Shown: piece after piece, positions 1 to 64,000 of the stretch
Layout of the letters: each line of letters starts with the position of its first letter
Numbering within the stretch: the stretch's first letter is position 1
From: Pseudomonadota bacterium
GTDB taxonomy: Bacteria > Pseudomonadota > Gammaproteobacteria > Burkholderiales > Burkholderiaceae_C
DNA: 64,000 nt
Direction of reading: 5' to 3'
Assembly (NCBI GenBank): GCA_018241895.1
Contig: JAFECX010000077.1
Coordinates: 1 to 64,000, forward strand
Made by a program: the position numbers and the translations under genes
Notes under the pieces: generated by a model
What the model was told of the DNA's origin: nothing
Seen by the model: the letters and a program-made list of their open reading frames with translations, nothing else
Databases searched by the model: none

Positions 1-2
1 AT

Positions 3-95
3 CGCGACGACGCGCGCTGGCGCGGCCGCGGCGACGGCCGTGGGCGCGATCGCGACGACGACCACGGCCATCGGCGCGGGCACGACCGCGACTGA
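3..95 (+). CDS. C-terminal end of an Arg/Asp/His-rich protein (partial)
   Basis: The first bases read in one frame as a 30-residue tail rich in Arg, Asp, Gly and His, ending in TGA at 93-95. The gene begins upstream of the window, so neither its length nor its family can be judged. Tails of this composition occur in small periplasmic or secreted basic/acidic repeat proteins, but the composition alone does not name one. The other two frames also stay open here because of the high GC, so this is a weak call. Confidence 0.35.
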   Translation, partial: RDDARWRGRGDGRGRDRDDDHGHRRGHDRD

Positions 96-197
96 TCGGC
101 GCGCTGCAGGCGCTCGCCGGCGCGCGCCGGCACGGCGCGCGCCACCCTCGGGATAGCCCGTGCGTGCGGCCGCGACGGCACGCGGCAACATCGCGCC

Positions 198-1460
198 ATG
201 TACGAGACACCGCTCACTGCGCTGGTGCTCAGCGGCGGCGGCGCGCGCGCGGCATACCAGGTCGGGGTGCTGCGGGCGCTGGTGCGCCTGCGGCGCGAGG
301 TCATGAGCCCGCGCTCGCGCATCCACAACCCGTTCGGCGTCATCTGCGGCACCTCGGCCGGCGCCATCAACGCTGCCGCCCTGGCCGCACATGCAGACCG
401 CTTCGACGCAGCGGTCGAGGCGATCGCCAGGGTCTGGCACAACTTCTCGGCCGAGCAGGTGTATCGCGCCGACTCGATCGGCGTGCTGCGCAGCGGCGCG
501 CAGTGGCTGACGATGCTCTCGGTGGGCTGGGTGATCGCGCGCTGGCGCCGTGCGCGCCCGCGTTCGCTGCTCGACAACGCGCCGCTGGCCGAGCTGCTGC
601 AGCGTCTCGTGCCGCTCGAGCGGCTGCCGATGGTGCTGGGGCAGGGCCACCTGCACGCGCTGGCCATCACGGCGTCGAGCTACACGGGCGGCGAGCACTT
701 CACCTTCTTCACCGCCGCCGATGTCGTCAGACCCTGGGAGCGCTCGCAACGCGTGGCCGTGCCCTGTCGCATCACGCACGAGCACCTGCTTGCCTCGTCG
801 GCGATCCCGTTCGTCTTCCCGGCGCAGCAGCTCGCGCCGGGCGGCGACGCGGCGTGGTTCGGCGACGGCTCGATGCGCAACACGGCACCGATCGCGCCGG
901 CGATCCACCTCGGCGCGCACCGGCTGCTCGTCATCGGTGCCGGCCGCATGCACGAGCCGCCCGGACGACGCGTGAGCAACACCGGCTATCCGAGCCTGGC
1001 GCAGATCGCTGGCCATGCGATGGCGAGCATCTTCCTCGATGCGCTGGCGGTGGATGTCGAGCGCATGCGGCGCATCAACCGCACGCTGGCCCTGCTGCCC
1101 GAGTCGATGCAGGCCGACACACCGCTGCGGCCGATCGAGGCGCTGGTGATCGCGCCTTCGCAGCGCATCGACGACATCGCGGCGCGCCACATCGCCAGGC
1201 TGCCCGCTCCGGTGCGCGCGCTGCTGCGCGGCGCCGGTGTCGGTGGCGCCGGCATGACGGCGCGCGGCGCGGCACTGGCCAGCTACCTGCTGTTCGAGGC
1301 GCCGTTCACGCGCGAGCTGATCGCGCTGGGCGAGTCGGACACCCTCCTGCGCCGCCACGAGGTGCTGCAGTTCTTCGGCTGGGACTCGAGCGACTCGCCG
1401 CGTGGGCGGCGGCCGGATCACGACCGCGCGGCCGGGCGGCTCGACATCGAACTGCCTTGA
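198..1460 (+). CDS. Patatin-like phospholipase
   Basis: A 420-residue protein with the full patatin signature: the glycine-rich oxyanion loop SGGGARAAYQVGVL at residues 12-25, the nucleophile elbow GTSAG at 51-55 (Ser53), and the second dyad residue in the DG motif (Asp223, GDGSMRN). Enzymes of this family hydrolyse acyl esters of phospholipids or neutral lipids with a Ser-Asp dyad. No signal peptide is visible, so a cytoplasmic or membrane-surface location is inferred. The ATG at 198 puts the oxyanion loop at the usual distance from the N-terminus; the ribosome binding site is weak. The C-terminal 90 residues after the patatin domain resemble the tails of DUF3734-type bacterial patatins. It stands alone and converges on the ComEA-like gene. 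Confidence 0.9.
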   Translation: MYETPLTALVLSGGGARAAYQVGVLRALVRLRREVMSPRSRIHNPFGVICGTSAGAINAAALAAHADRFDAAVEAIARVWHNFSAEQVYRADSIGVLRSGAQWLTMLSVGWVIARWRRARPRSLLDNAPLAELLQRLVPLERLPMVLGQGHLHALAITASSYTGGEHFTFFTAADVVRPWERSQRVAVPCRITHEHLLASSAIPFVFPAQQLAPGGDAAWFGDGSMRNTAPIAPAIHLGAHRLLVIGAGRMHEPPGRRVSNTGYPSLAQIAGHAMASIFLDALAVDVERMRRINRTLALLPESMQADTPLRPIEALVIAPSQRIDDIAARHIARLPAPVRALLRGAGVGGAGMTARGAALASYLLFEAPFTRELIALGESDTLLRRHEVLQFFGWDSSDSPRGRRPDHDRAAGRLDIELP

Positions 1461-1501
1461 ACACCCGGGCCGCCGCGCTGGCCTGCGTGAGGCCGTGCTC
1501 C

Positions 1502-1903
1502 TCAGCCGGCGTCGGCGGCCTTGCGCACGCGGCGCTGGCCGTGCGTGCCGGCCGCCTCGCCGCGTTCGACCTTGGCGGCGGCTTTGTCGGCGCCGCCCTT
1601 GCGCGTGGCCTTCGGCGCGGGCGCGGGCAGTGCAGCCGCGTCGAAGCTCGCCCCGCCGACCGTCAGCCCGGCGGCGGAGAACTTGCCTGCGTTGCCGGGG
1701 CCGATGCCGCTGACGCGCTCGACCATGTCGCCCCAGTTCTTGAACGCGCCGCTCTCGCGGGCTTTCAGGATCTTGGTCGACAGGGCCGGGCCGATGCCCT
1801 TGACGGCCTCGAGTTCGGCCTGGCTGGCCTGGTTGGCGTCGACCGCGGCGTACGCATTGAGCGCGAGGGCGGCAAACAGGGCGATGAGCAGCTTGCGGAA
1901 CAT
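1502..1903 (-). CDS. ComEA-like helix-hairpin-helix DNA-binding protein, exported
   Basis: A 133-residue protein. The start is the ATG at 1903, preceded by AGAGGAG, which makes the first 19 residues a signal peptide ending in NAYA. Residues about 20-80 form the helix-hairpin-helix pair typical of ComEA (VDANQASQAELEAVKGIGP, then VSGIGPGNAGKFS). Periplasmic ComEA proteins bind incoming double-stranded DNA during natural transformation; small stand-alone versions like this are common in Burkholderiales. The C-terminal 50 residues are an Ala/Lys/Arg-rich tail that probably adds non-specific DNA contact. No comEC or pilus gene lies nearby, so a competence role is inferred from the family only. 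Confidence 0.82.
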   Translation of the reverse strand: MFRKLLIALFAALALNAYAAVDANQASQAELEAVKGIGPALSTKILKARESGAFKNWGDMVERVSGIGPGNAGKFSAAGLTVGGASFDAAALPAPAPKATRKGGADKAAAKVERGEAAGTHGQRRVRKAADAG

Positions 1904-2222
1904 GGCGATCTCCTCTGGAACGGGGGTGGATGGGCAAGGCCCGCGGCGCCGGTGTGATGCCGTTCGCATCGGGCTGAGGAGGATTCTGTGGACGCGCACT
2001 CACGCTGTCGTTCCCTCGCGCGAGGGCTGCGCGAGGGCCCCTCGAAGGGTGAAATGGCCGCGGCCGTGCGGCTCCCCCGACGGAGTGCCGGCCGGTGACG
2101 CGCGGGCGCGTCGGCCGGCCCGACCGCGCCCGAAGCCGAGTCCGAGGCCGAGGCCGATAATCGTCCCCCCTCTGTCGATTGCCGTCGGCTTGCGCGTCGG
2201 CGCCACCGTGCATCTTCACGCC
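1904..2222. other. Intergenic region between divergent genes
   Basis: About 320 bases between the divergently transcribed ComEA-like and DUF4254 genes, so it should hold promoters for both. I see a 14-bp perfect palindrome CCCTCGCGCGAGGG at 2013-2026, a further GCGAGGGCCCCTCG hairpin beside it, and a short run of CCGAGG/CCGAGT hexamers near 2136-2157. No convincing small gene is present. Confidence 0.5.
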
Positions 2223-2963
2223 ATGAGTACTCTTCCTGCCGCTGCCGATGTCATCGCGCTGCACGACCGCCTGCTGGCCGAGCCGGGCTGGCCGCTGCAC
2301 GAGCCAGCACCTGCGGACGACGGCCTGTGGCACTGGATCCAGGCCAACCATCGTTGCAACTGCAGTCTGTGGGCCGAGGAGGATCTGGCGCGGCGCACCC
2401 GGGTGGGCGACGCGGAGATCGCCGCCAACAAGCGTGCCATCGATGGCTACAACCAGGCGCGCAACGACGCCACCGAGCGCGTCGACGAGATCCTGCTCAT
2501 GGCGCTTGGTCTGGTCGATGCCGAGTCGGCGCGCACCGACGCGCCGCGCTCGACGGTCGGTGCCGGAGCACGGCTGAACAGCGAGACCGCGGGCAGCATG
2601 ATCGACCGCCTGTCCATCCTCGCGCTCAAGCTGCGCGCGATGCGCGAGCAAGGCGAACGGCGCGATGTCGACGAAGCGCATCGCGAGGCCAGCCGCGGCC
2701 GCCTGCAGCGACTCGCGCAGCAGCGCGAGGATCTCGCGGGCTGCCTCGACGCGCTGCTCGCCGACGCCGCCGCGGGCCGTGCCTACTTCAAGGTGTATCG
2801 ACAGTTCAAGATGTACAACGATCCGCGCTTCAATCCCGCGCTGGTGGCCGAGCGTGCGCGTGGCGCCGTCCCTGCGGACGGCGGCGCGGCTCGCGAGGGG
2901 TCCGCGCCTGCAGGCGCGGACGCGGCCGGCACGGCCGAGCGTGCGCGTGGCGCCAGCGGCTGA
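2223..2963 (+). CDS. DUF4254 family protein
   Basis: A 246-residue protein matching DUF4254: an N-terminal stretch with WxWIQANHRCNCSLWAEEDLARR at about 38-60, then NKRAIDGYNQARNDATERVDE and the conserved MIDRLSILALK, ending with a YFKVYRQFKMYNDPRFNP block. The function is unknown; in Burkholderiales and Bacteroidetes the gene sits next to LPS or glycan glycosyltransferases, as here. The stop codon is followed after two bases by the start of the heptosyltransferase gene, so the two are co-transcribed and probably coupled. The last 40 residues are a low-complexity Ala/Gly/Arg tail. Confidence 0.8.
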   Translation: MSTLPAAADVIALHDRLLAEPGWPLHEPAPADDGLWHWIQANHRCNCSLWAEEDLARRTRVGDAEIAANKRAIDGYNQARNDATERVDEILLMALGLVDAESARTDAPRSTVGAGARLNSETAGSMIDRLSILALKLRAMREQGERRDVDEAHREASRGRLQRLAQQREDLAGCLDALLADAAAGRAYFKVYRQFKMYNDPRFNPALVAERARGAVPADGGAAREGSAPAGADAAGTAERARGASG

Positions 2964-2965
2964 CG

Positions 2966-3934
2966 ATGCGGCTGCTGATCGTCAAGACGTCGTCGATGGG
3001 CGACGTGGTGCACGCCTTGCCGGTCGTGCACGACATCGTGCGCGAGCATCCGCAGGCGCGCATCGAGTGGCTGGTGGAGGCGCCGTTCGCGGCCATTGCG
3101 TCGATGCATCCGGGCGTTGCCGCCGTGCTGCCGATGGCGTGGCGCAAGTGGCGCCGCGAGCTGTATGCACGCCGCACCTGGCACGCCATGGCCGCGCTGC
3201 GTGCACGGTTGCGCAGCGAGCCCTACGACCTCGTGCTCGACCTGCAGGGCCTCCTCAAGAGCGCCCTGTGGGCGCGCCAAGCGCTGGGGCCGACGGCCGG
3301 CTACGACGCCGCGAGCGCACGCGAGCCGCTGGCCGCGCGCCTGTACCGTCGGCGCCTGGCGGTACCGCGCGAACTGCACGCGGTGCGGCGCTGCCGGCTG
3401 CTCGTTGCCGGCCATCTCGGGCTGCCGGCGCCCGACGACGCCCCGGTGTTCGGCCTGGAGGCACCGGCGCCGGGCTGGATGCCCCGCGGCACGTATTCGG
3501 TGCTGATCCCGAACGCCAGCCGGCCCGAGAAGCTGTGGCCCGAGCGGCACTGGATCGCTGTCGGGCGGCGCCTGAGCGAACGCGGGCTGCCGCCGGTCGT
3601 GCTGTGGGGCCGTCACGACGAGCAGACGCTGGCCGAGCGGATCGCCGCGGGCTGCGACGGCGACGTGCCGCCGTTCCTGAAGGTCGGCGAGATGGCCTCG
3701 GTGCTGGCACGCGCCGAGCAGGTGGTGGGCCTGGACACCGGTTTCACGCATCTGGCCGCGGCCTTCGGGCGTCCGACGCTGGGCGTCTACTGCGACCACG
3801 AACCGGGCCTGGCCGGCATCACCGGTCCGGGGCCCGTGGCCAGCATCGGCGGGCGGCGCCAGGTGCCCGGCCGCAGCGAGGTGCTCGAGCTGCTCGACGC
3901 GCAGATGGCGATTCGGGAAGACCGCCCGGGATGA
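2966..3934 (+). CDS. waaC: Lipopolysaccharide heptosyltransferase I
   Basis: A 322-residue GT9-family transferase. It begins MRLLIVKTSSMGDVVHALP, the WaaC N-terminus with the conserved Gly-Asp pair, and carries the C-terminal nucleotide-sugar motif around VVGLDTGFTHLAAAFGRPT. The family transfers L-glycero-D-manno-heptose from ADP-heptose to the first Kdo of lipid A-Kdo at the cytoplasmic face of the inner membrane, the first step of inner-core synthesis. Length matches the family. It follows the DUF4254 gene with a two-base gap and converges on lapB, whose product tunes LPS supply, so the location fits an LPS locus. Confidence 0.92.
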   Translation: MRLLIVKTSSMGDVVHALPVVHDIVREHPQARIEWLVEAPFAAIASMHPGVAAVLPMAWRKWRRELYARRTWHAMAALRARLRSEPYDLVLDLQGLLKSALWARQALGPTAGYDAASAREPLAARLYRRRLAVPRELHAVRRCRLLVAGHLGLPAPDDAPVFGLEAPAPGWMPRGTYSVLIPNASRPEKLWPERHWIAVGRRLSERGLPPVVLWGRHDEQTLAERIAAGCDGDVPPFLKVGEMASVLARAEQVVGLDTGFTHLAAAFGRPTLGVYCDHEPGLAGITGPGPVASIGGRRQVPGRSEVLELLDAQMAIREDRPG

Positions 3935-3988
3935 GGCATGCGCCGCGGCCGGCGCGGCATGCGCCGCCGACGCAGGGGGTCGACGCAA

Positions 3989-4036
3989 GGGCGCACGAAA
4001 GGGCGGACGAAAGGGCGGACGAAAGGGCGGACGAGA
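3989..4036. repeat. Four tandem 12-bp repeats
   Basis: Four head-to-tail copies of GGGCGGACGAAA (the first and last each with one change) fill most of the space between the convergent waaC and lapB genes. No terminator hairpin with a T-run is obvious here. Confidence 0.85.
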
Positions 4037-4088
4037 GGATCGGCGAACCGGCCGACGGGACGGAGCGGCGCAGGCGCCGGCTGCTGGG

Positions 4089-5261
4089 CTACAAGGCCTC
4101 GATGCGCTGCGGCGGATAGCTGTCCCAGCTCAGGCAGCCCGGGCATTGCCAGAAATAGTGCTGCGCCTCGAAGCCGCACGCGGCGCAGCGAAAGCGCTGC
4201 AGCGGTTGCGCGGCCTGCGCGACCGCCGTGCGCAGCGCCTGCAGGCCGTCGGGCACCCACTGCGCGGGTGGCAGCGCCAGCAGGTGCCCGGCAGCGCCCA
4301 GCGACGGTGACTGGCCGAGGTGCCGCATCCAGCGTGCGGCGCGCAATGCAGGTCCGTGCGGGTCGTCGGCATCCAGGCGGTCGAGCGCGGCCAGCAGTTC
4401 CACCGCCGGCTGCTGTGCGTACTGGGCCTGCAGCGTCTGGCGTGCCGCCGGCGCACGCTTGCTGGCCAGCGCGGCCGCGGCGTAGTCCTCGGCGACCAGC
4501 AAGAAGGCGGCGGGCTGCACGGCGCGCAGCTCGTCCCAGGCCGCCAGGGCCTCGACATCGCGCCCGGCGCGCTGCAGGCGCTGACCGCTCAGCACCAGCG
4601 CCCGCGCGGCGCCGGGCGCGAGTTGCCGCGCGCGGGCCAAGGCCAGATCGGCGTCGTCGGCGCGCCCCTGGGCATCGGCGGCGAGCGCCAGCTCGCACTC
4701 GTAGTGCGCGCGACGCGTCGCGAACGAGCCCGCGCTGCCGCCGTCGAGCCGCTCGGCCAGTTCGAGTGCGCGCCGCCAGTCGCGCGAGCGCTCGGCCAGC
4801 GTCAGCAGCGCCAGGCGTGCCTCGCGGTCATACGAGCCGCCTTCGAGCGCGCGCCAGGCGTTTTCCGCATGGTCGAACAGACCGGCCTTCATGAAGTCCT
4901 CGGCCAGCGCGAGTTGCGCGCGCTCGCGCTCCGGTGCGCGCAGATCGCTGCGCGCCAGCAGGTGCTCGTGCACGCGCACCGCGCGTGCAAACTCGCCGCG
5001 GCGCCGAAACAGATTGCCGAGCGCGAAGTGCAGCTCCGCGGTCTCGGGGTCGCGTTGCACCGACTCGATGAACGTGTCGATGGCCTTGTCCTGCTGCTCG
5101 TTGAGCAGCAGATTGAGCCCTTCGAAGTAGGCGCGCATGGAGGCGCGGCTGTCGCGGCGCCACTGGCGCAGGTCCATGCGCGACGCCGCCCAGCCGAGCG
5201 CGAAGGCGACCGGCACCGCGATCAGCACGGCCAGCAGCAGCCCCTGGAAGTCGAAGTCCAT
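4089..5261 (-). CDS. lapB: LPS assembly protein LapB (YciM), TPR protein
   Basis: A 390-residue protein with one N-terminal membrane helix (residues about 5-25), a series of TPR-type helix pairs from about 70 to 350, and a C-terminal rubredoxin-like knuckle, CAACGFEAQHYFWQCPGC. This is the LapB architecture. LapB sits in the inner membrane facing the cytoplasm and promotes FtsH-dependent turnover of LpxC, so balancing LPS against phospholipid synthesis. It is downstream of lapA on the same strand and next to waaC. ATG at 5261 directly precedes the membrane helix. Confidence 0.93.
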   Translation of the reverse strand: MDFDFQGLLLAVLIAVPVAFALGWAASRMDLRQWRRDSRASMRAYFEGLNLLLNEQQDKAIDTFIESVQRDPETAELHFALGNLFRRRGEFARAVRVHEHLLARSDLRAPERERAQLALAEDFMKAGLFDHAENAWRALEGGSYDREARLALLTLAERSRDWRRALELAERLDGGSAGSFATRRAHYECELALAADAQGRADDADLALARARQLAPGAARALVLSGQRLQRAGRDVEALAAWDELRAVQPAAFLLVAEDYAAAALASKRAPAARQTLQAQYAQQPAVELLAALDRLDADDPHGPALRAARWMRHLGQSPSLGAAGHLLALPPAQWVPDGLQALRTAVAQAAQPLQRFRCAACGFEAQHYFWQCPGCLSWDSYPPQRIEAL

Positions 5262-5298
5262 CGCGCTCGCACAGACGGTGTCGTCGCCGCACCCGACG

Positions 5299-5616
5299 CT
5301 ACAGGCCGACGCGCGGCGGGTGCTCGGCGCCGAGCTCCGACGGCGGCTGCGCGCCCGCCGGGGCCGCCGGCGCGGCGGCAGCCGGCGCCGGCCCCTGGCG
5401 CGTTGTGAGACGGCGATGGCGCCACCAGGCCGGTGCCATCGCCAGCACGCCGATCGCCGCGCCTGCGGCGAAGGCCACGAGCACGACGATCACCATCGGG
5501 GCGTGCCATGCAGCGCCGAAGAACCAGTGCACGACGACGTCCTGCTGGTTGTTCAGCGCGAACGCGAACAGCGTGAAGAAGACGAAGCCGCGGAGCAGCC
5601 AGACGACGAGACGCAT
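5299..5616 (-). CDS. lapA: LapA-domain (DUF1049) inner membrane protein
   Basis: A 105-residue protein starting at the ATG at 5616 (MRLVVWLLRGFVFFTLFAFALNNQ), with two membrane helices at about 5-22 and 38-60 and the NNQ..VVVHWFFG segment between them that typifies LapA. The open frame extends further upstream but without family similarity. The Ala/Pro-rich C-terminus is longer than in Escherichia coli. LapA and LapB are encoded together and act in the same LPS assembly complex. Confidence 0.9.
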   Translation of the reverse strand: MRLVVWLLRGFVFFTLFAFALNNQQDVVVHWFFGAAWHAPMVIVVLVAFAAGAAIGVLAMAPAWWRHRRLTTRQGPAPAAAAPAAPAGAQPPSELGAEHPPRVGL

Positions 5617-5685
5617 GGACGGCGATGATGCGGCAAAACGCGCGCCGCGCCCCATGGCGCTGCGGCGCGGGCGCAATTCATGTCT

Positions 5686-6003
5686 TCACAGGCTCGTGGC
5701 GGCGCGCGACGCGCCGGGCGCGTCGGACGTGTCGACGGCTTCGCGCAGTGCCTTGCCGGGCTTGAAGTGCGGCACCCGCTTCTCCGGGATCGTGACCTGC
5801 TCGCCGCTGCGCGGATTGCGTCCGATGCGCGGTGGCCGGCGGTTGATCGAGAAGCTGCCGAAGCCGCGGATCTCGATGCGGTGGCCGCGCGCCAGCGCGT
5901 CGGCCATCGCGTCGAGCATGGTCTTGACCGCGAACTCGGTGTCGCGCTGCGTGAGCTGCGCGAAGCGGTCGGCGAGGCGAGTGACGAGATCGGAACGGGT
6001 CAA
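5686..6003 (-). CDS. ihfB: Integration host factor subunit beta
   Basis: A 105-residue HU/IHF-fold protein: [14 protein letters not shown] at the start, the dimer core with [29 protein letters not shown], and the DNA-bending arm reaching [18 protein letters not shown]. The GRNPRSGE segment is characteristic of the IHF beta subunit. It bends DNA at specific sites together with IHF alpha, which is not in this window. It lies downstream of rpsA and upstream of lapA, the standard proteobacterial order. The tail after KALREAV is about 10 residues longer than in enterobacteria. Confidence 0.95.
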
Positions 6004-6100
6004 CGCGCGGGCCCTCGTGATGCGCTCGAGGAGCGGCTGCCGGGTGGCGGCAGCCGGCGGCCCGGGACCGAGCCGTGGCCGGCACGGTCCCGGGGCGGCC

Positions 6101-7816
<1,716 letters not shown>

Positions 7817-8012
7817 GGGTTCCTTGGTGCCCGGGGGGTTGGTTGGGTGCAGAGCCGGGCGTGCGTGCAGCGGGTGCTGCCGAGGGTTGCGGTCGATGAA
7901 CCACCGTGCGCGAGCGGCGCGTCCCGTAGCTGGCCGGGCTGCCGATCGGATCTGCCTTCGGCACATCGCCCGCGCGGTGACCGCGCGGGCACGGTGGAGC
8001 CTGTGCGCCCGT

Positions 8013-10076
8013 TCAGGCCAGGCGCCTGCGCGCCAGTTCGAACGGACTTCGCTCCTGCCACCAACCGAGCACGCACGCGACCGATTCGTCGATGTCGAGC
8101 GCCGAGTTGTCCAGCAAGAGCGCATCCGCGGCCGGCTTCAGGGGCGCGACGGCGCGCTTGCGATCGCGCTCGTCGCGCGCCTCGAGGTCGGCGCGAAGGT
8201 CGGCGATGTTAGTTGAAATCCCCTTGGAAATCAATTGCTTATGCCGCCGCTCCGCACGCTTTTCGGCGCTGGCGGTGAGGAACACCTTGAGCGTGGCGCC
8301 GGGGAAGACGACGGTGCCCATGTCGCGCCCGTCGGCGACCAGGCCGGGCGCGCGGCGGCAAGCGAGCTGCAGGCCGTGCAGCGCCGCGCGCACCGCCGGC
8401 AGCGCCGAGACGCGCGAGGCGGCCAGGCCGGTCGCTTCCAGCCGCAGCTCGTCGCTCACGTCGCGCCCGCGCAGCCAGGTGCGGCCCGCGTCGTCACCCT
8501 GTCCAAAGCGCAGTTGCAGGGCAGCCGCCAGCGCGGCGACGCGCGGCTCGTCGTCCAGCGTCACGCCGTCCCAGGCGGCGGCCAGGCCGGTGGCGCGGTA
8601 CAGGGCGCCGGAGTCGAGCAGATGAAAGCCGAGTGCCCGCGCCACGGCCGCCGCGAGCGTACCTTTGCCGGAGGCCGTCGGGCCGTCGATCGCGAGCACC
8701 GGCACATCGGCCGGCGCCGCCTGCGCCAGGCCGAGCAGCGCCTCGAAGTACTCGGGGAAGGTCTTGGCCACGCAGCGTGGGTCGAGGATGCGCAGCGGCA
8801 CGTGCGCGCCGGCCAGCGGATTGAAGGCCGCCAGCGACGCGCACATCGCCATGCGGTGGTCGTCGTAGGTCTCGATCGCCGCAGCGCGCCAGTCGCGCGC
8901 GGCAGGCGGCGGGCTCACCTCGATGAAGTCCGGGCCCTCGACGACCGTGGCGCCGAGCTTGCGCAGCTCGGCGGCCATGGCCGCGATGCGGTCGGTCTCC
9001 TTGACGCGCCAGCTCGCGATGCCGGTGATGCGGCTCGGACCATCGGCGTACAGCGCCATCACGGCCAGCGTCATGGCGGCATCGGGAATCGGTGTGGCGT
9101 CGATCGTGAGACCCGTCAGCGGCCAGCGGCCGCGACGCACCTCGATCCAGCCGGGGCCGCTGGCGACGCGCGCACCCATCGCGCGCGCGGCGTCGACGAA
9201 GGCGATGTCGCCCTGGATCGAGTCGCTGCCCACGCCCTCGATGCGCACCGGTGCACCGCCAGCCGCGGCGATGGCGCCGGCGGCGACGAAGTACGAGGCC
9301 GACGAGGCGTCGCCCTCGACGTGCAGCGCACCCGGGCTGCGGTAGGTGCTGCCCGGCGCGATCGTGAAGCGCGACCAGCCCTCGCGTTGCACGGCGATGC
9401 CGAAGCGCGCGAGCAGCGCGAGCGTGATCTCGACGTAGGGGCGGGAGATCAGCTCGCCCTCGACGTCGATCGTGATGTCGTGCGCGCCGGCGGCCAGCGG
9501 CAGCGCGAGCAGCAAGGCGCTGAGGAACTGGCTCGAGACGTCGCCGCGCACGCGGATCGGCCGCTCGAGCGCGAGCTGTCCGCCGGGCCGGCCGCGCAGG
9601 CGCAGAGGCGGATAGCCGGGCGCGCCCAGCTCGTCGATCGTGCAGCCGAGCGGGCGCAGCGCATCGACCAGATCGCCGATCGGCCGCTCGTGCATGCGCG
9701 CCGTGCCGCGCAGCGTGAACGAGCCGCCCTGGGTGGCCGCCAGCAGCGCCAGCGTCGCCGCCAGCGGCCGCATCGCGGTGCCGGCGTTGCCGAGGAAGAG
9801 GTCGGCCTCGTGCAGCGCCAGCCGGCCGGCCAGCCCGGTGATGCGCCAGTGCTGCGCGTCGCGCGCGCCGCGCGCCACGCCGCAGCCGAGCGTGCGCAGC
9901 GCGCCGAGCATGACCGCGGTGTCGTCGCTGTCCAGCAGGTCGTGCAGTTCGGTGGTTCCGGCGGCGAGCGCGGCAAGCAGCAGCACGCGGTTGGAGATGC
10001 TCTTGGAGCCCGGCAGCCGCACGGTGCCGCAGGCGCCGACGAGTGGCGGCAGGTCGAGGTGCGGGATGTCGAACAT
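8013..10076 (-). CDS. aroA-cmk: Bifunctional EPSP synthase / cytidylate kinase fusion
   Basis: One 687-residue open frame joins two enzymes. Residues 1 to about 445 are 5-enolpyruvylshikimate-3-phosphate synthase ([19 protein letters not shown] near residue 23, [13 protein letters not shown], the second-domain [19 protein letters not shown]). From about residue 458 cytidylate kinase begins with [16 protein letters not shown] (P-loop), followed by LDSGALYRA and ARDERDR. The first makes the chorismate precursor from shikimate-3-phosphate and PEP; the second phosphorylates CMP/dCMP. aroA and cmk are neighbours in most proteobacteria; fusion without an intervening stop is known in Burkholderiales. 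It ends about 200 bases before rpsA. Confidence 0.95.
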
Positions 10077-10119
10077 CGCAGGCGGCGTGTACGGGGGTGC
10101 GGCGCGCTGCCGCGATGCT

Positions 10120-11031
10120 TCAGGGGCGGCGCGGCGCGCCCGACGAACCCGCGCCGTTGGGCGTGCGCGCCGCCCCCATCTGCCAGGCCGCGCGGCCTTC
10201 GGCGGCCTGTCGGATCAGGCCCTCGAGCGCCTGCTCGTTCGCATCGAGCAGCGCCGCCTCGAGCGCATCGAGCGCCTGGCGGAAGCGCTGCGACTGCTTG
10301 AGCACCTCCTCGCGGTTGGCGACCAGAACGTCGCGCCACATGTCGGGGCTGCTCGCGGCGATGCGCGTGAAGTCGCGAAAGCCCGGGCCGGCCAGCTGCA
10401 GGTACTCGCGCCCCGCGGGCTGGTTGACGATGGCGTTGAAGTAGGCGAAGGCCAGCAGGTGCGGCAGGTGGCTCACGGCGGCGAAGGCCGCATCGTGGTT
10501 CTCGGGCGTCATGCGCAGGACCTGTGCGCCGATGGCGGCCCACACGTCGGTGGCCTTCTGCACCAGTTCGGGCCGCGTCTGCGGCAGCGGCGTGAGGATC
10601 ACCTGGCGCCCGGCGTACAGGCTCGCGTCGGCATGCTCGATGCCGGAGGCCTCCTTGCCGGCGATCGGATGCGCCGGAACGAACGAGACCACGCGCTCGC
10701 GCAGCACGCGGCGCGCCGCATCGACGACGTCGCGCTTGGTGCTGCCGACATCCATCAGGAGCACGCCGGGCTCGACCAGTTGGCGGATGGCACGCAGGGT
10801 GCTTTCGGTGGCCGCCACCGGCACCGCCATGACGACGATGTCGCTGCCCGAGACCGCCAGCAGTGCCGACTCGGCGGCCGCGTCGATCACGCCCAGCCGC
10901 CGCGCGCGCTCCGTGGTCGATGGTGACTTGCTGTAGCCGACGACGCGGCGCACGAGCCCGGCGCGCCTGAGCGCGAGCGCGAACGAGCCGCCCATCAATC
11001 CGCAGCCGATGACGCCGAGCTGTCGAAACAT
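10120..11031 (-). CDS. tyrA: Prephenate dehydrogenase
   Basis: A 303-residue NAD(P)-dependent dehydrogenase with the Rossmann motif [16 protein letters not shown] at residues 6-21, the substrate motif [13 protein letters not shown] around 115-127, and the C-terminal helical dimerisation domain. It converts prephenate to 4-hydroxyphenylpyruvate in tyrosine synthesis. It lies 43 bases upstream of aroA/cmk on the same strand and is separated from pheA by a 250-base gap filled with tandem repeats. No ACT domain or chorismate mutase domain is fused to it. Confidence 0.93.
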
Positions 11032-11046
11032 GCGCCGCGCCGGTGT

Positions 11047-11283
11047 CAGTGCCGCCCGGCCGTTCCGAAGGCGCTGACGGCCCCCACGGGGGGCAGCGAA
11101 CGAAGTGAGCGTGGGGGCGTCATTTCAGTGCCGCCCGGCCGTTCCGAAGGCGCTGACGGCCCCCACGGGGGGCAGCGAACGAAGTGAGCGTGGGGGTGTC
11201 ATTTCAGTGCCGCCCGGCCGTTCCGAAGGCACTGACGGCCCCCACGGGGGGCAGCGAACGAAGCGGGCGCGGGGCGTTCATTT
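11047..11283. repeat. Three tandem copies of a 79-bp hairpin-forming repeat
   Basis: Units at 11047-11125, 11126-11204 and 11205-11283 are near identical. Each contains GCCCCCAC and GTGGGGGC about 23 bases apart, so each can fold into a stem-loop; in the third copy the right arm has decayed to GCGCGGGGC. The array fills the pheA-tyrA gap, and the last base of the third copy reaches the pheA stop codon. There are no unique spacers, so it is not a CRISPR array. Confidence 0.92.
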
Positions 11284-12386
11284 CAATGGCGGTCGATCGG
11301 GTACGCGCCCAGCAGCTTGAAGAAGGCGCACACGCCGCGCAGCTCGGCGAGCGCAGCGGCCACGCGCGGCTCCTCGGCATGGCCTTCGAGGTCGATGTAG
11401 AAGTAGTACTCCCACTGGCCCGAGCGCGCCGGCCGCGACTCGAAGCGCGTCATCGACACGCCGTGGTTCTTCAGCGGCACCAGCATGTCGTGCACCGCAC
11501 CCGGCACATTCGGCACCGAGACGACGAGGCTGGTGCGGTCGTGGCCCGATGGGGGCGGCGCCGGCTGCTGCGCCGGATGCGCGACGATGGCAAAGCGCGT
11601 GCGGTTGGTCGGGTCGTCCTGGATCCCCGGCGCGACCACGTACAGGCCGAACTCGCTGCCTGCGCGCGCGCTGGCGATGGCCGCCAGCGTGTCGTCGAGC
11701 GCCGCCAGGCGCGCGCCCTCGGCGTTGCTCGTCACCGGCCGCCGTTCGGCCTGCGGCAGATGCTCGGACAGCCAGCCATGGCACTGCGCCAGTCCCTGCG
11801 GGTGCGCGAGCACGGCGCGAATGCCTTCGAGCGCGTCGCGGCGACGCAGCAGGTTGTGGCGCACGGCGAGGCTGGTCTCGCCGATCACGACGAGCGGCGT
11901 GTGCAGGAACAGATCGAGCGAACGTGCGACCACGCCTTCGGTGCTGTTTTCCACCGGCACGACGCCGAAGTCGGCCGCGCCGGCGCTGGCGGCGCGAAAC
12001 ACCTCGTCGATGCTGGCACACGGCACCTTGACGATCGACGAGCCGAAGTAGCCGAGCGCGGCCAACTCGCTGAACGTGCCCGCCGGCCCGAGATAGGCGA
12101 CGCGCGTCGGCGTTTCGAGCGCGCGGCAGGCCGACATGATCTCGCGCCAGATCGGCGCCACGGCGCCGCCGGCCAGCGGCCCCTCGTTCGCGGCCTCGAG
12201 CCCGGCGATGACCTGGGCCTCGCGTTCGGGGCGAAACGCCGCCGAGCCGTCGCGTCTTTTCAGCGCGCCGACCTGCTGCGCGACCGCGGCACGGCGGTTG
12301 AGCAGCGCGAGCAGTTCGCGGTCGAGCGCATCGATGCGCTGGCGCAGCGCGTCCAGCCCGGCGTCGCTGTGCGCGCGTTCGGCCAT
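11283..12386 (-). CDS. pheA: Chorismate mutase / prephenate dehydratase (P-protein)
   Basis: A 367-residue bifunctional enzyme. Residues 1 to about 90 are an AroQ-type chorismate mutase (LRQRIDALDRELLALLNRR), residues about 93-270 the prephenate dehydratase domain (VAYLGPAGTFSE near the start and the catalytic NRTRF motif near 260), and the rest an ACT domain for phenylalanine feedback (PNVPGAVHDML, then ESRPAR). It makes phenylpyruvate from chorismate. ATG at 12386 is chosen because it starts the mutase helix. It is 11 bases after the DUF2059 gene. Confidence 0.95.
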   Translation of the reverse strand: MAERAHSDAGLDALRQRIDALDRELLALLNRRAAVAQQVGALKRRDGSAAFRPEREAQVIAGLEAANEGPLAGGAVAPIWREIMSACRALETPTRVAYLGPAGTFSELAALGYFGSSIVKVPCASIDEVFRAASAGAADFGVVPVENSTEGVVARSLDLFLHTPLVVIGETSLAVRHNLLRRRDALEGIRAVLAHPQGLAQCHGWLSEHLPQAERRPVTSNAEGARLAALDDTLAAIASARAGSEFGLYVVAPGIQDDPTNRTRFAIVAHPAQQPAPPPSGHDRTSLVVSVPNVPGAVHDMLVPLKNHGVSMTRFESRPARSGQWEYYFYIDLEGHAEEPRVAAALAELRGVCAFFKLLGAYPIDRH

Positions 12387-12397
12387 CGCGCGCCGCG

Positions 12398-13029
12398 TCA
12401 GCGCTTGGTGCCGCTGGCGGGAGCCGGCGCGGCGAGGGCGGCGTTCACGTGCTTGCCCACCGCCTCGCGCAGCGCCTGCACCTTGGGCTCGACCGCGTCC
12501 TTCGTCTCGGCGACGAGCTTTTCGCCGAGCGAGCGCTGCATCTCGGCGGCTACGGCCTGGAACTTGGCGTTCAGCGGCGACTCGAGGATCGAGATCAGCT
12601 GGCGCAGCTCGTCTTCGGAGAAGCGCTGCTCGAGGATGGGGCCCATCGTCGTCGGCGCGAGCTTGACGGCGCGCTCGCGCACGATCGGCACCGCTTCGTC
12701 GGTGTACTTGCGCAGGTCGGCGTCGATCTCCTTGCCGAGCACCTCGCGCTTGTCGGCGCTCAGGCGCTGCAGCACACCGCTGGCCTGCACGCTGGCGGCG
12801 AGCTGCCGCGCGGGCGCCTCGGCGAGCGTGCGCCCCAGGTTCTCGATGCCCGGCTGCTGCAGCTTGAGCACGCGGGCGACCAACTCCTTCTTCGCGGCCG
12901 ACGCCGGCGCCGACGCCTGCGCGCCGGCGCTCGAGATGCACAGCAGCGACAGCGCCGGCGCAAGGCACAGCGCCGACAGGGTCGACAGGGTCGACAGGGT
13001 CGACAGGGTCGACAGCACGATACGCTTCA

Positions 13030-13030
<1 letters not shown>
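12398..13030 (-). CDS. DUF2059 family exported protein
   Basis: A 210-residue protein with a signal peptide of about 38 residues ending near SSAGAQA, followed by an all-helical domain with the DUF2059 core (RFSEDELRQLISILESPLNAKF). Function is unknown; the family is periplasmic. The signal peptide hydrophobic core is built from five tandem 9-bp units at 12972-13016 that encode Leu-Ser-Thr repeats. The ATG at 13030 overlaps the gyrA stop as ATGA, so translation is probably coupled to gyrA, and GGAAAG sits seven bases before it. It occupies the place between gyrA and pheA where many relatives carry serC. Confidence 0.82.
12972..13016. repeat. Five tandem 9-bp units inside a signal peptide
   Basis: Five consecutive copies of GTCGACAGG (first and last slightly changed) lie in the signal-peptide region of the DUF2059 gene and encode a (Leu-Ser-Thr)n run. 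Because the unit is a multiple of three, slippage changes signal length without shifting frame. Confidence 0.9.
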
Positions 13031-15654
<2,624 letters not shown>

Positions 15655-15918
15655 CGAGGACGAGGGCAGCGAAGCGGCCGCGCGGCGAGCGTGCGACGGC
15701 AAAGCGGGGCATTCTACGGGGGCAGGCGTGTCGCGGCTGCGCAACAAGACGCCCGGGTGACCTGCGATGAGACGCCAAAATCGAGCCGCGGCGATGCCCT
15801 ATGGCACAATGACTCGGTCCCAGGTAAGTGCCCGCGCACGTGGGGATTTGCCCGCTTTCACGCACGTGTTTCTGGACATATCGCAGCCCTGTTGCGGCTT
15901 TCCTCGAGAGGAGAATCG

Positions 15919-16596
15919 ATGAAGAAATTGAACAAGGTGGCGGTGCTGTTCGCATCGGTCGCGCTGGCCGCCCCGATCGCAGCATTCGCCCAGGCGAACG
16001 ACAACTGGAAGGCCGCCGACGGCCAGTCCGTCTGGAAGAACGGCACCAACGAACTGTGCTGGCGCGATGGCGGCTGGACGCCGGCCACTGCGGACAAGGA
16101 CTGCGACGGCGCGCTCAAGCCCGCCCCGGCTCCCGCGCCCGCGCCCGCTCCGGCTCCTGCGGCAGCGCCCCCGCCGCCAGCGGCTGCTCCGGCGCCCGCC
16201 CCGGCGCCCGCTCCGGCTGCCGCGCCCGCTCCGGTGAGCGAGAAGGTGACCTACGCGGCCGACACCTTCTTCGACTTCGACAAGTCGGTCCTCAAGCCTG
16301 AGGGCAAGGCCAAGCTCGACGATCTGGTCGGCAAGACCAAAGGCATGAATCTCGAAGTGGCGATCGCTGTCGGCCATACCGACAACATCGGCACGGCCGC
16401 CTACAACCAGAAGCTGTCGGTGCGGCGCGCCGAGGCCGTCAAGGCCTACCTGGTGAGCAAGGGCATCGAGAAGAACCGCGTCTACACCGAAGGCAAGGGG
16501 ATGTCGCAGCCGATCGCCGACAACAAGACCCGCGAGGGCCGCGCGAAGAACCGTCGCGTGGAAGTCGAGGTCGTCGGCACGCGCACCAAGCAGTAA
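15919..16596 (+). CDS. OmpA-family outer membrane protein with Pro/Ala linker
   Basis: A 225-residue protein starting at the ATG at 15919, preceded by GAGAGGAGA. A signal peptide (residues 1 to about 25, ending AAFAQA) is followed by a short domain with a WxxxxGxxVWKNGTNELCWRDGGWTP pattern, a long Ala-Pro repeat (about 73-115), and a C-terminal OmpA domain (DTFFDFDKSVLKPEG, then GHTDNIGT, ending NRRVEVEV) that binds peptidoglycan. The N-terminal part is not an eight-strand barrel, so this is the short OmpA/Pal-like type common in Burkholderiales. Strong ribosome site, long leader and a strong terminator suggest high expression. Confidence 0.9.
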   Translation: MKKLNKVAVLFASVALAAPIAAFAQANDNWKAADGQSVWKNGTNELCWRDGGWTPATADKDCDGALKPAPAPAPAPAPAPAAAPPPPAAAPAPAPAPAPAAAPAPVSEKVTYAADTFFDFDKSVLKPEGKAKLDDLVGKTKGMNLEVAIAVGHTDNIGTAAYNQKLSVRRAEAVKAYLVSKGIEKNRVYTEGKGMSQPIADNKTREGRAKNRRVEVEVVGTRTKQ

Positions 16597-16620
16597 GCAC
16601 CGGGGCGCAAGCCGGTTGTC

Positions 16621-16654
16621 AACGAAGCCCCGCTGCCGCGGGGCTTCGTTTTTT
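16621..16654 (+). terminator. Rho-independent terminator after the OmpA-like gene
   Basis: A 13-bp perfect stem, AACGAAGCCCCGC against GCGGGGCTTCGTT, with a TGCC loop, followed by a run of T. It lies 25 bases after the stop codon. Confidence 0.92.
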
Positions 16655-16710
16655 CGGAGCGCACGCCTCCTCGCATCTGCAGCCTGCGCGGCTCCGCTAC
16701 GATCGCACCC

Positions 16711-17412
16711 GTGAGCAACGTCGACGCCCAGGAACTCGCCAAGTTCAGCGAGATTGCGCATCGCTGGTGGGATCCCGACAGCGAGTTCCGCCCGCTGCAC
16801 CAGATCAATCCGCTGCGCCTGGCGTGGATCGACGGCCTGGCCGGCCTGCGCGGCAAGACCGCGCTCGATGTCGGCTGTGGCGGCGGGATACTGGCCGAGT
16901 CGATGGCCAGCTGCGGCGCACGTGTGACCGGCATCGACCTGGCTGCCAAGTCGCTCGGGGTCGCGCGGCTGCATGCGCTCGAGGCCGGCGTGAGCGGCCT
17001 CGACTACCGCGAGATCTCGGCCGAGGACCTGGCCGTACAGCAGCCGGCTTCGTTCGACGTCGTCACCTGCATGGAGATGCTCGAGCACGTGCCCGACCCA
17101 GCCTCGGTCGTGCGCGCCTGTGCGCGCCTCGTGCAGCCCGGCGGCTGGGTGTTCTTCTCGACGCTCAATCGCAACGCCAAGGCCTTCCTGTTCGCCATCG
17201 TCGGTGCCGAGTACCTGCTGCGCCTGCTGCCGCGAGGCACGCACGAGTACGCAAGGCTGATCCGCCCGAGCGAACTGGCGCGCTTCGCGCGCGACGCCGG
17301 CCTGGCGCTGCACGAGACGCGCGGCCTCGAATACAACCCGCTCACGCAGCGCTACCGGCTGTCGGCCGACGCCAGCGTGAACTATCTCGTCGCGTGCCGG
17401 CGCCCGGCCTGA
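16711..17412 (+). CDS. ubiG: Ubiquinone biosynthesis O-methyltransferase
   Basis: A 233-residue SAM-dependent methyltransferase starting at GTG 16711. It shows the UbiG N-terminus ([24 protein letters not shown]), motif [13 protein letters not shown] at about 51-62, the acidic VTGIDLA loop, and [13 protein letters not shown]. UbiG performs both O-methylations of the ubiquinone ring. It overlaps the start of gph by 19 bases, so the two are co-transcribed; the ubiG-gph pair behind ompA and gyrA is the normal Burkholderiales order. Confidence 0.94.
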
Positions 17413-18074
17413 AGTTCCCGCTCGACGCGGTCCTGTTCGACCTCGACGGCACGCTCGTCGATAGTGCGCCCGACCTGGCCGGCGCCGCCAACGAAATGCT
17501 TGCTGCGCGCGGGCGGCCGTTGCTGGCTTTCGATCGGCTTCGCGTGCACGCCGGATCGGGCGCACGCGGCATGCTTGGCGCCGCGTTCGGTCTGGCGCCG
17601 GGTGCGCCCGGATACGAGACGATGCGTGCCGAGTTCCTCGCGCGCTACGAGCAGCGCATGCTGGATGCCACGCACGTGTTCGATGCCGTGCCGCAGCTGC
17701 TCGATGCGCTGGACGCGCGCGGCGCGCGCTGGGGCATCGTGACCAACAAGGCACTGCGCTTTGCCGAGCCGATCGCGTGCGAGCTCGGACTCCTCGGGCG
17801 TGCCGGCGTGCTGATTGGTGGCGACAGCACTGCGCACATCAAGCCGCATCCGGCACCGCTGCTCGAGGCGGCGCGCCGGCTCGGGCTGGCACCGCGGCGC
17901 TGCGCCTACGTCGGCGACGACGTGCGCGACATGCGCGCCGGCGCCGCGGCCGGGATGGTCACGGTGGCGGCGGCCTGGGGCTACCTGGGCGAGGGCGCCG
18001 ATCCGCACACCTGGGGCGCCCATCACGTCATTGATGCACCGCTCGAGCTCTTGCAAATGCTGGAACCGGCCTAA
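17394..18074 (+). CDS. gph: Phosphoglycolate phosphatase, HAD family
   Basis: A 226-residue HAD hydrolase. The nucleophile motif [16 protein letters not shown] is at about residues 13-28, motif II is in GIVTNK, and motif III/IV are [11 protein letters not shown] and YVGDDVRDM. It dephosphorylates 2-phosphoglycolate formed during oxygen metabolism and DNA 3'-end repair. No ATG exists in frame before the motif; GTG 17394, inside the ubiG end, is the only suitable start. Its stop codon forms part of the likely ssrA promoter. A pyrophosphatase role cannot be excluded for this family. Confidence 0.88.
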
Positions 18075-18077
18075 AAT
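18049..18077 (+). promoter_or_regulatory. Likely ssrA promoter inside the end of gph
   Basis: TAAAAT at 18072-18077 fits a -10 box ten bases before the tmRNA 5' end, with CTTGCA about 16 bases upstream as a weak -35. The first three bases of the -10 box are the gph stop codon. Confidence 0.5.
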
Positions 18078-18087
18078 CGCGATCCAT

Positions 18088-18460
18088 GGGACCGACCTGG
18101 CTTCGACGTGGGTGCGGAGTCGGCGCGGGGCATGCCGAGCACCAGTTCGCTCGTAAATCCACTGGAACGAAGTAACTGCGAACGACGAACGTTTCGCCCT
18201 CGCCGCTTAAACACCGGTGAGCCTCGCAACGGTTGGCCGATGGGCCGGGCCGAGGTCGCAAGACCGAAGGCTGCGAGGTCATGCACATCGGCTCGTCCCT
18301 GGTCGCGTCATTCGGCCAGGGCCTAAAACCAAGTGACTCGGGGCATCGGCAGCGTGCTGCTGCGCGGCCGGCGCCCTCAGACTCAAATCAGACAGCTACG
18401 CATGTAGAACCGTCCGACGATGGCTTGCGGACGGGGGTTCGATTCCCCCCGGTTCCACCA
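18088..18460 (+). ncRNA. ssrA: Transfer-messenger RNA (tmRNA)
   Basis: A 373-nt one-piece tmRNA. The 5' end GGGACCG pairs with CGGTTCC just before the terminal ACCA, giving a seven-pair acceptor stem with one G-U. The T-arm is CGGGGGTTCGATTCCCCCC. The tag frame starts at GCG 18178 and reads ANDERFALAA followed by TAA at 18208-18210, the betaproteobacterial degradation tag. tmRNA rescues stalled ribosomes and marks the product for ClpXP/ClpAP. Its 3' end is a common integration target, and an island starts directly behind it here. Confidence 0.97.
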
Positions 18461-18467
18461 TATACAA

Positions 18468-18495
18468 GGGCTCGGATAGTCTCCGGGCCCTTTTT
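18468..18495 (+). terminator. Terminator after ssrA
   Basis: GGGCTCGG pairs with CCGGGCCC (one G-U pair) around a 7-base loop, followed by TTTTT. It ends the ssrA transcript and is the last recognisable element before the island genes. Confidence 0.85.
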
Positions 18496-18703
18496 CTTGC
18501 CCGGAATCGCCGCGTCACGCGGGGTTCTGGCCGAGGGGCTTGCGGATGTCGTCGCGCCGTTCGACCTTGAAACCGGCGTATTTCTGGCGATTTGTGTACC
18601 AGAGCCGTCTCTTGTCTCTGTTTGGCTTGCGGGTAGGCGCAGCCTTGAGCAGCCAAAATCAAGTACTTGCACGCCAAGGTTCGCTGGCAACTGCGCTCGC
18701 CGG

Positions 18704-19155
18704 TCAGGCATCGAACCGTGCCACGACCTCCCGCTGCGCTGCCCAGTCCACCGGTAGCGGATTGCGCTGAAACCACAGTAGGCTCATGCAGCGGGGTTGT
18801 TGTCCGGCGTAGATGGCCTGCACGACGGCGGGCTCCAGCAAGGTCAGGCGCAGGAGTTCGTTGACGGTCGAGTGATGCAGACCCTCGCGCTTGGCGATCT
18901 CGCTGCCGGTGTCCACCACGTCGTCGTCGAGCAGTTGCTGCCAGTAGAACGCCCGTGACAGTGCCGTGAGCAAGGGCTGGTCGTGGACGGCGGTGGTCTT
19001 GGCCTGTACCTCGGCCACCGCAGGTCGCACCACGACGGCCCGTCCACCACGTTTCCTGATCTTGATCGGGATGAAAGTCGTGAGGCGGATTTGGTCGCCT
19101 TCGCGCCGCTCGCGCTTTTCGGCCCGGCCCGTGGCCTCGATCTTCGGTTTGTTCT

Positions 19156-19159
<4 letters not shown>
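18704..19159 (-). CDS. Small HTH protein encoded with the recombinase
   Basis: A 151-residue basic protein. Residues about 85-115 form a helix-turn-helix (GSEIAKREGLHHSTVNELLRLTLL), and the N-terminus is Lys/Arg-rich. It starts at GTG 19159, overlapping the recombinase stop as GTGA, so it is translated from the same mRNA. Such genes regularly follow serine recombinases of this type. A role as directionality or regulatory factor is an inference from position; I cannot assign it to a named family. Confidence 0.72.
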
Positions 19160-20486
<1,327 letters not shown>

Positions 20487-20490
<4 letters not shown>

Positions 20491-20969
20491 CGCGCACCTG
20501 CCTTCTCGCGGCGCAGGCCAAAGAACCTCGGCCCATTCCACTGCACGCCCGTGATGTGCCGCGCCACCGCCGACAGGCTGCGGAACGTCCGGCCTTCGTA
20601 TTCGCACTGACCGTCCGGCCTAACGACCACGCGATGCTCGCGCTCATCCCATTCACGCATCAGCACCGTGCCGGGCATCAGGGTCTGCTGGCGGCTATCG
20701 CCCGTGCCCGGCTCCAGCCGATGCTTGATTTTCGAGTGAGCGGCTCCGGCCTCGACCAGATGGCGGCGGATGCCCGCAGGCACGCCGCCGTAGGCCAGCT
20801 CCTGAATCCGGTACGCCAGCCGGGATTCGAGGAAACTGCGATTGATGTGCTTGGGCCGCCGAGGGAAGTGCTGATCCCACAGCGCCCACAGGTCGGCCAT
20901 CGGCAATGCGGGCAAGGCCGCGATCTGCGCCGACACGGTGCCGACGCCCGTGTTGGGTTTGCTGCTCAT
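20487..20969 (-). CDS. DUF2924 family protein
   Basis: A 160-residue protein matching DUF2924: the N-terminal LPALPMADLWALWDQHF block, then NRSFLESRLAYRIQELAYGG and a C-terminal TVLMREWDEREHRVVVRPDGQCEYEGRTFRSLSAVARHITG segment. Families like this are found almost only beside phage or island serine recombinases, and the C-terminal half resembles a small DNA-associated wHTH-like fold. A strong CAGGAGAA site precedes its ATG. It overlaps the recombinase start, so it is the first gene of the recombination triplet. Confidence 0.85.
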
Positions 20970-21030
20970 CGAAATTCTCCTGAGTGTTGAGACGTCCGCA
21001 TTCAGGCGCTGTGGCGACCAGAAGCCAAGG

Positions 21031-21438
21031 TCAAACCGCGCTCTGTGGCTGTTTTGCCCAGGGCGGCGTGAAGCCGACGGCGGTTTCCGTATCGGTGCGG
21101 TAGCTGATGGCCTGGCCGGTAACCGGATGCCGCAGTGCGCCGAAGGTCACTTCGGCTCCGCTTCGCGTGGCGACAATGCAGGTGTCGTCCTGATGCGCGG
21201 GGAAGACCCAGCCCTTGACGCCTTCTGGCAGCCGGGCAAATTCGTCAATGCTGTCCAGCAGATACGGCAAGCCGAGCGCCTCGGCCTGCGCCCGAGCCTG
21301 CACGACGGCACCCGGCTCGCTGCCGACCTCGACGATGGGAATCCACAGCACGTTGTGACCAGCGGCGAACCAGCCAAGGACTTCGACCTGCATCGGAACC
21401 TCCTGCTGGCCGTGGGAGCAAAGAATGTGGTGACTCAT
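21031..21438 (-). CDS. Island protein of unknown function
   Basis: A 135-residue protein with ATG 21438 behind a perfect GGAGG site. It is soluble, with a CSHGQQEVPMQVEVLGWFAAGHNVLWIPIVE segment at the start; no catalytic motif or known domain is recognisable. It lies 61 bases upstream of the DUF2924 gene on the same strand and is probably in the same transcript. No function is assigned. Confidence 0.65.
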   Translation of the reverse strand: MSHHILCSHGQQEVPMQVEVLGWFAAGHNVLWIPIVEVGSEPGAVVQARAQAEALGLPYLLDSIDEFARLPEGVKGWVFPAHQDDTCIVATRSGAEVTFGALRHPVTGQAISYRTDTETAVGFTPPWAKQPQSAV

Positions 21439-21616
21439 GGGATGACCTCCAGTTTCTGGATGGGATCGGTTGCAAGAGATGCCGGTTTGCGCGATGCCTT
21501 TCGCGCTTGGCACCGGCGGGCCCTACGTGGCATCGGCGGAGTCGGACGGACTGAATGCACGCCCGTCCGAGGCGGGCGGCGGATATGCCACGACTGCCCG
21601 CCACCTGCCTCACGCT

Positions 21617-22462
21617 TCATGCGCTGGGTCTTTCCGCAGCCAGCTTGGCGCGGGCGGATTCGAGGTACTCGTGCGGAATATCGATCTCGAGCTTGCGCTC
21701 GCTGTGCGTGCTGAACCCGGCATTGCGCGATGCCACTGCAGCACGGGCCAGCACGTCGTAGACCTGCGGCAACTGTTCGTGGAGTTCGATCTTTGCGACG
21801 CTGGATTGGTGGTGCTTGAAGGCACGTTCTGCGTCATTGATCTGGCCGGGGATGGCAGCGATCTCGGCATCCACCGCCTGCAGCTTGCCGTTGATGTTCT
21901 CCAGCGTGGCGCGCGCCACCCGCAGCTCGACATCGAGTTTGGTCAACGCCTCGGGCAAGACGAATTCGCCCTCGGCAGCGGCCATCGCTTCACTGGCCGA
22001 TTGCGTCTCGGTGGCGATGCGCTGCTCCAGTTCGTCAATGCGCTTGTCCAGCTTGGCGATGAGCTTGGCGTGCTGCTCGCGCTCGGTCTGCAGCGCACTG
22101 CGGCGACGGCGCAATTCGATGATCGTTGCGCGTGCGCTCTCCAGCTTGTCGGGGGCTTCGACGATGGAACGCAGGTCATGGAACTTGGCCTTCAAGTCTC
22201 GGACGTCGCGCTCCAGCGCATCGGCCCGTTGCTTGGCCTCACCAGCTTCACGCCGCGCCCGGCGTTCGGCCTCGCTGACCGAGTGATGGCTGCCGCGCTG
22301 CTCCAGATCAAAGGCGTACTTCTCTTTGGCCACGCTGTCGGCCCTCGCCTCGGCGGCAGCGGTCTGCAAGGTATCGAGCTGCTGCTTGACGTCGGCGTGC
22401 TCGGCCTTGATGCGTGCGTAGTAGCCGCTGGTGGTTTTCTTGCTGAAGGGGTTGAGTTTCAT
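21617..22462 (-). CDS. Coiled-coil protein of unknown function
   Basis: A 281-residue protein beginning MKLNPFSKKTTSGYYARIKAEHADV. From about residue 15 to 235 it is an almost unbroken heptad-rich coiled coil with many Glu, Lys, Arg and Ala, and it has no membrane segment or catalytic motif. It may be a scaffold in the recombinase operon or a partner of the following small proteins; this is inferred from position only. It is followed by a 178-base gap and then the 135-residue gene on the same strand. Confidence 0.7.
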   Translation of the reverse strand: MKLNPFSKKTTSGYYARIKAEHADVKQQLDTLQTAAAEARADSVAKEKYAFDLEQRGSHHSVSEAERRARREAGEAKQRADALERDVRDLKAKFHDLRSIVEAPDKLESARATIIELRRRRSALQTEREQHAKLIAKLDKRIDELEQRIATETQSASEAMAAAEGEFVLPEALTKLDVELRVARATLENINGKLQAVDAEIAAIPGQINDAERAFKHHQSSVAKIELHEQLPQVYDVLARAAVASRNAGFSTHSERKLEIDIPHEYLESARAKLAAERPSA

Positions 22463-22484
22463 GGTCGGGGTCTCCGTTGGCGTG

Positions 22485-22787
22485 TCAGGGATGGAAGGGG
22501 TAACGGGCATCACCCGGGCTGACGGTGGTGCTGATCCACAGGCCGGGGCCGACCTGCTTTTTGATGCCCACCAGCGCGCCAGGGCGGTGCGGGCGGTTCG
22601 TGGCCTGCCAGCCGTGCTGGGCAACGGGCGTGTTGGCCGACGCGCCGGTCATCACCGCAACGGCCTGCGCCAAATCGGTCCCGGCCCACGGCGAGGTGGC
22701 GTCGAGTGATGGGGCAGCGGCAGGCGCTTGAAGGCCCAGCGCCTTACGCCAGACCGGATGCAGATGGGGCAGATTGAAATGGCTCAC
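22485..22787 (-). CDS. Small island protein of unknown function
   Basis: A 100-residue protein starting at GTG 22787, with AAGGAG at a good distance. It reads SHFNLPHLHPVWRKALGL at the start and has a central ATSPWAGTDLAQAVAVMTG and a C-terminal GALVGIKKQVGPGLWISTTV segment. It is the first gene of the minus-strand run that leads to the recombinase. No known family is recognised. Confidence 0.6.
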   Translation of the reverse strand: MSHFNLPHLHPVWRKALGLQAPAAAPSLDATSPWAGTDLAQAVAVMTGASANTPVAQHGWQATNRPHRPGALVGIKKQVGPGLWISTTVSPGDARYPFHP

Positions 22788-23175
22788 GGCGATCTCCTTT
22801 TGGCGGTTGAGATGGGCAACACACACAGGAGAAATGGTCGCAAAACAGAGACTTTCTGGCGATCTGGACGCGGCGGGTTTGCGCGTGTTTTGGCGGGTGT
22901 CAGCTCCCTACAGCGCCCGTGAGCGCACTCAGGCCTGCTGCGGATAGACGGTTTTGCAGCGATGCTTGAGGCCATCTGTTGCGGATCCGCATCCGAAGCC
23001 ATGAGCAACGTTGAGCAATGCGTGGGCTGTTTGTCCTTGGTTTCGACGATTCGGCCATTTCGGGTGTTTGCCGCCACGGCGCGAACCCCGAAGAATCTGT
23101 TGCAACGCTCGCTGCACAACCTCCACCGATGGACGGGGAGGGATGCCAAGGGCACCACGAATTGAAAGGAAACCC
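22788..23175. other. Divergent promoter region of the island
   Basis: About 390 bases between the leftward recombinase operon and the rightward replication genes. It holds a 12-bp perfect palindrome TGCGGATCCGCA at 22980-22991 and a GAGCAACGTTGAGCAATG duplication at about 23002. Both operons must start here, so this is the likely control region of the element. No gene is convincing. Confidence 0.5.
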
Positions 23176-23394
23176 ATGACCACCATCCAACATCCGAGCC
23201 TGCTCACGCCACGCCAGTTGGCCGCCCGCTGGGGCATGAGCGAGAAGACTCTCGAACGCTGGCGCACGCTCGGCACGGGTCCGACGTACCTCAAGCTCGG
23301 CAGCCGCGTGATGTATCCGCTTGCCTCCATTGCGCAGCACGAGCAGGGCCGGATGCGCCGCTGCACGGCAGGCCAAGAACTGCCTCAGTACTGA
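23176..23394 (+). CDS. Small AlpA/excisionase-type HTH DNA-binding protein
   Basis: A 72-residue protein starting at ATG 23176, with AAAGGAAA upstream. It is a compact winged-helix of the HTH_17/MerR-like excisionase type: LTPRQLAARWGMSEKTLERWRTLGTGPTYLKLGSRVMYPLASI. Proteins like this act as excisionases or as activators at island promoters. It is eight bases upstream of the primase-helicase gene and likely co-transcribed, so it may couple excision with replication. Confidence 0.85.
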   Translation: MTTIQHPSLLTPRQLAARWGMSEKTLERWRTLGTGPTYLKLGSRVMYPLASIAQHEQGRMRRCTAGQELPQY

Positions 23395-23402
23395 CCCTGC
23401 GG

Positions 23403-25535
23403 ATGTCCTCGATGCAGACGACTTTGACCATCGGCACAGCAGCAGCCCCATTCCCGTGGTTCGATTTCAACGATGCGGTTGCCGCCCTGCCGCGCCTGGA
23501 GAAGGAAGACATCCGCGCCCGGCTGCTCGACCAATTGGAATCAGCGCTGGCGTACCTGCTGCCGCGCGGCAAGCGACGCGGCGCGCAATTTGTCGTCGGC
23601 AATCTGCAGGGCGATGCGGGCGACAGCCTTGTCGTTGATCTCGATGGCGCAAAGCGGGGCCTGTGGCTGGACTTCGCCACCGGCGAATCCGGTGATGCGC
23701 TCGCGCTGTGGGCCGCCGTGTGCGGCTTCATCCTTCCGCACCAGTTCGATGCACTGCTGGAGGACATCGGCCACTGGCTGATCGTGCCGCGCCTCGCCGT
23801 GCCGATCACGGTGTCGTCGAGCGCCCCGCGCGATGATCTTGGCCCAGCCACCGCCAAGTGGAACTACCACGATGCCAACGGCAAGCTGCTGGCCTGCGTG
23901 TACCGTTACGACCCGCCCGGTGGCAAGCAGTACCGACCCTGGGATGTGGCATCCCGCTCGATGTGCATGCCCGAGCCGCGCCCACTCTACAACCTGCCTG
24001 CCATCGCCGCCAGCAACGATGTTGTGCTGGTCGAGGGCGAGAAATGTGCCGACGCCTTGATGCACCTCGGCATCACGACCACTACCGCGATGGGTGGCGC
24101 ATCCACCGCCGTCGACAAGACCGACTGGACACCGCTGACCGGCAAGACAGTCGTCGTGTGGCCTGACCACGACGAGACTGGAGCACGTTACGCGGATGTC
24201 GTGATCGTGAAGCTGCAGCAGATCGGTGCGACGGTGCGGCGCGTGACCATACCCGAGGAAAAGCCCAAGAAGTGGGATGCCGCCGATGCCGTGGCCCAGG
24301 GCTTCGACGTGGTGTCGCTTCTCGCGACATCATCCCCGGTGACCGATGCCGTCCAGCCCATGGACATCACCCGCTGGCGTGCAGTAGATCGCTTCATTGG
24401 TGAGCCGCAGGCTCGGCGCTGGCTGGTCGAGGGTGTGTTCCCGCAAGCACAGGCTTCCCTGATCGCCGCTGCAGGCGGTGTCGGCAAATCCTTCCTGCTC
24501 TTGGCGCTGGCCCGCGAGGTCGCGGCCTTCGACGGCACCTGGGCCAACGCCCCGAAGGTGTTTGGAGGGGCGCTGACCGGACAAGGTGTGGCGATCTATA
24601 TCACCGCCGAGGACGATGCTATCGAAGTGCACAACCGCCTGAACGCCCTGGGCCCGATTCCCGACCGACTCTACGTGTTGCCGTTGCCCGATGCCGGTGG
24701 CGCGCAACCGCTGTTTGCACCCGATCCGGCCACGCGCGGCCCGGCCACCACGGCAGCGTGGCACGAACTGGAGCGGCAACTGAGGGCGATGACCGGGCTG
24801 CGACTGGTGGTGCTCGATCCCCTGCAGCCGCTGTGCGCGCTCGATCTGAACGTGCCGGAGAACGCCCAGTTGGTCTGCTCGCGCTTGGCGGCGCTGGCCG
24901 CCCGCACAGGCGCATCGGTGATCGTGTCGCACCACTTCGCCAAACGTGAAGCGACCACGCCAGAGCAGGCGCGTGAAGCAATTCGCGGTACGGGCGGACT
25001 GGTGGACGGCGTGCGGTCGGTGTACGCGCTGTGGCAGCCCAAGGAAGAGCAGGCTCGCACGATCTGCAAGAGTTTGGGCGAACCCTTCGAGCGCGGGCGC
25101 GTGGTGCTGGGCGGCGTGGTCAAGGCCAATGGGCAGGCCGACCTGCACGTCACCACCTTCCTGCGCGATGCACGCGGGCTGCTGGTGGATCGCAGCCAGG
25201 ACGTTCGGCGCACGGCGCAGCCGGACATTGAACTGCTCCCTGAATTGAAAGCCGCCATCGCCCGCGCGGCTGCCGCTGGCCAGCCCTACACCAAGACCGG
25301 CGGCAACGGCATCTACGAGCGCAGACACGAGTTGCCTGAAGCCTTCCAGACCGTGGGCAAGCACCGATTGGCCGAGTGGGTATCGATGCTGCTCGACCGC
25401 GAGGAGCTGGTGATGGCGATGGCAGAGGGCTCCAAGCTGGTGAAATGGCTCGACGTGCCCGATGGGCCGGTCGCCAACGGCGCGGCGCAGTTCGTGACCG
25501 GGCACCTGGGCCGCTCGTCCGCTGGCCGACGATGA
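23403..25535 (+). CDS. Primase-helicase (Toprim plus RepA-like AAA ATPase)
   Basis: A 710-residue protein. The middle of the N-terminal half has a Toprim core: DVVLVEGEKCADAL with its glutamate at about 202-215, and VVVWPDHDETG with its DxD at about 246-256. The second half is a RecA/RepA-type AAA_25 ATPase with Walker A AAGGVGKS (Lys362), a LRLVVLDPLQPLC Walker B at about 468-480 and a VIVSHHFAK sensor. This combination is typical of replication proteins of plasmids, satellites and ICEs. The start may be ATG 23403 or ATG 23412. Directly downstream lies a repeat-dense non-coding region, which suits an origin. Confidence 0.88.
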   Translation: MSSMQTTLTIGTAAAPFPWFDFNDAVAALPRLEKEDIRARLLDQLESALAYLLPRGKRRGAQFVVGNLQGDAGDSLVVDLDGAKRGLWLDFATGESGDALALWAAVCGFILPHQFDALLEDIGHWLIVPRLAVPITVSSSAPRDDLGPATAKWNYHDANGKLLACVYRYDPPGGKQYRPWDVASRSMCMPEPRPLYNLPAIAASNDVVLVEGEKCADALMHLGITTTTAMGGASTAVDKTDWTPLTGKTVVVWPDHDETGARYADVVIVKLQQIGATVRRVTIPEEKPKKWDAADAVAQGFDVVSLLATSSPVTDAVQPMDITRWRAVDRFIGEPQARRWLVEGVFPQAQASLIAAAGGVGKSFLLLALAREVAAFDGTWANAPKVFGGALTGQGVAIYITAEDDAIEVHNRLNALGPIPDRLYVLPLPDAGGAQPLFAPDPATRGPATTAAWHELERQLRAMTGLRLVVLDPLQPLCALDLNVPENAQLVCSRLAALAARTGASVIVSHHFAKREATTPEQAREAIRGTGGLVDGVRSVYALWQPKEEQARTICKSLGEPFERGRVVLGGVVKANGQADLHVTTFLRDARGLLVDRSQDVRRTAQPDIELLPELKAAIARAAAAGQPYTKTGGNGIYERRHELPEAFQTVGKHRLAEWVSMLLDREELVMAMAEGSKLVKWLDVPDGPVANGAAQFVTGHLGRSSAGRR

Positions 25536-25598
25536 GCATCGAGGGAGGTAAGCATTCCCGATGCTCACCCTCTCTTTAGAGAGGAATGGCCGGGAAGC

Positions 25599-25773
25599 GG
25601 GAACGATTAGAAAGATCGTTGATTTACAAGAGAATTTGCTGCTGAAATCGTTCCCGGTCGGCTCCTGGGAACGATTGAGCCCGGGAACAATTTACCGCCG
25701 CACCAGCGCTGGGTTTAATTGTTCCCACCCCCGCAATCGTTCCCGGTCGGGAACCGGGAAGCCGGGAACGATT
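25599..25773. repeat. Seven inverted and direct GGGAACRATT iterons
   Basis: Plus-strand copies start at 25599, 25667, 25683 and 25764, minus-strand copies at 25646, 25717 and 25735. They form three face-to-face pairs: 25646/25667, 25683/25717 (the A variant GGGAACAATT on both arms) and 25735/25764. The matching variants inside each pair show that the pairs evolved as dyads. Confidence 0.88.
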
Positions 25774-25787
25774 TGCGGCGTCCGCCG

Positions 25788-26034
25788 CAGGCGAAATGGG
25801 CCCTTCCTGGCGATATTCCAATACGGGGGGCGCGAGCGCGGCGCTTCGCTACCGTCCGGGCGCGAACCAAGGTTCGCACGGTTCGCAGGTACGCACCCCG
25901 GAAGGTTCGCCTCGGCTTGGGTGGTAACCGGTAACCTGCGGTGGTAACCCGGTTCGGTAGCCTGTCACTGGCGAGATGCCGGGCCTGCGCCCCCCGTATC
26001 GGTTTTTCTGAAGGAAGGGCCCATTTCACCTGTG
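25788..26034. repeat. Long inverted repeat (two arms of about 50 bp)
   Basis: The left arm at 25788-25837 and the right arm at 25985-26034 are inverted copies at roughly 80% identity. Both contain GAAATGGGCCCTTCC and ATACGGGGGGCGC. The 147 bases between them contain GCGAACC-AA-GGTTCGC (25862-25877), further GGTTCGC copies at 25880 and 25904, and GGTGGTAACC at 25920 and 25940. Confidence 0.85.
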
Positions 26035-26371
26035 GCCGTCACGCAGCCGGGCAAAACGGTGATCGACGCGAACGTAGTGAGGACGCGGGCTTGCGGGCAT
26101 TTGAGCGCCCGACAGCGCCCAACCGGTGAGCGTGGCGCAGTCCTGCCGCGAAAACGGCCAGTGTGGGAAATCCAGTGCTGGCGCGGGTTAGCAGCGAAAA
26201 CGAGGCATGAAACGGCAAAAACGGCCACCGAGGGGGCGCTACGGCAAGAGTACGCAAGACACCCCGTCTGCACGGTGCAAGCAGCCGTAACGCCTTGTCA
26301 AACCTAGGTTTTGAAGGGTACGCAAGGGTATCCAAGAACTGGACACCCAGGCAGCGCAATCAAGAAGCAGA

Positions 26372-26737
26372 TCACGCTGCCTCTTGCTCGTCGGTGATTG
26401 CGCAGTGAATCACGAAGCCCGTGAGGTAGACCATCCCGCGCGGGATGCCGTAGTCAAAGCTTGTCCGGCTGCCAATCGTCCAGCCCATCCACTTCTGCGT
26501 GGCGTCGTCGATGGCATCCTTGAGGGATTTGCCGACGTAGAGGCCGTTGTGGACTTCGTCCGCGTAGTGGCGGCCAAACCGGCTGTCGAGGAAGGCGCGG
26601 ATGTTGTCGAAGTCTTCGCCCGTGGCGCTGGCGATGGCGCGCATGGCCAAGAGCCACGCGATGCTGGCGTGGCCGCCCATCGTGCCCCAGAAGCCCCAGC
26701 CTTCGTTGCGGGTGGCGGGGGTGTTGGTGTTGCTCAT
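26372..26737 (-). CDS. Island protein of unknown function
   Basis: A 121-residue protein behind a good GAAGGAG site. The N-terminus is Asn/Thr-rich, followed by GWGFWGTMGGHASIAWLLAMRAI and a conserved-looking region FLDSRFGRHYADEVHNGL. One moderately hydrophobic helix near residue 105 (GMVYLTGFVIHCAI) might touch a membrane. It is the last gene of the three-gene minus-strand run with DUF3489 and the DUF6900-like gene. No function is assigned. Confidence 0.68.
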   Translation of the reverse strand: MSNTNTPATRNEGWGFWGTMGGHASIAWLLAMRAIASATGEDFDNIRAFLDSRFGRHYADEVHNGLYVGKSLKDAIDDATQKWMGWTIGSRTSFDYGIPRGMVYLTGFVIHCAITDEQEAA

Positions 26738-26791
26738 TTCGTGCTCCTTCGTGGCTGCGTTGCGATGCTTGTAGTAACGCGCTGCGCGGGC

Positions 26792-26821
26792 CGGAAGCCA
26801 AGCTCTTTCTGGCCTCCGGCT
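26792..26821 (-). repeat. Inter-gene leader hairpin, copy 1
   Basis: CCGGAAGCCA and TGGCCTCCGG (one mismatch) flank a loop with the word CTTTC, ten bases after the DUF3489 stop codon and 55 bases before the next start. It shares sequence with the leaders of the two genes upstream (GGAAGCCAAGC and the ACGCGCTG block). Confidence 0.7.
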
Positions 26822-26830
26822 CGATCTTTC

Positions 26831-27400
26831 TCAAGCAACGCGGTACACGCGCTCGCCACCCTGGGCCTTGTCGGAAGTGATGATCAGGCCGAGCTTTTTC
26901 TTGAAGGCTCCGGCGAAGGTGCCGCGCACCGTGTGCTGCTGCCAGCCGGTGACGTCGCAAATCTGCCGCACGGTCGCGCCCTCAGGGCGCTGGAGCATCC
27001 GCACGACTTCGGCCTGCTTGCTGTTCTCGCGGGTGCGGGGCTTGGCCCACGTTGCTTCGGCGGCAATGACGGCGGCCTCCAGCTCGGTGTCATTCGGCAC
27101 GGGCGGTGCGCCTTCGGCGTTGGCGATGATCTGATCGAGCTTGGCCTCGAACGCGGAGGTCGATTGCGCTACTTCGGGGCGTTTCATGCCCAGAGCGTCG
27201 TAGCCCTCGGCGGCGACGCGCCAGCCCTCGCCATCGGGCGTGATCAGGGCGCGGTTGAACATCCCGGCGAGCACCTTCTTGCGCGCGCCGCCTTTGATGT
27301 TGTCGGGGAGCCATTCGATCTTGCCCGCGCCGGTGTTGATGGCCTTGGCAAGGATGGCGTGCTGGGCCGGGGTGAGTTGGGTGATGGGGGTGGTGGTCAT
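26831..27400 (-). CDS. DUF3489 family protein
   Basis: A 189-residue protein. The N-terminal 70 residues (TQLTPAQHAILAKAINTGAGKIEWLPDNIKGGARKKVL) and a C-terminal winged-helix-like DUF3489 domain (KQAEVVRMLQRPEGATVRQICDVTGWQQHTVRGTFAGAFKKKLGL) match the family. The C-terminal domain looks like a DNA-binding HTH. The family is common in alpha- and betaproteobacterial phages and islands; its role is unknown, a regulator being the simplest reading. A CAAGGAGC site precedes its ATG. Confidence 0.86.
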   Translation of the reverse strand: MTTTPITQLTPAQHAILAKAINTGAGKIEWLPDNIKGGARKKVLAGMFNRALITPDGEGWRVAAEGYDALGMKRPEVAQSTSAFEAKLDQIIANAEGAPPVPNDTELEAAVIAAEATWAKPRTRENSKQAEVVRMLQRPEGATVRQICDVTGWQQHTVRGTFAGAFKKKLGLIITSDKAQGGERVYRVA

Positions 27401-27456
27401 TTACTGCTCCTTGGCAAGTGGTGGATGGCGATGTGATGAACGCGCTGTTGGCCAGT

Positions 27457-27483
27457 GAAGCCAAGCGCTTTCTGCTTGGCTTC
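27457..27483 (-). repeat. Inter-gene leader hairpin, copy 2
   Basis: A perfect 10-bp stem, GAAGCCAAGC with GCTTGGCTTC, and a 7-base loop lies 12 bases after the DUF6900-like stop codon. The block GATGAACGCGCTGTT next to it recurs at 27738-27752 upstream of the DUF6900-like gene, where only one stem arm (GGAAGCCAAGC) remains. Confidence 0.85.
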
Positions 27484-27495
27484 ATGGCTTGGCGA

Positions 27496-27702
27496 TCAGT
27501 CCTTGGCGATTTCTGCTTCCGATGCCTTCGGCATCGCTGCACCCAGTTCGACGCCTTCCTTGAAGGCGGCTTCCAGCGCGTCCCGGATGCACCACACCGC
27601 CGTGTCGTGGAAGTCCAGGCTGTCGGCGTGGCGGGTTTGCAGGGTGTCGATGCCGAGATGCTTCTGGGCGATCAGGGTGAGGATGGTGTCGATCTGGTTC
27701 AT
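27496..27702 (-). CDS. Small DUF6900-like protein
   Basis: A 68-residue protein starting at ATG 27702 with GAAAGGAAAA upstream. The sequence IAQKHLGIDTLQTRHADSLDFHDTAVWCIRDALEAAFKEG resembles the DUF6900 pattern, a small helical family found with DUF3489 genes in islands. Function is unknown. It is the promoter-proximal gene of the leftward run and divergent from the HTH regulator. Confidence 0.68.
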   Translation of the reverse strand: MNQIDTILTLIAQKHLGIDTLQTRHADSLDFHDTAVWCIRDALEAAFKEGVELGAAMPKASEAEIAKD

Positions 27703-27851
27703 GGTGTTTTCCTTTCGGGATGTGGTTGGCGTGACGTGATGAACGCGCTGTTCCCGATGGAAGCCAAGCAAAAGATCTCCGTTTTTCCCTGCCGTTGCCT
27801 GTGCCACACTGATAAGATTCAGGTTTCACCACTTCCATCAGGACAACCGGG

Positions 27852-28175
27852 ATGAAACGCTGCGTTGTCGGGATTCACCGCCCCGATGCACCCAAGCCTG
27901 TCATCACGGGTCGTGACGCCCCGACGGTCTGGTTTCCGTCCATGCCCACGCTGGCGGCAGTGCTGTCCGAGGACAACCGGGCCTTGCTGCGGCTGATCCA
28001 CGACCAGCGCCCGCCGTCTCTGACGGCGCTGGCCGAGCTCACTGGGCGGCAGGTGCCAAACCTTTCTCGAACGCTGAGGATGATGGAGAGCTACGGTTTG
28101 GTGACGCTGAAAAAAAGCACACGCGAGATTGCGCCGGTGGCGCTCGCGACCCGTTTCAAAATTTTGATCGACTGA
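27852..28175 (+). CDS. MarR-like winged-helix regulator
   Basis: A 107-residue protein with a C-terminal winged helix (NRALLRLIHDQRPPSLTALAELTGRQVPNLSRTLRMMESYGLVTLKKS), the compact MarR/HVO_A0114-like type often found upstream of restriction or toxin operons. It ends 14 bases before hsdR, so it is probably the first gene of the restriction operon and an autoregulator. It is divergent from the DUF6900-like gene; the 150-base region between them must hold both promoters. Confidence 0.82.
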   Translation: MKRCVVGIHRPDAPKPVITGRDAPTVWFPSMPTLAAVLSEDNRALLRLIHDQRPPSLTALAELTGRQVPNLSRTLRMMESYGLVTLKKSTREIAPVALATRFKILID

Positions 28176-28188
28176 GGGAGGGATGGCG

Positions 28189-30582
28189 ATGCGAGACGGC
28201 GTGATCACCGAAGCAGACACCTGCCGCGAATTCGTCACGCCACGACTGGTCGAGGCAGGCTGGGGCAATGCGCCCTGCGCCATCGGCGAGCAGCGCAGCT
28301 TCACCAACGGCCGCATCATCGTCGCGGGCGGCAAGGTGCGGCGCGGCCAGCAAAAGCGCGCCGACTACCTGCTGTACTACCGCCGCGACTACCCGCTGGC
28401 CGTGGTCGAAGCCAAGGAGGTGGGGCTGCCCGCCGAAACCGGCGTGCAACAAGCGCGCGAATACGCCGAAATCCTCGGCCTCAAATTCGCCTACGCCACC
28501 AACGGCCACCGCATCATCGAGATCGACTACACCACCGGCACCGAGCGCGAGGTGGAACGCTATGCCACGCCGGAAGAACTGTTCGCCCGCCTGACCGCTG
28601 GGGCGCACCTGCCACAAGCCTCCACACCGCACCTGCTCGAACCCTTCAACCTGGTCTCAGGCAAGGTGCCACGCTACTACCAGCGCATCGCCATCCAGCG
28701 CGTGATCGAGGCTGTTCTGCTGGGCCAGGCGCGCATCCTCGCCACGCTGGCCACCGGCACGGGCAAGACCAATGTGGCCTTCCAGGTTTGCTGGAAATTG
28801 TGGAACAGCCGCTGGAACCGCACCGGTGAACACCGCCGCCCCAAAATCCTGTTCCTTGCCGACCGCAACATCCTGGTCGATGACCCGATGGCCAAGATGT
28901 TCGCGCCCTTTGGCGACGCCCGGCACAAGATCAGCGGCGGCGACACCAGCCAGAGCCGGGACATGTACTTCGGCATCTATCAGGCGCTGACCACGGCCAG
29001 CGCCGACGTGTTCCGCCAGTACCGCCCGGATTTTTTCGATCTCATCATCATCGACGAATGCCATCGTGGCTCCAGCCGCGACGAAAGCGCCTGGCGCGTG
29101 GTGCTCGACTATTTCGCGCCCGCCGTGCAGTTCGGCATGACGGCCACGCCGCTGCGCGAGGAATCGCGCGACAGCTACGACTACTTCGGCAACCCCGTCT
29201 ATACCTACAGCCTGCGCCAAGGCATCGAGGATGGCTTTCTCGCGCCGTATCGCGTGCACCGCGTCATCACCACGGTGGATGCCGCTGGCTGGCGGCCCAG
29301 CAAGGACGAACTCGACCGCTTTGGCCGCGAGGTGCCCGACGACGAATACCAGACCAAGGACTTCGAGCGCGTCGTCGCGCTGCGCGCCCGCACCAGGGCG
29401 ATGGCCCGCCACCTGACCGACCTGCTCAAAGGCACCGACCGCTTCGCCAAGACACTGGTGTTCTGCGTCGATCAGGAGCACGCCGCCGAAATGCGGCAGG
29501 AGCTGATCAACCTCAACAGCGATCTGGTCAAACAGTACCCGAACTACGTTTGCCGCGTCACCGCCGACGGGGGCGACATTGGCCTGGCGCATCTGGCGGA
29601 TTTTCAGGACGTGGACAAGACCACGCCCGTCATTCTCACCACCTCGCAGTTGCTGACCACCGGCGTCGATGCCGAAATGGTCAAGAACGTGGTGCTGGCC
29701 CGCGTGGTCGGCTCGCGCTCCGAGTTCAAGCAGATCATCGGGCGCGGCACCCGGCTCAAGGTCGACTACGGCAAGGAATACTTCAACATCATCGACTTCA
29801 CCGGCACCGCCACCCAGCACTTCGCCGACCCCGACTTCGACGGCGACCCGGCACGCATCGAGGTGGTGAGAGTCGATGAAGAAGGCGAAGTGGTAGAGAT
29901 CAACACCGAGGAAACGCCGAACACGACAGAGGGTCACGAATCCGAAGACGAATCAGGTGATGGCACCGGCAATGGCGAGATCCTTGGCGATCCACCGCCG
30001 CCCGAGCCGCGCAAGTTCTACATTGACGGCGGCGAAGTGGAAGTCATCGGCCATCTGGTCTATGATCTCGACACCGACGGCAAGAAGCTGCAGGTCGTCA
30101 AGTACACCGACTACTCGGGCCGCGCCCTGCGCACTCTCTACCCCACGCGCGAGGCGCTGCAATCCAGGTGGGCCAACCCGGACACCCGCGCCGAGGTGCT
30201 GCGCGAGCTGACCGAGCGCGGCATCAGCTTCGAGGAACTGGCCTCCAGCAGCGAACAGCCCGATGCCGACCCCTTCGACCTGCTGTGCCACCTGGCCTGG
30301 AACGCGCCGCTCCTCACGCGCCGCCAGCGTGCCGAAGTCGCCAAGCGCCAAACCCAAGACTTGTTCGCGCAGTACGGCGACACGGCGCGGGAAATCCTCA
30401 CGCTGCTGCTCGACCGCTACATCGAGCGCGGCATCATTCAATTCAACGCGCTGTCCGAGCTGATGAAGGTACAACCCTTCGACCGCTACGGCTCTCCTGC
30501 CGAGATCGCCACCCGCCACTTCGGCGGCGTGCCCGCGATGCGCGAGGCCGTCACGCGGCTACAAACCGCGATCTATCAATAA
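28189..30582 (+). CDS. hsdR: Type I restriction endonuclease, R subunit (EcoEI-like)
   Basis: A 797-residue protein with ATG 28189 (GGAGGG at good spacing; ATG 28183 is too close to it). The nuclease core RADYLLYYRRDYPLAVVEAKE gives Asp59, Glu74 and Lys76 of a PD-ExK site. The translocase has Walker A ATGTGKT (Lys193), DECH at 289 and GMTATP, with motif VI in QIIGRGTRL. The EcoEI-type C-terminal domain follows an acidic linker (about 565-600). With HsdM and HsdS it cleaves unmodified DNA after ATP-driven translocation. It lies first in the order R-M-(nuclease)-S. Confidence 0.94.
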   Translation: MRDGVITEADTCREFVTPRLVEAGWGNAPCAIGEQRSFTNGRIIVAGGKVRRGQQKRADYLLYYRRDYPLAVVEAKEVGLPAETGVQQAREYAEILGLKFAYATNGHRIIEIDYTTGTEREVERYATPEELFARLTAGAHLPQASTPHLLEPFNLVSGKVPRYYQRIAIQRVIEAVLLGQARILATLATGTGKTNVAFQVCWKLWNSRWNRTGEHRRPKILFLADRNILVDDPMAKMFAPFGDARHKISGGDTSQSRDMYFGIYQALTTASADVFRQYRPDFFDLIIIDECHRGSSRDESAWRVVLDYFAPAVQFGMTATPLREESRDSYDYFGNPVYTYSLRQGIEDGFLAPYRVHRVITTVDAAGWRPSKDELDRFGREVPDDEYQTKDFERVVALRARTRAMARHLTDLLKGTDRFAKTLVFCVDQEHAAEMRQELINLNSDLVKQYPNYVCRVTADGGDIGLAHLADFQDVDKTTPVILTTSQLLTTGVDAEMVKNVVLARVVGSRSEFKQIIGRGTRLKVDYGKEYFNIIDFTGTATQHFADPDFDGDPARIEVVRVDEEGEVVEINTEETPNTTEGHESEDESGDGTGNGEILGDPPPPEPRKFYIDGGEVEVIGHLVYDLDTDGKKLQVVKYTDYSGRALRTLYPTREALQSRWANPDTRAEVLRELTERGISFEELASSSEQPDADPFDLLCHLAWNAPLLTRRQRAEVAKRQTQDLFAQYGDTAREILTLLLDRYIERGIIQFNALSELMKVQPFDRYGSPAEIATRHFGGVPAMREAVTRLQTAIYQ

Positions 30583-30609
30583 CAGCGCCCACAAGAAGAA
30601 CCCGAACCG

Positions 30610-32178
30610 ATGGCCAAAGCCAAAAGCAAAACCCCACTCACCACCCGCGACAACCGCTCCGCACTGATCGGCAGCGCGCGCAAGATTCTGCGCAAGGACA
30701 AGGGCCTCAACGGCGACGTGGATCGCCTGCCGCTGCTCACCTGGGTGATGTTCCTCAAATTCCTCGACGACCTGGAGCTCAAGCACGCGCAGGAAGCCGA
30801 ACTCGACGGCAAGCGCTACCAGCCCATCATCGAGCAGCCCTACCGCTGGCGCGACTGGGCCGCGCGCGAAGACGGCATCACCGGTGACGAGCTGCTGGCC
30901 TTCATTGGCCAGGAGCACACCCACCGCGCCGACGGCAGCCTGGGGCAAGGTCTGTTTGCCTACCTGCGCGGCCTGGCGGGCGAAGGCGAAAAAGGCAGCC
31001 AGCGCGAAGTCATCGCCAACGTGTTCAAGGGCGTGCAAAACCGCATGGTCAGCGGCTACCTGCTGCGCGACATCGTCAACAAGGTGGGTGGTATCCACTT
31101 CAACGCCAGCGAGGAAATCCACACCCTCTCGCACCTCTACGAATCCATGCTGCGCGAAATGCGCGACGCGGCGGGCGATTCCGGCGAGTTCTACACCCCA
31201 CGCCCGGTGGTGCGCTTCATGGTGCAGGTGACCAATCCGCACCTGGGCGACACCGTGCTCGACCCCGCCTGCGGCACCGGCGGTTTTCTGGTGGAAGCCT
31301 TCGACCACCTCCACGCCCAGGTCACCACCACCGAGCAGCGCCGCAGCCTGCAACGCGACACGCTCGCCGGGCAAGAAGCCAAGCCGCTGCCCTACATGCT
31401 GGCGCAGATGAACCTGCTGCTGCACGGGCTGGAAGCGCCGCAGATCGCCTACGGCAACACGCTGGAGCGGCGCATCAGCGAAATCGGCCACGCCGAGCGC
31501 GTGGACGTCATCCTCACCAACCCGCCCTTCGGCGGCGAGGAAGAGGCGGGCATCAAGGCCAACTTCCCGCCCAATATGCAGACGGCGGAAACCGCGCTGC
31601 TGTTCCTGCAATACATCATGCGCAAGCTGCGCGTGGCCGGTGCGCCGGTGAAAGGCAAGAAGACGGTGGAGCGCGGTGGCCGCGCGGCGGTGGTGGTGCC
31701 CAACGGCACCCTGTTCGGCGACGGCGTGGCCGCTGCCATCAAGGCCGAGCTGCTCAAGGAGTTCAACCTGCACACGATCGTGCGCCTGCCGCAAGGCGTG
31801 TTCGCACCCTACACGGACATCCCGGCCAACCTGCTGTTCTTCGAACGCGGGGGGCCGACGCAAAGCATCTGGTATTACGAGCTGCCGCTACCCGAAGGCC
31901 GCAAAAAGTACAGCAAGACCGCGCCCTTGCAGTTCGACGAGTTCGCGCCGGTGTTGGCGTGGTGGAGCCAGCGCGAGGAAGGCCCGCAGGCGTGGCAAGT
32001 CAGCGCCGCTGAAATTGCCGCCAGCAACTACAACCTCGACCGCAAGAACCCCAATGCCAAGGCCGGTCTGGAGCACGCCGACCCGAAGGATTTGATCGCC
32101 TCCATGCGCGGGCACGAGGCGGAGGTGATGCGGCTGCTGGGCGAGATTGAAGCCTTGGTAAATGAGGTGCAGGGATGA
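30610..32178 (+). CDS. hsdM: Type I modification methyltransferase, M subunit
   Basis: A 522-residue N6-adenine methyltransferase. An N-terminal helical HsdM_N domain (about 10-140) is followed by the SAM motif LDPACGTGGFLVEAF (from Asp218) and the catalytic NPPF motif at 304-307 (DVILTNPPFGGEE). The C-terminus ends in a coiled coil for contact with HsdS. It methylates the sequence chosen by HsdS. It starts 27 bases after hsdR, and its stop overlaps the next start as ATGA. Confidence 0.95.
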   Translation: MAKAKSKTPLTTRDNRSALIGSARKILRKDKGLNGDVDRLPLLTWVMFLKFLDDLELKHAQEAELDGKRYQPIIEQPYRWRDWAAREDGITGDELLAFIGQEHTHRADGSLGQGLFAYLRGLAGEGEKGSQREVIANVFKGVQNRMVSGYLLRDIVNKVGGIHFNASEEIHTLSHLYESMLREMRDAAGDSGEFYTPRPVVRFMVQVTNPHLGDTVLDPACGTGGFLVEAFDHLHAQVTTTEQRRSLQRDTLAGQEAKPLPYMLAQMNLLLHGLEAPQIAYGNTLERRISEIGHAERVDVILTNPPFGGEEEAGIKANFPPNMQTAETALLFLQYIMRKLRVAGAPVKGKKTVERGGRAAVVVPNGTLFGDGVAAAIKAELLKEFNLHTIVRLPQGVFAPYTDIPANLLFFERGGPTQSIWYYELPLPEGRKKYSKTAPLQFDEFAPVLAWWSQREEGPQAWQVSAAEIAASNYNLDRKNPNAKAGLEHADPKDLIASMRGHEAEVMRLLGEIEALVNEVQG

Positions 32179-33379
32179 CCAACCGGGCAAGTGCCAAGGC
32201 CGTCAAAACCACGAAGGACACGAAGGGCACCAAGGTGGCGGAAGTGGGCTACGACGACGTTCACGGCAGCATCGTTGCTCTGCTGGAATCGGCCCGCCGC
32301 GCCGCCGCGCCGCCGCGCGCAGCGTCAATGCGCTGATGACGGCCAGCTACTGGGAGATCGGTCGGCGCATTGTGGAGTTCGAGCAGGGCGGGCAGGAGCG
32401 GGCAGCCCGTGGCCAGCAGTTGCTGCAACGCTTGTCCGCCGATTTGGCGACACGCTTTGGGCGCGGCTTCAGCGTGGACAACCTGGAGCAGATGCGCCTG
32501 TTTTATCTGGCCTACACGCCCCAGTGGATTTCCGAGACGCTGTCTCGGAATAATTCCGCCGTCCACATAGCCGGAAAATCCGAGACAGCGTCTCGGAATA
32601 TCGGCCTGGAACAACTGGCGCTGGTTCTGCCGCTATCGTGGTCACACTATGTGCATCTGGTACGTCGCACCCGATCGGTTGAAGAGCGCGAGTTCTATGA
32701 AACCGAAGCCCTGCGTGGCGGCTGGACCGTGCGCCAACTTGCCCGCCAGATCGGCACGCAGTTCTACACCCGCACCCTGCTGTCGAAGAACAAGCGCGCC
32801 ATGCTGGAAAAGGGCAGCCAGCCTCGGCCCGGCGACCTCATCACGCCCGACGAAGCTGTCAAAGACCCCTACGTCCTGGAGTTCCGCAACCTCAAGGATG
32901 AATACTCAGAATCGGAACTGGAAGACGCACTGATTCACCGGCTGGAAGACTTCCTGCTGGAGCTGGGCGGAGACTTTACTTTTGTGGGCCGCCAGCGCCG
33001 CCTGCGCTTGGACGAAAGCTGGTTTCGTGTCGATCTGCTGTTCTTCCACCGCCGCCTGCGCTGCCTCGTCCTCATCGACCTCAAGCTCAACGAACTGTCA
33101 CATGCCGACGTGGGGCAGATGCACATGTACTGCAACTATGCCCGTGCGCACTGGACGCTGGAGGGCGAAAACCCACCCGTCGGCCTGATCCTGTGCACTC
33201 GCGCCAAATCCGCGCTGGCCCGCTATGCGCTGGAGGGGTTGCCCAACAAGGTGATGGCCGCCGAGTACAAAACGGCGCTTCCAGATGTCCAACTGCTGCA
33301 AGACGAATTGGAAAAAACGCGGCGAGAGTTTGAAGCGCGACGACTTGTGCGCGGCAGCGATGCGGAGAGTGAGATATGA
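32175..33379 (+). pseudogene. yhcG: YhcG-type PDDEXK nuclease (DUF1016), frameshifted
   Basis: A DUF1016/YhcG nuclease: the N-terminal block MTASYWEIGRRIVEFEQGGQERA, the middle LSWSHYVHLVRRTRSVEEREFYETEALRGGW, and the C-terminal PDDEXK core ESWFRVDLLFFHRRLRCLVLIDLKLNELSHADVGQM. Translation from ATG 32175, coupled to hsdM by ATGA, reads into the right protein but stops at 32334. The break is an exact tandem duplication of GCCGCCGC (32301-32308 and 32309-32316). With one copy the frame runs through to 33379 and gives SARRAAARSVNAL, the expected family N-terminus. A shorter product could start at ATG 32336. It overlaps hsdS by ATGA. Confidence 0.86.
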
Positions 33380-34545
33380 AGGCGTGGCCCGAAGTCGCCT
33401 TGGGTGAATTGCTCCAGCGCTCAGATGCAGCAGCTGTGATTAATCCGGCTGCCGAGTACCACGAAGTCACCATCAAGCTGTGGGGTAAAGGGGTCATCAG
33501 CAGAGGCAAGGTTTCTGGCAGTGATGTCGTTGCTGTTCGTCGCGTTGTGCGGGCCAATCAGCTGATCTTGTCCAAAATTGACGCTCGCAACGGTGCAATC
33601 GGCTTGGTTCCGCCAGAACTGGACGGAGCCATCGTCAGCAACGATTTCCCGTCCTTTGATTTCCGCGACCTGCGCCGGTGTGACCCGGCATTCATGGGTT
33701 GGCTTGTCCGTTCAATGCCGTTCGTAGCACTTTGCAAAGCCGCGAGCGAGGGAACGACCAATCGGGTTCGCATCAAGGAAGATCGGTTTCTTGCCAAGCA
33801 GATTGCGCTCCCGCCCCTCGCCGAACAACAAACCCTCGTCGCCCGCCTCGACGCGCTGGCCGAGAAAACCCGGCAGCTCGAAGCGCATCTGGAGGCCGCC
33901 GAGCGCGATGCCGAACACCTGCTGGCCCTGCGCTTCCGCGATGCCATTGCCAATGCACCGATGCGGCCGATGGCGGAAGTTGCGCCGCTGGTGCGGCGTG
34001 AGGTGCAGATCACCTTGGGCGGAAGCTATCCCGAGTTGGGCATCCGCTCCTTCGGCAAAGGTACGTTCCACAAGCCGCCCTTGTCCGGTGCGGAAGTCGG
34101 CACAAAACGCCTGTATCGCATCGAACCTGGCGACCTGCTGTTTTCCAACGTGTTCGCGTGGGAGGGTGCCATTGCCATTGCACAGCCCGAGGACACCGGG
34201 CGCTTCGGTTCGCACCGCTTCATGACTTGCCAAGCAAACCCTACGCAAACTTCGGCAGAATTTTTGCGCTACTACTTCCTGACCGACGACGGCCTGCTGA
34301 AAATCGGCGAAGCCTCACCCGGCGGCGCGGGCCGCAACCGCACGCTGGGGCAAGAAAAGCTGATGGCCATCGAAGTCCCCATCCCACCCTTGCTCATCCG
34401 GCAATCCTTCAACCGCCTGCAAACCGAAGTCGCCGCGCTCAAGGCCAAACACGCCGCCATCCGCACCGCCAACGCCGCCCTGCTGCCCGCAACGCTGGAG
34501 CGGGTGTTTGCCCAGGAATCCAAAGGAGACGACCGTGGCCGATGA
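33376..34545 (+). CDS. hsdS: Type I restriction specificity subunit
   Basis: A 389-residue HsdS with two target-recognition domains (about 5-145 and 200-345), each followed by a conserved coiled-coil spacer: LPPLAEQQTLVARLDALAEKTRQLEAHLEAAERDAEHL and PIPPLLIRQSFNRLQTEVAALKAKHAAIR. It sets the bipartite DNA target for both methylation and cleavage. It overlaps yhcG at the start (ATGA) and the following gene by 11 bases. The recognition sequence cannot be read from the protein. Confidence 0.93.
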   Translation: MKAWPEVALGELLQRSDAAAVINPAAEYHEVTIKLWGKGVISRGKVSGSDVVAVRRVVRANQLILSKIDARNGAIGLVPPELDGAIVSNDFPSFDFRDLRRCDPAFMGWLVRSMPFVALCKAASEGTTNRVRIKEDRFLAKQIALPPLAEQQTLVARLDALAEKTRQLEAHLEAAERDAEHLLALRFRDAIANAPMRPMAEVAPLVRREVQITLGGSYPELGIRSFGKGTFHKPPLSGAEVGTKRLYRIEPGDLLFSNVFAWEGAIAIAQPEDTGRFGSHRFMTCQANPTQTSAEFLRYYFLTDDGLLKIGEASPGGAGRNRTLGQEKLMAIEVPIPPLLIRQSFNRLQTEVAALKAKHAAIRTANAALLPATLERVFAQESKGDDRGR

Positions 34546-34978
34546 TGCACTCGCCCAAGCCGATGCCGATGTGCTGCTGCGCATGGAGAAAGTACCTGCG
34601 TCTACGGCCGCGTTCGACTTTCCCGGCCTTGGCGGGCGCATCGAGGTGCCGCTGGTATCGCGCGATAAACGCGAGCAGTTTTCGCTGGACATCAACCGCA
34701 AGCGCATCGCCTTGACCACGGGTTATCAGGCGCGTGGCCGGAGGGTGGTTGTGCTGGCACGCCTCGATTTCGCCGCACCCCACCGCAACCCGGATGGCAC
34801 CGAAGTCGGCGTGCCGCATTTGCACCTGTATCGTGAGGGCTACGGCGACAAGTGGGCCGTTGAGGTTCCGGCGGACATCTTGCACAATCCGGATGATGTG
34901 TGGCAGGTGCTGCACGATTTCATGCGCTACTGCGGCGTGGTCGAGCAGCCGAACATCACACGGGGGCTGTTCGCATGA
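34535..34978 (+). CDS. DUF6978-like protein
   Basis: A 147-residue protein. GTG 34535 has AAGGAG at ideal distance and lies inside the end of hsdS. The core reads FDFPGLGGRIEVPLVSRDKREQFSLDINRKRIALTTGYQARGRRVVVLARLDF, then GVPHLHLYREGYGDKWAVEVP; this matches the DUF6978 pattern as I remember it. Such proteins occur next to DUF1828 proteins in defence islands. Function is unknown. It overlaps the DUF1828 gene by ATGA. Confidence 0.72.
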   Translation: MADDALAQADADVLLRMEKVPASTAAFDFPGLGGRIEVPLVSRDKREQFSLDINRKRIALTTGYQARGRRVVVLARLDFAAPHRNPDGTEVGVPHLHLYREGYGDKWAVEVPADILHNPDDVWQVLHDFMRYCGVVEQPNITRGLFA

Positions 34979-35736
34979 GCACGACCAATGATCTGATCAG
35001 CCGCTATTACGACTGGCTCAAGGCCAAGACCAACTGGCGCGAGATCAACGACTGGGTGGAAATCACCACGCCGTATCTGGATCGTCACAACGACTGCATC
35101 CAGATATACCTGAAGCGGCAGGACGGCGAATGGGTGCTGACCGATGACGGCTACACTCTGGCCGATCTGGCGCAGTCTGGGTGCGAGGTCGACACGCCGC
35201 GCCGCAAGGCACTGCTGGCGACAACGCTCAACGGCTTTGGTGTGCAGCAGAATTTTGAGGCGCTGGAAGTCAAGGCCACCGAGGAGAACTTCCCGCTGCG
35301 CAAGCACAGCCTGTTGCAGGCCATTCTCGCGGTCAACGATCTTTTCTACGTTGCACGCGCCAACGTCGAGAGCTTCTTCTTCGAGGACGTGGCCTTGTGG
35401 CTGGACGATGCCGACGTGCGCTACACCTCGCGCGTGAACTTCGTTGGGCGCAGCCACTACAACCACCAGTTCGATTTCGTGGTGCCGAAATCCAAGCGTG
35501 CGCCAGAGCGGATTCTTCGCGTCATCAACAATGCGAACAAAGACACCGCCCAGAGCACCGCCTTCGCGTGGCTGGACACCAAGGAGGTACGGCCTTCGGA
35601 TTCGCAGGCATTCGCCATCCTGAACGACCGCGACCGACAGCTTGGCGATGCCGTGCAGGATGCTCTGCGCAGCTACGACATCACGCCGATTGCGTGGAGC
35701 AAGCGGGAAGAATTCAGGGAACGGCTGGCGGCATGA
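34975..35736 (+). CDS. DUF1828/DUF1829 protein
   Basis: A 253-residue protein with the DUF1828 N-terminal domain (TPYLDRHNDCIQIYLKRQDGEWVLTDDGYTLADL) and the DUF1829 C-terminal domain (FDFVVPKSKRAPERILRVINNANKDTAQSTAFAWLDTKEVRPSDSQAFAILND). The C-terminal half has the spacing of a degenerate restriction-endonuclease-like fold, but no clear catalytic triad is visible. It is coupled to the DUF6978-like gene and follows hsdS in one transcript, so the two may form an accessory pair of the restriction operon or a separate defence module. Confidence 0.8.
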   Translation: MSTTNDLISRYYDWLKAKTNWREINDWVEITTPYLDRHNDCIQIYLKRQDGEWVLTDDGYTLADLAQSGCEVDTPRRKALLATTLNGFGVQQNFEALEVKATEENFPLRKHSLLQAILAVNDLFYVARANVESFFFEDVALWLDDADVRYTSRVNFVGRSHYNHQFDFVVPKSKRAPERILRVINNANKDTAQSTAFAWLDTKEVRPSDSQAFAILNDRDRQLGDAVQDALRSYDITPIAWSKREEFRERLAA

Positions 35737-35775
35737 GGGCAGGCCGATCAAAAATGCGCGAAACCGTCTCCAACA

Positions 35776-38151
35776 ATGATCGATACGGATGAGTTGACGG
35801 CGCTGCGCGCCGAGAACGCCCGCCTGATCGCGCTGCTGGAAGCGCAAGGCATCGAGTGGCGGTTGCCGCAGCCGATCACCTGGGTGGCCCGGGAGCAAGA
35901 GTCCTCCCGGCTATCCACCGCCGAGAAGGTCGCCCTTTTCCGCCGCCTGTTTCGGGGCCGAACCGATGTCTATCCGATTCGCTGGGAAAACAAAACCACG
36001 GGCAAGGCCGGTTACGCCCCGGCCTGTGCCAACGAGTGGCGCGCCGGTGTCTGCGAGAAGCCGCGCATCAAGTGTGGCGAATGCAGTCAGCGGCTGCTGA
36101 TCCCGCTGTCCGACGCCGTGGTCTATGACCATCTGGCCGGTGGGCACACGGTTGGGGTGTACCCGCTGCTGGAGGACGACACGTGCTACTTCCTCGCGGC
36201 TGACTTCGATGAAACCGATTGGCGGGACGATGCCCGCGCATTCATGCAGTCCTGTGACGAACTCGGCGTGCCCGCCGCGTTGGAGATTTCGCGCTCCGGT
36301 CAGGGCGCGCATGCCTGGGTGTTTTTCGCCAGTCGGGTGTCGGCCCGTGATGCCCGCCGCCTGGGCACGGCCATCATCAGTCACACCTGCGCGCGCACGC
36401 GGCAACTGAAGCTGGAGTCCTACGACAGGCTTTTCCCAAACCAAGACACGATGCCCAAAGGCGGCTTCGGCAACCTGATTGCCTTGCCGCTGCAGAAGGG
36501 ACCGCGCGAGAGAGGTTGCAGCGTGTTCGTCGACGCCGATCTGCGCCCCTATCCGGATCAATGGGCATTCCTGGCTTCCATCCAGCCGATGGCCGCGCAC
36601 GACATCGAGCCGACCATCCTGCGGGCCACAGGTGGTGTCCACCCGCTGGACGTTACCTTCATCGATGACGAAGACCTGGCCACGCCGTGGAAGCGAGAAA
36701 GCACGGCGTTGAAGATGTTGACGGGTCCCATGCCCCGGTCACTGACGGTGATCCTGGCCAACCTGATCTATTTCGAGAAGGCCCAACTGCCGCAGGCGCT
36801 GGCCAACCGCCTGATTCGGCTGGCAGCTTTCCAGAACCCCGAGTTCTACAAGGCTCAGGCGATGCGGATGTCGGTGTGGGACAAGCCGCGCATCATCGGC
36901 TGCGCTGAAAACTTTCCGCAGCACATCGCGCTGCCGCGCGGGTGTTTCGACGCCGCGCGCGAACTGTTGGCGGATAACGACATTCGTCTCGACTTGCGCG
37001 ACGAGCGCCACGCCGGAGTACCCATCGCCGTCGGCTTCAGCGGCACGCTGCGTCCCGACCAGGAAGCCGCCGTGGCGGCGATGCTGAGGCACGATGACGG
37101 TGTGCTGTGCGCGCCAACCGCCTTCGGCAAAACGGTGACGGCCGCAGCGCTCATCGCCCGGCGCGGTGTCAACACGTTGGTTCTGATGCATCGCACGGAA
37201 TTGCTCAAGCAGTGGCAGACGCGCCTTGCCGCATTTCTGGATGCAGGTAAGGAGGTGATCGGCATCATCGGTGGCGGCAAGACCAAGCCCACCGGCAAAG
37301 TTGATATTGCCGTGATGCAGTCGCTTTCTCGACAAGGCGAAGTCGATGTGCTGGTCGAGAACTACGGGCAAGTGATCGTGGATGAATGCCATCACATCGG
37401 TGCGGCGTCCTTCGATGCCATCCTGCGGCGCACAAAGGCAAAGTATGTGCTGGGCCTGACGGCGACACCGATCCGTCGCGATGGGCAACAGCCCATCATC
37501 TTCATGCAGTGCGGGCCGATCCGGCACAAGGCGGCGCAACCACTGGATGCGCCGCGCGATCTGGCGGTGACGCCGCAGTTCATCGAATCACCGATCGCTC
37601 TGCTGCCGGAGGCGGGCATTCAGGATGTGTTCCGGCATCTGGCACAAGACGCGGCCCGAACGGCAGCCATCGCCAGCGCGATCACCGACGCTTTCCAGCA
37701 AGGCCGCAAGGTGCTGGCGTTGACCGAACGCACCGAGCACATCGAGGCGATTCAAACTGCGTTGATGGGTCAAGTTCCAGAGCCGTTTGTGTTGCACGGG
37801 AGAATGGCAAAATAGCAGCGCGCCGCGCTGATCGCCGCGCTCGATGCGCTGCCTCCCGATGCGCCGCGCGTGTTGCTGGCCACCGGCAAGCTGGTCGGCG
37901 AAGGCTTCGACCATCCGCCGCTGGATACCTTGGTGCTGGCGATGCCCGTCTCGTGGAAGGGCACGCTGCAGCAATACGCCGGGCGCCTGCACCGCGAGCA
38001 CGCCAGCAAGAACGACGTGCGCATCATCGACTTCGTGGACACCGGCCATCCGGCCTTGCTGCGGATGTGGGACAAGCGCCAGCGGGGCTATCGGGCGATG
38101 GGGTATCGCGTCGATTCGGGGGTGCCGTTTGTCGGCAGTCTTGAAGAGTGA
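35776..38151 (+). pseudogene. TOTE-type primase-helicase with an in-frame amber stop
   Basis: The open frame spans 791 codons with a single TAG at codon 680 (37813-37815). The N-terminal part is an archaeo-eukaryotic primase domain of the TOTE conflict-system type: LAADFDE (Asp143, Asp145), ISRSGQGAHAWVFF and FGNLIALPLQK, with four cysteines before it (CANEWRAGVCEKPRIKCGECSQ). The second part is a superfamily II helicase with Walker A APTAFGKT (Lys452), DECH at 536 and LGLTATPIRRDG. The codons after TAG carry on in frame with LLATGKLVGEGFDHPPLDTLVLAMP and QQYAGRLHRE, that is motifs V and VI. The stop therefore removes the last helicase motifs unless it is read through. A short starting coiled coil (LRAENARLIALLEAQGIEW) is also present. 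Confidence 0.85.
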
Positions 38152-38195
38152 TGTCGGCTTGGTAGGGAGCCGGAATCGGCGGGTAGACAGTCTAT

Positions 38196-38210
38196 GCCAC
38201 TCAGTGGCAC
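38196..38210. promoter_or_regulatory. Putative operator of the toxin-antitoxin pair
   Basis: A perfect 7-1-7 palindrome TGCCACT-C-AGTGGCA lies 10 bases before the toxin start. It sits just upstream of CACAATAAG, a possible -10 region, where HigA-type antitoxins usually bind to shut down their own operon. Confidence 0.65.
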
Positions 38211-38220
38211 AATAAGCCCG

Positions 38221-38592
38221 ATGACGCGAGTATTCAAAACGCGCCACTTCCAGCGATGGATGCGTAAGACGGAGCTCACCGATGCCGTCCTGTGCAAGGC
38301 CGTTCAGGAGATGGCAGTTGGCCTGATCGACGCTGACCTCGGCGGCAGCGTGGTGAAGAAACGCATTGGTTTGGCGGGACGCGGCAAGCGTGGCGGTGTG
38401 CGGACGCTGGTCGCCACCAACAAGGGCAACCGCTGGTTCTTCGTGTACGGCTTCGAGAAGAACGAGCGGGCGAACATCAGCGACGAGGAACTCGAAGGCT
38501 TGCAGATCATTGCCGCCGACCTGCTGGCTCGAACAGGCCCGCAATTGGATGAAGCCGTTGCCGACGGCGCTTTGCAGGAGATTTGCCAATGA
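38221..38592 (+). CDS. HigB/RelE-type toxin
   Basis: A 123-residue protein of the RelE/ParE superfamily (DUF1044-like): FKTRHFQRWMRKTELTD at the start, then VKKRIGLAGRGKRGGVRTLVATNKGNRWFFVYGFEKNERANISDEELEGLQIIA. This is the conserved core of HigB-like mRNA-cleaving toxins. It comes before its antitoxin, as usual for HigBA, and overlaps it by ATGA. No strong ribosome site is visible. Confidence 0.87.
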   Translation: MTRVFKTRHFQRWMRKTELTDAVLCKAVQEMAVGLIDADLGGSVVKKRIGLAGRGKRGGVRTLVATNKGNRWFFVYGFEKNERANISDEELEGLQIIAADLLARTGPQLDEAVADGALQEICQ

Positions 38593-38906
38593 CCACCAAG
38601 ACCAAGAGCCGTGTCCTCGAAGCCGTTCACGAAACGGCCAGCGATCTGCATCGTCTGGGTTTCATCGACAAGCGCAAGATGCAGAAATACGACGCACTGT
38701 GCCTGGAGCCGGTGCAGGACTACGACGCCACGAAGGTCAAGGCGCTGCGCGAGAGGCTGCACCTGAGTCAGGCCGTGCTGGCCAGCGTGCTGAACACCAG
38801 CACGTCCACTGTCCGCAAGTGGGAGGTGGGCGACAAACGCCCCAGCGGGCCGTCGCAGAAGCTGCTGGACATCCTCGAACGCAAGGGGCTGGAAGCGGTG
38901 CTTTGA
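38589..38906 (+). CDS. HigA/NadS-type antitoxin, Xre-family HTH
   Basis: A 105-residue protein whose C-terminal half is an Xre-type HTH (LRERLHLSQAVLASVLNTSTSTVRKWEVGDKRPSGPSQKLLDIL). The N-terminal half is the toxin-binding part. It should neutralise the upstream toxin and repress the operon at the palindrome 38196-38210. It is the last gene of the island. Confidence 0.88.
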   Translation: MTTKTKSRVLEAVHETASDLHRLGFIDKRKMQKYDALCLEPVQDYDATKVKALRERLHLSQAVLASVLNTSTSTVRKWEVGDKRPSGPSQKLLDILERKGLEAVL

Positions 38907-38952
38907 GGCAACACCGCTCATTGCCGCTCACGCCCGCTGCGTTACCATTCAA

Positions 38953-39219
38953 GTGGCGGAGACGGAGTTGAACCCGTCAACCATCCGCCACCACTTGCCA
39001 AAATCCCAACCCTTCTCGGTTGGGATTTTTTTGCCCGAAACTCCAGTGCTGGCGCGGGTTCGGGCTGCGCTGCGAAGGACGCCACCGACCCGGGAAGCCC
39101 GGTTTCGGGCGCTTTTCCGGTCTCTGGCGGCCGACAATTATCTCGAGCGCTCGTGTTGCCTCACGGATCCAGGTCGTTGACAAAGACGGAATTGAACCCG
39201 TCAACCGTCCGCCACCACT
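38953..39219. repeat. Pair of 35-bp direct repeats, candidate attachment site
   Basis: Copy A at 38961-38995 and copy B at 39185-39219 match at 33 of 35 positions, 224 bases apart. Both begin GACGGRTTGAACC-type sequence and end CCGCCACCACT. In copy A the core is flanked by GTGGCGGA (38953) and TCCGCCAC (38984), and inside lies GACGG-AGTTGAAC-CCGTC, so it can fold as two stacked stems. On the minus strand it looks like a T-arm (GGGTTCAA) followed by an acceptor arm. Confidence 0.8.
39002..39032 (+). terminator. Rho-independent terminator at the right end of the island
   Basis: A perfect 10-bp stem AATCCCAACC/GGTTGGGATT with a 6-base loop and five more T residues. It ends rightward transcription from the toxin-antitoxin operon before the core genome. 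Confidence 0.9.
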
Positions 39220-39384
39220 CCAGCGCCCTCCATCTGCGCCACCGATCACCGCGCGCTGCGGTGGTCGGCTGGCGGCGCCTGCCGTCTCGCAGGTCGCATC
39301 GAGCCGGGGCGTCTCGGGCACCGCATCGCTGCCGCGATGCGCGATCGCTTCGCCGCTGGGCCTCGGCGCGTGCACCCCCCAAAA

Positions 39385-39413
39385 TGTCGACGGCCCGTTG
39401 CGGGCCGTCGACA
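39385..39413 (-). terminator. Terminator of the small Cys-rich gene
   Basis: A perfect 13-bp stem (TGTCGACGGCCCG with CGGGCCGTCGACA) and a TTG loop. On the minus strand it is followed by TTTT (39381-39384). It begins 16 bases after the stop codon of the minus-strand gene. Confidence 0.88.
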
Positions 39414-39428
39414 ACGGGGCTCGGGATC

Positions 39429-39701
39429 TCAGGCTGCCTGTGCGGCGATTCCAAGGCAGTTGTTGCAGCGGCCGAGACCGCGCAGGCGCGGATCGGGCTT
39501 GCCTTCGCCGGTCTTGAAGTTCGCGTGGCAGCGGATGCACACGTACATCTTCGAGCTCGACATCATCGGCCGCACGCCGGGCTCGGCGTTCGGCCGCGCG
39601 GCGGTGTATTCGGCCTGCGTCTGGCGTAGCTTGGGACCGCCAGCGCTCGGTGCGGCGGGGGTGAGTGAAGGGGAAGGGGCGGTACGGCGGGTGCTGGTCA
39701 T
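39429..39701 (-). CDS. Small protein with two CxxC pairs
   Basis: A 90-residue protein from ATG 39701. The first 45 residues are Thr/Pro/Ala-rich and unstructured; the rest reads MYVCIRCHANFKTGEGKPDPRLRGLGRCNNCLG. Two CxxC pairs about 24 residues apart suggest one zinc-binding ribbon. The first is formally a CxxCH haem motif, but no signal peptide is present, so a cytochrome is unlikely. It has its own terminator. No family is assigned. Confidence 0.6.
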   Translation of the reverse strand: MTSTRRTAPSPSLTPAAPSAGGPKLRQTQAEYTAARPNAEPGVRPMMSSSKMYVCIRCHANFKTGEGKPDPRLRGLGRCNNCLGIAAQAA

Positions 39702-39892
39702 GGCGAAGGGGTTCCGGCAGTTCCGGATCGTCACGAGGCGTGTATTGTCCCTCAGAACCGCAGCGGCCGTGACCGCTGCGGCAGACGACCTCGCGCGGCA
39801 GATCCCGATCGCGAGGCTCGCGGCGCTCGGCTATAAGTGGTCCAGTCGTCGCCATCGCACGGCCCCGCTCCCCGAGGTCGTATCGAACCGCC

Positions 39893-41419
39893 ATGAGTAC
39901 CACCCTCGACGCACTGCTCGCGACGGGCGCTGCCGATGCGCCGGCCCTCACTGCACCGGGCCGCAAGGCGCTCGGCCACGGCGCGTTGCGCGCACTGATC
40001 GCAGCCACGCTGGCGCGCCTCAACGCCCTGGGCATCGGCCGCAACGACCGCGTCGCCATCGTGCTCGACAACGGGCCCGAGATGGCCGCCTGCTTCGTCG
40101 CCTGCGCCAGCGGCGTGACGAGCGCACCGCTCAATCCCGCCTACCGCGCCGACGAGTTCGACTTCTACCTGTCGGACCTGCGCGCCAAGGCGCTCGTCGT
40201 CGCGCGCGCCAGCACGTCGCCTGCGGTGGCGGTGGCCGAGCGCCTGGGCATGCGCGTGCTCGATCTGGTGGTGGCCGACGGCGCGCCGGCCGGCGCCTTC
40301 ACGCTCGAGCCGCGCGTGGCCGTCGAGGCGGCGCCGGCCGCGCAAGGCGGCTTGGCGCGGCCCGAGGACGTGTCGATGGTGCTGCACACCTCGGGCACCA
40401 CCTCGCGCCCGAAGATCGTGCCGCTCGCGCAGTCCAACCTCGCGGCCTCGGCACGCCACATCCGCGCGACGCTGCAGTTCACGCCCGCCGACTGCGGGCT
40501 GAACATCATGCCGCTCTTTCACATCCATGGCCTGATCGCTGGCGTGCTGGCGCCGCTGGCGGCGGGCTCGCAGGTGTACTGCACGCCGGGCTTCAACGCG
40601 CTCAGGTTCTTCGCCTGGATGGACGACGCCCGGCCCACCTGGTACACGGCGGTGCCGACGATGCACCAGGCGATCCTCGGGCGCGCCGGCAAGAACGCCG
40701 ACGTGATCGCGCGCCGTCCGCTGCGCTTCGTGCGCTCGTCGTCCTCGTCGATGCCGCCGCAGGTCATCCGTGAGCTCGAGGCCGTGTTCAAGGCGCCGCT
40801 CGTCGAGGCCTACGGCATGACCGAGGCCGCGCACCAGATGGCGAGCAACCCGCTGCCGCCGCGCGCGCGCAAGCCGGGCAGCGTCGGACTGGCGGCGGGG
40901 CCCGAGATCGCGATCATGGACGAGGCCGGCGGTCTGCTCGCGCGCGGTGACGTGGGCGAGGTCGTGATCCGCGGCCCCAACGTCACCGCCGGCTACGAGA
41001 ACAATCCGAAGGCCAATGCCGAGGCGTTCACGAACGGCTGGTTCCGCACCGGCGATCAGGGCGTGCTCGATGCCGACGGCTATCTCAGCCTCACGGGGCG
41101 GCTGAAAGAGATCATCAACCGCGGCGGCGAGAAGATCAGCCCGCGCGAGATCGACGAGATCCTGATGGACCACCCGGCGGTGGCGCAGGTGGTGTGCTTC
41201 GGCATGCCGCACGCCAAGCTCGGCGAAGAGGTGGCGGCGGTCGTCGTGCTGCGCGAGGGTGCGAGCGTGAGCGAGCGCGAGCTGCAGGCTTTCTGCGGTG
41301 AGCGCGTCGCCGACTTCAAGGTGCCCAAGAAGGTCCTCTTCATGGCCGAGATCCCCAAGGGCGCCACCGGCAAGCTGCAGCGCATCGGCCTCGCGGCCAG
41401 GCTCGGGCTCGCGGACTGA
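39893..41419 (+). CDS. AMP-dependent acyl-CoA synthetase (oxalate-CoA ligase-like)
   Basis: A 508-residue ANL-superfamily ligase. The AMP-binding P-loop is MVLHTSGTTSRPKIVPL (about 162-178), followed by MPLFHIHGL, the A5 motif EAYGMTEAAHQM, and the C-terminal GWFRTGDQG, LTGRLKEIINRGGEKISP and PKGATGKLQR with the catalytic lysine. It activates a carboxylic acid to acyl-CoA via acyl-AMP. Overall it resembles the Pcs60/oxalyl-CoA synthetase group, but the substrate cannot be fixed from motifs. ATG 39893 is the natural start. Confidence 0.88.
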   Translation: MSTTLDALLATGAADAPALTAPGRKALGHGALRALIAATLARLNALGIGRNDRVAIVLDNGPEMAACFVACASGVTSAPLNPAYRADEFDFYLSDLRAKALVVARASTSPAVAVAERLGMRVLDLVVADGAPAGAFTLEPRVAVEAAPAAQGGLARPEDVSMVLHTSGTTSRPKIVPLAQSNLAASARHIRATLQFTPADCGLNIMPLFHIHGLIAGVLAPLAAGSQVYCTPGFNALRFFAWMDDARPTWYTAVPTMHQAILGRAGKNADVIARRPLRFVRSSSSSMPPQVIRELEAVFKAPLVEAYGMTEAAHQMASNPLPPRARKPGSVGLAAGPEIAIMDEAGGLLARGDVGEVVIRGPNVTAGYENNPKANAEAFTNGWFRTGDQGVLDADGYLSLTGRLKEIINRGGEKISPREIDEILMDHPAVAQVVCFGMPHAKLGEEVAAVVVLREGASVSERELQAFCGERVADFKVPKKVLFMAEIPKGATGKLQRIGLAARLGLAD

Positions 41420-41517
41420 GGCGGTCGCGACGGAGTCGCGCAACGGTCAGCGAGAGGCGCCGGGAGAGGGCCGGGAAAGGGCCGAGAGCGCACCGAGAAA
41501 GGGCAGGCGAAGCGGGT

Positions 41518-42546
41518 ATGCGCATTGCAGTGGTCGGTGCCGGTGCGATCGGCGGTTATCTCGGCGCCCGGCTCGCGCTGGCCGGCGAGCAGGTGAGCTT
41601 CATCGCGCGGCGGCGCAACCTCCAGGCGATCGTCGCCGACGGCTTGCGGCTGATCGAGGAGGACGGTCGCGAGCGCCACGCCGACGCGGTGCGCGCGTTC
41701 GAGCGGCCGGCCGACGCCGGGCCCCAGGACTTCGTGCTGCTCACCGTCAAGGCGCACCAGGTGCCCGACCTGCTGCCCGACCTGCGCGCGCTGTTCGGCC
41801 CGGGGACCGCCGTCGTGACGATGATCAACGGCGTGCCGTGGTGGTACTTCCACAAGCTTGCCGGCGCGCACGAGGGCCGGCGTCTGGAGAGTGTCGACCC
41901 GGGCGGCGCGATCGCTGCGCACATCGAGCCCGAGCGCGTGATCGGCAGCGTCGTCTACCCGGCGGCCGAGCTGCTGGCGCCGGGCCGCGTCAAGGTCGTC
42001 GAGGGCAACCGCTTCACGCTCGGCGAGCCCGACGGCAGCCGCAGCGCGCGCGTCGAGGCGCTCGCGCAGTCGATGATGAAGGCCGGCTTCAAGGCGCCGG
42101 TGAGCCGTGACATCCGCGCCGAGATCTGGGTCAAGCTGTGGGGCAACCTCAGCTTCAACCCGATCAGCGCGCTCACGCAGATGACGCTGCAAGAGATCTG
42201 CCGCTTCGCCCCCACGCGCGGCCTGGCCGCGGCCATGATGGCCGAGGCGCAGGCGGTGGCCGAGAAGCTGGGCGTGAGGTTCAGGATCACGCTCGAGCAG
42301 CGGCTCGCCGGCGCCGAGGCCGTCGGCGCGCACAAGACCTCGATGCTGCAGGACGTGCAGGCCGGGCGCGCGCCCGAGCTGGCGGCGCTGGTGGGCGCCG
42401 TGCTCGAGCTGGCCGCGATCACCGGGACACCCGCGCCGCACATCGCCGCCGTGCACGCGACGATGCAGGGGCTGGCGCACAAGCTGGCGGCGGCAGGTGC
42501 GGCCCTCGAGCCGCGGCCGCTCGTGAATCGGGCTGGCGCAGGGTAG
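41518..42546 (+). CDS. panE: 2-dehydropantoate 2-reductase
   Basis: A 342-residue ketopantoate reductase family protein with the NADPH motif MRIAVVGAGAIGGYLGARLALAGEQVSFIARR, the conserved VKAHQVPDLLPDLRALFGPGTAVVTMINGVPWW segment and a C-terminal domain with the catalytic lysine region (EIWVKLWGNLSFNPISALTQMT). It reduces ketopantoate for pantothenate and CoA synthesis; paralogues act on other 2-oxoacids, so the exact substrate is uncertain. The 98 bases upstream are a purine-rich GAGAGG/GAAAGG run. Confidence 0.86.
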   Translation: MRIAVVGAGAIGGYLGARLALAGEQVSFIARRRNLQAIVADGLRLIEEDGRERHADAVRAFERPADAGPQDFVLLTVKAHQVPDLLPDLRALFGPGTAVVTMINGVPWWYFHKLAGAHEGRRLESVDPGGAIAAHIEPERVIGSVVYPAAELLAPGRVKVVEGNRFTLGEPDGSRSARVEALAQSMMKAGFKAPVSRDIRAEIWVKLWGNLSFNPISALTQMTLQEICRFAPTRGLAAAMMAEAQAVAEKLGVRFRITLEQRLAGAEAVGAHKTSMLQDVQAGRAPELAALVGAVLELAAITGTPAPHIAAVHATMQGLAHKLAAAGAALEPRPLVNRAGAG

Positions 42547-42570
42547 GGGCTGCAGTTGCACGCCGTCATC

Positions 42571-42623
42571 GGGGGCGTCAGGGCGCGTCGAGCGGGCGCG
42601 CGTGCTTCGTTCACAGGTTCTCA
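42571..42623 (-). repeat. Dispersed 3'-flanking repeat, copy 1
   Basis: GGGGGCGTCAGGG-GCGTC at 42571 and GTTCACAGGTTCTCA at 42609-42623 recur in the same order at 51328-51390. In both places the last three bases are the complement of a minus-strand TGA stop, so the repeat begins at the stop codon of a gene and runs downstream of it. Confidence 0.8.
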
Positions 42624-42938
42624 GTGGTCCTTGCGCTCGCGTCCGTCCGGCGCTTCGTCGCGCTCGTCGAACGAGTTCCGCCGATAGGCGTTGCCTTCGC
42701 GACGCCCGCGCGGCTGCACCTGCCGGGCGCGGCGGATCAGCGCCTCGGTTTCGCGTGTGGCCTGGTTGTGCAGGCGCTGCTGTCGCCACAGCGCGCGCGC
42801 ACGCTGGACGAGCCCGTGCGCCGTCTGCTGCAGCCGCGCATCGAGGCGTCGCCGCCGCCGCGGGCCGATCGCCATGCGCGCAAGCAGCAGCAGGCAGGCG
42901 ATGAGTCCGAGCGTGGCAAGCAGCTTGTCGACGCCCAT
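42621..42938 (-). CDS. Small membrane-anchored basic protein of unknown function
   Basis: A 105-residue protein with one N-terminal membrane helix (residues about 5-25, LLATLGLIACLLLLARMAIG) followed by a strongly basic Arg-rich domain with helical segments (DARLQQTAHGLVQRARALWRQQRLHNQATRETEALIRRAR). It lies 25 bases downstream of the response regulator on the same strand, so it may be co-transcribed. No family is recognised. Confidence 0.65.
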   Translation of the reverse strand: MGVDKLLATLGLIACLLLLARMAIGPRRRRRLDARLQQTAHGLVQRARALWRQQRLHNQATRETEALIRRARQVQPRGRREGNAYRRNSFDERDEAPDGRERKDH

Positions 42939-42963
42939 CGTGTCGCTGCCCGCGGCGTCGGGG

Positions 42964-43704
42964 CTACACCAGCCCCTGCTTGCTCGCCAGCACCGCCGCC
43001 TCGGCGCGGCTGGAGACGTTGAGCTTCTTGTAGATGGACTTGATGTGGTCGTTGACCGTGAACCACTTGATGCCCATCAGGCTGGCGATCTCCTTGATCG
43101 TGAAGCCCTTGCTGAGGTAGGTGAGGACCTCGCTCTCGCGTGGGGTCAGCCGTTCGGTCTCCGGCACCGGGTCCAGGGGCACCGGGCGGCTGATGACGGT
43201 GCCGCCGGTGGTGGTCAGGAATCCCGGGTCGGTGATGGGCCCCTCGCTGCCCGGCAGCCGCCTGAAATGGGCCAGCAGCCGGCGTGCGATCGCCGGCGAC
43301 AGCGGCGGCTGGCCGCGCACGATCTTCTGCAGTTCCTCGACCAGCACCTCGAAGCGGTCCTCCTTGAGCAGGTAGCCGTCGGCGCCGCACTGCAACGCGG
43401 GGTACAGGTGGTCGTCGTCGGAGTACAGCGTGGTGACGATCTTGATCGCCGGGTAGTGCACCAGCTCGGCGAGCAGTTCCATGCCGTTGCCGTCGGGCAG
43501 CTCGAGGTCGACGAGCATCAGCTTGAACGGGTCGGTGCCGTGCAGGCCCTGCGCTCCGCCGGTGAGCGCGATGTGACGGCGCGCCGTCTCCAGGTCAGCG
43601 GCCTCGACGACCTGCTGCGCGTCGCTGAAGCTCTCGCGCACGACGCGCGCGAGAAAGCTGCGCGCCACCGGGTTGTCTTCGAGGATCAGCACCTTCACGG
43701 CCAT
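42964..43704 (-). CDS. NarL/FixJ-family response regulator
   Basis: A 246-residue regulator. The receiver domain has Asp66 as phosphoacceptor (MLVDLELPDGNGMELL), acidic residues EDN at 9-11 and a Lys in LLKEDRFEV. An unusual insert (about residues 47-60) lengthens the loop before the phosphorylation site. The C-terminal LuxR-type HTH (LTPRESEVLTYLSKGFTIKEIASLMGIKWFTVNDHIKSIYKKLNVSSRAEA) follows a 35-residue linker. No sensor kinase lies next to it, so its partner is elsewhere. Confidence 0.9.
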   Translation of the reverse strand: MAVKVLILEDNPVARSFLARVVRESFSDAQQVVEAADLETARRHIALTGGAQGLHGTDPFKLMLVDLELPDGNGMELLAELVHYPAIKIVTTLYSDDDHLYPALQCGADGYLLKEDRFEVLVEELQKIVRGQPPLSPAIARRLLAHFRRLPGSEGPITDPGFLTTTGGTVISRPVPLDPVPETERLTPRESEVLTYLSKGFTIKEIASLMGIKWFTVNDHIKSIYKKLNVSSRAEAAVLASKQGLV

Positions 43705-43821
43705 GGCCGTTGCTCCTGCCTGTCTGTGTGCCGCCGACCTGCGCCCCCCGCGCGGCTTGCGTGCGCATCCTAGCGTGGTTCGCCGGCCGGGCGGTACGGC
43801 GCGCGGCCCGTGCGCTCGCCG

Positions 43822-44100
43822 TCACCGATCGGGCAGAACGACCTGGCCCTGCATCCGGTGCGCGGGCCATGCGCGCGCGCCGGCCGCGCGGATCTCGCTC
43901 GTCGGCAGCATGCCGCGTGCGCACCCTGGCGGCCCCGGCGATCTGGATCGCCGCCGAACCCGCGCCGCCGGCGCATCCGAGCACGAGAACTGTTTCTTCC
44001 GGTTGCAATTGTCCGCAATCGATGAGCGTGTGCGGTACGCGGTGTCGCGGTCGAACGGGAAGGTCGCACCGCCGACGCGGCCGAAGCCGGCGCGCGACGG
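43822..44100 (-). pseudogene. Zinc-type quinone oxidoreductase remnant
   Basis: On the minus strand, pieces of a medium-chain dehydrogenase can be read in different frames. First comes GFGRVGGATFPFDRDTAYR (from about 44095). After a shift, TLIDCGQLQPEETVLVLGCAGGAGSAAIQI gives the NADPH-binding motif. After a further shift and an internal deletion, AHRMQGQVVLPDR ends at a TGA (43822-43824). The N-terminal domain and most of the cofactor domain are gone. It occupies the gap between dsbA and the response regulator. Confidence 0.72.
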
Positions 44101-44154
44101 CGGCGCGCCGCCCGGGTTCGCGCCGGCCCGCCGCTGGTCCGGGCCCCGGGCCGT

Positions 44155-44787
44155 TCAGCGCGTCGCGCGCACCTTGGCGATCAGCGCGTCGGCCACTTCG
44201 AGCGCGCGCTCGTCGCTGCCGGTCTGCGCGGGCGACGTGAGGTAGCGCCCGTTCACGGCCAGCGTCGGCACGCCTTCGATGCCGTAGGCCTTCCAGGTCT
44301 GGTTGGCCGTGCGCACCTTGGAGGCGACGGCGAAGCTGTTCATGGCATCGAGCAGCTTGGTCTTGTCCAGGCCGTTGGCGGCGGCGAAGGCGGCGATACC
44401 GGCGTCCGTGTCCAGGCGCAGCCCCTGCACGTGCAGGGCGTCGAACACCTTGCCGTGCACTTCCTGCGCCACCCCGAGCGCCTCGAGCGCGAAGTAGATG
44501 CGCTGGTAGGGCTCCTGCGGGCGCTGCCACGCCACCGGCACGCGGCGAAAGACGACATCGCCCGGCAGCTTCTTGACCCAGGCCTCGAGCTTGGCCTCGA
44601 GTGCACGGCAGTGCGGACACCAGTAGCCGAAGAACTCGATGACCTCGATCTTGCCGCCGGCGGTCGTCGGGACCGGCGAGGACAGGGTCGTGTAGTCCTT
44701 GCCTTGCACCGGTTCGCCGGCGGCATGGGCGCTGACCAAGAGCAGCGAGGTGGCGCTGAGGCCGAGGGTGAATGCGCGTCGATGCAT
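44155..44787 (-). CDS. dsbA: Periplasmic thiol:disulfide interchange protein DsbA
   Basis: A 210-residue thioredoxin-fold oxidase with a signal peptide ending around AHAAGE, the active site CPHC at residues 57-60 (EFFGYWCPHC), and the cis-proline loop in GVPTLAVNGRY. It introduces disulfides into exported proteins and is reoxidised by DsbB. Length and motif spacing match Burkholderiales DsbA. Confidence 0.94.
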   Translation of the reverse strand: MHRRAFTLGLSATSLLLVSAHAAGEPVQGKDYTTLSSPVPTTAGGKIEVIEFFGYWCPHCRALEAKLEAWVKKLPGDVVFRRVPVAWQRPQEPYQRIYFALEALGVAQEVHGKVFDALHVQGLRLDTDAGIAAFAAANGLDKTKLLDAMNSFAVASKVRTANQTWKAYGIEGVPTLAVNGRYLTSPAQTGSDERALEVADALIAKVRATR

Positions 44788-44977
44788 GGATGGGAGCGGT
44801 CGGGGGAGGGGCCGGCCCGCGGCAAGCGCGCAAGGCCGGAACGAGGCGCCAATGATGCCCGCGGATGCGCGCCGATGCCCGCGGTGGTGCCGATCTGACC
44901 TGCATCAATACATCTCCCGGGGGAAAGGGTACCAAGCGGTCCTGGGCGGCATCGGCCGTCCGGCCAAGGAGGCTCAC

Positions 44978-45166
44978 ATGTCGCTTCTGACCCTCTTGAT
45001 CCTCGCCGCGGTGGTGGCCACCGTGGTGTCGTTGTTCATGGGTGTTTCGGCCATGGCGACGGGCCACGACGTCGGCCACCGCAGCAGCGATCAGTGGATG
45101 TTCATGCGCGTCGGGCTGCAGGGGACGGCACTGCTGCTGCTGATCCTGGCGCTGCTCACGAAATAG
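44978..45166 (+). CDS. Small HIG1-type twin-transmembrane protein
   Basis: A 62-residue protein from ATG 44978 with AAGGAGG upstream. Two membrane helices (about 3-24 and 42-60) flank a short polar loop with SAMATGHDVGHRSSDQWMFMRVGLQG. The pattern is that of HIG1-domain or twin-transmembrane proteins of Burkholderiales, which associate with the respiratory chain; function here is inferred from the family only. Confidence 0.82.
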   Translation: MSLLTLLILAAVVATVVSLFMGVSAMATGHDVGHRSSDQWMFMRVGLQGTALLLLILALLTK

Positions 45167-45416
45167 CGCGCGTGCCCGGCGTTGCGCGGGCGCGGCGCGC
45201 AGCGCACCTCGCGCCACTGCGCGCCGGCGCGTGCGCAGCACACGCCGGCGCGCGCCGATGGGCAGCGGCGGCGCGGCGGCGGATGACCTTCGCGGGCCCG
45301 GCGACGCAGGGAAGTATCATGCCTCGCCCGTCCCGGGAACATGGCGCGCGCAGCGTGCAACGGCGTCGAGCGCCGGCCGCGCTGCGCCGATCGCACCGGG
45401 AAGCGGGCGCGCCACG

Positions 45417-46343
45417 ATGTCTGCCTGCTTTCCTGTCCTGAGCCTGCTCGGTGCCGCCGCTGCGGCGCTTGCACTCGCCGGCTGCGCGACGCGCTCGGGC
45501 GACGTGAAGCCGATCCCTGCGAGCGCGGCCGAGTTCTCGATCTGGAGTTGCGAGCGCATCGGCGACGAGATCGAATCGGTGCAAAAGCGCGCCGCCGACC
45601 TTGCCTACGCCGTCGATGAACGCGGCGGCAACAACATCGTCGCGCTGGGCTTCGGGCTGACGGTGTTCTGGCCCGCGCTGTTCGCGATGCGCCCGCAGGG
45701 GCTCGAGGCGCAGGACCTGGCGCAGCTCAAGGGTCGCTACGAGGCGTTGCAGGAGGCGGCACGCACCAAGGGCTGTGGGGTCGATACGCTGGCGCTGCCG
45801 GCGCAGCGGCTGGCGGCCCTGCCGCTGGCTGTGGGCGAGCGCTTGGTCTACGAGGAGCGCCGCGACGGCCGGCGTGGTGCCGCAGCGAGCGAATGGACGT
45901 TGCGGCTGACCGCGCTGCGCCGCGGCGAGGCCGAATACCGTGTCGAAGGAGGCAGCGACGGCGTGCTTCGGCACGACGGCAGCGGCAACGTCGTCCAGGC
46001 GCCGCCGGGCGTGCTGATGTGGCCGCACCTGCTGCGCGGCGAGCTCGCGCTCGGCCAGGTGGTGGCCGGCGAGATGACGGTCAGCGGCGATCCGCTGCAG
46101 CGTGCACGCCTGCGCGGCCAGGTCGTCGCGCTCGGCCCGCAGACCGTCGCCGGCCGGCGATTCGACGTTGCGGTGATCGATCTGTTCGGCGACGCGCAGC
46201 ACGGTGACATCTCCACGCGGCTGGACGGCGCGCTGGTGGTCGACCGCACGAGCGGCTTCTTGCTGCGGCTGGACCTGCGCAGCGCGGAGCCGGCGTTCTC
46301 GCTGCAAAGGCGCCTCGTGCGCATCGAGGCGGCGACGCCCTGA
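45417..46343 (+). CDS. Lipoprotein of unknown function
   Basis: A 308-residue protein with a lipoprotein signal ending LALAGC (Cys23). The mature part has a short helical region (SIWSCERIGDEIESVQKRAADLAYAVDERGGNNIVALGFGLTVFWPALF), where one hydrophobic stretch could touch a membrane, then a beta-rich domain. A segment DLFGDAQHGDISTRLDGALVVDRTSGFLLRLDL near the end resembles the outer beta layer of DUF3108-like proteins, but not closely enough to assign it. Confidence 0.72.
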   Translation: MSACFPVLSLLGAAAAALALAGCATRSGDVKPIPASAAEFSIWSCERIGDEIESVQKRAADLAYAVDERGGNNIVALGFGLTVFWPALFAMRPQGLEAQDLAQLKGRYEALQEAARTKGCGVDTLALPAQRLAALPLAVGERLVYEERRDGRRGAAASEWTLRLTALRRGEAEYRVEGGSDGVLRHDGSGNVVQAPPGVLMWPHLLRGELALGQVVAGEMTVSGDPLQRARLRGQVVALGPQTVAGRRFDVAVIDLFGDAQHGDISTRLDGALVVDRTSGFLLRLDLRSAEPAFSLQRRLVRIEAATP

Positions 46344-46471
46344 GCGCGGGCGCGCTCGGCGCTGCCGCCCGCGCGGCTCGCGACACACAGATCTTTACCG
46401 GCCGGGCATCGGACGGCAATCGCGGGCACGCACGATGAGCGCCGTCGTACGTTTCGTCCCAAGGAGAGTCC

Positions 46472-47065
46472 ATGAGCACCTTCGAGAATTTCCCGCGGCG
46501 CGCGCTGCGCCGCACCCTGACCACAGCGGCGGTGGCACTGGCCTGCGGCGTGTCGCTTTCGGCCCTGGCGCAGCCTGCCGGTGCGGCGGCGGCCGCGCCG
46601 GGCCCGCAGGGCGGCATGTGGCACCACATGGGGCCGGGCGCGGGCGCCGGCATGGGTGGCGGCTTCGGTCCGATGGGCATGATGGGCGGCCGCGGCATGG
46701 CGCGTGCGCTGGACGCCATCGGTGCCACGGCCGAGCAGAAGGCGCAGATCGGTCAGATCATGCAGGCCGCCCAAGCCGACCTGAGCAGCCAGCGCGAAGC
46801 GCGTACGCAGCTCAGCGAGCAGGCGCGCGCGTTGTTCACGGCGCCCACGGTCGATGCAAACGCGGTCGAGGCGCTGCGCCAGAAGATGCTCGCGCAGCAC
46901 GACGCGGCCAGCAAGCGGATGATGCAGGCGATGCTCGACGCGAGTCGCGTGCTCACACCCGAGCAGCGCAAGGCGCTGGGCGAGCGCATGGCCACGCGCC
47001 GGGCGATGATGCAGCGCCACCGCGCCGAGCGCGCCACGCTCGACGGCACGCCGCGCAAGCCCTGA
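46472..47065 (+). CDS. Spy/CpxP-family periplasmic protein
   Basis: A 197-residue protein with a signal peptide ending SALAQP, a Gly/Met/His-rich segment (WHHMGPGAGAGMGGGFGPMGMMGG) that may bind metal, and a helical Spy-type domain with the LTXXQ motif as LTPEQRKALGERM. Spy-like chaperones protect envelope proteins under stress or metal load. It is transcribed just before a response regulator and histidine kinase of the CpxRA type, so it is probably target and feedback element of that system. AAGGAGAG precedes its ATG. Confidence 0.86.
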   Translation: MSTFENFPRRALRRTLTTAAVALACGVSLSALAQPAGAAAAAPGPQGGMWHHMGPGAGAGMGGGFGPMGMMGGRGMARALDAIGATAEQKAQIGQIMQAAQADLSSQREARTQLSEQARALFTAPTVDANAVEALRQKMLAQHDAASKRMMQAMLDASRVLTPEQRKALGERMATRRAMMQRHRAERATLDGTPRKP

Positions 47066-47274
47066 GGTGCAGCCATTGCGCGAGACGCAGCCGTTCACCG
47101 ACCGCGCCGGCTCTGTGTCGGCGCCGTCGTGAGATTCGAGCGGCCGCGCGGCGGGCCTCCCCCGGCTCGCCTGCGGCGCGCGGCGCGTCGTGCGGATCGG
47201 CAGGCGCCGCCGAGGGCCTCTTCCTGCGTACCCCGTCCTGATGCCGGCGCGGCGCGCCACGCCATCCGCCACCG

Positions 47275-47979
47275 ATGAGCCAACGACTGCTGCTGATCGA
47301 CGACGACCAACGTCTCACCGACATGCTCGGCGAGTACCTGCGGCGCCAGGGCTACGAGGTGACGACGGCCGGTTCGCTGGCGCTGGGCCGGCAACTGCTC
47401 GAGCGCGGTGCGCCGGACGCGCTCGTCCTCGACCTCATGCTGCCCGACGGCGACGGGCTCGACTTCACGCGTGAGCTGCGCGGCGAGCCGCGCACGCGGC
47501 GCCTGCCGCTGCTGATGCTCACGGCGCGCGGCGAGCCGACGGAGCGCATCGTCGGCCTCGAGATCGGCGCCGACGACTACCTGGGCAAGCCGTTCGAGCC
47601 GCGCGAGCTGCTCGCACGCGTCAAGGCGCTGCTGCGGCGCGCCGCACCCGAGCCGCAGGCCGACGATGTCCTGGTGTTCGGGCGTCTCGAGATCGACCTC
47701 GGCGCACGGCAGGCGCGGCTCGAGGGCAAGCCGTGCGACCTCACGAGCCATCAGTTCGAACTGCTGGCCGTGCTCGCACAAAGCCCCGGGCGCGTGCTCT
47801 CGCGTGACCAGATCATGGACCAGCTCAAGGGCCATCCACTCGAGGCCTTCGACCGCAGCATCGATGTGCACATCTCGCGCATCCGTGCCGTCATCGAGGA
47901 CGACGCGAAGACGCCGCGGCGCGTGCTCACGGTGCGCGGCGCCGGCTACTTGTTCGCGCGCAAGCAGGACGCCGAGTAG
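47275..47979 (+). CDS. OmpR-family response regulator (CpxR/RstA type)
   Basis: A 234-residue regulator with the receiver motif LLLIDDD at the start, phosphoacceptor Asp53 (LVLDLMLPDGDGL), Lys in LGKPFEPRELLARV, and a C-terminal winged helix (LTSHQFELLAVLAQSPGRVLSRDQIMDQLKG, then DRSIDVHISRIR). It pairs with the histidine kinase 21 bases downstream and likely controls the upstream spy-like gene. Confidence 0.92.
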   Translation: MSQRLLLIDDDQRLTDMLGEYLRRQGYEVTTAGSLALGRQLLERGAPDALVLDLMLPDGDGLDFTRELRGEPRTRRLPLLMLTARGEPTERIVGLEIGADDYLGKPFEPRELLARVKALLRRAAPEPQADDVLVFGRLEIDLGARQARLEGKPCDLTSHQFELLAVLAQSPGRVLSRDQIMDQLKGHPLEAFDRSIDVHISRIRAVIEDDAKTPRRVLTVRGAGYLFARKQDAE

Positions 47980-48000
47980 CGCAACGCCCGGCCGCGGCGC

Positions 48001-49341
48001 ATGCGTTCGCTGTACCTGCGCATCTGGCTCACCGTCGTGGTGGCGCTGGCGCTGTTCGGTGCCGCCTCGGGCTGGCTGCTGCAGCAGCACATGGCGCAGC
48101 AGCGCGCGCAGTACGAGGCGGCGGCACGCGAGCGCCTGGAGGCCTGGGGCGAACTGCTGCAGCGTTCGCTGCCCGCGGCCGACGCGCCGGCGGCCGTGCA
48201 GCTCGACGCGCTGCGCGAATGGTCGCAGCGGCTGCGCCTGCCGCTGGCGCTCGAAGATGCCCAGGGCCGACGCGTCGGCGCCAGCGAGAGCTTCGAGCGG
48301 CGCGAGGCGGACAGCCCCGGCTTCGTCGAGCGGGTGCAGGCGGTGCGGCTCGACGACGGCCGCACCTTGCTCGTGCCGCGACCGCTGCTGCGTCGCAGTC
48401 CGGGCCTGATGCCGCGGCACGGCCCGCCCGAGCCGCCTGCGGGGCTGCTGCCGCAGGCGCTGCTGCCGCGACAGCTGTCGGAGGGTGTCGGCCTGGCGCT
48501 GCTGCTGGGCGTGCTCTTTCTCGCCGTGGCCGCGGGAGCCTATCCGGTGGTGCGCCGGCTCACGCGCCGCCTCGAGGCGCTCGAGGCCGGTGTCGAGGCC
48601 TTCGGTGCCGGTGCGCTCGCGCGTCGCGTCGACGCGAGTGGCCGCGACGAGGTGGCTGCGGTGGCGGCGAGTTTCAACCGTGCGGCCGAGCGCATCGAAG
48701 CGCTGGTGCGCTCGCACCAGAGCCTCCTGGCCAACGCCAGCCACGAACTGCGCTCGCCGCTGGCGCGGCTGAAGATGGCGCTGGCGATGCTCGAGGACGC
48801 ACCGTCCGGCGAGCGGCTGCGCCTGAAGGAGGAGATCGATGCCGACATCGCCGAGCTCGATGCGCTGGTCGAGGAGGTGCTGCTGTCCAGCCGGCTCGAC
48901 GCGCGCGAGCAGCTCGACGAGCGCGCGCCGGTCGAACTGCTCGCCCTGGCGGCCGAGGAGGCGGCGCGCGTGGGCGCTTCGGCCGGCGGCGCCCAGAACG
49001 TGCGCGTGAGCGGCGACGAGAGGCTGCTGCGCCGCGCGCTGCGCAACCTGCTCGAGAACGCGCGCCGCTACGGCGGCGGCGAGATCGACGTCGAGGTCGC
49101 GCGCCGCGGCGCACTGGCCGAGGTGAGCGTCAGCGACCGCGGCGCAGGCGTGCCCGAAGCCTGGCGCGAGCGCATCTTCGAGCCCTTCCTGCGCCTGCCC
49201 GGCCACGCCGAGCGCTCAGGGGGGGTGGGGCTCGGCCTGGCGCTCGTGCGCCAGATCGCCGAGCGCCACGGCGGCTGCGTGCGCTGCGAGGCCCGCGCCG
49301 GCGGCGGCAGCCGCTTCGTGCTCGCGCTGCCGCTGGCCTGA
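48001..49341 (+). CDS. Sensor histidine kinase (CpxA/RstB type)
   Basis: A 446-residue membrane kinase. Two membrane helices (about 8-28 and 162-182) enclose a 130-residue periplasmic sensor domain. A HAMP linker follows (about 183-236), then the H box with His248 (NASHELRSPLARLKMAL), N box LRNLLENARRYG, and G boxes DRGAGVPEAWRERIFEPFLR and GGVGLGLALVRQI. It phosphorylates the preceding regulator in response to an envelope signal. The periplasmic domain has no recognisable fold. Confidence 0.92.
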   Translation: MRSLYLRIWLTVVVALALFGAASGWLLQQHMAQQRAQYEAAARERLEAWGELLQRSLPAADAPAAVQLDALREWSQRLRLPLALEDAQGRRVGASESFERREADSPGFVERVQAVRLDDGRTLLVPRPLLRRSPGLMPRHGPPEPPAGLLPQALLPRQLSEGVGLALLLGVLFLAVAAGAYPVVRRLTRRLEALEAGVEAFGAGALARRVDASGRDEVAAVAASFNRAAERIEALVRSHQSLLANASHELRSPLARLKMALAMLEDAPSGERLRLKEEIDADIAELDALVEEVLLSSRLDAREQLDERAPVELLALAAEEAARVGASAGGAQNVRVSGDERLLRRALRNLLENARRYGGGEIDVEVARRGALAEVSVSDRGAGVPEAWRERIFEPFLRLPGHAERSGGVGLGLALVRQIAERHGGCVRCEARAGGGSRFVLALPLA

Positions 49342-49427
49342 GCAACCGGTGCTCGCGCAACGGACCGCAGTCCAGCGACCACGTGGCCGTCGCGACGGCG
49401 GCCAGGCGTGTGGGGGCCGCCGCCGGG

Positions 49428-50825
49428 TCACGCTGCCGCCGGCCGCGTGCGCGATGCTCGCCTCAGCATCCAGGCGAGGAAGACGCTCAACGCCAGCGCG
49501 GTGACGATGAGCGAGCCGGCCGCCGCGACCCAGAAGCCCGGCGCGCCGCGCAGCCACGGAGGTGTCTCGGGCGGTGCCGCGAACGCCAGCCACCAGCCGC
49601 CGCCCAGCCCGACACCCCAGATCGCCAGCGCGTAGATGACGAGCGGCACCGTCGTCACGCGCCAGGCGCGCAGCACGGCAGCGGCCACCGTCTGCACGGC
49701 GTCGCCGATGTGGAACCACGCCAGCCAGGCGACGAAGGACAGCGCGGCGGCCGCCACGGCCGCGTCGGCGGTGTACAGGTCCACCACCGCATGGCGCCCG
49801 ACGTAGACGGCGCCGGCCATGACGGCGGCCACCATCAGCCCCAGCGCCAGCCCGTGCCAGCCGATGCGCTCGGCGGCAGCCATGGCGCGCGCACCGATCG
49901 CCTGCGCCACCAGCGTCGTCGTCGCGTTGCCGATGGCCAGCGGCATCATGAACAGCAGCGCCGCCAGGTTGGCCGCGATCTGGTGCCCGGCCACTGCCGT
50001 GGCGCCCAGGCGCGAGATGAACAACGCCATGAAGGTCATGCCGGTGACCTCGACGACGATGGCGGCGCCCATCGGCACGCCCAGGCGCAGCTGCGTGGCG
50101 AGCGCGCGCAGATCGGGCGCGTCGAGGCCGCGGCCGCCGATCGCGAAGGGTGTGTAGAAGGCGTCGTCGCGCACCACCAGCCAGGCGGCGACGCATTGCG
50201 CCCACATCGCGATGCACGTGGCCACGCCGCAGCCGACCACGCCCAGCGCCGGCCCGCCGAGCGCGGGCAGCCCGAAGACGAAGAGCGCCGACAACGGGAT
50301 CTTCAGCGCCAGGCCGCCCAGCTGCAGCACCATCACCGCCTTCGGGCGCGAGACCGCGATGTTGAAGCCGCGATAGACCGTGAACAGCAGCGCGCCCGGC
50401 AGCGACAGCGCCAGCGCGAGCAGGTAGCCGCGCACCTTGGCCGCGACCTCGGGCGAGGCCTGCGCCAGCGTGAGGAAAGGCTGCGGAAACGCCAGCAGCA
50501 TGCTGCCCACGAACGACAGCGCGAGCGCGATCCACACCGCCTGGTGCGCCTGGCGGCCGGCCGCGGCGAACTGGCGCGCGCCGTACAGCTGCCCGACGAT
50601 CGGTGCCAGCGCCAGCACGATGCCCATGAAGCCGATGAAGACCGTGATGTAGGCAGCGGCGCCGACGGCCAGTGCGGCGAGATCGAGCGCGGCGTAGCGC
50701 CCGAGCAGCACGGTGTCGACAGTGCCGAAGGCGAGCACCGAGGCCTGGCCCACGAACACCGGCCAGGCCAGGGGCACGATGAGCCGCACGCTGGCGGCCC
50801 AGCGCGCGTCGGCGCAGGGACTCAT
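49428..50825 (-). CDS. MATE-family multidrug efflux transporter
   Basis: A 465-residue protein starting at ATG 50825. Twelve membrane helices in two pseudo-repeats carry the MATE pattern: IVPLAWPVFVGQASVLAFGTVDTVLLGR at the start, GFMGIVLALAPIVGQLYGARQFAAAGRQAHQAVW, and in the second half VEVTGMTFMALFISRLGATAVAGHQIAANLAALLFMMPLAIGNATTTLVAQAIGA. It exports cationic compounds by sodium or proton antiport. The start region lies in a duplicated segment (see 50818). Confidence 0.92.
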   Translation of the reverse strand: MSPCADARWAASVRLIVPLAWPVFVGQASVLAFGTVDTVLLGRYAALDLAALAVGAAAYITVFIGFMGIVLALAPIVGQLYGARQFAAAGRQAHQAVWIALALSFVGSMLLAFPQPFLTLAQASPEVAAKVRGYLLALALSLPGALLFTVYRGFNIAVSRPKAVMVLQLGGLALKIPLSALFVFGLPALGGPALGVVGCGVATCIAMWAQCVAAWLVVRDDAFYTPFAIGGRGLDAPDLRALATQLRLGVPMGAAIVVEVTGMTFMALFISRLGATAVAGHQIAANLAALLFMMPLAIGNATTTLVAQAIGARAMAAAERIGWHGLALGLMVAAVMAGAVYVGRHAVVDLYTADAAVAAAALSFVAWLAWFHIGDAVQTVAAAVLRAWRVTTVPLVIYALAIWGVGLGGGWWLAFAAPPETPPWLRGAPGFWVAAAGSLIVTALALSVFLAWMLRRASRTRPAAA

Positions 50826-50932
50826 CCGCGCGGCAACGCTGCGTCGCGCGGGGTTGTGCACGAAGGGCAGATCGTCGGTCCGGGTGCAGCAGGACTCATC
50901 CGCGCGGCAGCGCTGCTTCGCGCGGGGTTCTG
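50818..50932. repeat. Duplicated 41-bp segment at the MATE start
   Basis: 50818-50858 and 50892-50932 match at all but about four of 41 positions, 74 bases apart. The first copy contains the start codon of the MATE gene; the second lies between it and the heavy-metal-binding gene and also carries a start codon in the same context, but its frame leads nowhere. Confidence 0.85.
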
Positions 50933-50937
50933 TGAAC

Positions 50938-51129
50938 TCAGGCCGGCGCGTAGCCGGCGTCGGCCAGGCGTGCGACGACGGCCTCGCGCGGCGCCACCGT
51001 GTCGACCTTGACCTGATGCGTCGCCAGGTCGACCTGCACCCGGGCCGCCGGATCGGCCGTCTTGACGGCTTCGGTGACGGCCTTGACGCAGTGGCTGCAG
51101 GTCATTTGGGGAATGCGCAATTCGAGCAT
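50938..51129 (-). CDS. CopZ-like heavy-metal-binding protein
   Basis: A 63-residue HMA-domain protein beginning MLELRIPQMTCSHCVKAVTEAVK, with the metal ligands Cys11 and Cys14 in MTCSHC. It folds as the ferredoxin-like domain of copper chaperones and of metal-binding repeats in P-type ATPases. As a free domain it is probably a cytoplasmic copper or other metal chaperone. No ATPase is close by. Confidence 0.88.
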   Translation of the reverse strand: MLELRIPQMTCSHCVKAVTEAVKTADPAARVQVDLATHQVKVDTVAPREAVVARLADAGYAPA

Positions 51130-51285
51130 GACGATGCCCTCGCACAACGGGGGATGCGGCGATGATGCCAGCATCGCGCCGTCGCCCGGCATGCGAGTCG
51201 GACCGTCACCCGCTCAGAACCGGTGAATGAATCGGTCGCGCCCGAGCGGCGCGGCGGGATGGCTCCGAGCAAGGCGCAAAGCGCA

Positions 51286-51307
51286 GCCCTATCGCGCGCG
51301 ATAGGGC
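51286..51307. repeat. 22-bp perfect palindrome
   Basis: GCCCTATCGCGCGCGATAGGGC reads identically on both strands. It lies in the 258-base gap between the heavy-metal-binding gene and the end of the E2 gene. No T-run follows it, so it is not a plain terminator. Confidence 0.9.
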
Positions 51308-51327
51308 GAGCATTTGCAGCGCCGAGC

Positions 51328-51390
51328 GGGGGCGTCAGGGTGCGTCAGGGTGCGTCGCGCGGGCGTGAGTGGTCCGTTCACAGGTTCTCA
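51328..51390 (-). repeat. Dispersed 3'-flanking repeat, copy 2
   Basis: This is the second copy of the repeat at 42571-42623: GGGGGCGTCAGGG near one end and GTTCACAGGTTCTCA (51376-51390) ending at the complement of the E2 stop codon. It has an extra tandem AGGGTGCGTC compared with copy 1. Confidence 0.8.
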
Positions 51391-52839
51391 CTCGACGAAC
51401 AGCAGTGCCGGCGTCTCCAGCAGCGCGCGCACGCTCTGGACGAAGGCGGCGGCGTCGGCGCCGTCGACGATGCGGTGGTCGAACGACGACGACAGGTTCA
51501 TCGTCTGGCGCACGACGACGGCGCCGGCGCGCACGACGGGCTTGTCGACGATGCGGTTGACGCCGACGATGGCCACCTCGGGGCGGTTGATGACCGGCGT
51601 CGACGCGATGCCGCCGAGCGCACCGAGGCTGCTGAGCGTGATCGTCGAGCCGCTCAGCTCGGCGCGCGTGGCGCGACCCGCGCGCGCCAGCTCGGCCAGC
51701 TGCGAGACCTGTGCGGCCAGGGCCCACAGGTCCATCGTCTCGGCATGGTGCACCACCGGCACCAGCAGGCCGTGCGGCGTCTGCGTGGCGATGCCCAGGT
51801 GCACGGCGCCGTACTGCGTGACGACACCCGCGTCGTCGTCGAAACGCGCGTTGAGCTTGGGATGCGCGCGCAGCGCGAGCACCACGGCGCGCATGAGCAG
51901 CGGCAGCAGCGTCAGCCGGCCGCGTGCCGCGGCCCAGCGCTCGTTGAGTTGGGCGCGCAGCGCCTCGACCTCGGTGACGTCGAGCTCCTCGACGTAGCTG
52001 AAGTGCGGGATGCGGCGCTTGGCCTCCTGCATCTGCATCGCGATGCGCCGGCGCAGCCCGATCACCTGGATCGTCGTCTCGTCGTCGCGGCGTGCGTGGG
52101 CGCCGACTGCCGCCGCGGCGGCACCTGCCCGATCGGCCGGCGTTGCGGGCGGGACGCGGGCGGACGGCACCGCGGACGGCTCGGGCGTCGAGAGGGCGGC
52201 CCGCGCCGGCGTCACCACCATCGGCGCGACGGGTGCGGCGCGCATTGCCGGCGTCGCCGGGGCGCGCAGGGCCTGCAACGCGGCATCGACATCGGCGTGC
52301 ACGATGCGCCCGCCGGGGCCGCTGGGATGCACGTCGTGCAGATCGATGCCGAGTTCGCGCGCCCGCTGCCGCACTGCGGGCGAGGCCAGCGGGCGCCCGC
52401 CGCCGCCCGCCGCCGCAACGGCACGGTGCGCCGGCAAGGCCGTGGCGGTGGCCGATGCCACGGGGGCCGCCGGCGTCACGGTGGGGGCCGCCGTGGACGC
52501 GGCCTCGGGCGCGGGGCTTGGTGTCGCCGTTGCCGCCGCAGGCGCTCGCGCCAGCGCCTGCGCTGCAGGCGCCCCGGACGTTGCCGCCGTCTGCGCGCCG
52601 GCGCGCTCGATGCGGATCAGTTCGCTGCCCACGGCCAGCATGCGCCCGACCTCGCCGCCGAGCTCGAGCACGCGGCCGGCCACCGGCGAGGGGATCTGGA
52701 CGTTGGCCTTGTCGGTCATGACGTCCGCGATCACCTGGTCCTCGGCGACGGCGTCGCCCGGCGCCACGTGCCAGGCGACGAGTTCGACCTCGGCGATGCC
52801 CTCGCCGACATCGGGCACCTTGATGACGTGCATGCTCAT
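51388..52839 (-). CDS. bkdB: Branched-chain 2-oxoacid dehydrogenase, E2 subunit
   Basis: A 483-residue lipoamide acyltransferase. The lipoyl domain is at residues 1-75 with the modified lysine Lys44 (DVMTDKANVQI), then an Ala/Pro-rich linker, an E3/E1-binding domain (ASPAVRQRARELGIDLHDVHPSGPGGRIVHADV), a second linker, and the catalytic domain ending in SSSFDHRIVDGADAA (His and Asp of the active site). It passes acyl groups from E1 to CoA. The DKANV motif is typical of branched-chain E2. No E3 (lpd) gene follows. Confidence 0.92.
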   Translation of the reverse strand: MSMHVIKVPDVGEGIAEVELVAWHVAPGDAVAEDQVIADVMTDKANVQIPSPVAGRVLELGGEVGRMLAVGSELIRIERAGAQTAATSGAPAAQALARAPAAATATPSPAPEAASTAAPTVTPAAPVASATATALPAHRAVAAAGGGGRPLASPAVRQRARELGIDLHDVHPSGPGGRIVHADVDAALQALRAPATPAMRAAPVAPMVVTPARAALSTPEPSAVPSARVPPATPADRAGAAAAAVGAHARRDDETTIQVIGLRRRIAMQMQEAKRRIPHFSYVEELDVTEVEALRAQLNERWAAARGRLTLLPLLMRAVVLALRAHPKLNARFDDDAGVVTQYGAVHLGIATQTPHGLLVPVVHHAETMDLWALAAQVSQLAELARAGRATRAELSGSTITLSSLGALGGIASTPVINRPEVAIVGVNRIVDKPVVRAGAVVVRQTMNLSSSFDHRIVDGADAAAFVQSVRALLETPALLFVE

Positions 52840-52842
52840 CGT

Positions 52843-57690
<4,848 letters not shown>

Positions 57691-57757
57691 CCGAGCCGCA
57701 GCCGCGGCGGCCGCGATCGCTCCGATGGGCGGGCCGGCGCCCGCGCGGGCGCCGGCC

Positions 57758-60691
<2,934 letters not shown>

Positions 60692-60804
60692 GGCGGGGTC
60701 GAGGCGTTGCGCGTCGCACGCATCGCGGCGCGCCGGGCGGGAAAACACGGGAGCGCAGGGGGGGCGCGCAGCGCTCGCGTGCGCGGCCCCTGCGCGATGG
60801 CGGA

Positions 60805-61179
60805 TCAGAGCGTCGCGAGCAGTGCGTCGTAGGCCGGCGCGTCCATCAGCACATCGAACTGCGCCATGTCCAGCACGCGGACCTTGAAGAACCAGCCGTG
60901 GCCGAGCGGATCCTTGTTGACGAGCGCCGGGTCGTCCGCGAGCTTCTTGTTGACCTCGACCACCTCGCCGTCGACCGGCATGAACAGGTCGGCCGCCGCC
61001 TTGACGCTCTCGACGACGCCGGCGACCTCGCCCTTCTTGTACGTGCGCCCGACTTCGGGCAGCTCGACGAAGACCACGTCGCCCAGCGCCTCCTGCGCAT
61101 GGTGCGTGATGCCGACCACCGCCGCTTCGTGATCCTCGATGTTGATCCACTCGTGCTCGGGCGTGTACATCGTCGTCAT
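60805..61179 (-). CDS. gcvH: Glycine cleavage system H protein
   Basis: A 124-residue lipoyl carrier from ATG 61179 ([25 protein letters not shown]). The lipoylated lysine is Lys60 in [11 protein letters not shown], and the C-terminus has [25 protein letters not shown]. It shuttles the aminomethyl group between P and T proteins. It lies between gcvT and gcvP. Confidence 0.96.
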
Positions 61180-61316
61180 GGGCTGGTTCCTCGTTGGGGG
61201 TGCGGTCGGATGCCGATGCGTTTCGGCGGGTTTCGGTGGATCCTGCGCGGATGTCGATGGGCCGCGGTCGGCTTCGGGTGGGCGTGCACCGGTGGTGCCC
61301 TGGTGCCGCGGGCGCC

Positions 61317-62453
<1,137 letters not shown>

Positions 62454-62504
62454 CTTGCTTCCTTCACGTCACGGAGGACCCTGCCACCACCGCCGTGGCT
62501 CGAG

Positions 62505-62710
62505 GACCCCCGCTGTCCGCTCTACCTGAGAGATTCGGCCACGTCGCGCCGGCTGCATGCCGGCCGTCGGGCCTTGCCCCTTCGGTGGGCAGCCTCGGCC
62601 TGCGCCCAGCTGCCTCTCTCCAGTGAGGAAGGAAGTCAGTCCTCTTTGCCTGCGCGTTCGGGCCCTCGCCCTGCGCCTTCGGCGGCCCCGCGTGCGGGAC
62701 ACTCTCCTGA
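62505..62710 (-). promoter_or_regulatory. Tandem glycine riboswitch upstream of gcvT
   Basis: On the minus strand two glycine aptamers can be read. The first runs from GGAGAGTGTCCCGC through CCGCCGAAGGCGCAGG to GCGCAGGCAAAGAGGACTGA. The second, after a short linker, runs from GGAGAGAGGCAG through CCACCGAAGGGGCAA to CTCTCAGGTAGAGCGGACAG. The paired CCGAAGG core words, the GGAGAG openings and the closing GGACAG/GGACTG are diagnostic. Glycine binding should switch on the glycine cleavage operon, whose first gene starts about 50 bases downstream. Confidence 0.93.
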
Positions 62711-63342
62711 CGTGGGCAGTTTAGCAGCGCGGCGGCCCGCATCGGCCTCGCAGCGCGCCGCAGCGCCCACTGCCGATGCCGATGCCGATGTGCGGGGGGC
62801 GTCGAGCGGGACGAAGGGGCGCAACGCCGCCAACGCCGGGAGGTGCGCCGCGTCGTGGCGCTCGAACCATGCGTCGTCGCGCGCGCGGCAGGGGCGTCGC
62901 ACGGCGCAGCCCTGGCCCTCGAGCGCAACCTCCTTCGGTGCGGAAGGGGCGCGCTCTGGGTGCGGCGACCTGCGCGCGCCGTCCGGCGAACAGGCGCCGA
63001 TGGCGCCGATCGGGCCGATGGCGCCGATCGCGCCGATCGCGCCGATCAGGCCGACCGCGCCGATCAGGCCGATCGCGTGCGCAAGGCTTTGCCGGCGCGC
63101 AGCGTGAGTCGTAGCATTTCGAGATGGCCGACGGCCGCGCCACCTTTCGCCTGCCGCCGCGCATCGAGCGGCAGCCCGCCAACACGCCAGGCGTGGCGGG
63201 ATTCCCGCCGCGCGACGCGCGCGGACATCCACCCGCCGCTGGTCGCTGCGGCCGGGCCGCGACCGGACGATGCCGACGCCGGGCGCCAGGGGCCTGCAGC
63301 GCAGCGACGACAGATCACCGGTGATCCGCGGGAGAGACCGAG
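62711..63342. other. Intergenic region with nine 9-bp repeats, no convincing gene
   Basis: About 630 bases between the riboswitch and the glutamate dehydrogenase gene. Long frames exist on both strands because of GC content, but none has a family match or a good start. At 62994-63074 nine tandem units of GCGCCGATC (with variants GGGCCGATG and AGGCCGATC) can be read as Ala-Pro-Ile repeats on one strand and Gly-Ala-Ile repeats on the other. The promoters for gcvT and for the dehydrogenase must lie here. Confidence 0.6.
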
Positions 63343-64000
63343 ATGGACGCATCCAACGAGACGCTGCGGCGCGGCCGCCTGCAGGAACTGTGCGCGCATG
63401 CGCGCACGCGGCTGCCCGCGGTGCGCCACGCCGCCTTCGAGATCTACGCCGCGGAGTGCTTCGAGCAGCTCGACGCCGACGATCTGGCCGAGCGCAGCGC
63501 CGTCGATCTGGCCGGCGCGCTGCTGTCGCTGTGGGGTTTCGGCGCCCAGCGCCATCCCGGTGCGCCCAAGGTGCGGGCGCTCTCGCCCACCGTGGCCGAG
63601 GACGGCTGGGTGTCGCGACACTCGGTGCTCGAGGTCGTCAACGACGACATGCCCTTTCTCGTCGACTCGACGACGCTGCAGATCCATCGCGCCGGTCTCA
63701 CGCTGCACCTGATCGTGCACCCGATCTTCGCCGTGCGCCGCGACGCCGCCGGCGCGCTGCTCGAGCTGGCGGCGCCGGGCCGCGGCGACGGCTGGGCGCA
63801 CGAGTCGTGGATGCACGTCGAGGTCGACCGCGTCGTCGACGCGGCCCAGCGTGCCGCGCTGATGGCGTCGCTCGAGCGCGTGCTGGCCGACGTGCGCGCG
63901 GCGGTCGACGACTGGCCGGCGATGGTGCGGCGGCTGGAGGAGGCGATTGCCGAATACGCCACACCGCCCGCGACGCTGCCCGCCGCGCAGGTGGGCGAGA
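63343..64000 (+). CDS. gdhB: NAD-specific glutamate dehydrogenase, large type (N-terminal part)
   Basis: The frame is open from ATG 63343 (GGAGAG upstream) to the window edge, 219 codons. It starts MDASNETLRRGRLQELCAHA and contains the block VSRHSVLEVVNDDMPFLVDSTTLQIHRAGLTLHLIVHPIF, followed by SWMHVEVDRV, which is the ACT-like N-terminal region of the 180-kDa bacterial NAD-glutamate dehydrogenases of about 1600 residues. These convert glutamate to 2-oxoglutarate for catabolism. The rest lies outside the window. Confidence 0.9.
   Translation, partial: MDASNETLRRGRLQELCAHARTRLPAVRHAAFEIYAAECFEQLDADDLAERSAVDLAGALLSLWGFGAQRHPGAPKVRALSPTVAEDGWVSRHSVLEVVNDDMPFLVDSTTLQIHRAGLTLHLIVHPIFAVRRDAAGALLELAAPGRGDGWAHESWMHVEVDRVVDAAQRAALMASLERVLADVRAAVDDWPAMVRRLEEAIAEYATPPATLPAAQVGE

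Follow-up and report, generated by a model that had tools for sequence, protein, structure and literature searches.

A GGGAAC iteron array as the putative replication origin of a satellite-like island at a tmRNA gene

Among the described phage satellites, PICIs have a replication origin 3' of pri-rep and can carry two cos sites, and their attachment sites are reported never to be used by prophages (PMC6092414). The PLE satellites of Vibrio cholerae, 18-19 kb in size, combine a large serine recombinase with their own initiator and its iterons (PMC7145576). The Dehalococcoides ssrA islands have their integration module at the tmRNA gene, and our comparison with them extends to the outline of that system (PMC3146451). 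AcaML1 is an inducible temperate Acidithiobacillus phage of 59,363 bp in ssrA (PMC3826726).

We analysed a stretch of bacterial DNA of 64,000 nucleotides (hereafter the window) that contains an island at a tmRNA gene. Like PICI EcCICFT073, this island has an AlpA-type regulator and a primase/rep gene with a putative origin and iterons directly 3' of it, carries cargo and has no detected structural genes; cos packaging, for which EcCICFT073 has two cos sites, is predicted for the island (PMC6092414). The island differs from EcCICFT073 in its serine recombinase, in its size of about 20.5 kb and in the head-to-head arrangement of its two cos-like sites, whose cosB-like repeats differ. Unlike those of PICIs, its attachment site is also common to an AcaML1-like prophage. 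With the PLEs it shares the large serine recombinase, a similar size and, as proposed below, an own initiator with iterons and a satellite lifestyle, but the PLE initiator belongs to RepA_N and no common genes were noted (PMC7145576). Our searches of the open-access literature returned no description of this island group.

Island at a tmRNA gene with anti-phage cargo

The features of the island and of its candidate origin region are as follows (window coordinates).

18088-18460, plus strand: tmRNA gene, attachment site
18461-38993, unstranded: island of about 20.5 kb, bounded on the left by the 3' end of tmRNA and on the right by a predicted end
18704-19159, minus strand: recombinase small-subunit homolog (phrog_14161), also supported by the annotation of the equivalent AcaML1 gene
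19156-20607, minus strand: large serine recombinase (integrase)
21617-22624, minus strand: coiled-coil protein conserved in the island family
23179-23394, plus strand: AlpA-like HTH_17 excisionase/regulator (phrog_66)
23403-25535, plus strand: primase-helicase of 710 aa, Toprim + AAA_25 (RSF1010 RepA-like), phrog_239; proposed to act, via its C-terminal half, as the cognate initiator
25529-25582, unstranded: palindrome CTCTCTTTAGAGAG and hairpin AGCATTCCCGATGCT, conserved, part of the origin module
25599-25773, unstranded: iteron array, seven exact GGGAACRATT copies and further GGGAAC/GGGAAG half-sites; proposed replication origin
25600-25655, unstranded: AT-rich stretch between iterons one and two, candidate site of strand melting
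25798-25900, plus strand: cos-like site 1, with cosQ-like GGGCCCTTCC, cosN-like ATACGGGGGGC and cosB-like GGTTCGCA repeats
25935-26022, minus strand: cos-like site 2, inverted, with cosQ/cosN-like 25989-26022 and GGTTACC-type cosB-like repeats
26372-26737, minus strand: 121-aa protein (phrog_8020) with 58% identity to a protein of AcaML1
26831-27400, minus strand: DUF3489 protein, present in AcaML1-like prophages too
28183-34545, plus strand: cargo, type I restriction-modification (hsdR, hsdM, YhcG/PDC-S02, hsdS)
34900-38592, plus strand: cargo, DUF1828/1829 (PDC-M24B), AEP-TOTE primase-helicase, short ORF and RelE-type toxin

The cargo is anti-phage. Its YhcG/PDC-S02 nuclease gene occupies the interval between hsdM and hsdS (32162-33379), and the AEP-TOTE primase-helicase gene spans 35776-37815. 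Searches with Pfam, NCBIfam and PHROGs identified no phage structural or terminase genes among the main island ORFs. We place the right end at about 38993 because an AcaML1-type element end comes after the CCACCA at 38988-38993. Across the same-genus genomes examined, the right flank lies inconsistently beside the tmRNA gene and so gave no empty chromosomal site, and an approximate-match search for the right att returned chance-level matches only. The three islands measured are of about 20.5 kb (window), 20.3 kb (L057 contig) and 21.5 kb (G123).

Iteron array and primase-helicase gene

A sequence-only reading of the window had reported seven GGGAACRATT copies within 175 bases and interpreted them as a replication origin or initiator-binding array. 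All seven are exact, starting at 25599 (+), 25646 (-), 25667 (+), 25683 (+, A variant), 25717 (-, A variant), 25735 (-) and 25764 (+). They make up seven of the nine exact copies found in the whole 3.98-Mb assembly, and none of 3000 first-order resamplings of the surrounding sequence gave more than one copy. The same array contains an eighth GGGAAC that is not followed by RATT, as well as several GGGAAG/CTTCCC half-sites. It is situated directly 3' of the gene for a Toprim and RepA-type primase-helicase, and clustered short repeats beside an initiator-type gene are the arrangement of iteron-type origins. No plasmid or phage match was obtained when the region was searched with BLASTN. The 40-bp windows that start at 25600 and 25620 contain 58-65% A+T; not every relative is AT-rich at this stretch.

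Relatives of the primase were found on 19 genome contigs and 3 viral contigs. In 15 of them, from several orders and with primase identities of 73-88%, at least four GTTCCY sites lie just 3' of the primase gene. Comparison of these 15 loci reveals a conserved GGGAAC core, layout, adjacent CTCTCTAAAGAGAG palindrome and hairpin, whereas the spacing and copy number of the repeats vary. Elements resembling the palindrome and hairpin also occur in L212 and L213. L050 and L052, which are truncated primase homologs, lack an array, and the likewise truncated L053-L055 keep no more than one site. The origin module is inverted in the window, L037 and L057 relative to the other relatives.

The finer symmetry that had been read into the array fares less well. 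Three inverted pairs are one possible grouping of the seven copies, with one copy left over. The pairs do not appear to be kept as units: the bases 3' of GGGAAC are unmatched within pairs in the relatives, being GATT throughout in L037 and a mixture of GC, GG and GA in L038, and the A/A pair is specific to the window.

Across homologs, array type goes with the C-terminal half of the primase, about residues 590-710. Full-length or C-terminal homologs with identities as low as 40% are accompanied by GTTCC[C/T] arrays, including those of Rhizobium phage RHph_Y3_1 (40%), Agarilytica plasmid pSU2 (55%) and a Methylococcaceae contig (40%). Conversely, homologs of the N-terminal half only, AcaML1 included, have other repeats, namely CGTCAGAC, AGTTGGCA (the type in L107) or CAGATTGCA. 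The rule has exceptions, since a clear GTTCC array is absent in three C-terminal-matching homologs (L211, L221 of Wolbachia phage WO, and L222 of an Azospirillum plasmid). Because the array type tracks this half of the protein, we predict that the C-terminal half of the primase binds the GGGAAC array. The AlpA-like protein and the primase had both been put forward as possible binders; for the same reason the primase-helicase itself is the likely initiator, and the AlpA-like protein is a weaker candidate. An origin to which an initiator binds is the best-supported interpretation of the repeats. The joint swap of primase C-terminal halves and repeats provides a natural set for the study of initiator specificity.

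The primase-helicase consists of an N-terminal Toprim, a RepA-like helicase and a C-terminal domain, and RSF1010 RepA (1g8y) matches its residues 339-583. An AlphaFold model of the full primase was poor (pLDDT 52) and was set aside. The primase has dN/dS values of 0.10-0.17 in four pairs, and the serine recombinase has values of 0.15-0.24 in the pairs compared.

cos-like sites and AcaML1-like prophages

What had been noticed initially did not include the cos-like sites next to the array, the flips in orientation or the resemblance of the island to a satellite. Adjoining the array is an element of the form GGGYCCTTCC...TACGGGGGG, and the layout of the cos-like element is that of the lambda cos region. 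It occurs twice, head to head, in the window, L037 and L057, with cosB-like repeats of the GGTTCGCA/GGTTTGCA type and of the GGTTACC type; the orientation of the pair is flipped in the window relative to L037 and L057. In the window, each of the two cosQ-like copies has GGGCCC in place of GGGTCC. The two sites can pair with each other as a hairpin of about 230 nt. A strict cos motif matched two island contigs only; loosened once, it matched 116 stretches of viral contigs. At nine loci tested, the loosened motif was followed directly by terminase genes in three and by a ParB-methyltransferase in six. Searches with the cos-like queries against phages gave no match. The automatic patterns missed the sites of AcaML1 and of the Extensimonas prophage, both of which were recognised by reading the sequence. 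A separate scan for cosN plus GGGTTACC returned eight stretches; the GGGTCCTTCC element was found in L063 only, and the others were therefore taken as chance. We infer that the islands are packaged at these cos-like sites.

AcaML1 has in common with the island the two-subunit serine recombinase, the N-terminal half of the primase and the 121-aa protein, and it has a cos-like site upstream of its methyltransferase genes. Unlike the island, it carries terminase and structural genes, and its primase C-terminal half and repeats differ. AcaML1-like prophages are about 59 kb long and include both cosB-like types. In Extensimonas vulgaris, one such prophage lies between the tmRNA gene and the start of a related island, so that prophage and island stand in tandem at one tmRNA. 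The cosB-like repeats of this prophage share 27 identical bases with cos-like site 1 (window 25862-25888), while the same-genus prophage G010 has GGTTACC-type cosB-like repeats. The lambda-type terminase phrog_15 was not found in the genome that contains the window, which therefore has no resident helper of the lambda-type-terminase kind. The islands are about one third the size of the AcaML1 genome (20.3-21.5 kb versus 59.4 kb), a proportion reported as typical of satellites (PMC10803314). Taken together, these similarities suggest that the island depends on an AcaML1-like phage as its helper and probably travels between bacteria inside the particles of this larger phage.

Readings of the array and proposed satellite cycle

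From the sequence comparisons above, we consider it probable that the array serves as origin of replication for a phage satellite, an island packaged via cos sites with the aid of an AcaML1-like helper. The array could instead be the origin of a decayed AcaML1-like prophage, leaving the island as an immobile remnant that has lost its structural genes. The recombinase, primase N-terminal half, 121-aa protein, DUF3489 protein and cos-like sites are indeed common to AcaML1-like phages, and the altered cosQ in the window and the lack of a phrog_15 terminase in the genome would fit decay. Yet many genomes of different orders have this same reduced layout with different cargo, at similar sizes in the three islands measured, and dN/dS is 0.10-0.24 across recombinase and primase pairs; the primase C-terminal half and the repeats are also unlike those of AcaML1. 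We therefore regard a prophage remnant as unlikely.

That the array serves as a transcriptional operator for AlpA or the primase rather than as an origin seems very unlikely to us. Dyad-symmetric repeats are able to bind regulators and an AlpA-like gene does lie upstream, but the array is 3' of the gene and occurs in either orientation, its type tracks the primase C-terminal half, and a plasmid and a phage have similar arrays at the same place. An RNA structure such as a terminator or attenuator of the primase transcript would account for the single-strand fold (z = -6.6 with DNA parameters), although inverted repeats alone give such a z-score. Given a core sequence that is conserved while spacing and copy number vary, and a module that is found on either strand, this explanation is highly improbable.

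Under the satellite interpretation, replication would start once the serine recombinase has excised the island from the tmRNA gene: the primase-helicase would bind the GGGAAC iterons beside its own gene through its C-terminal half and open the DNA. The terminase of an AcaML1-like helper would cut the island copies at the neighbouring cos sites, leading to packaging.

The island has several features of a PICI: an integrase, an AlpA-type regulator, a primase/rep gene with the candidate origin directly 3' of it, main ORFs free of phage structural and terminase genes and, judged from sequence, a cos signal that matches a candidate helper phage. However, PICI attachment sites are reported to be free of temperate prophages, and in Extensimonas an AcaML1-like prophage occupies the same tmRNA; we therefore describe the island as a satellite working like a PICI and do not file it as one. 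Most likely, then, it is a PICI-like satellite with a serine recombinase and a prophage-shared site. If so, this would explain the movement of a group of restriction-modification islands located at tmRNA genes in Burkholderiales and other Proteobacteria, and the cultured strain Extensimonas vulgaris DSM 100911 offers a candidate helper and satellite.

The pairing of the cos-like sites hints that a single satellite could make use of two helper classes. As a tentative extension, the islands may form a lineage of tmRNA-integrated satellites with serine recombinases, some with a head-to-head pair of cos sites that differ in cosB type, each packageable by the terminase of one of two AcaML1-like helper classes, with the cos pair and the origin module each in either orientation.

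Beyond the predicted right end, a 58-bp stretch (window 39001-39057) shares 90% identity with the left end of a second G123 element and also resembles the left end of the Extensimonas prophage; a further element may once have stood there in tandem. A short stretch at 39429-39640 is 84-91% conserved in most same-genus genomes checked. The G122 and G125 contigs each carry two serine recombinase modules, with the second lying about 20-21 kb downstream (L229-L230 and L231-L232, respectively), suggesting tandem elements. Farther along the window, a glycine riboswitch (RF00504) lies at 62503-62633 on the minus strand.

Follow-up and report, generated by a model that had tools for sequence, protein, structure and literature searches.

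A primase-helicase gene at the distal end of an ssrA island

The window, that is, the whole stretch of 64,000 nucleotides analysed here, contains a 20.5-kb genomic island at the 3′ end of the tmRNA gene ssrA (Table 1). The 6-bp direct repeat CCACCA is present at both island ends (18455–18460 and 38988–38993), and at the loci L155 and L120 the right end directly abuts the sequence located after ssrA in the window. The empty site, in which the terminator region directly follows ssrA, exists in at least five congeners (G048, G009, G012, G119, and G021). These two features, a direct repeat of the tRNA-like end and an empty site, identify the element as an ssrA-integrated island, and its integration would have been carried out by the large serine recombinase, the probable integrase. 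The last large gene of the island, located at its distal end among defence-type genes, encodes a primase-helicase.

The primase-helicase gene is followed by a RelE/HTH module, which is 91–92% identical in Paenacidovorax caeni and in G004:C140; beside the module in G004:C140, the match consists of a 3′ scar of the primase-helicase gene. In P. caeni (L120:1785–2955), the RelE/HTH module and 28 bp from the 3′ end of the primase-helicase gene lie between 2 attachment sites, an arrangement that looks as if small island derivatives stack at the same site. In addition, a 36-nt sequence with likeness to a tRNA/tmRNA acceptor stem and T-arm on the minus strand occurs twice near the right end (38960–38995 and 39184–39219, 94% identity), and the pair possibly represents nested attachment-site remnants.

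Table 1. Positions of the island, its genes, and the elements of the interrupted primase-helicase gene in the window.
Feature	Position	Strand	Basis or remark
tmRNA gene (ssrA), integration target	18088–18460	+	
Genomic island, 20.5 kb, at the 3′ end of ssrA	18461–38993	.	junctions in L155 and L120; empty site; lower GC3 inside
Large serine recombinase (Resolvase, Recombinase, Zn ribbon)	19156–20607	-	probable island integrase
Toprim-like + AAA_25 protein, 710 aa	23403–25535		element replication-type; control gene
HsdR, type I restriction	28183–30582	+	intact
HsdM methylase	30610–32178	+	
DUF1016/YhcG PDDEXK nuclease	32162–33379	+	PADLOC candidate PDC-S02
HsdS specificity subunit	33376–34545	+	
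Candidate defence protein PDC-M24A	34508–34978	+	PADLOC only
DUF1828/DUF1829 protein (PDC-M24B)	34978–35736	+	directly upstream of primase-helicase
Truncated AEP primase/SF2 helicase ORF, 679 aa	35776–37815	+	translation, Pfam
AEP-TOTE primase domain (Pfam PF22548), 340 bits	35923–36609	+	residues 50–278 at protein level
Primase catalytic D143-F-D145	36202–36210	+	invariant, 22 homologues
Walker A APTAFGKT, residues 446–453	37111–37134	+	conserved in homologues
DECH box, residues 536–539	37381–37392	+	invariant in homologues
In-frame TAG, codon 680	37813–37815	+	Lys in relatives; translation, homologue alignments
3′ tail, 111 codons + TGA, presumably now untranslated	37816–38151	+	rest of RecA2; translation, alignment, model
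Helicase motif V	37891–37920	+	LVGEGFDHPP, residues 706–715
Helicase motif VI	37972–37995	+	QYAGRLHR, residues 733–740
RelE-family toxin, end module	38221–38592	+	
HTH antitoxin (HigA/MqsA-like)	38589–38906	+	

The open reading frame comprises 679 codons and is closed by an in-frame TAG at codon 680, the single internal stop when positions 35776–38151 are translated. The translation bears out the initial annotation, which had described one TAG at this codon and an open frame beyond it; the frame does continue through motifs V and VI, and the tail has 111 sense codons rather than the 112 given, the 112th being the TGA at 38149–38151. Pfam analysis of the part upstream of the TAG revealed the AEP-TOTE domain at residues 50–278 (336–340 bits), DNA_primase_S, and ResIII/DEAD at residues 424–567. 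The residues Asp143, Asp145, and Lys452 and the box Asp536-Glu-Cys-His539, which are located where they had been placed earlier, show no or almost no variation across 22 homologues. The PF22548 match (336 bits) and the invariant Asp143/Asp145 are those of an AEP domain with a catalytic DxD, as in non-CRISPR CAPP-helicase/AEP-TOTE primase-helicases. The tail alone gave no Pfam match. It aligns residue for residue with the C-terminal end of complete homologues, one of which, an intact copy, has a Helicase_C match at residues 641–741; alignments running across codon 680 indicate that the frame is more than a chance open reading frame.

An AlphaFold2 model of moderate quality (pLDDT 67, pTM 0.42) places residue 680 in the second RecA-like lobe, where it begins a helix. 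Three strands (residues 698–703, 718–721, and 747–755) and the motif VI helix are modelled downstream of this residue. With these elements after the stop, the truncated product would lack half of RecA2. RF1 would terminate translation at codon 680, leaving a product with its N-terminal helix, AEP primase, and first RecA-like lobe but no motifs V and VI. According to established SF2 biochemistry, such a product should not couple ATP hydrolysis to unwinding, and we infer that it has lost its function. Thus, the C-terminal SF2 helicase that is complete in the homologues is incomplete in the window copy, where motifs V and VI stand behind the TAG; this copy is a member of the family by descent, and it is broken.

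Family assignment and codon 680 in homologues

The match of the primase domain to PF22548 gives the protein a likeness to TOTE conflict systems, and the initial annotation had named it a TOTE conflict gene. A passage of PMC12458937, citing Aravind and colleagues (2022), expands TOTE as TPR, OB, TBP, Effector. Pfam analysis of the main neighbours between 18.7 and 39 kb (positions 34508–34978 being covered by PADLOC only) revealed no TPR, OB/cold-shock, or TBP companion, and no TPR, OB, or TBP gene is annotated beside three plasmid homologues. The window and the three plasmid loci differ from TOTE systems in this respect. So the assignment holds for the domain, and the protein is better described as an AEP-TOTE-domain protein than as part of a TOTE system, because the companions were not found.

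The sequence fits better with a non-CRISPR CAPP-type primase-helicase. In the PDB, the sequence matches found for the AEP part are chains 7nqd and 7nqf (TPR-region protein), which we take to be CAPP structures, and the best PADLOC match is the CRISPR-associated PrimPol model. No CRISPR locus was seen next to the gene in the window. Compared with CAPP_A-type proteins that have a C-terminal helicase, the helicase of the window copy is cut by the TAG. Residues 421–755 align with the XPB/RadD-like SF2 helicases XPBII, RAD25, RadD, and UvsW, from which the protein differs in that its helicase is fused behind a primase and, in the window copy, RecA2 is interrupted at residue 680. Non-CRISPR CAPP homologues occur on mobile elements, and their commonest architecture is primase plus helicase (PMC8211822); the intact homologues identified here resemble that architecture.

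The gene was detected in 18 of 81 congeneric genomes (E ≤ 1e-30), and homologues are also present on three plasmids, in 6 viral contigs, and at 80 named loci, which were kept from more than 500. Codon 680 is covered by 96 homologues and encodes Lys, the residue the initial annotation expected, in 88 of them; Arg occurs in 3, and Ala, Gln, Met, Thr, and Pro occur once each. None of the 96 has a stop at this codon or ends there, and the window alone carries one. The commonest codons at this position in the codon set are AAG (59) and AAA (25). The nearest relative (L155, Paenacidovorax caeni R-24608; 85% amino-acid identity) reads TCA AAA AAG CAG where the window reads GCA AAA TAG CAG, its AAG being one base away from TAG. 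In L155 itself, a different deletion of about 153 bp has taken away the last 40 codons at the 3′ end of the gene.

The explanation that we consider probable is a recent nonsense mutation, from the AAG of relatives to TAG, in a mobile non-CRISPR CAPP-helicase/AEP-TOTE primase-helicase gene. The inactivating change is absent from the relatives, as in a young pseudogene. An A-to-T transversion is not the commonest type of mutation, which counts against a recent loss.

Termination at the amber codon

The initial annotation had also raised the possibility that the amber codon is suppressed or leaky, so that 2 products would arise, the full-length enzyme and a 679-aa protein combining the primase with half of the helicase. 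The intact and strongly conserved tail agrees with this possibility, as does the CAG following the UAG, which partially resembles leaky CAR-type contexts. The search of the genome for an amber suppressor tRNA that had been proposed came back empty: 41 tRNA genes scored above the Rfam cut-off, and none has the anticodon CTA (CUA). Only Ile-GAT and Ala-TGC are apparently absent from the tRNA set, probably together with the rRNA operon, and the assembly is therefore not fully complete. RF1 is present and intact.

TAG is also an ordinary terminator in this genome. In a 453-kb sample (20 stretches and the window), it terminates 48 of 310 called genes (about 15%), including the core genes infC and nuoA. 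Nine other TAG-ended genes were extended past the TAG and checked by Pfam; eight of the products gave domains, and none of those tested had a Pfam domain spanning the TAG. The read-through pairs were separate genes, such as infC and rpmI (IF-3 and L35), nuoA and nuoB, the IMPDH and ValRS genes, and a response regulator and a histidine kinase. The RNA fold 3′ of the TAG is no better than those of shuffled sequences (z about 0.6), which offers no stimulatory structure.

The premature stops of the relatives have a scattered, mutation-like distribution, at codons 181 and 263 (in place of Trp in both cases), at codon 410 (in place of Glu), and elsewhere. A bias towards TAG seemed to exist when the first of these stops were all TAG; it vanished with more copies, among which 6 TAG and 3 TGA stops were counted, with codon composition predicting 55–65% TAG. 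With no suppressor tRNA, no genome-wide recoding, and no stop kept at the same codon (0 of 96), we regard a suppressed or leaky amber as very improbable.

Age of the stop and decay of the family

For the window branch, three-point branch distances gave a dN of 0.037 and a dS of 0.305 upstream of the stop (ratio 0.12) and a ratio of 0.09 from the stop to codon 740, with a dN of about 0.04 for the tail. The ratios of the sister branch are 0.16 before and 0.14 after the stop, and those of the window are no higher. At the 231 columns where no more than one of about 90 sequences deviates, the window shows 0 changes, against about 157 expected if the whole branch were neutral; therefore, the neutral period covers at most about 2% of the branch. 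Neither the branch ratios nor the near-invariant columns show any sign of relaxed selection in the window gene. The stop is thus very young, or it is a sequence error, or the gene is not inactivated, 3 alternatives among which the selection data do not discriminate; the remaining evidence speaks for a young loss. One point about the tail counts against a recent loss: its strong conservation would likewise suit a gene with ongoing read-through, or a tail swapped not long ago along with the adjacent, well-conserved RelE-HTH module.

The main alternative is an error of sequencing or assembly, or a mixture of strains, in which case the gene would be intact, with a sense codon at this position. The TAG is a single-base difference in a draft of 249 contigs, it occurs in no independent record, and relaxed selection is seen nowhere in the gene. 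Because the same TAG was not found in a second isolate, an error of this kind retains some probability, which we judge to be small. Against it stands the absence of any other disruption in the island genes examined, together with the high frequency at which relatives are broken, including by large deletions in cultured isolates; relatives are really broken often, so a true loss in the window is not improbable.

Across 399 genomes from the same order, the gene is present in 26. Of the copies that could be scored, classified by hand, about 12 of 24 are broken: they contain a stop, a frameshift, or an internal deletion or survive only as remnants. A stricter count that excludes short remnants gives about 7 of 19. 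In the same genomes, the control gene HsdR has no internal stop in 60 matches, and the control Toprim/AAA gene has 1 in 33. Breakage thus affects up to about half of the primase-helicase copies versus 0–3% for the two control genes, whose matches are mostly of 40–50% identity, so that short remnants would fall below the threshold. For the strict count, the Fisher p values are 0.0005 against HsdR and 0.002 against Toprim/AAA, allowing two doubtful HsdR truncations. Broken copies are present in cultured isolates, including Plasticicumulans acidivorans DSM 23606, Hydrogenophaga sp. A37, Castellaniella defragrans DSM 12141, Thauera butanivorans NBRC 103042, and P. caeni. The suggestion in the initial annotation of a fresh loss is supported by this frequent breakage, as it is by the lack of relaxed selection and of any homologue ending at codon 680.

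The breaks do not all concern the helicase. Since the AEP part of the window protein is intact, and since helicase parts have been lost in different ways elsewhere, by an internal deletion in G025 (about residues 262–688, joining the primase in frame to the tail) and by loss of the 3′ end in L155 and L184, the truncated protein could be an attenuated but functional primase-only enzyme that is selected as such. In many other copies, it is the primase that is missing and a 3′ remnant that is left (G260, G073, G234, G009, and G111), so the decay is not aimed at one domain, and we give this reading very little weight against that of a recent nonsense mutation.

The G025 locus (L106; G025:C94, 30173–31222) forms one open frame, with the primase to about residue 261 and the tail from residue 689, and its tail is 96.7% identical to that of the window. 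A gene of ~180 aa, weakly DUF6155-like (L032:11439–11984 and equivalents), shares 8 bp with the start of the primase-helicase gene on three plasmids, as it does in several copies on chromosomes. It is a possible partner of the primase-helicase and is absent from the window and from many intact copies. The lack of an upstream partner was considered as a sign of decay and rejected, as many intact copies also have none.

We infer that the frequent decay reflects a gene that is costly, or that can be dispensed with, after integration of the element, and selection against a costly gene is a plausible driver. Tentatively, mobile AEP primase-helicases may be inactivated repeatedly and independently after integration, far more often than neighbouring defence genes, which would reflect a real cost once the element is resident; the window break would then have been caught within about 2% of its branch, with the sister element carrying a different 3′ deletion at the same gene end. 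Amber codons in such genes should not be taken for recoding. A lone recent nonsense mutation is ordinary decay, and the repeated decay across the family offers the more useful lead: its high breakage suggests that mobile primase-helicases are costly or have a short useful life.
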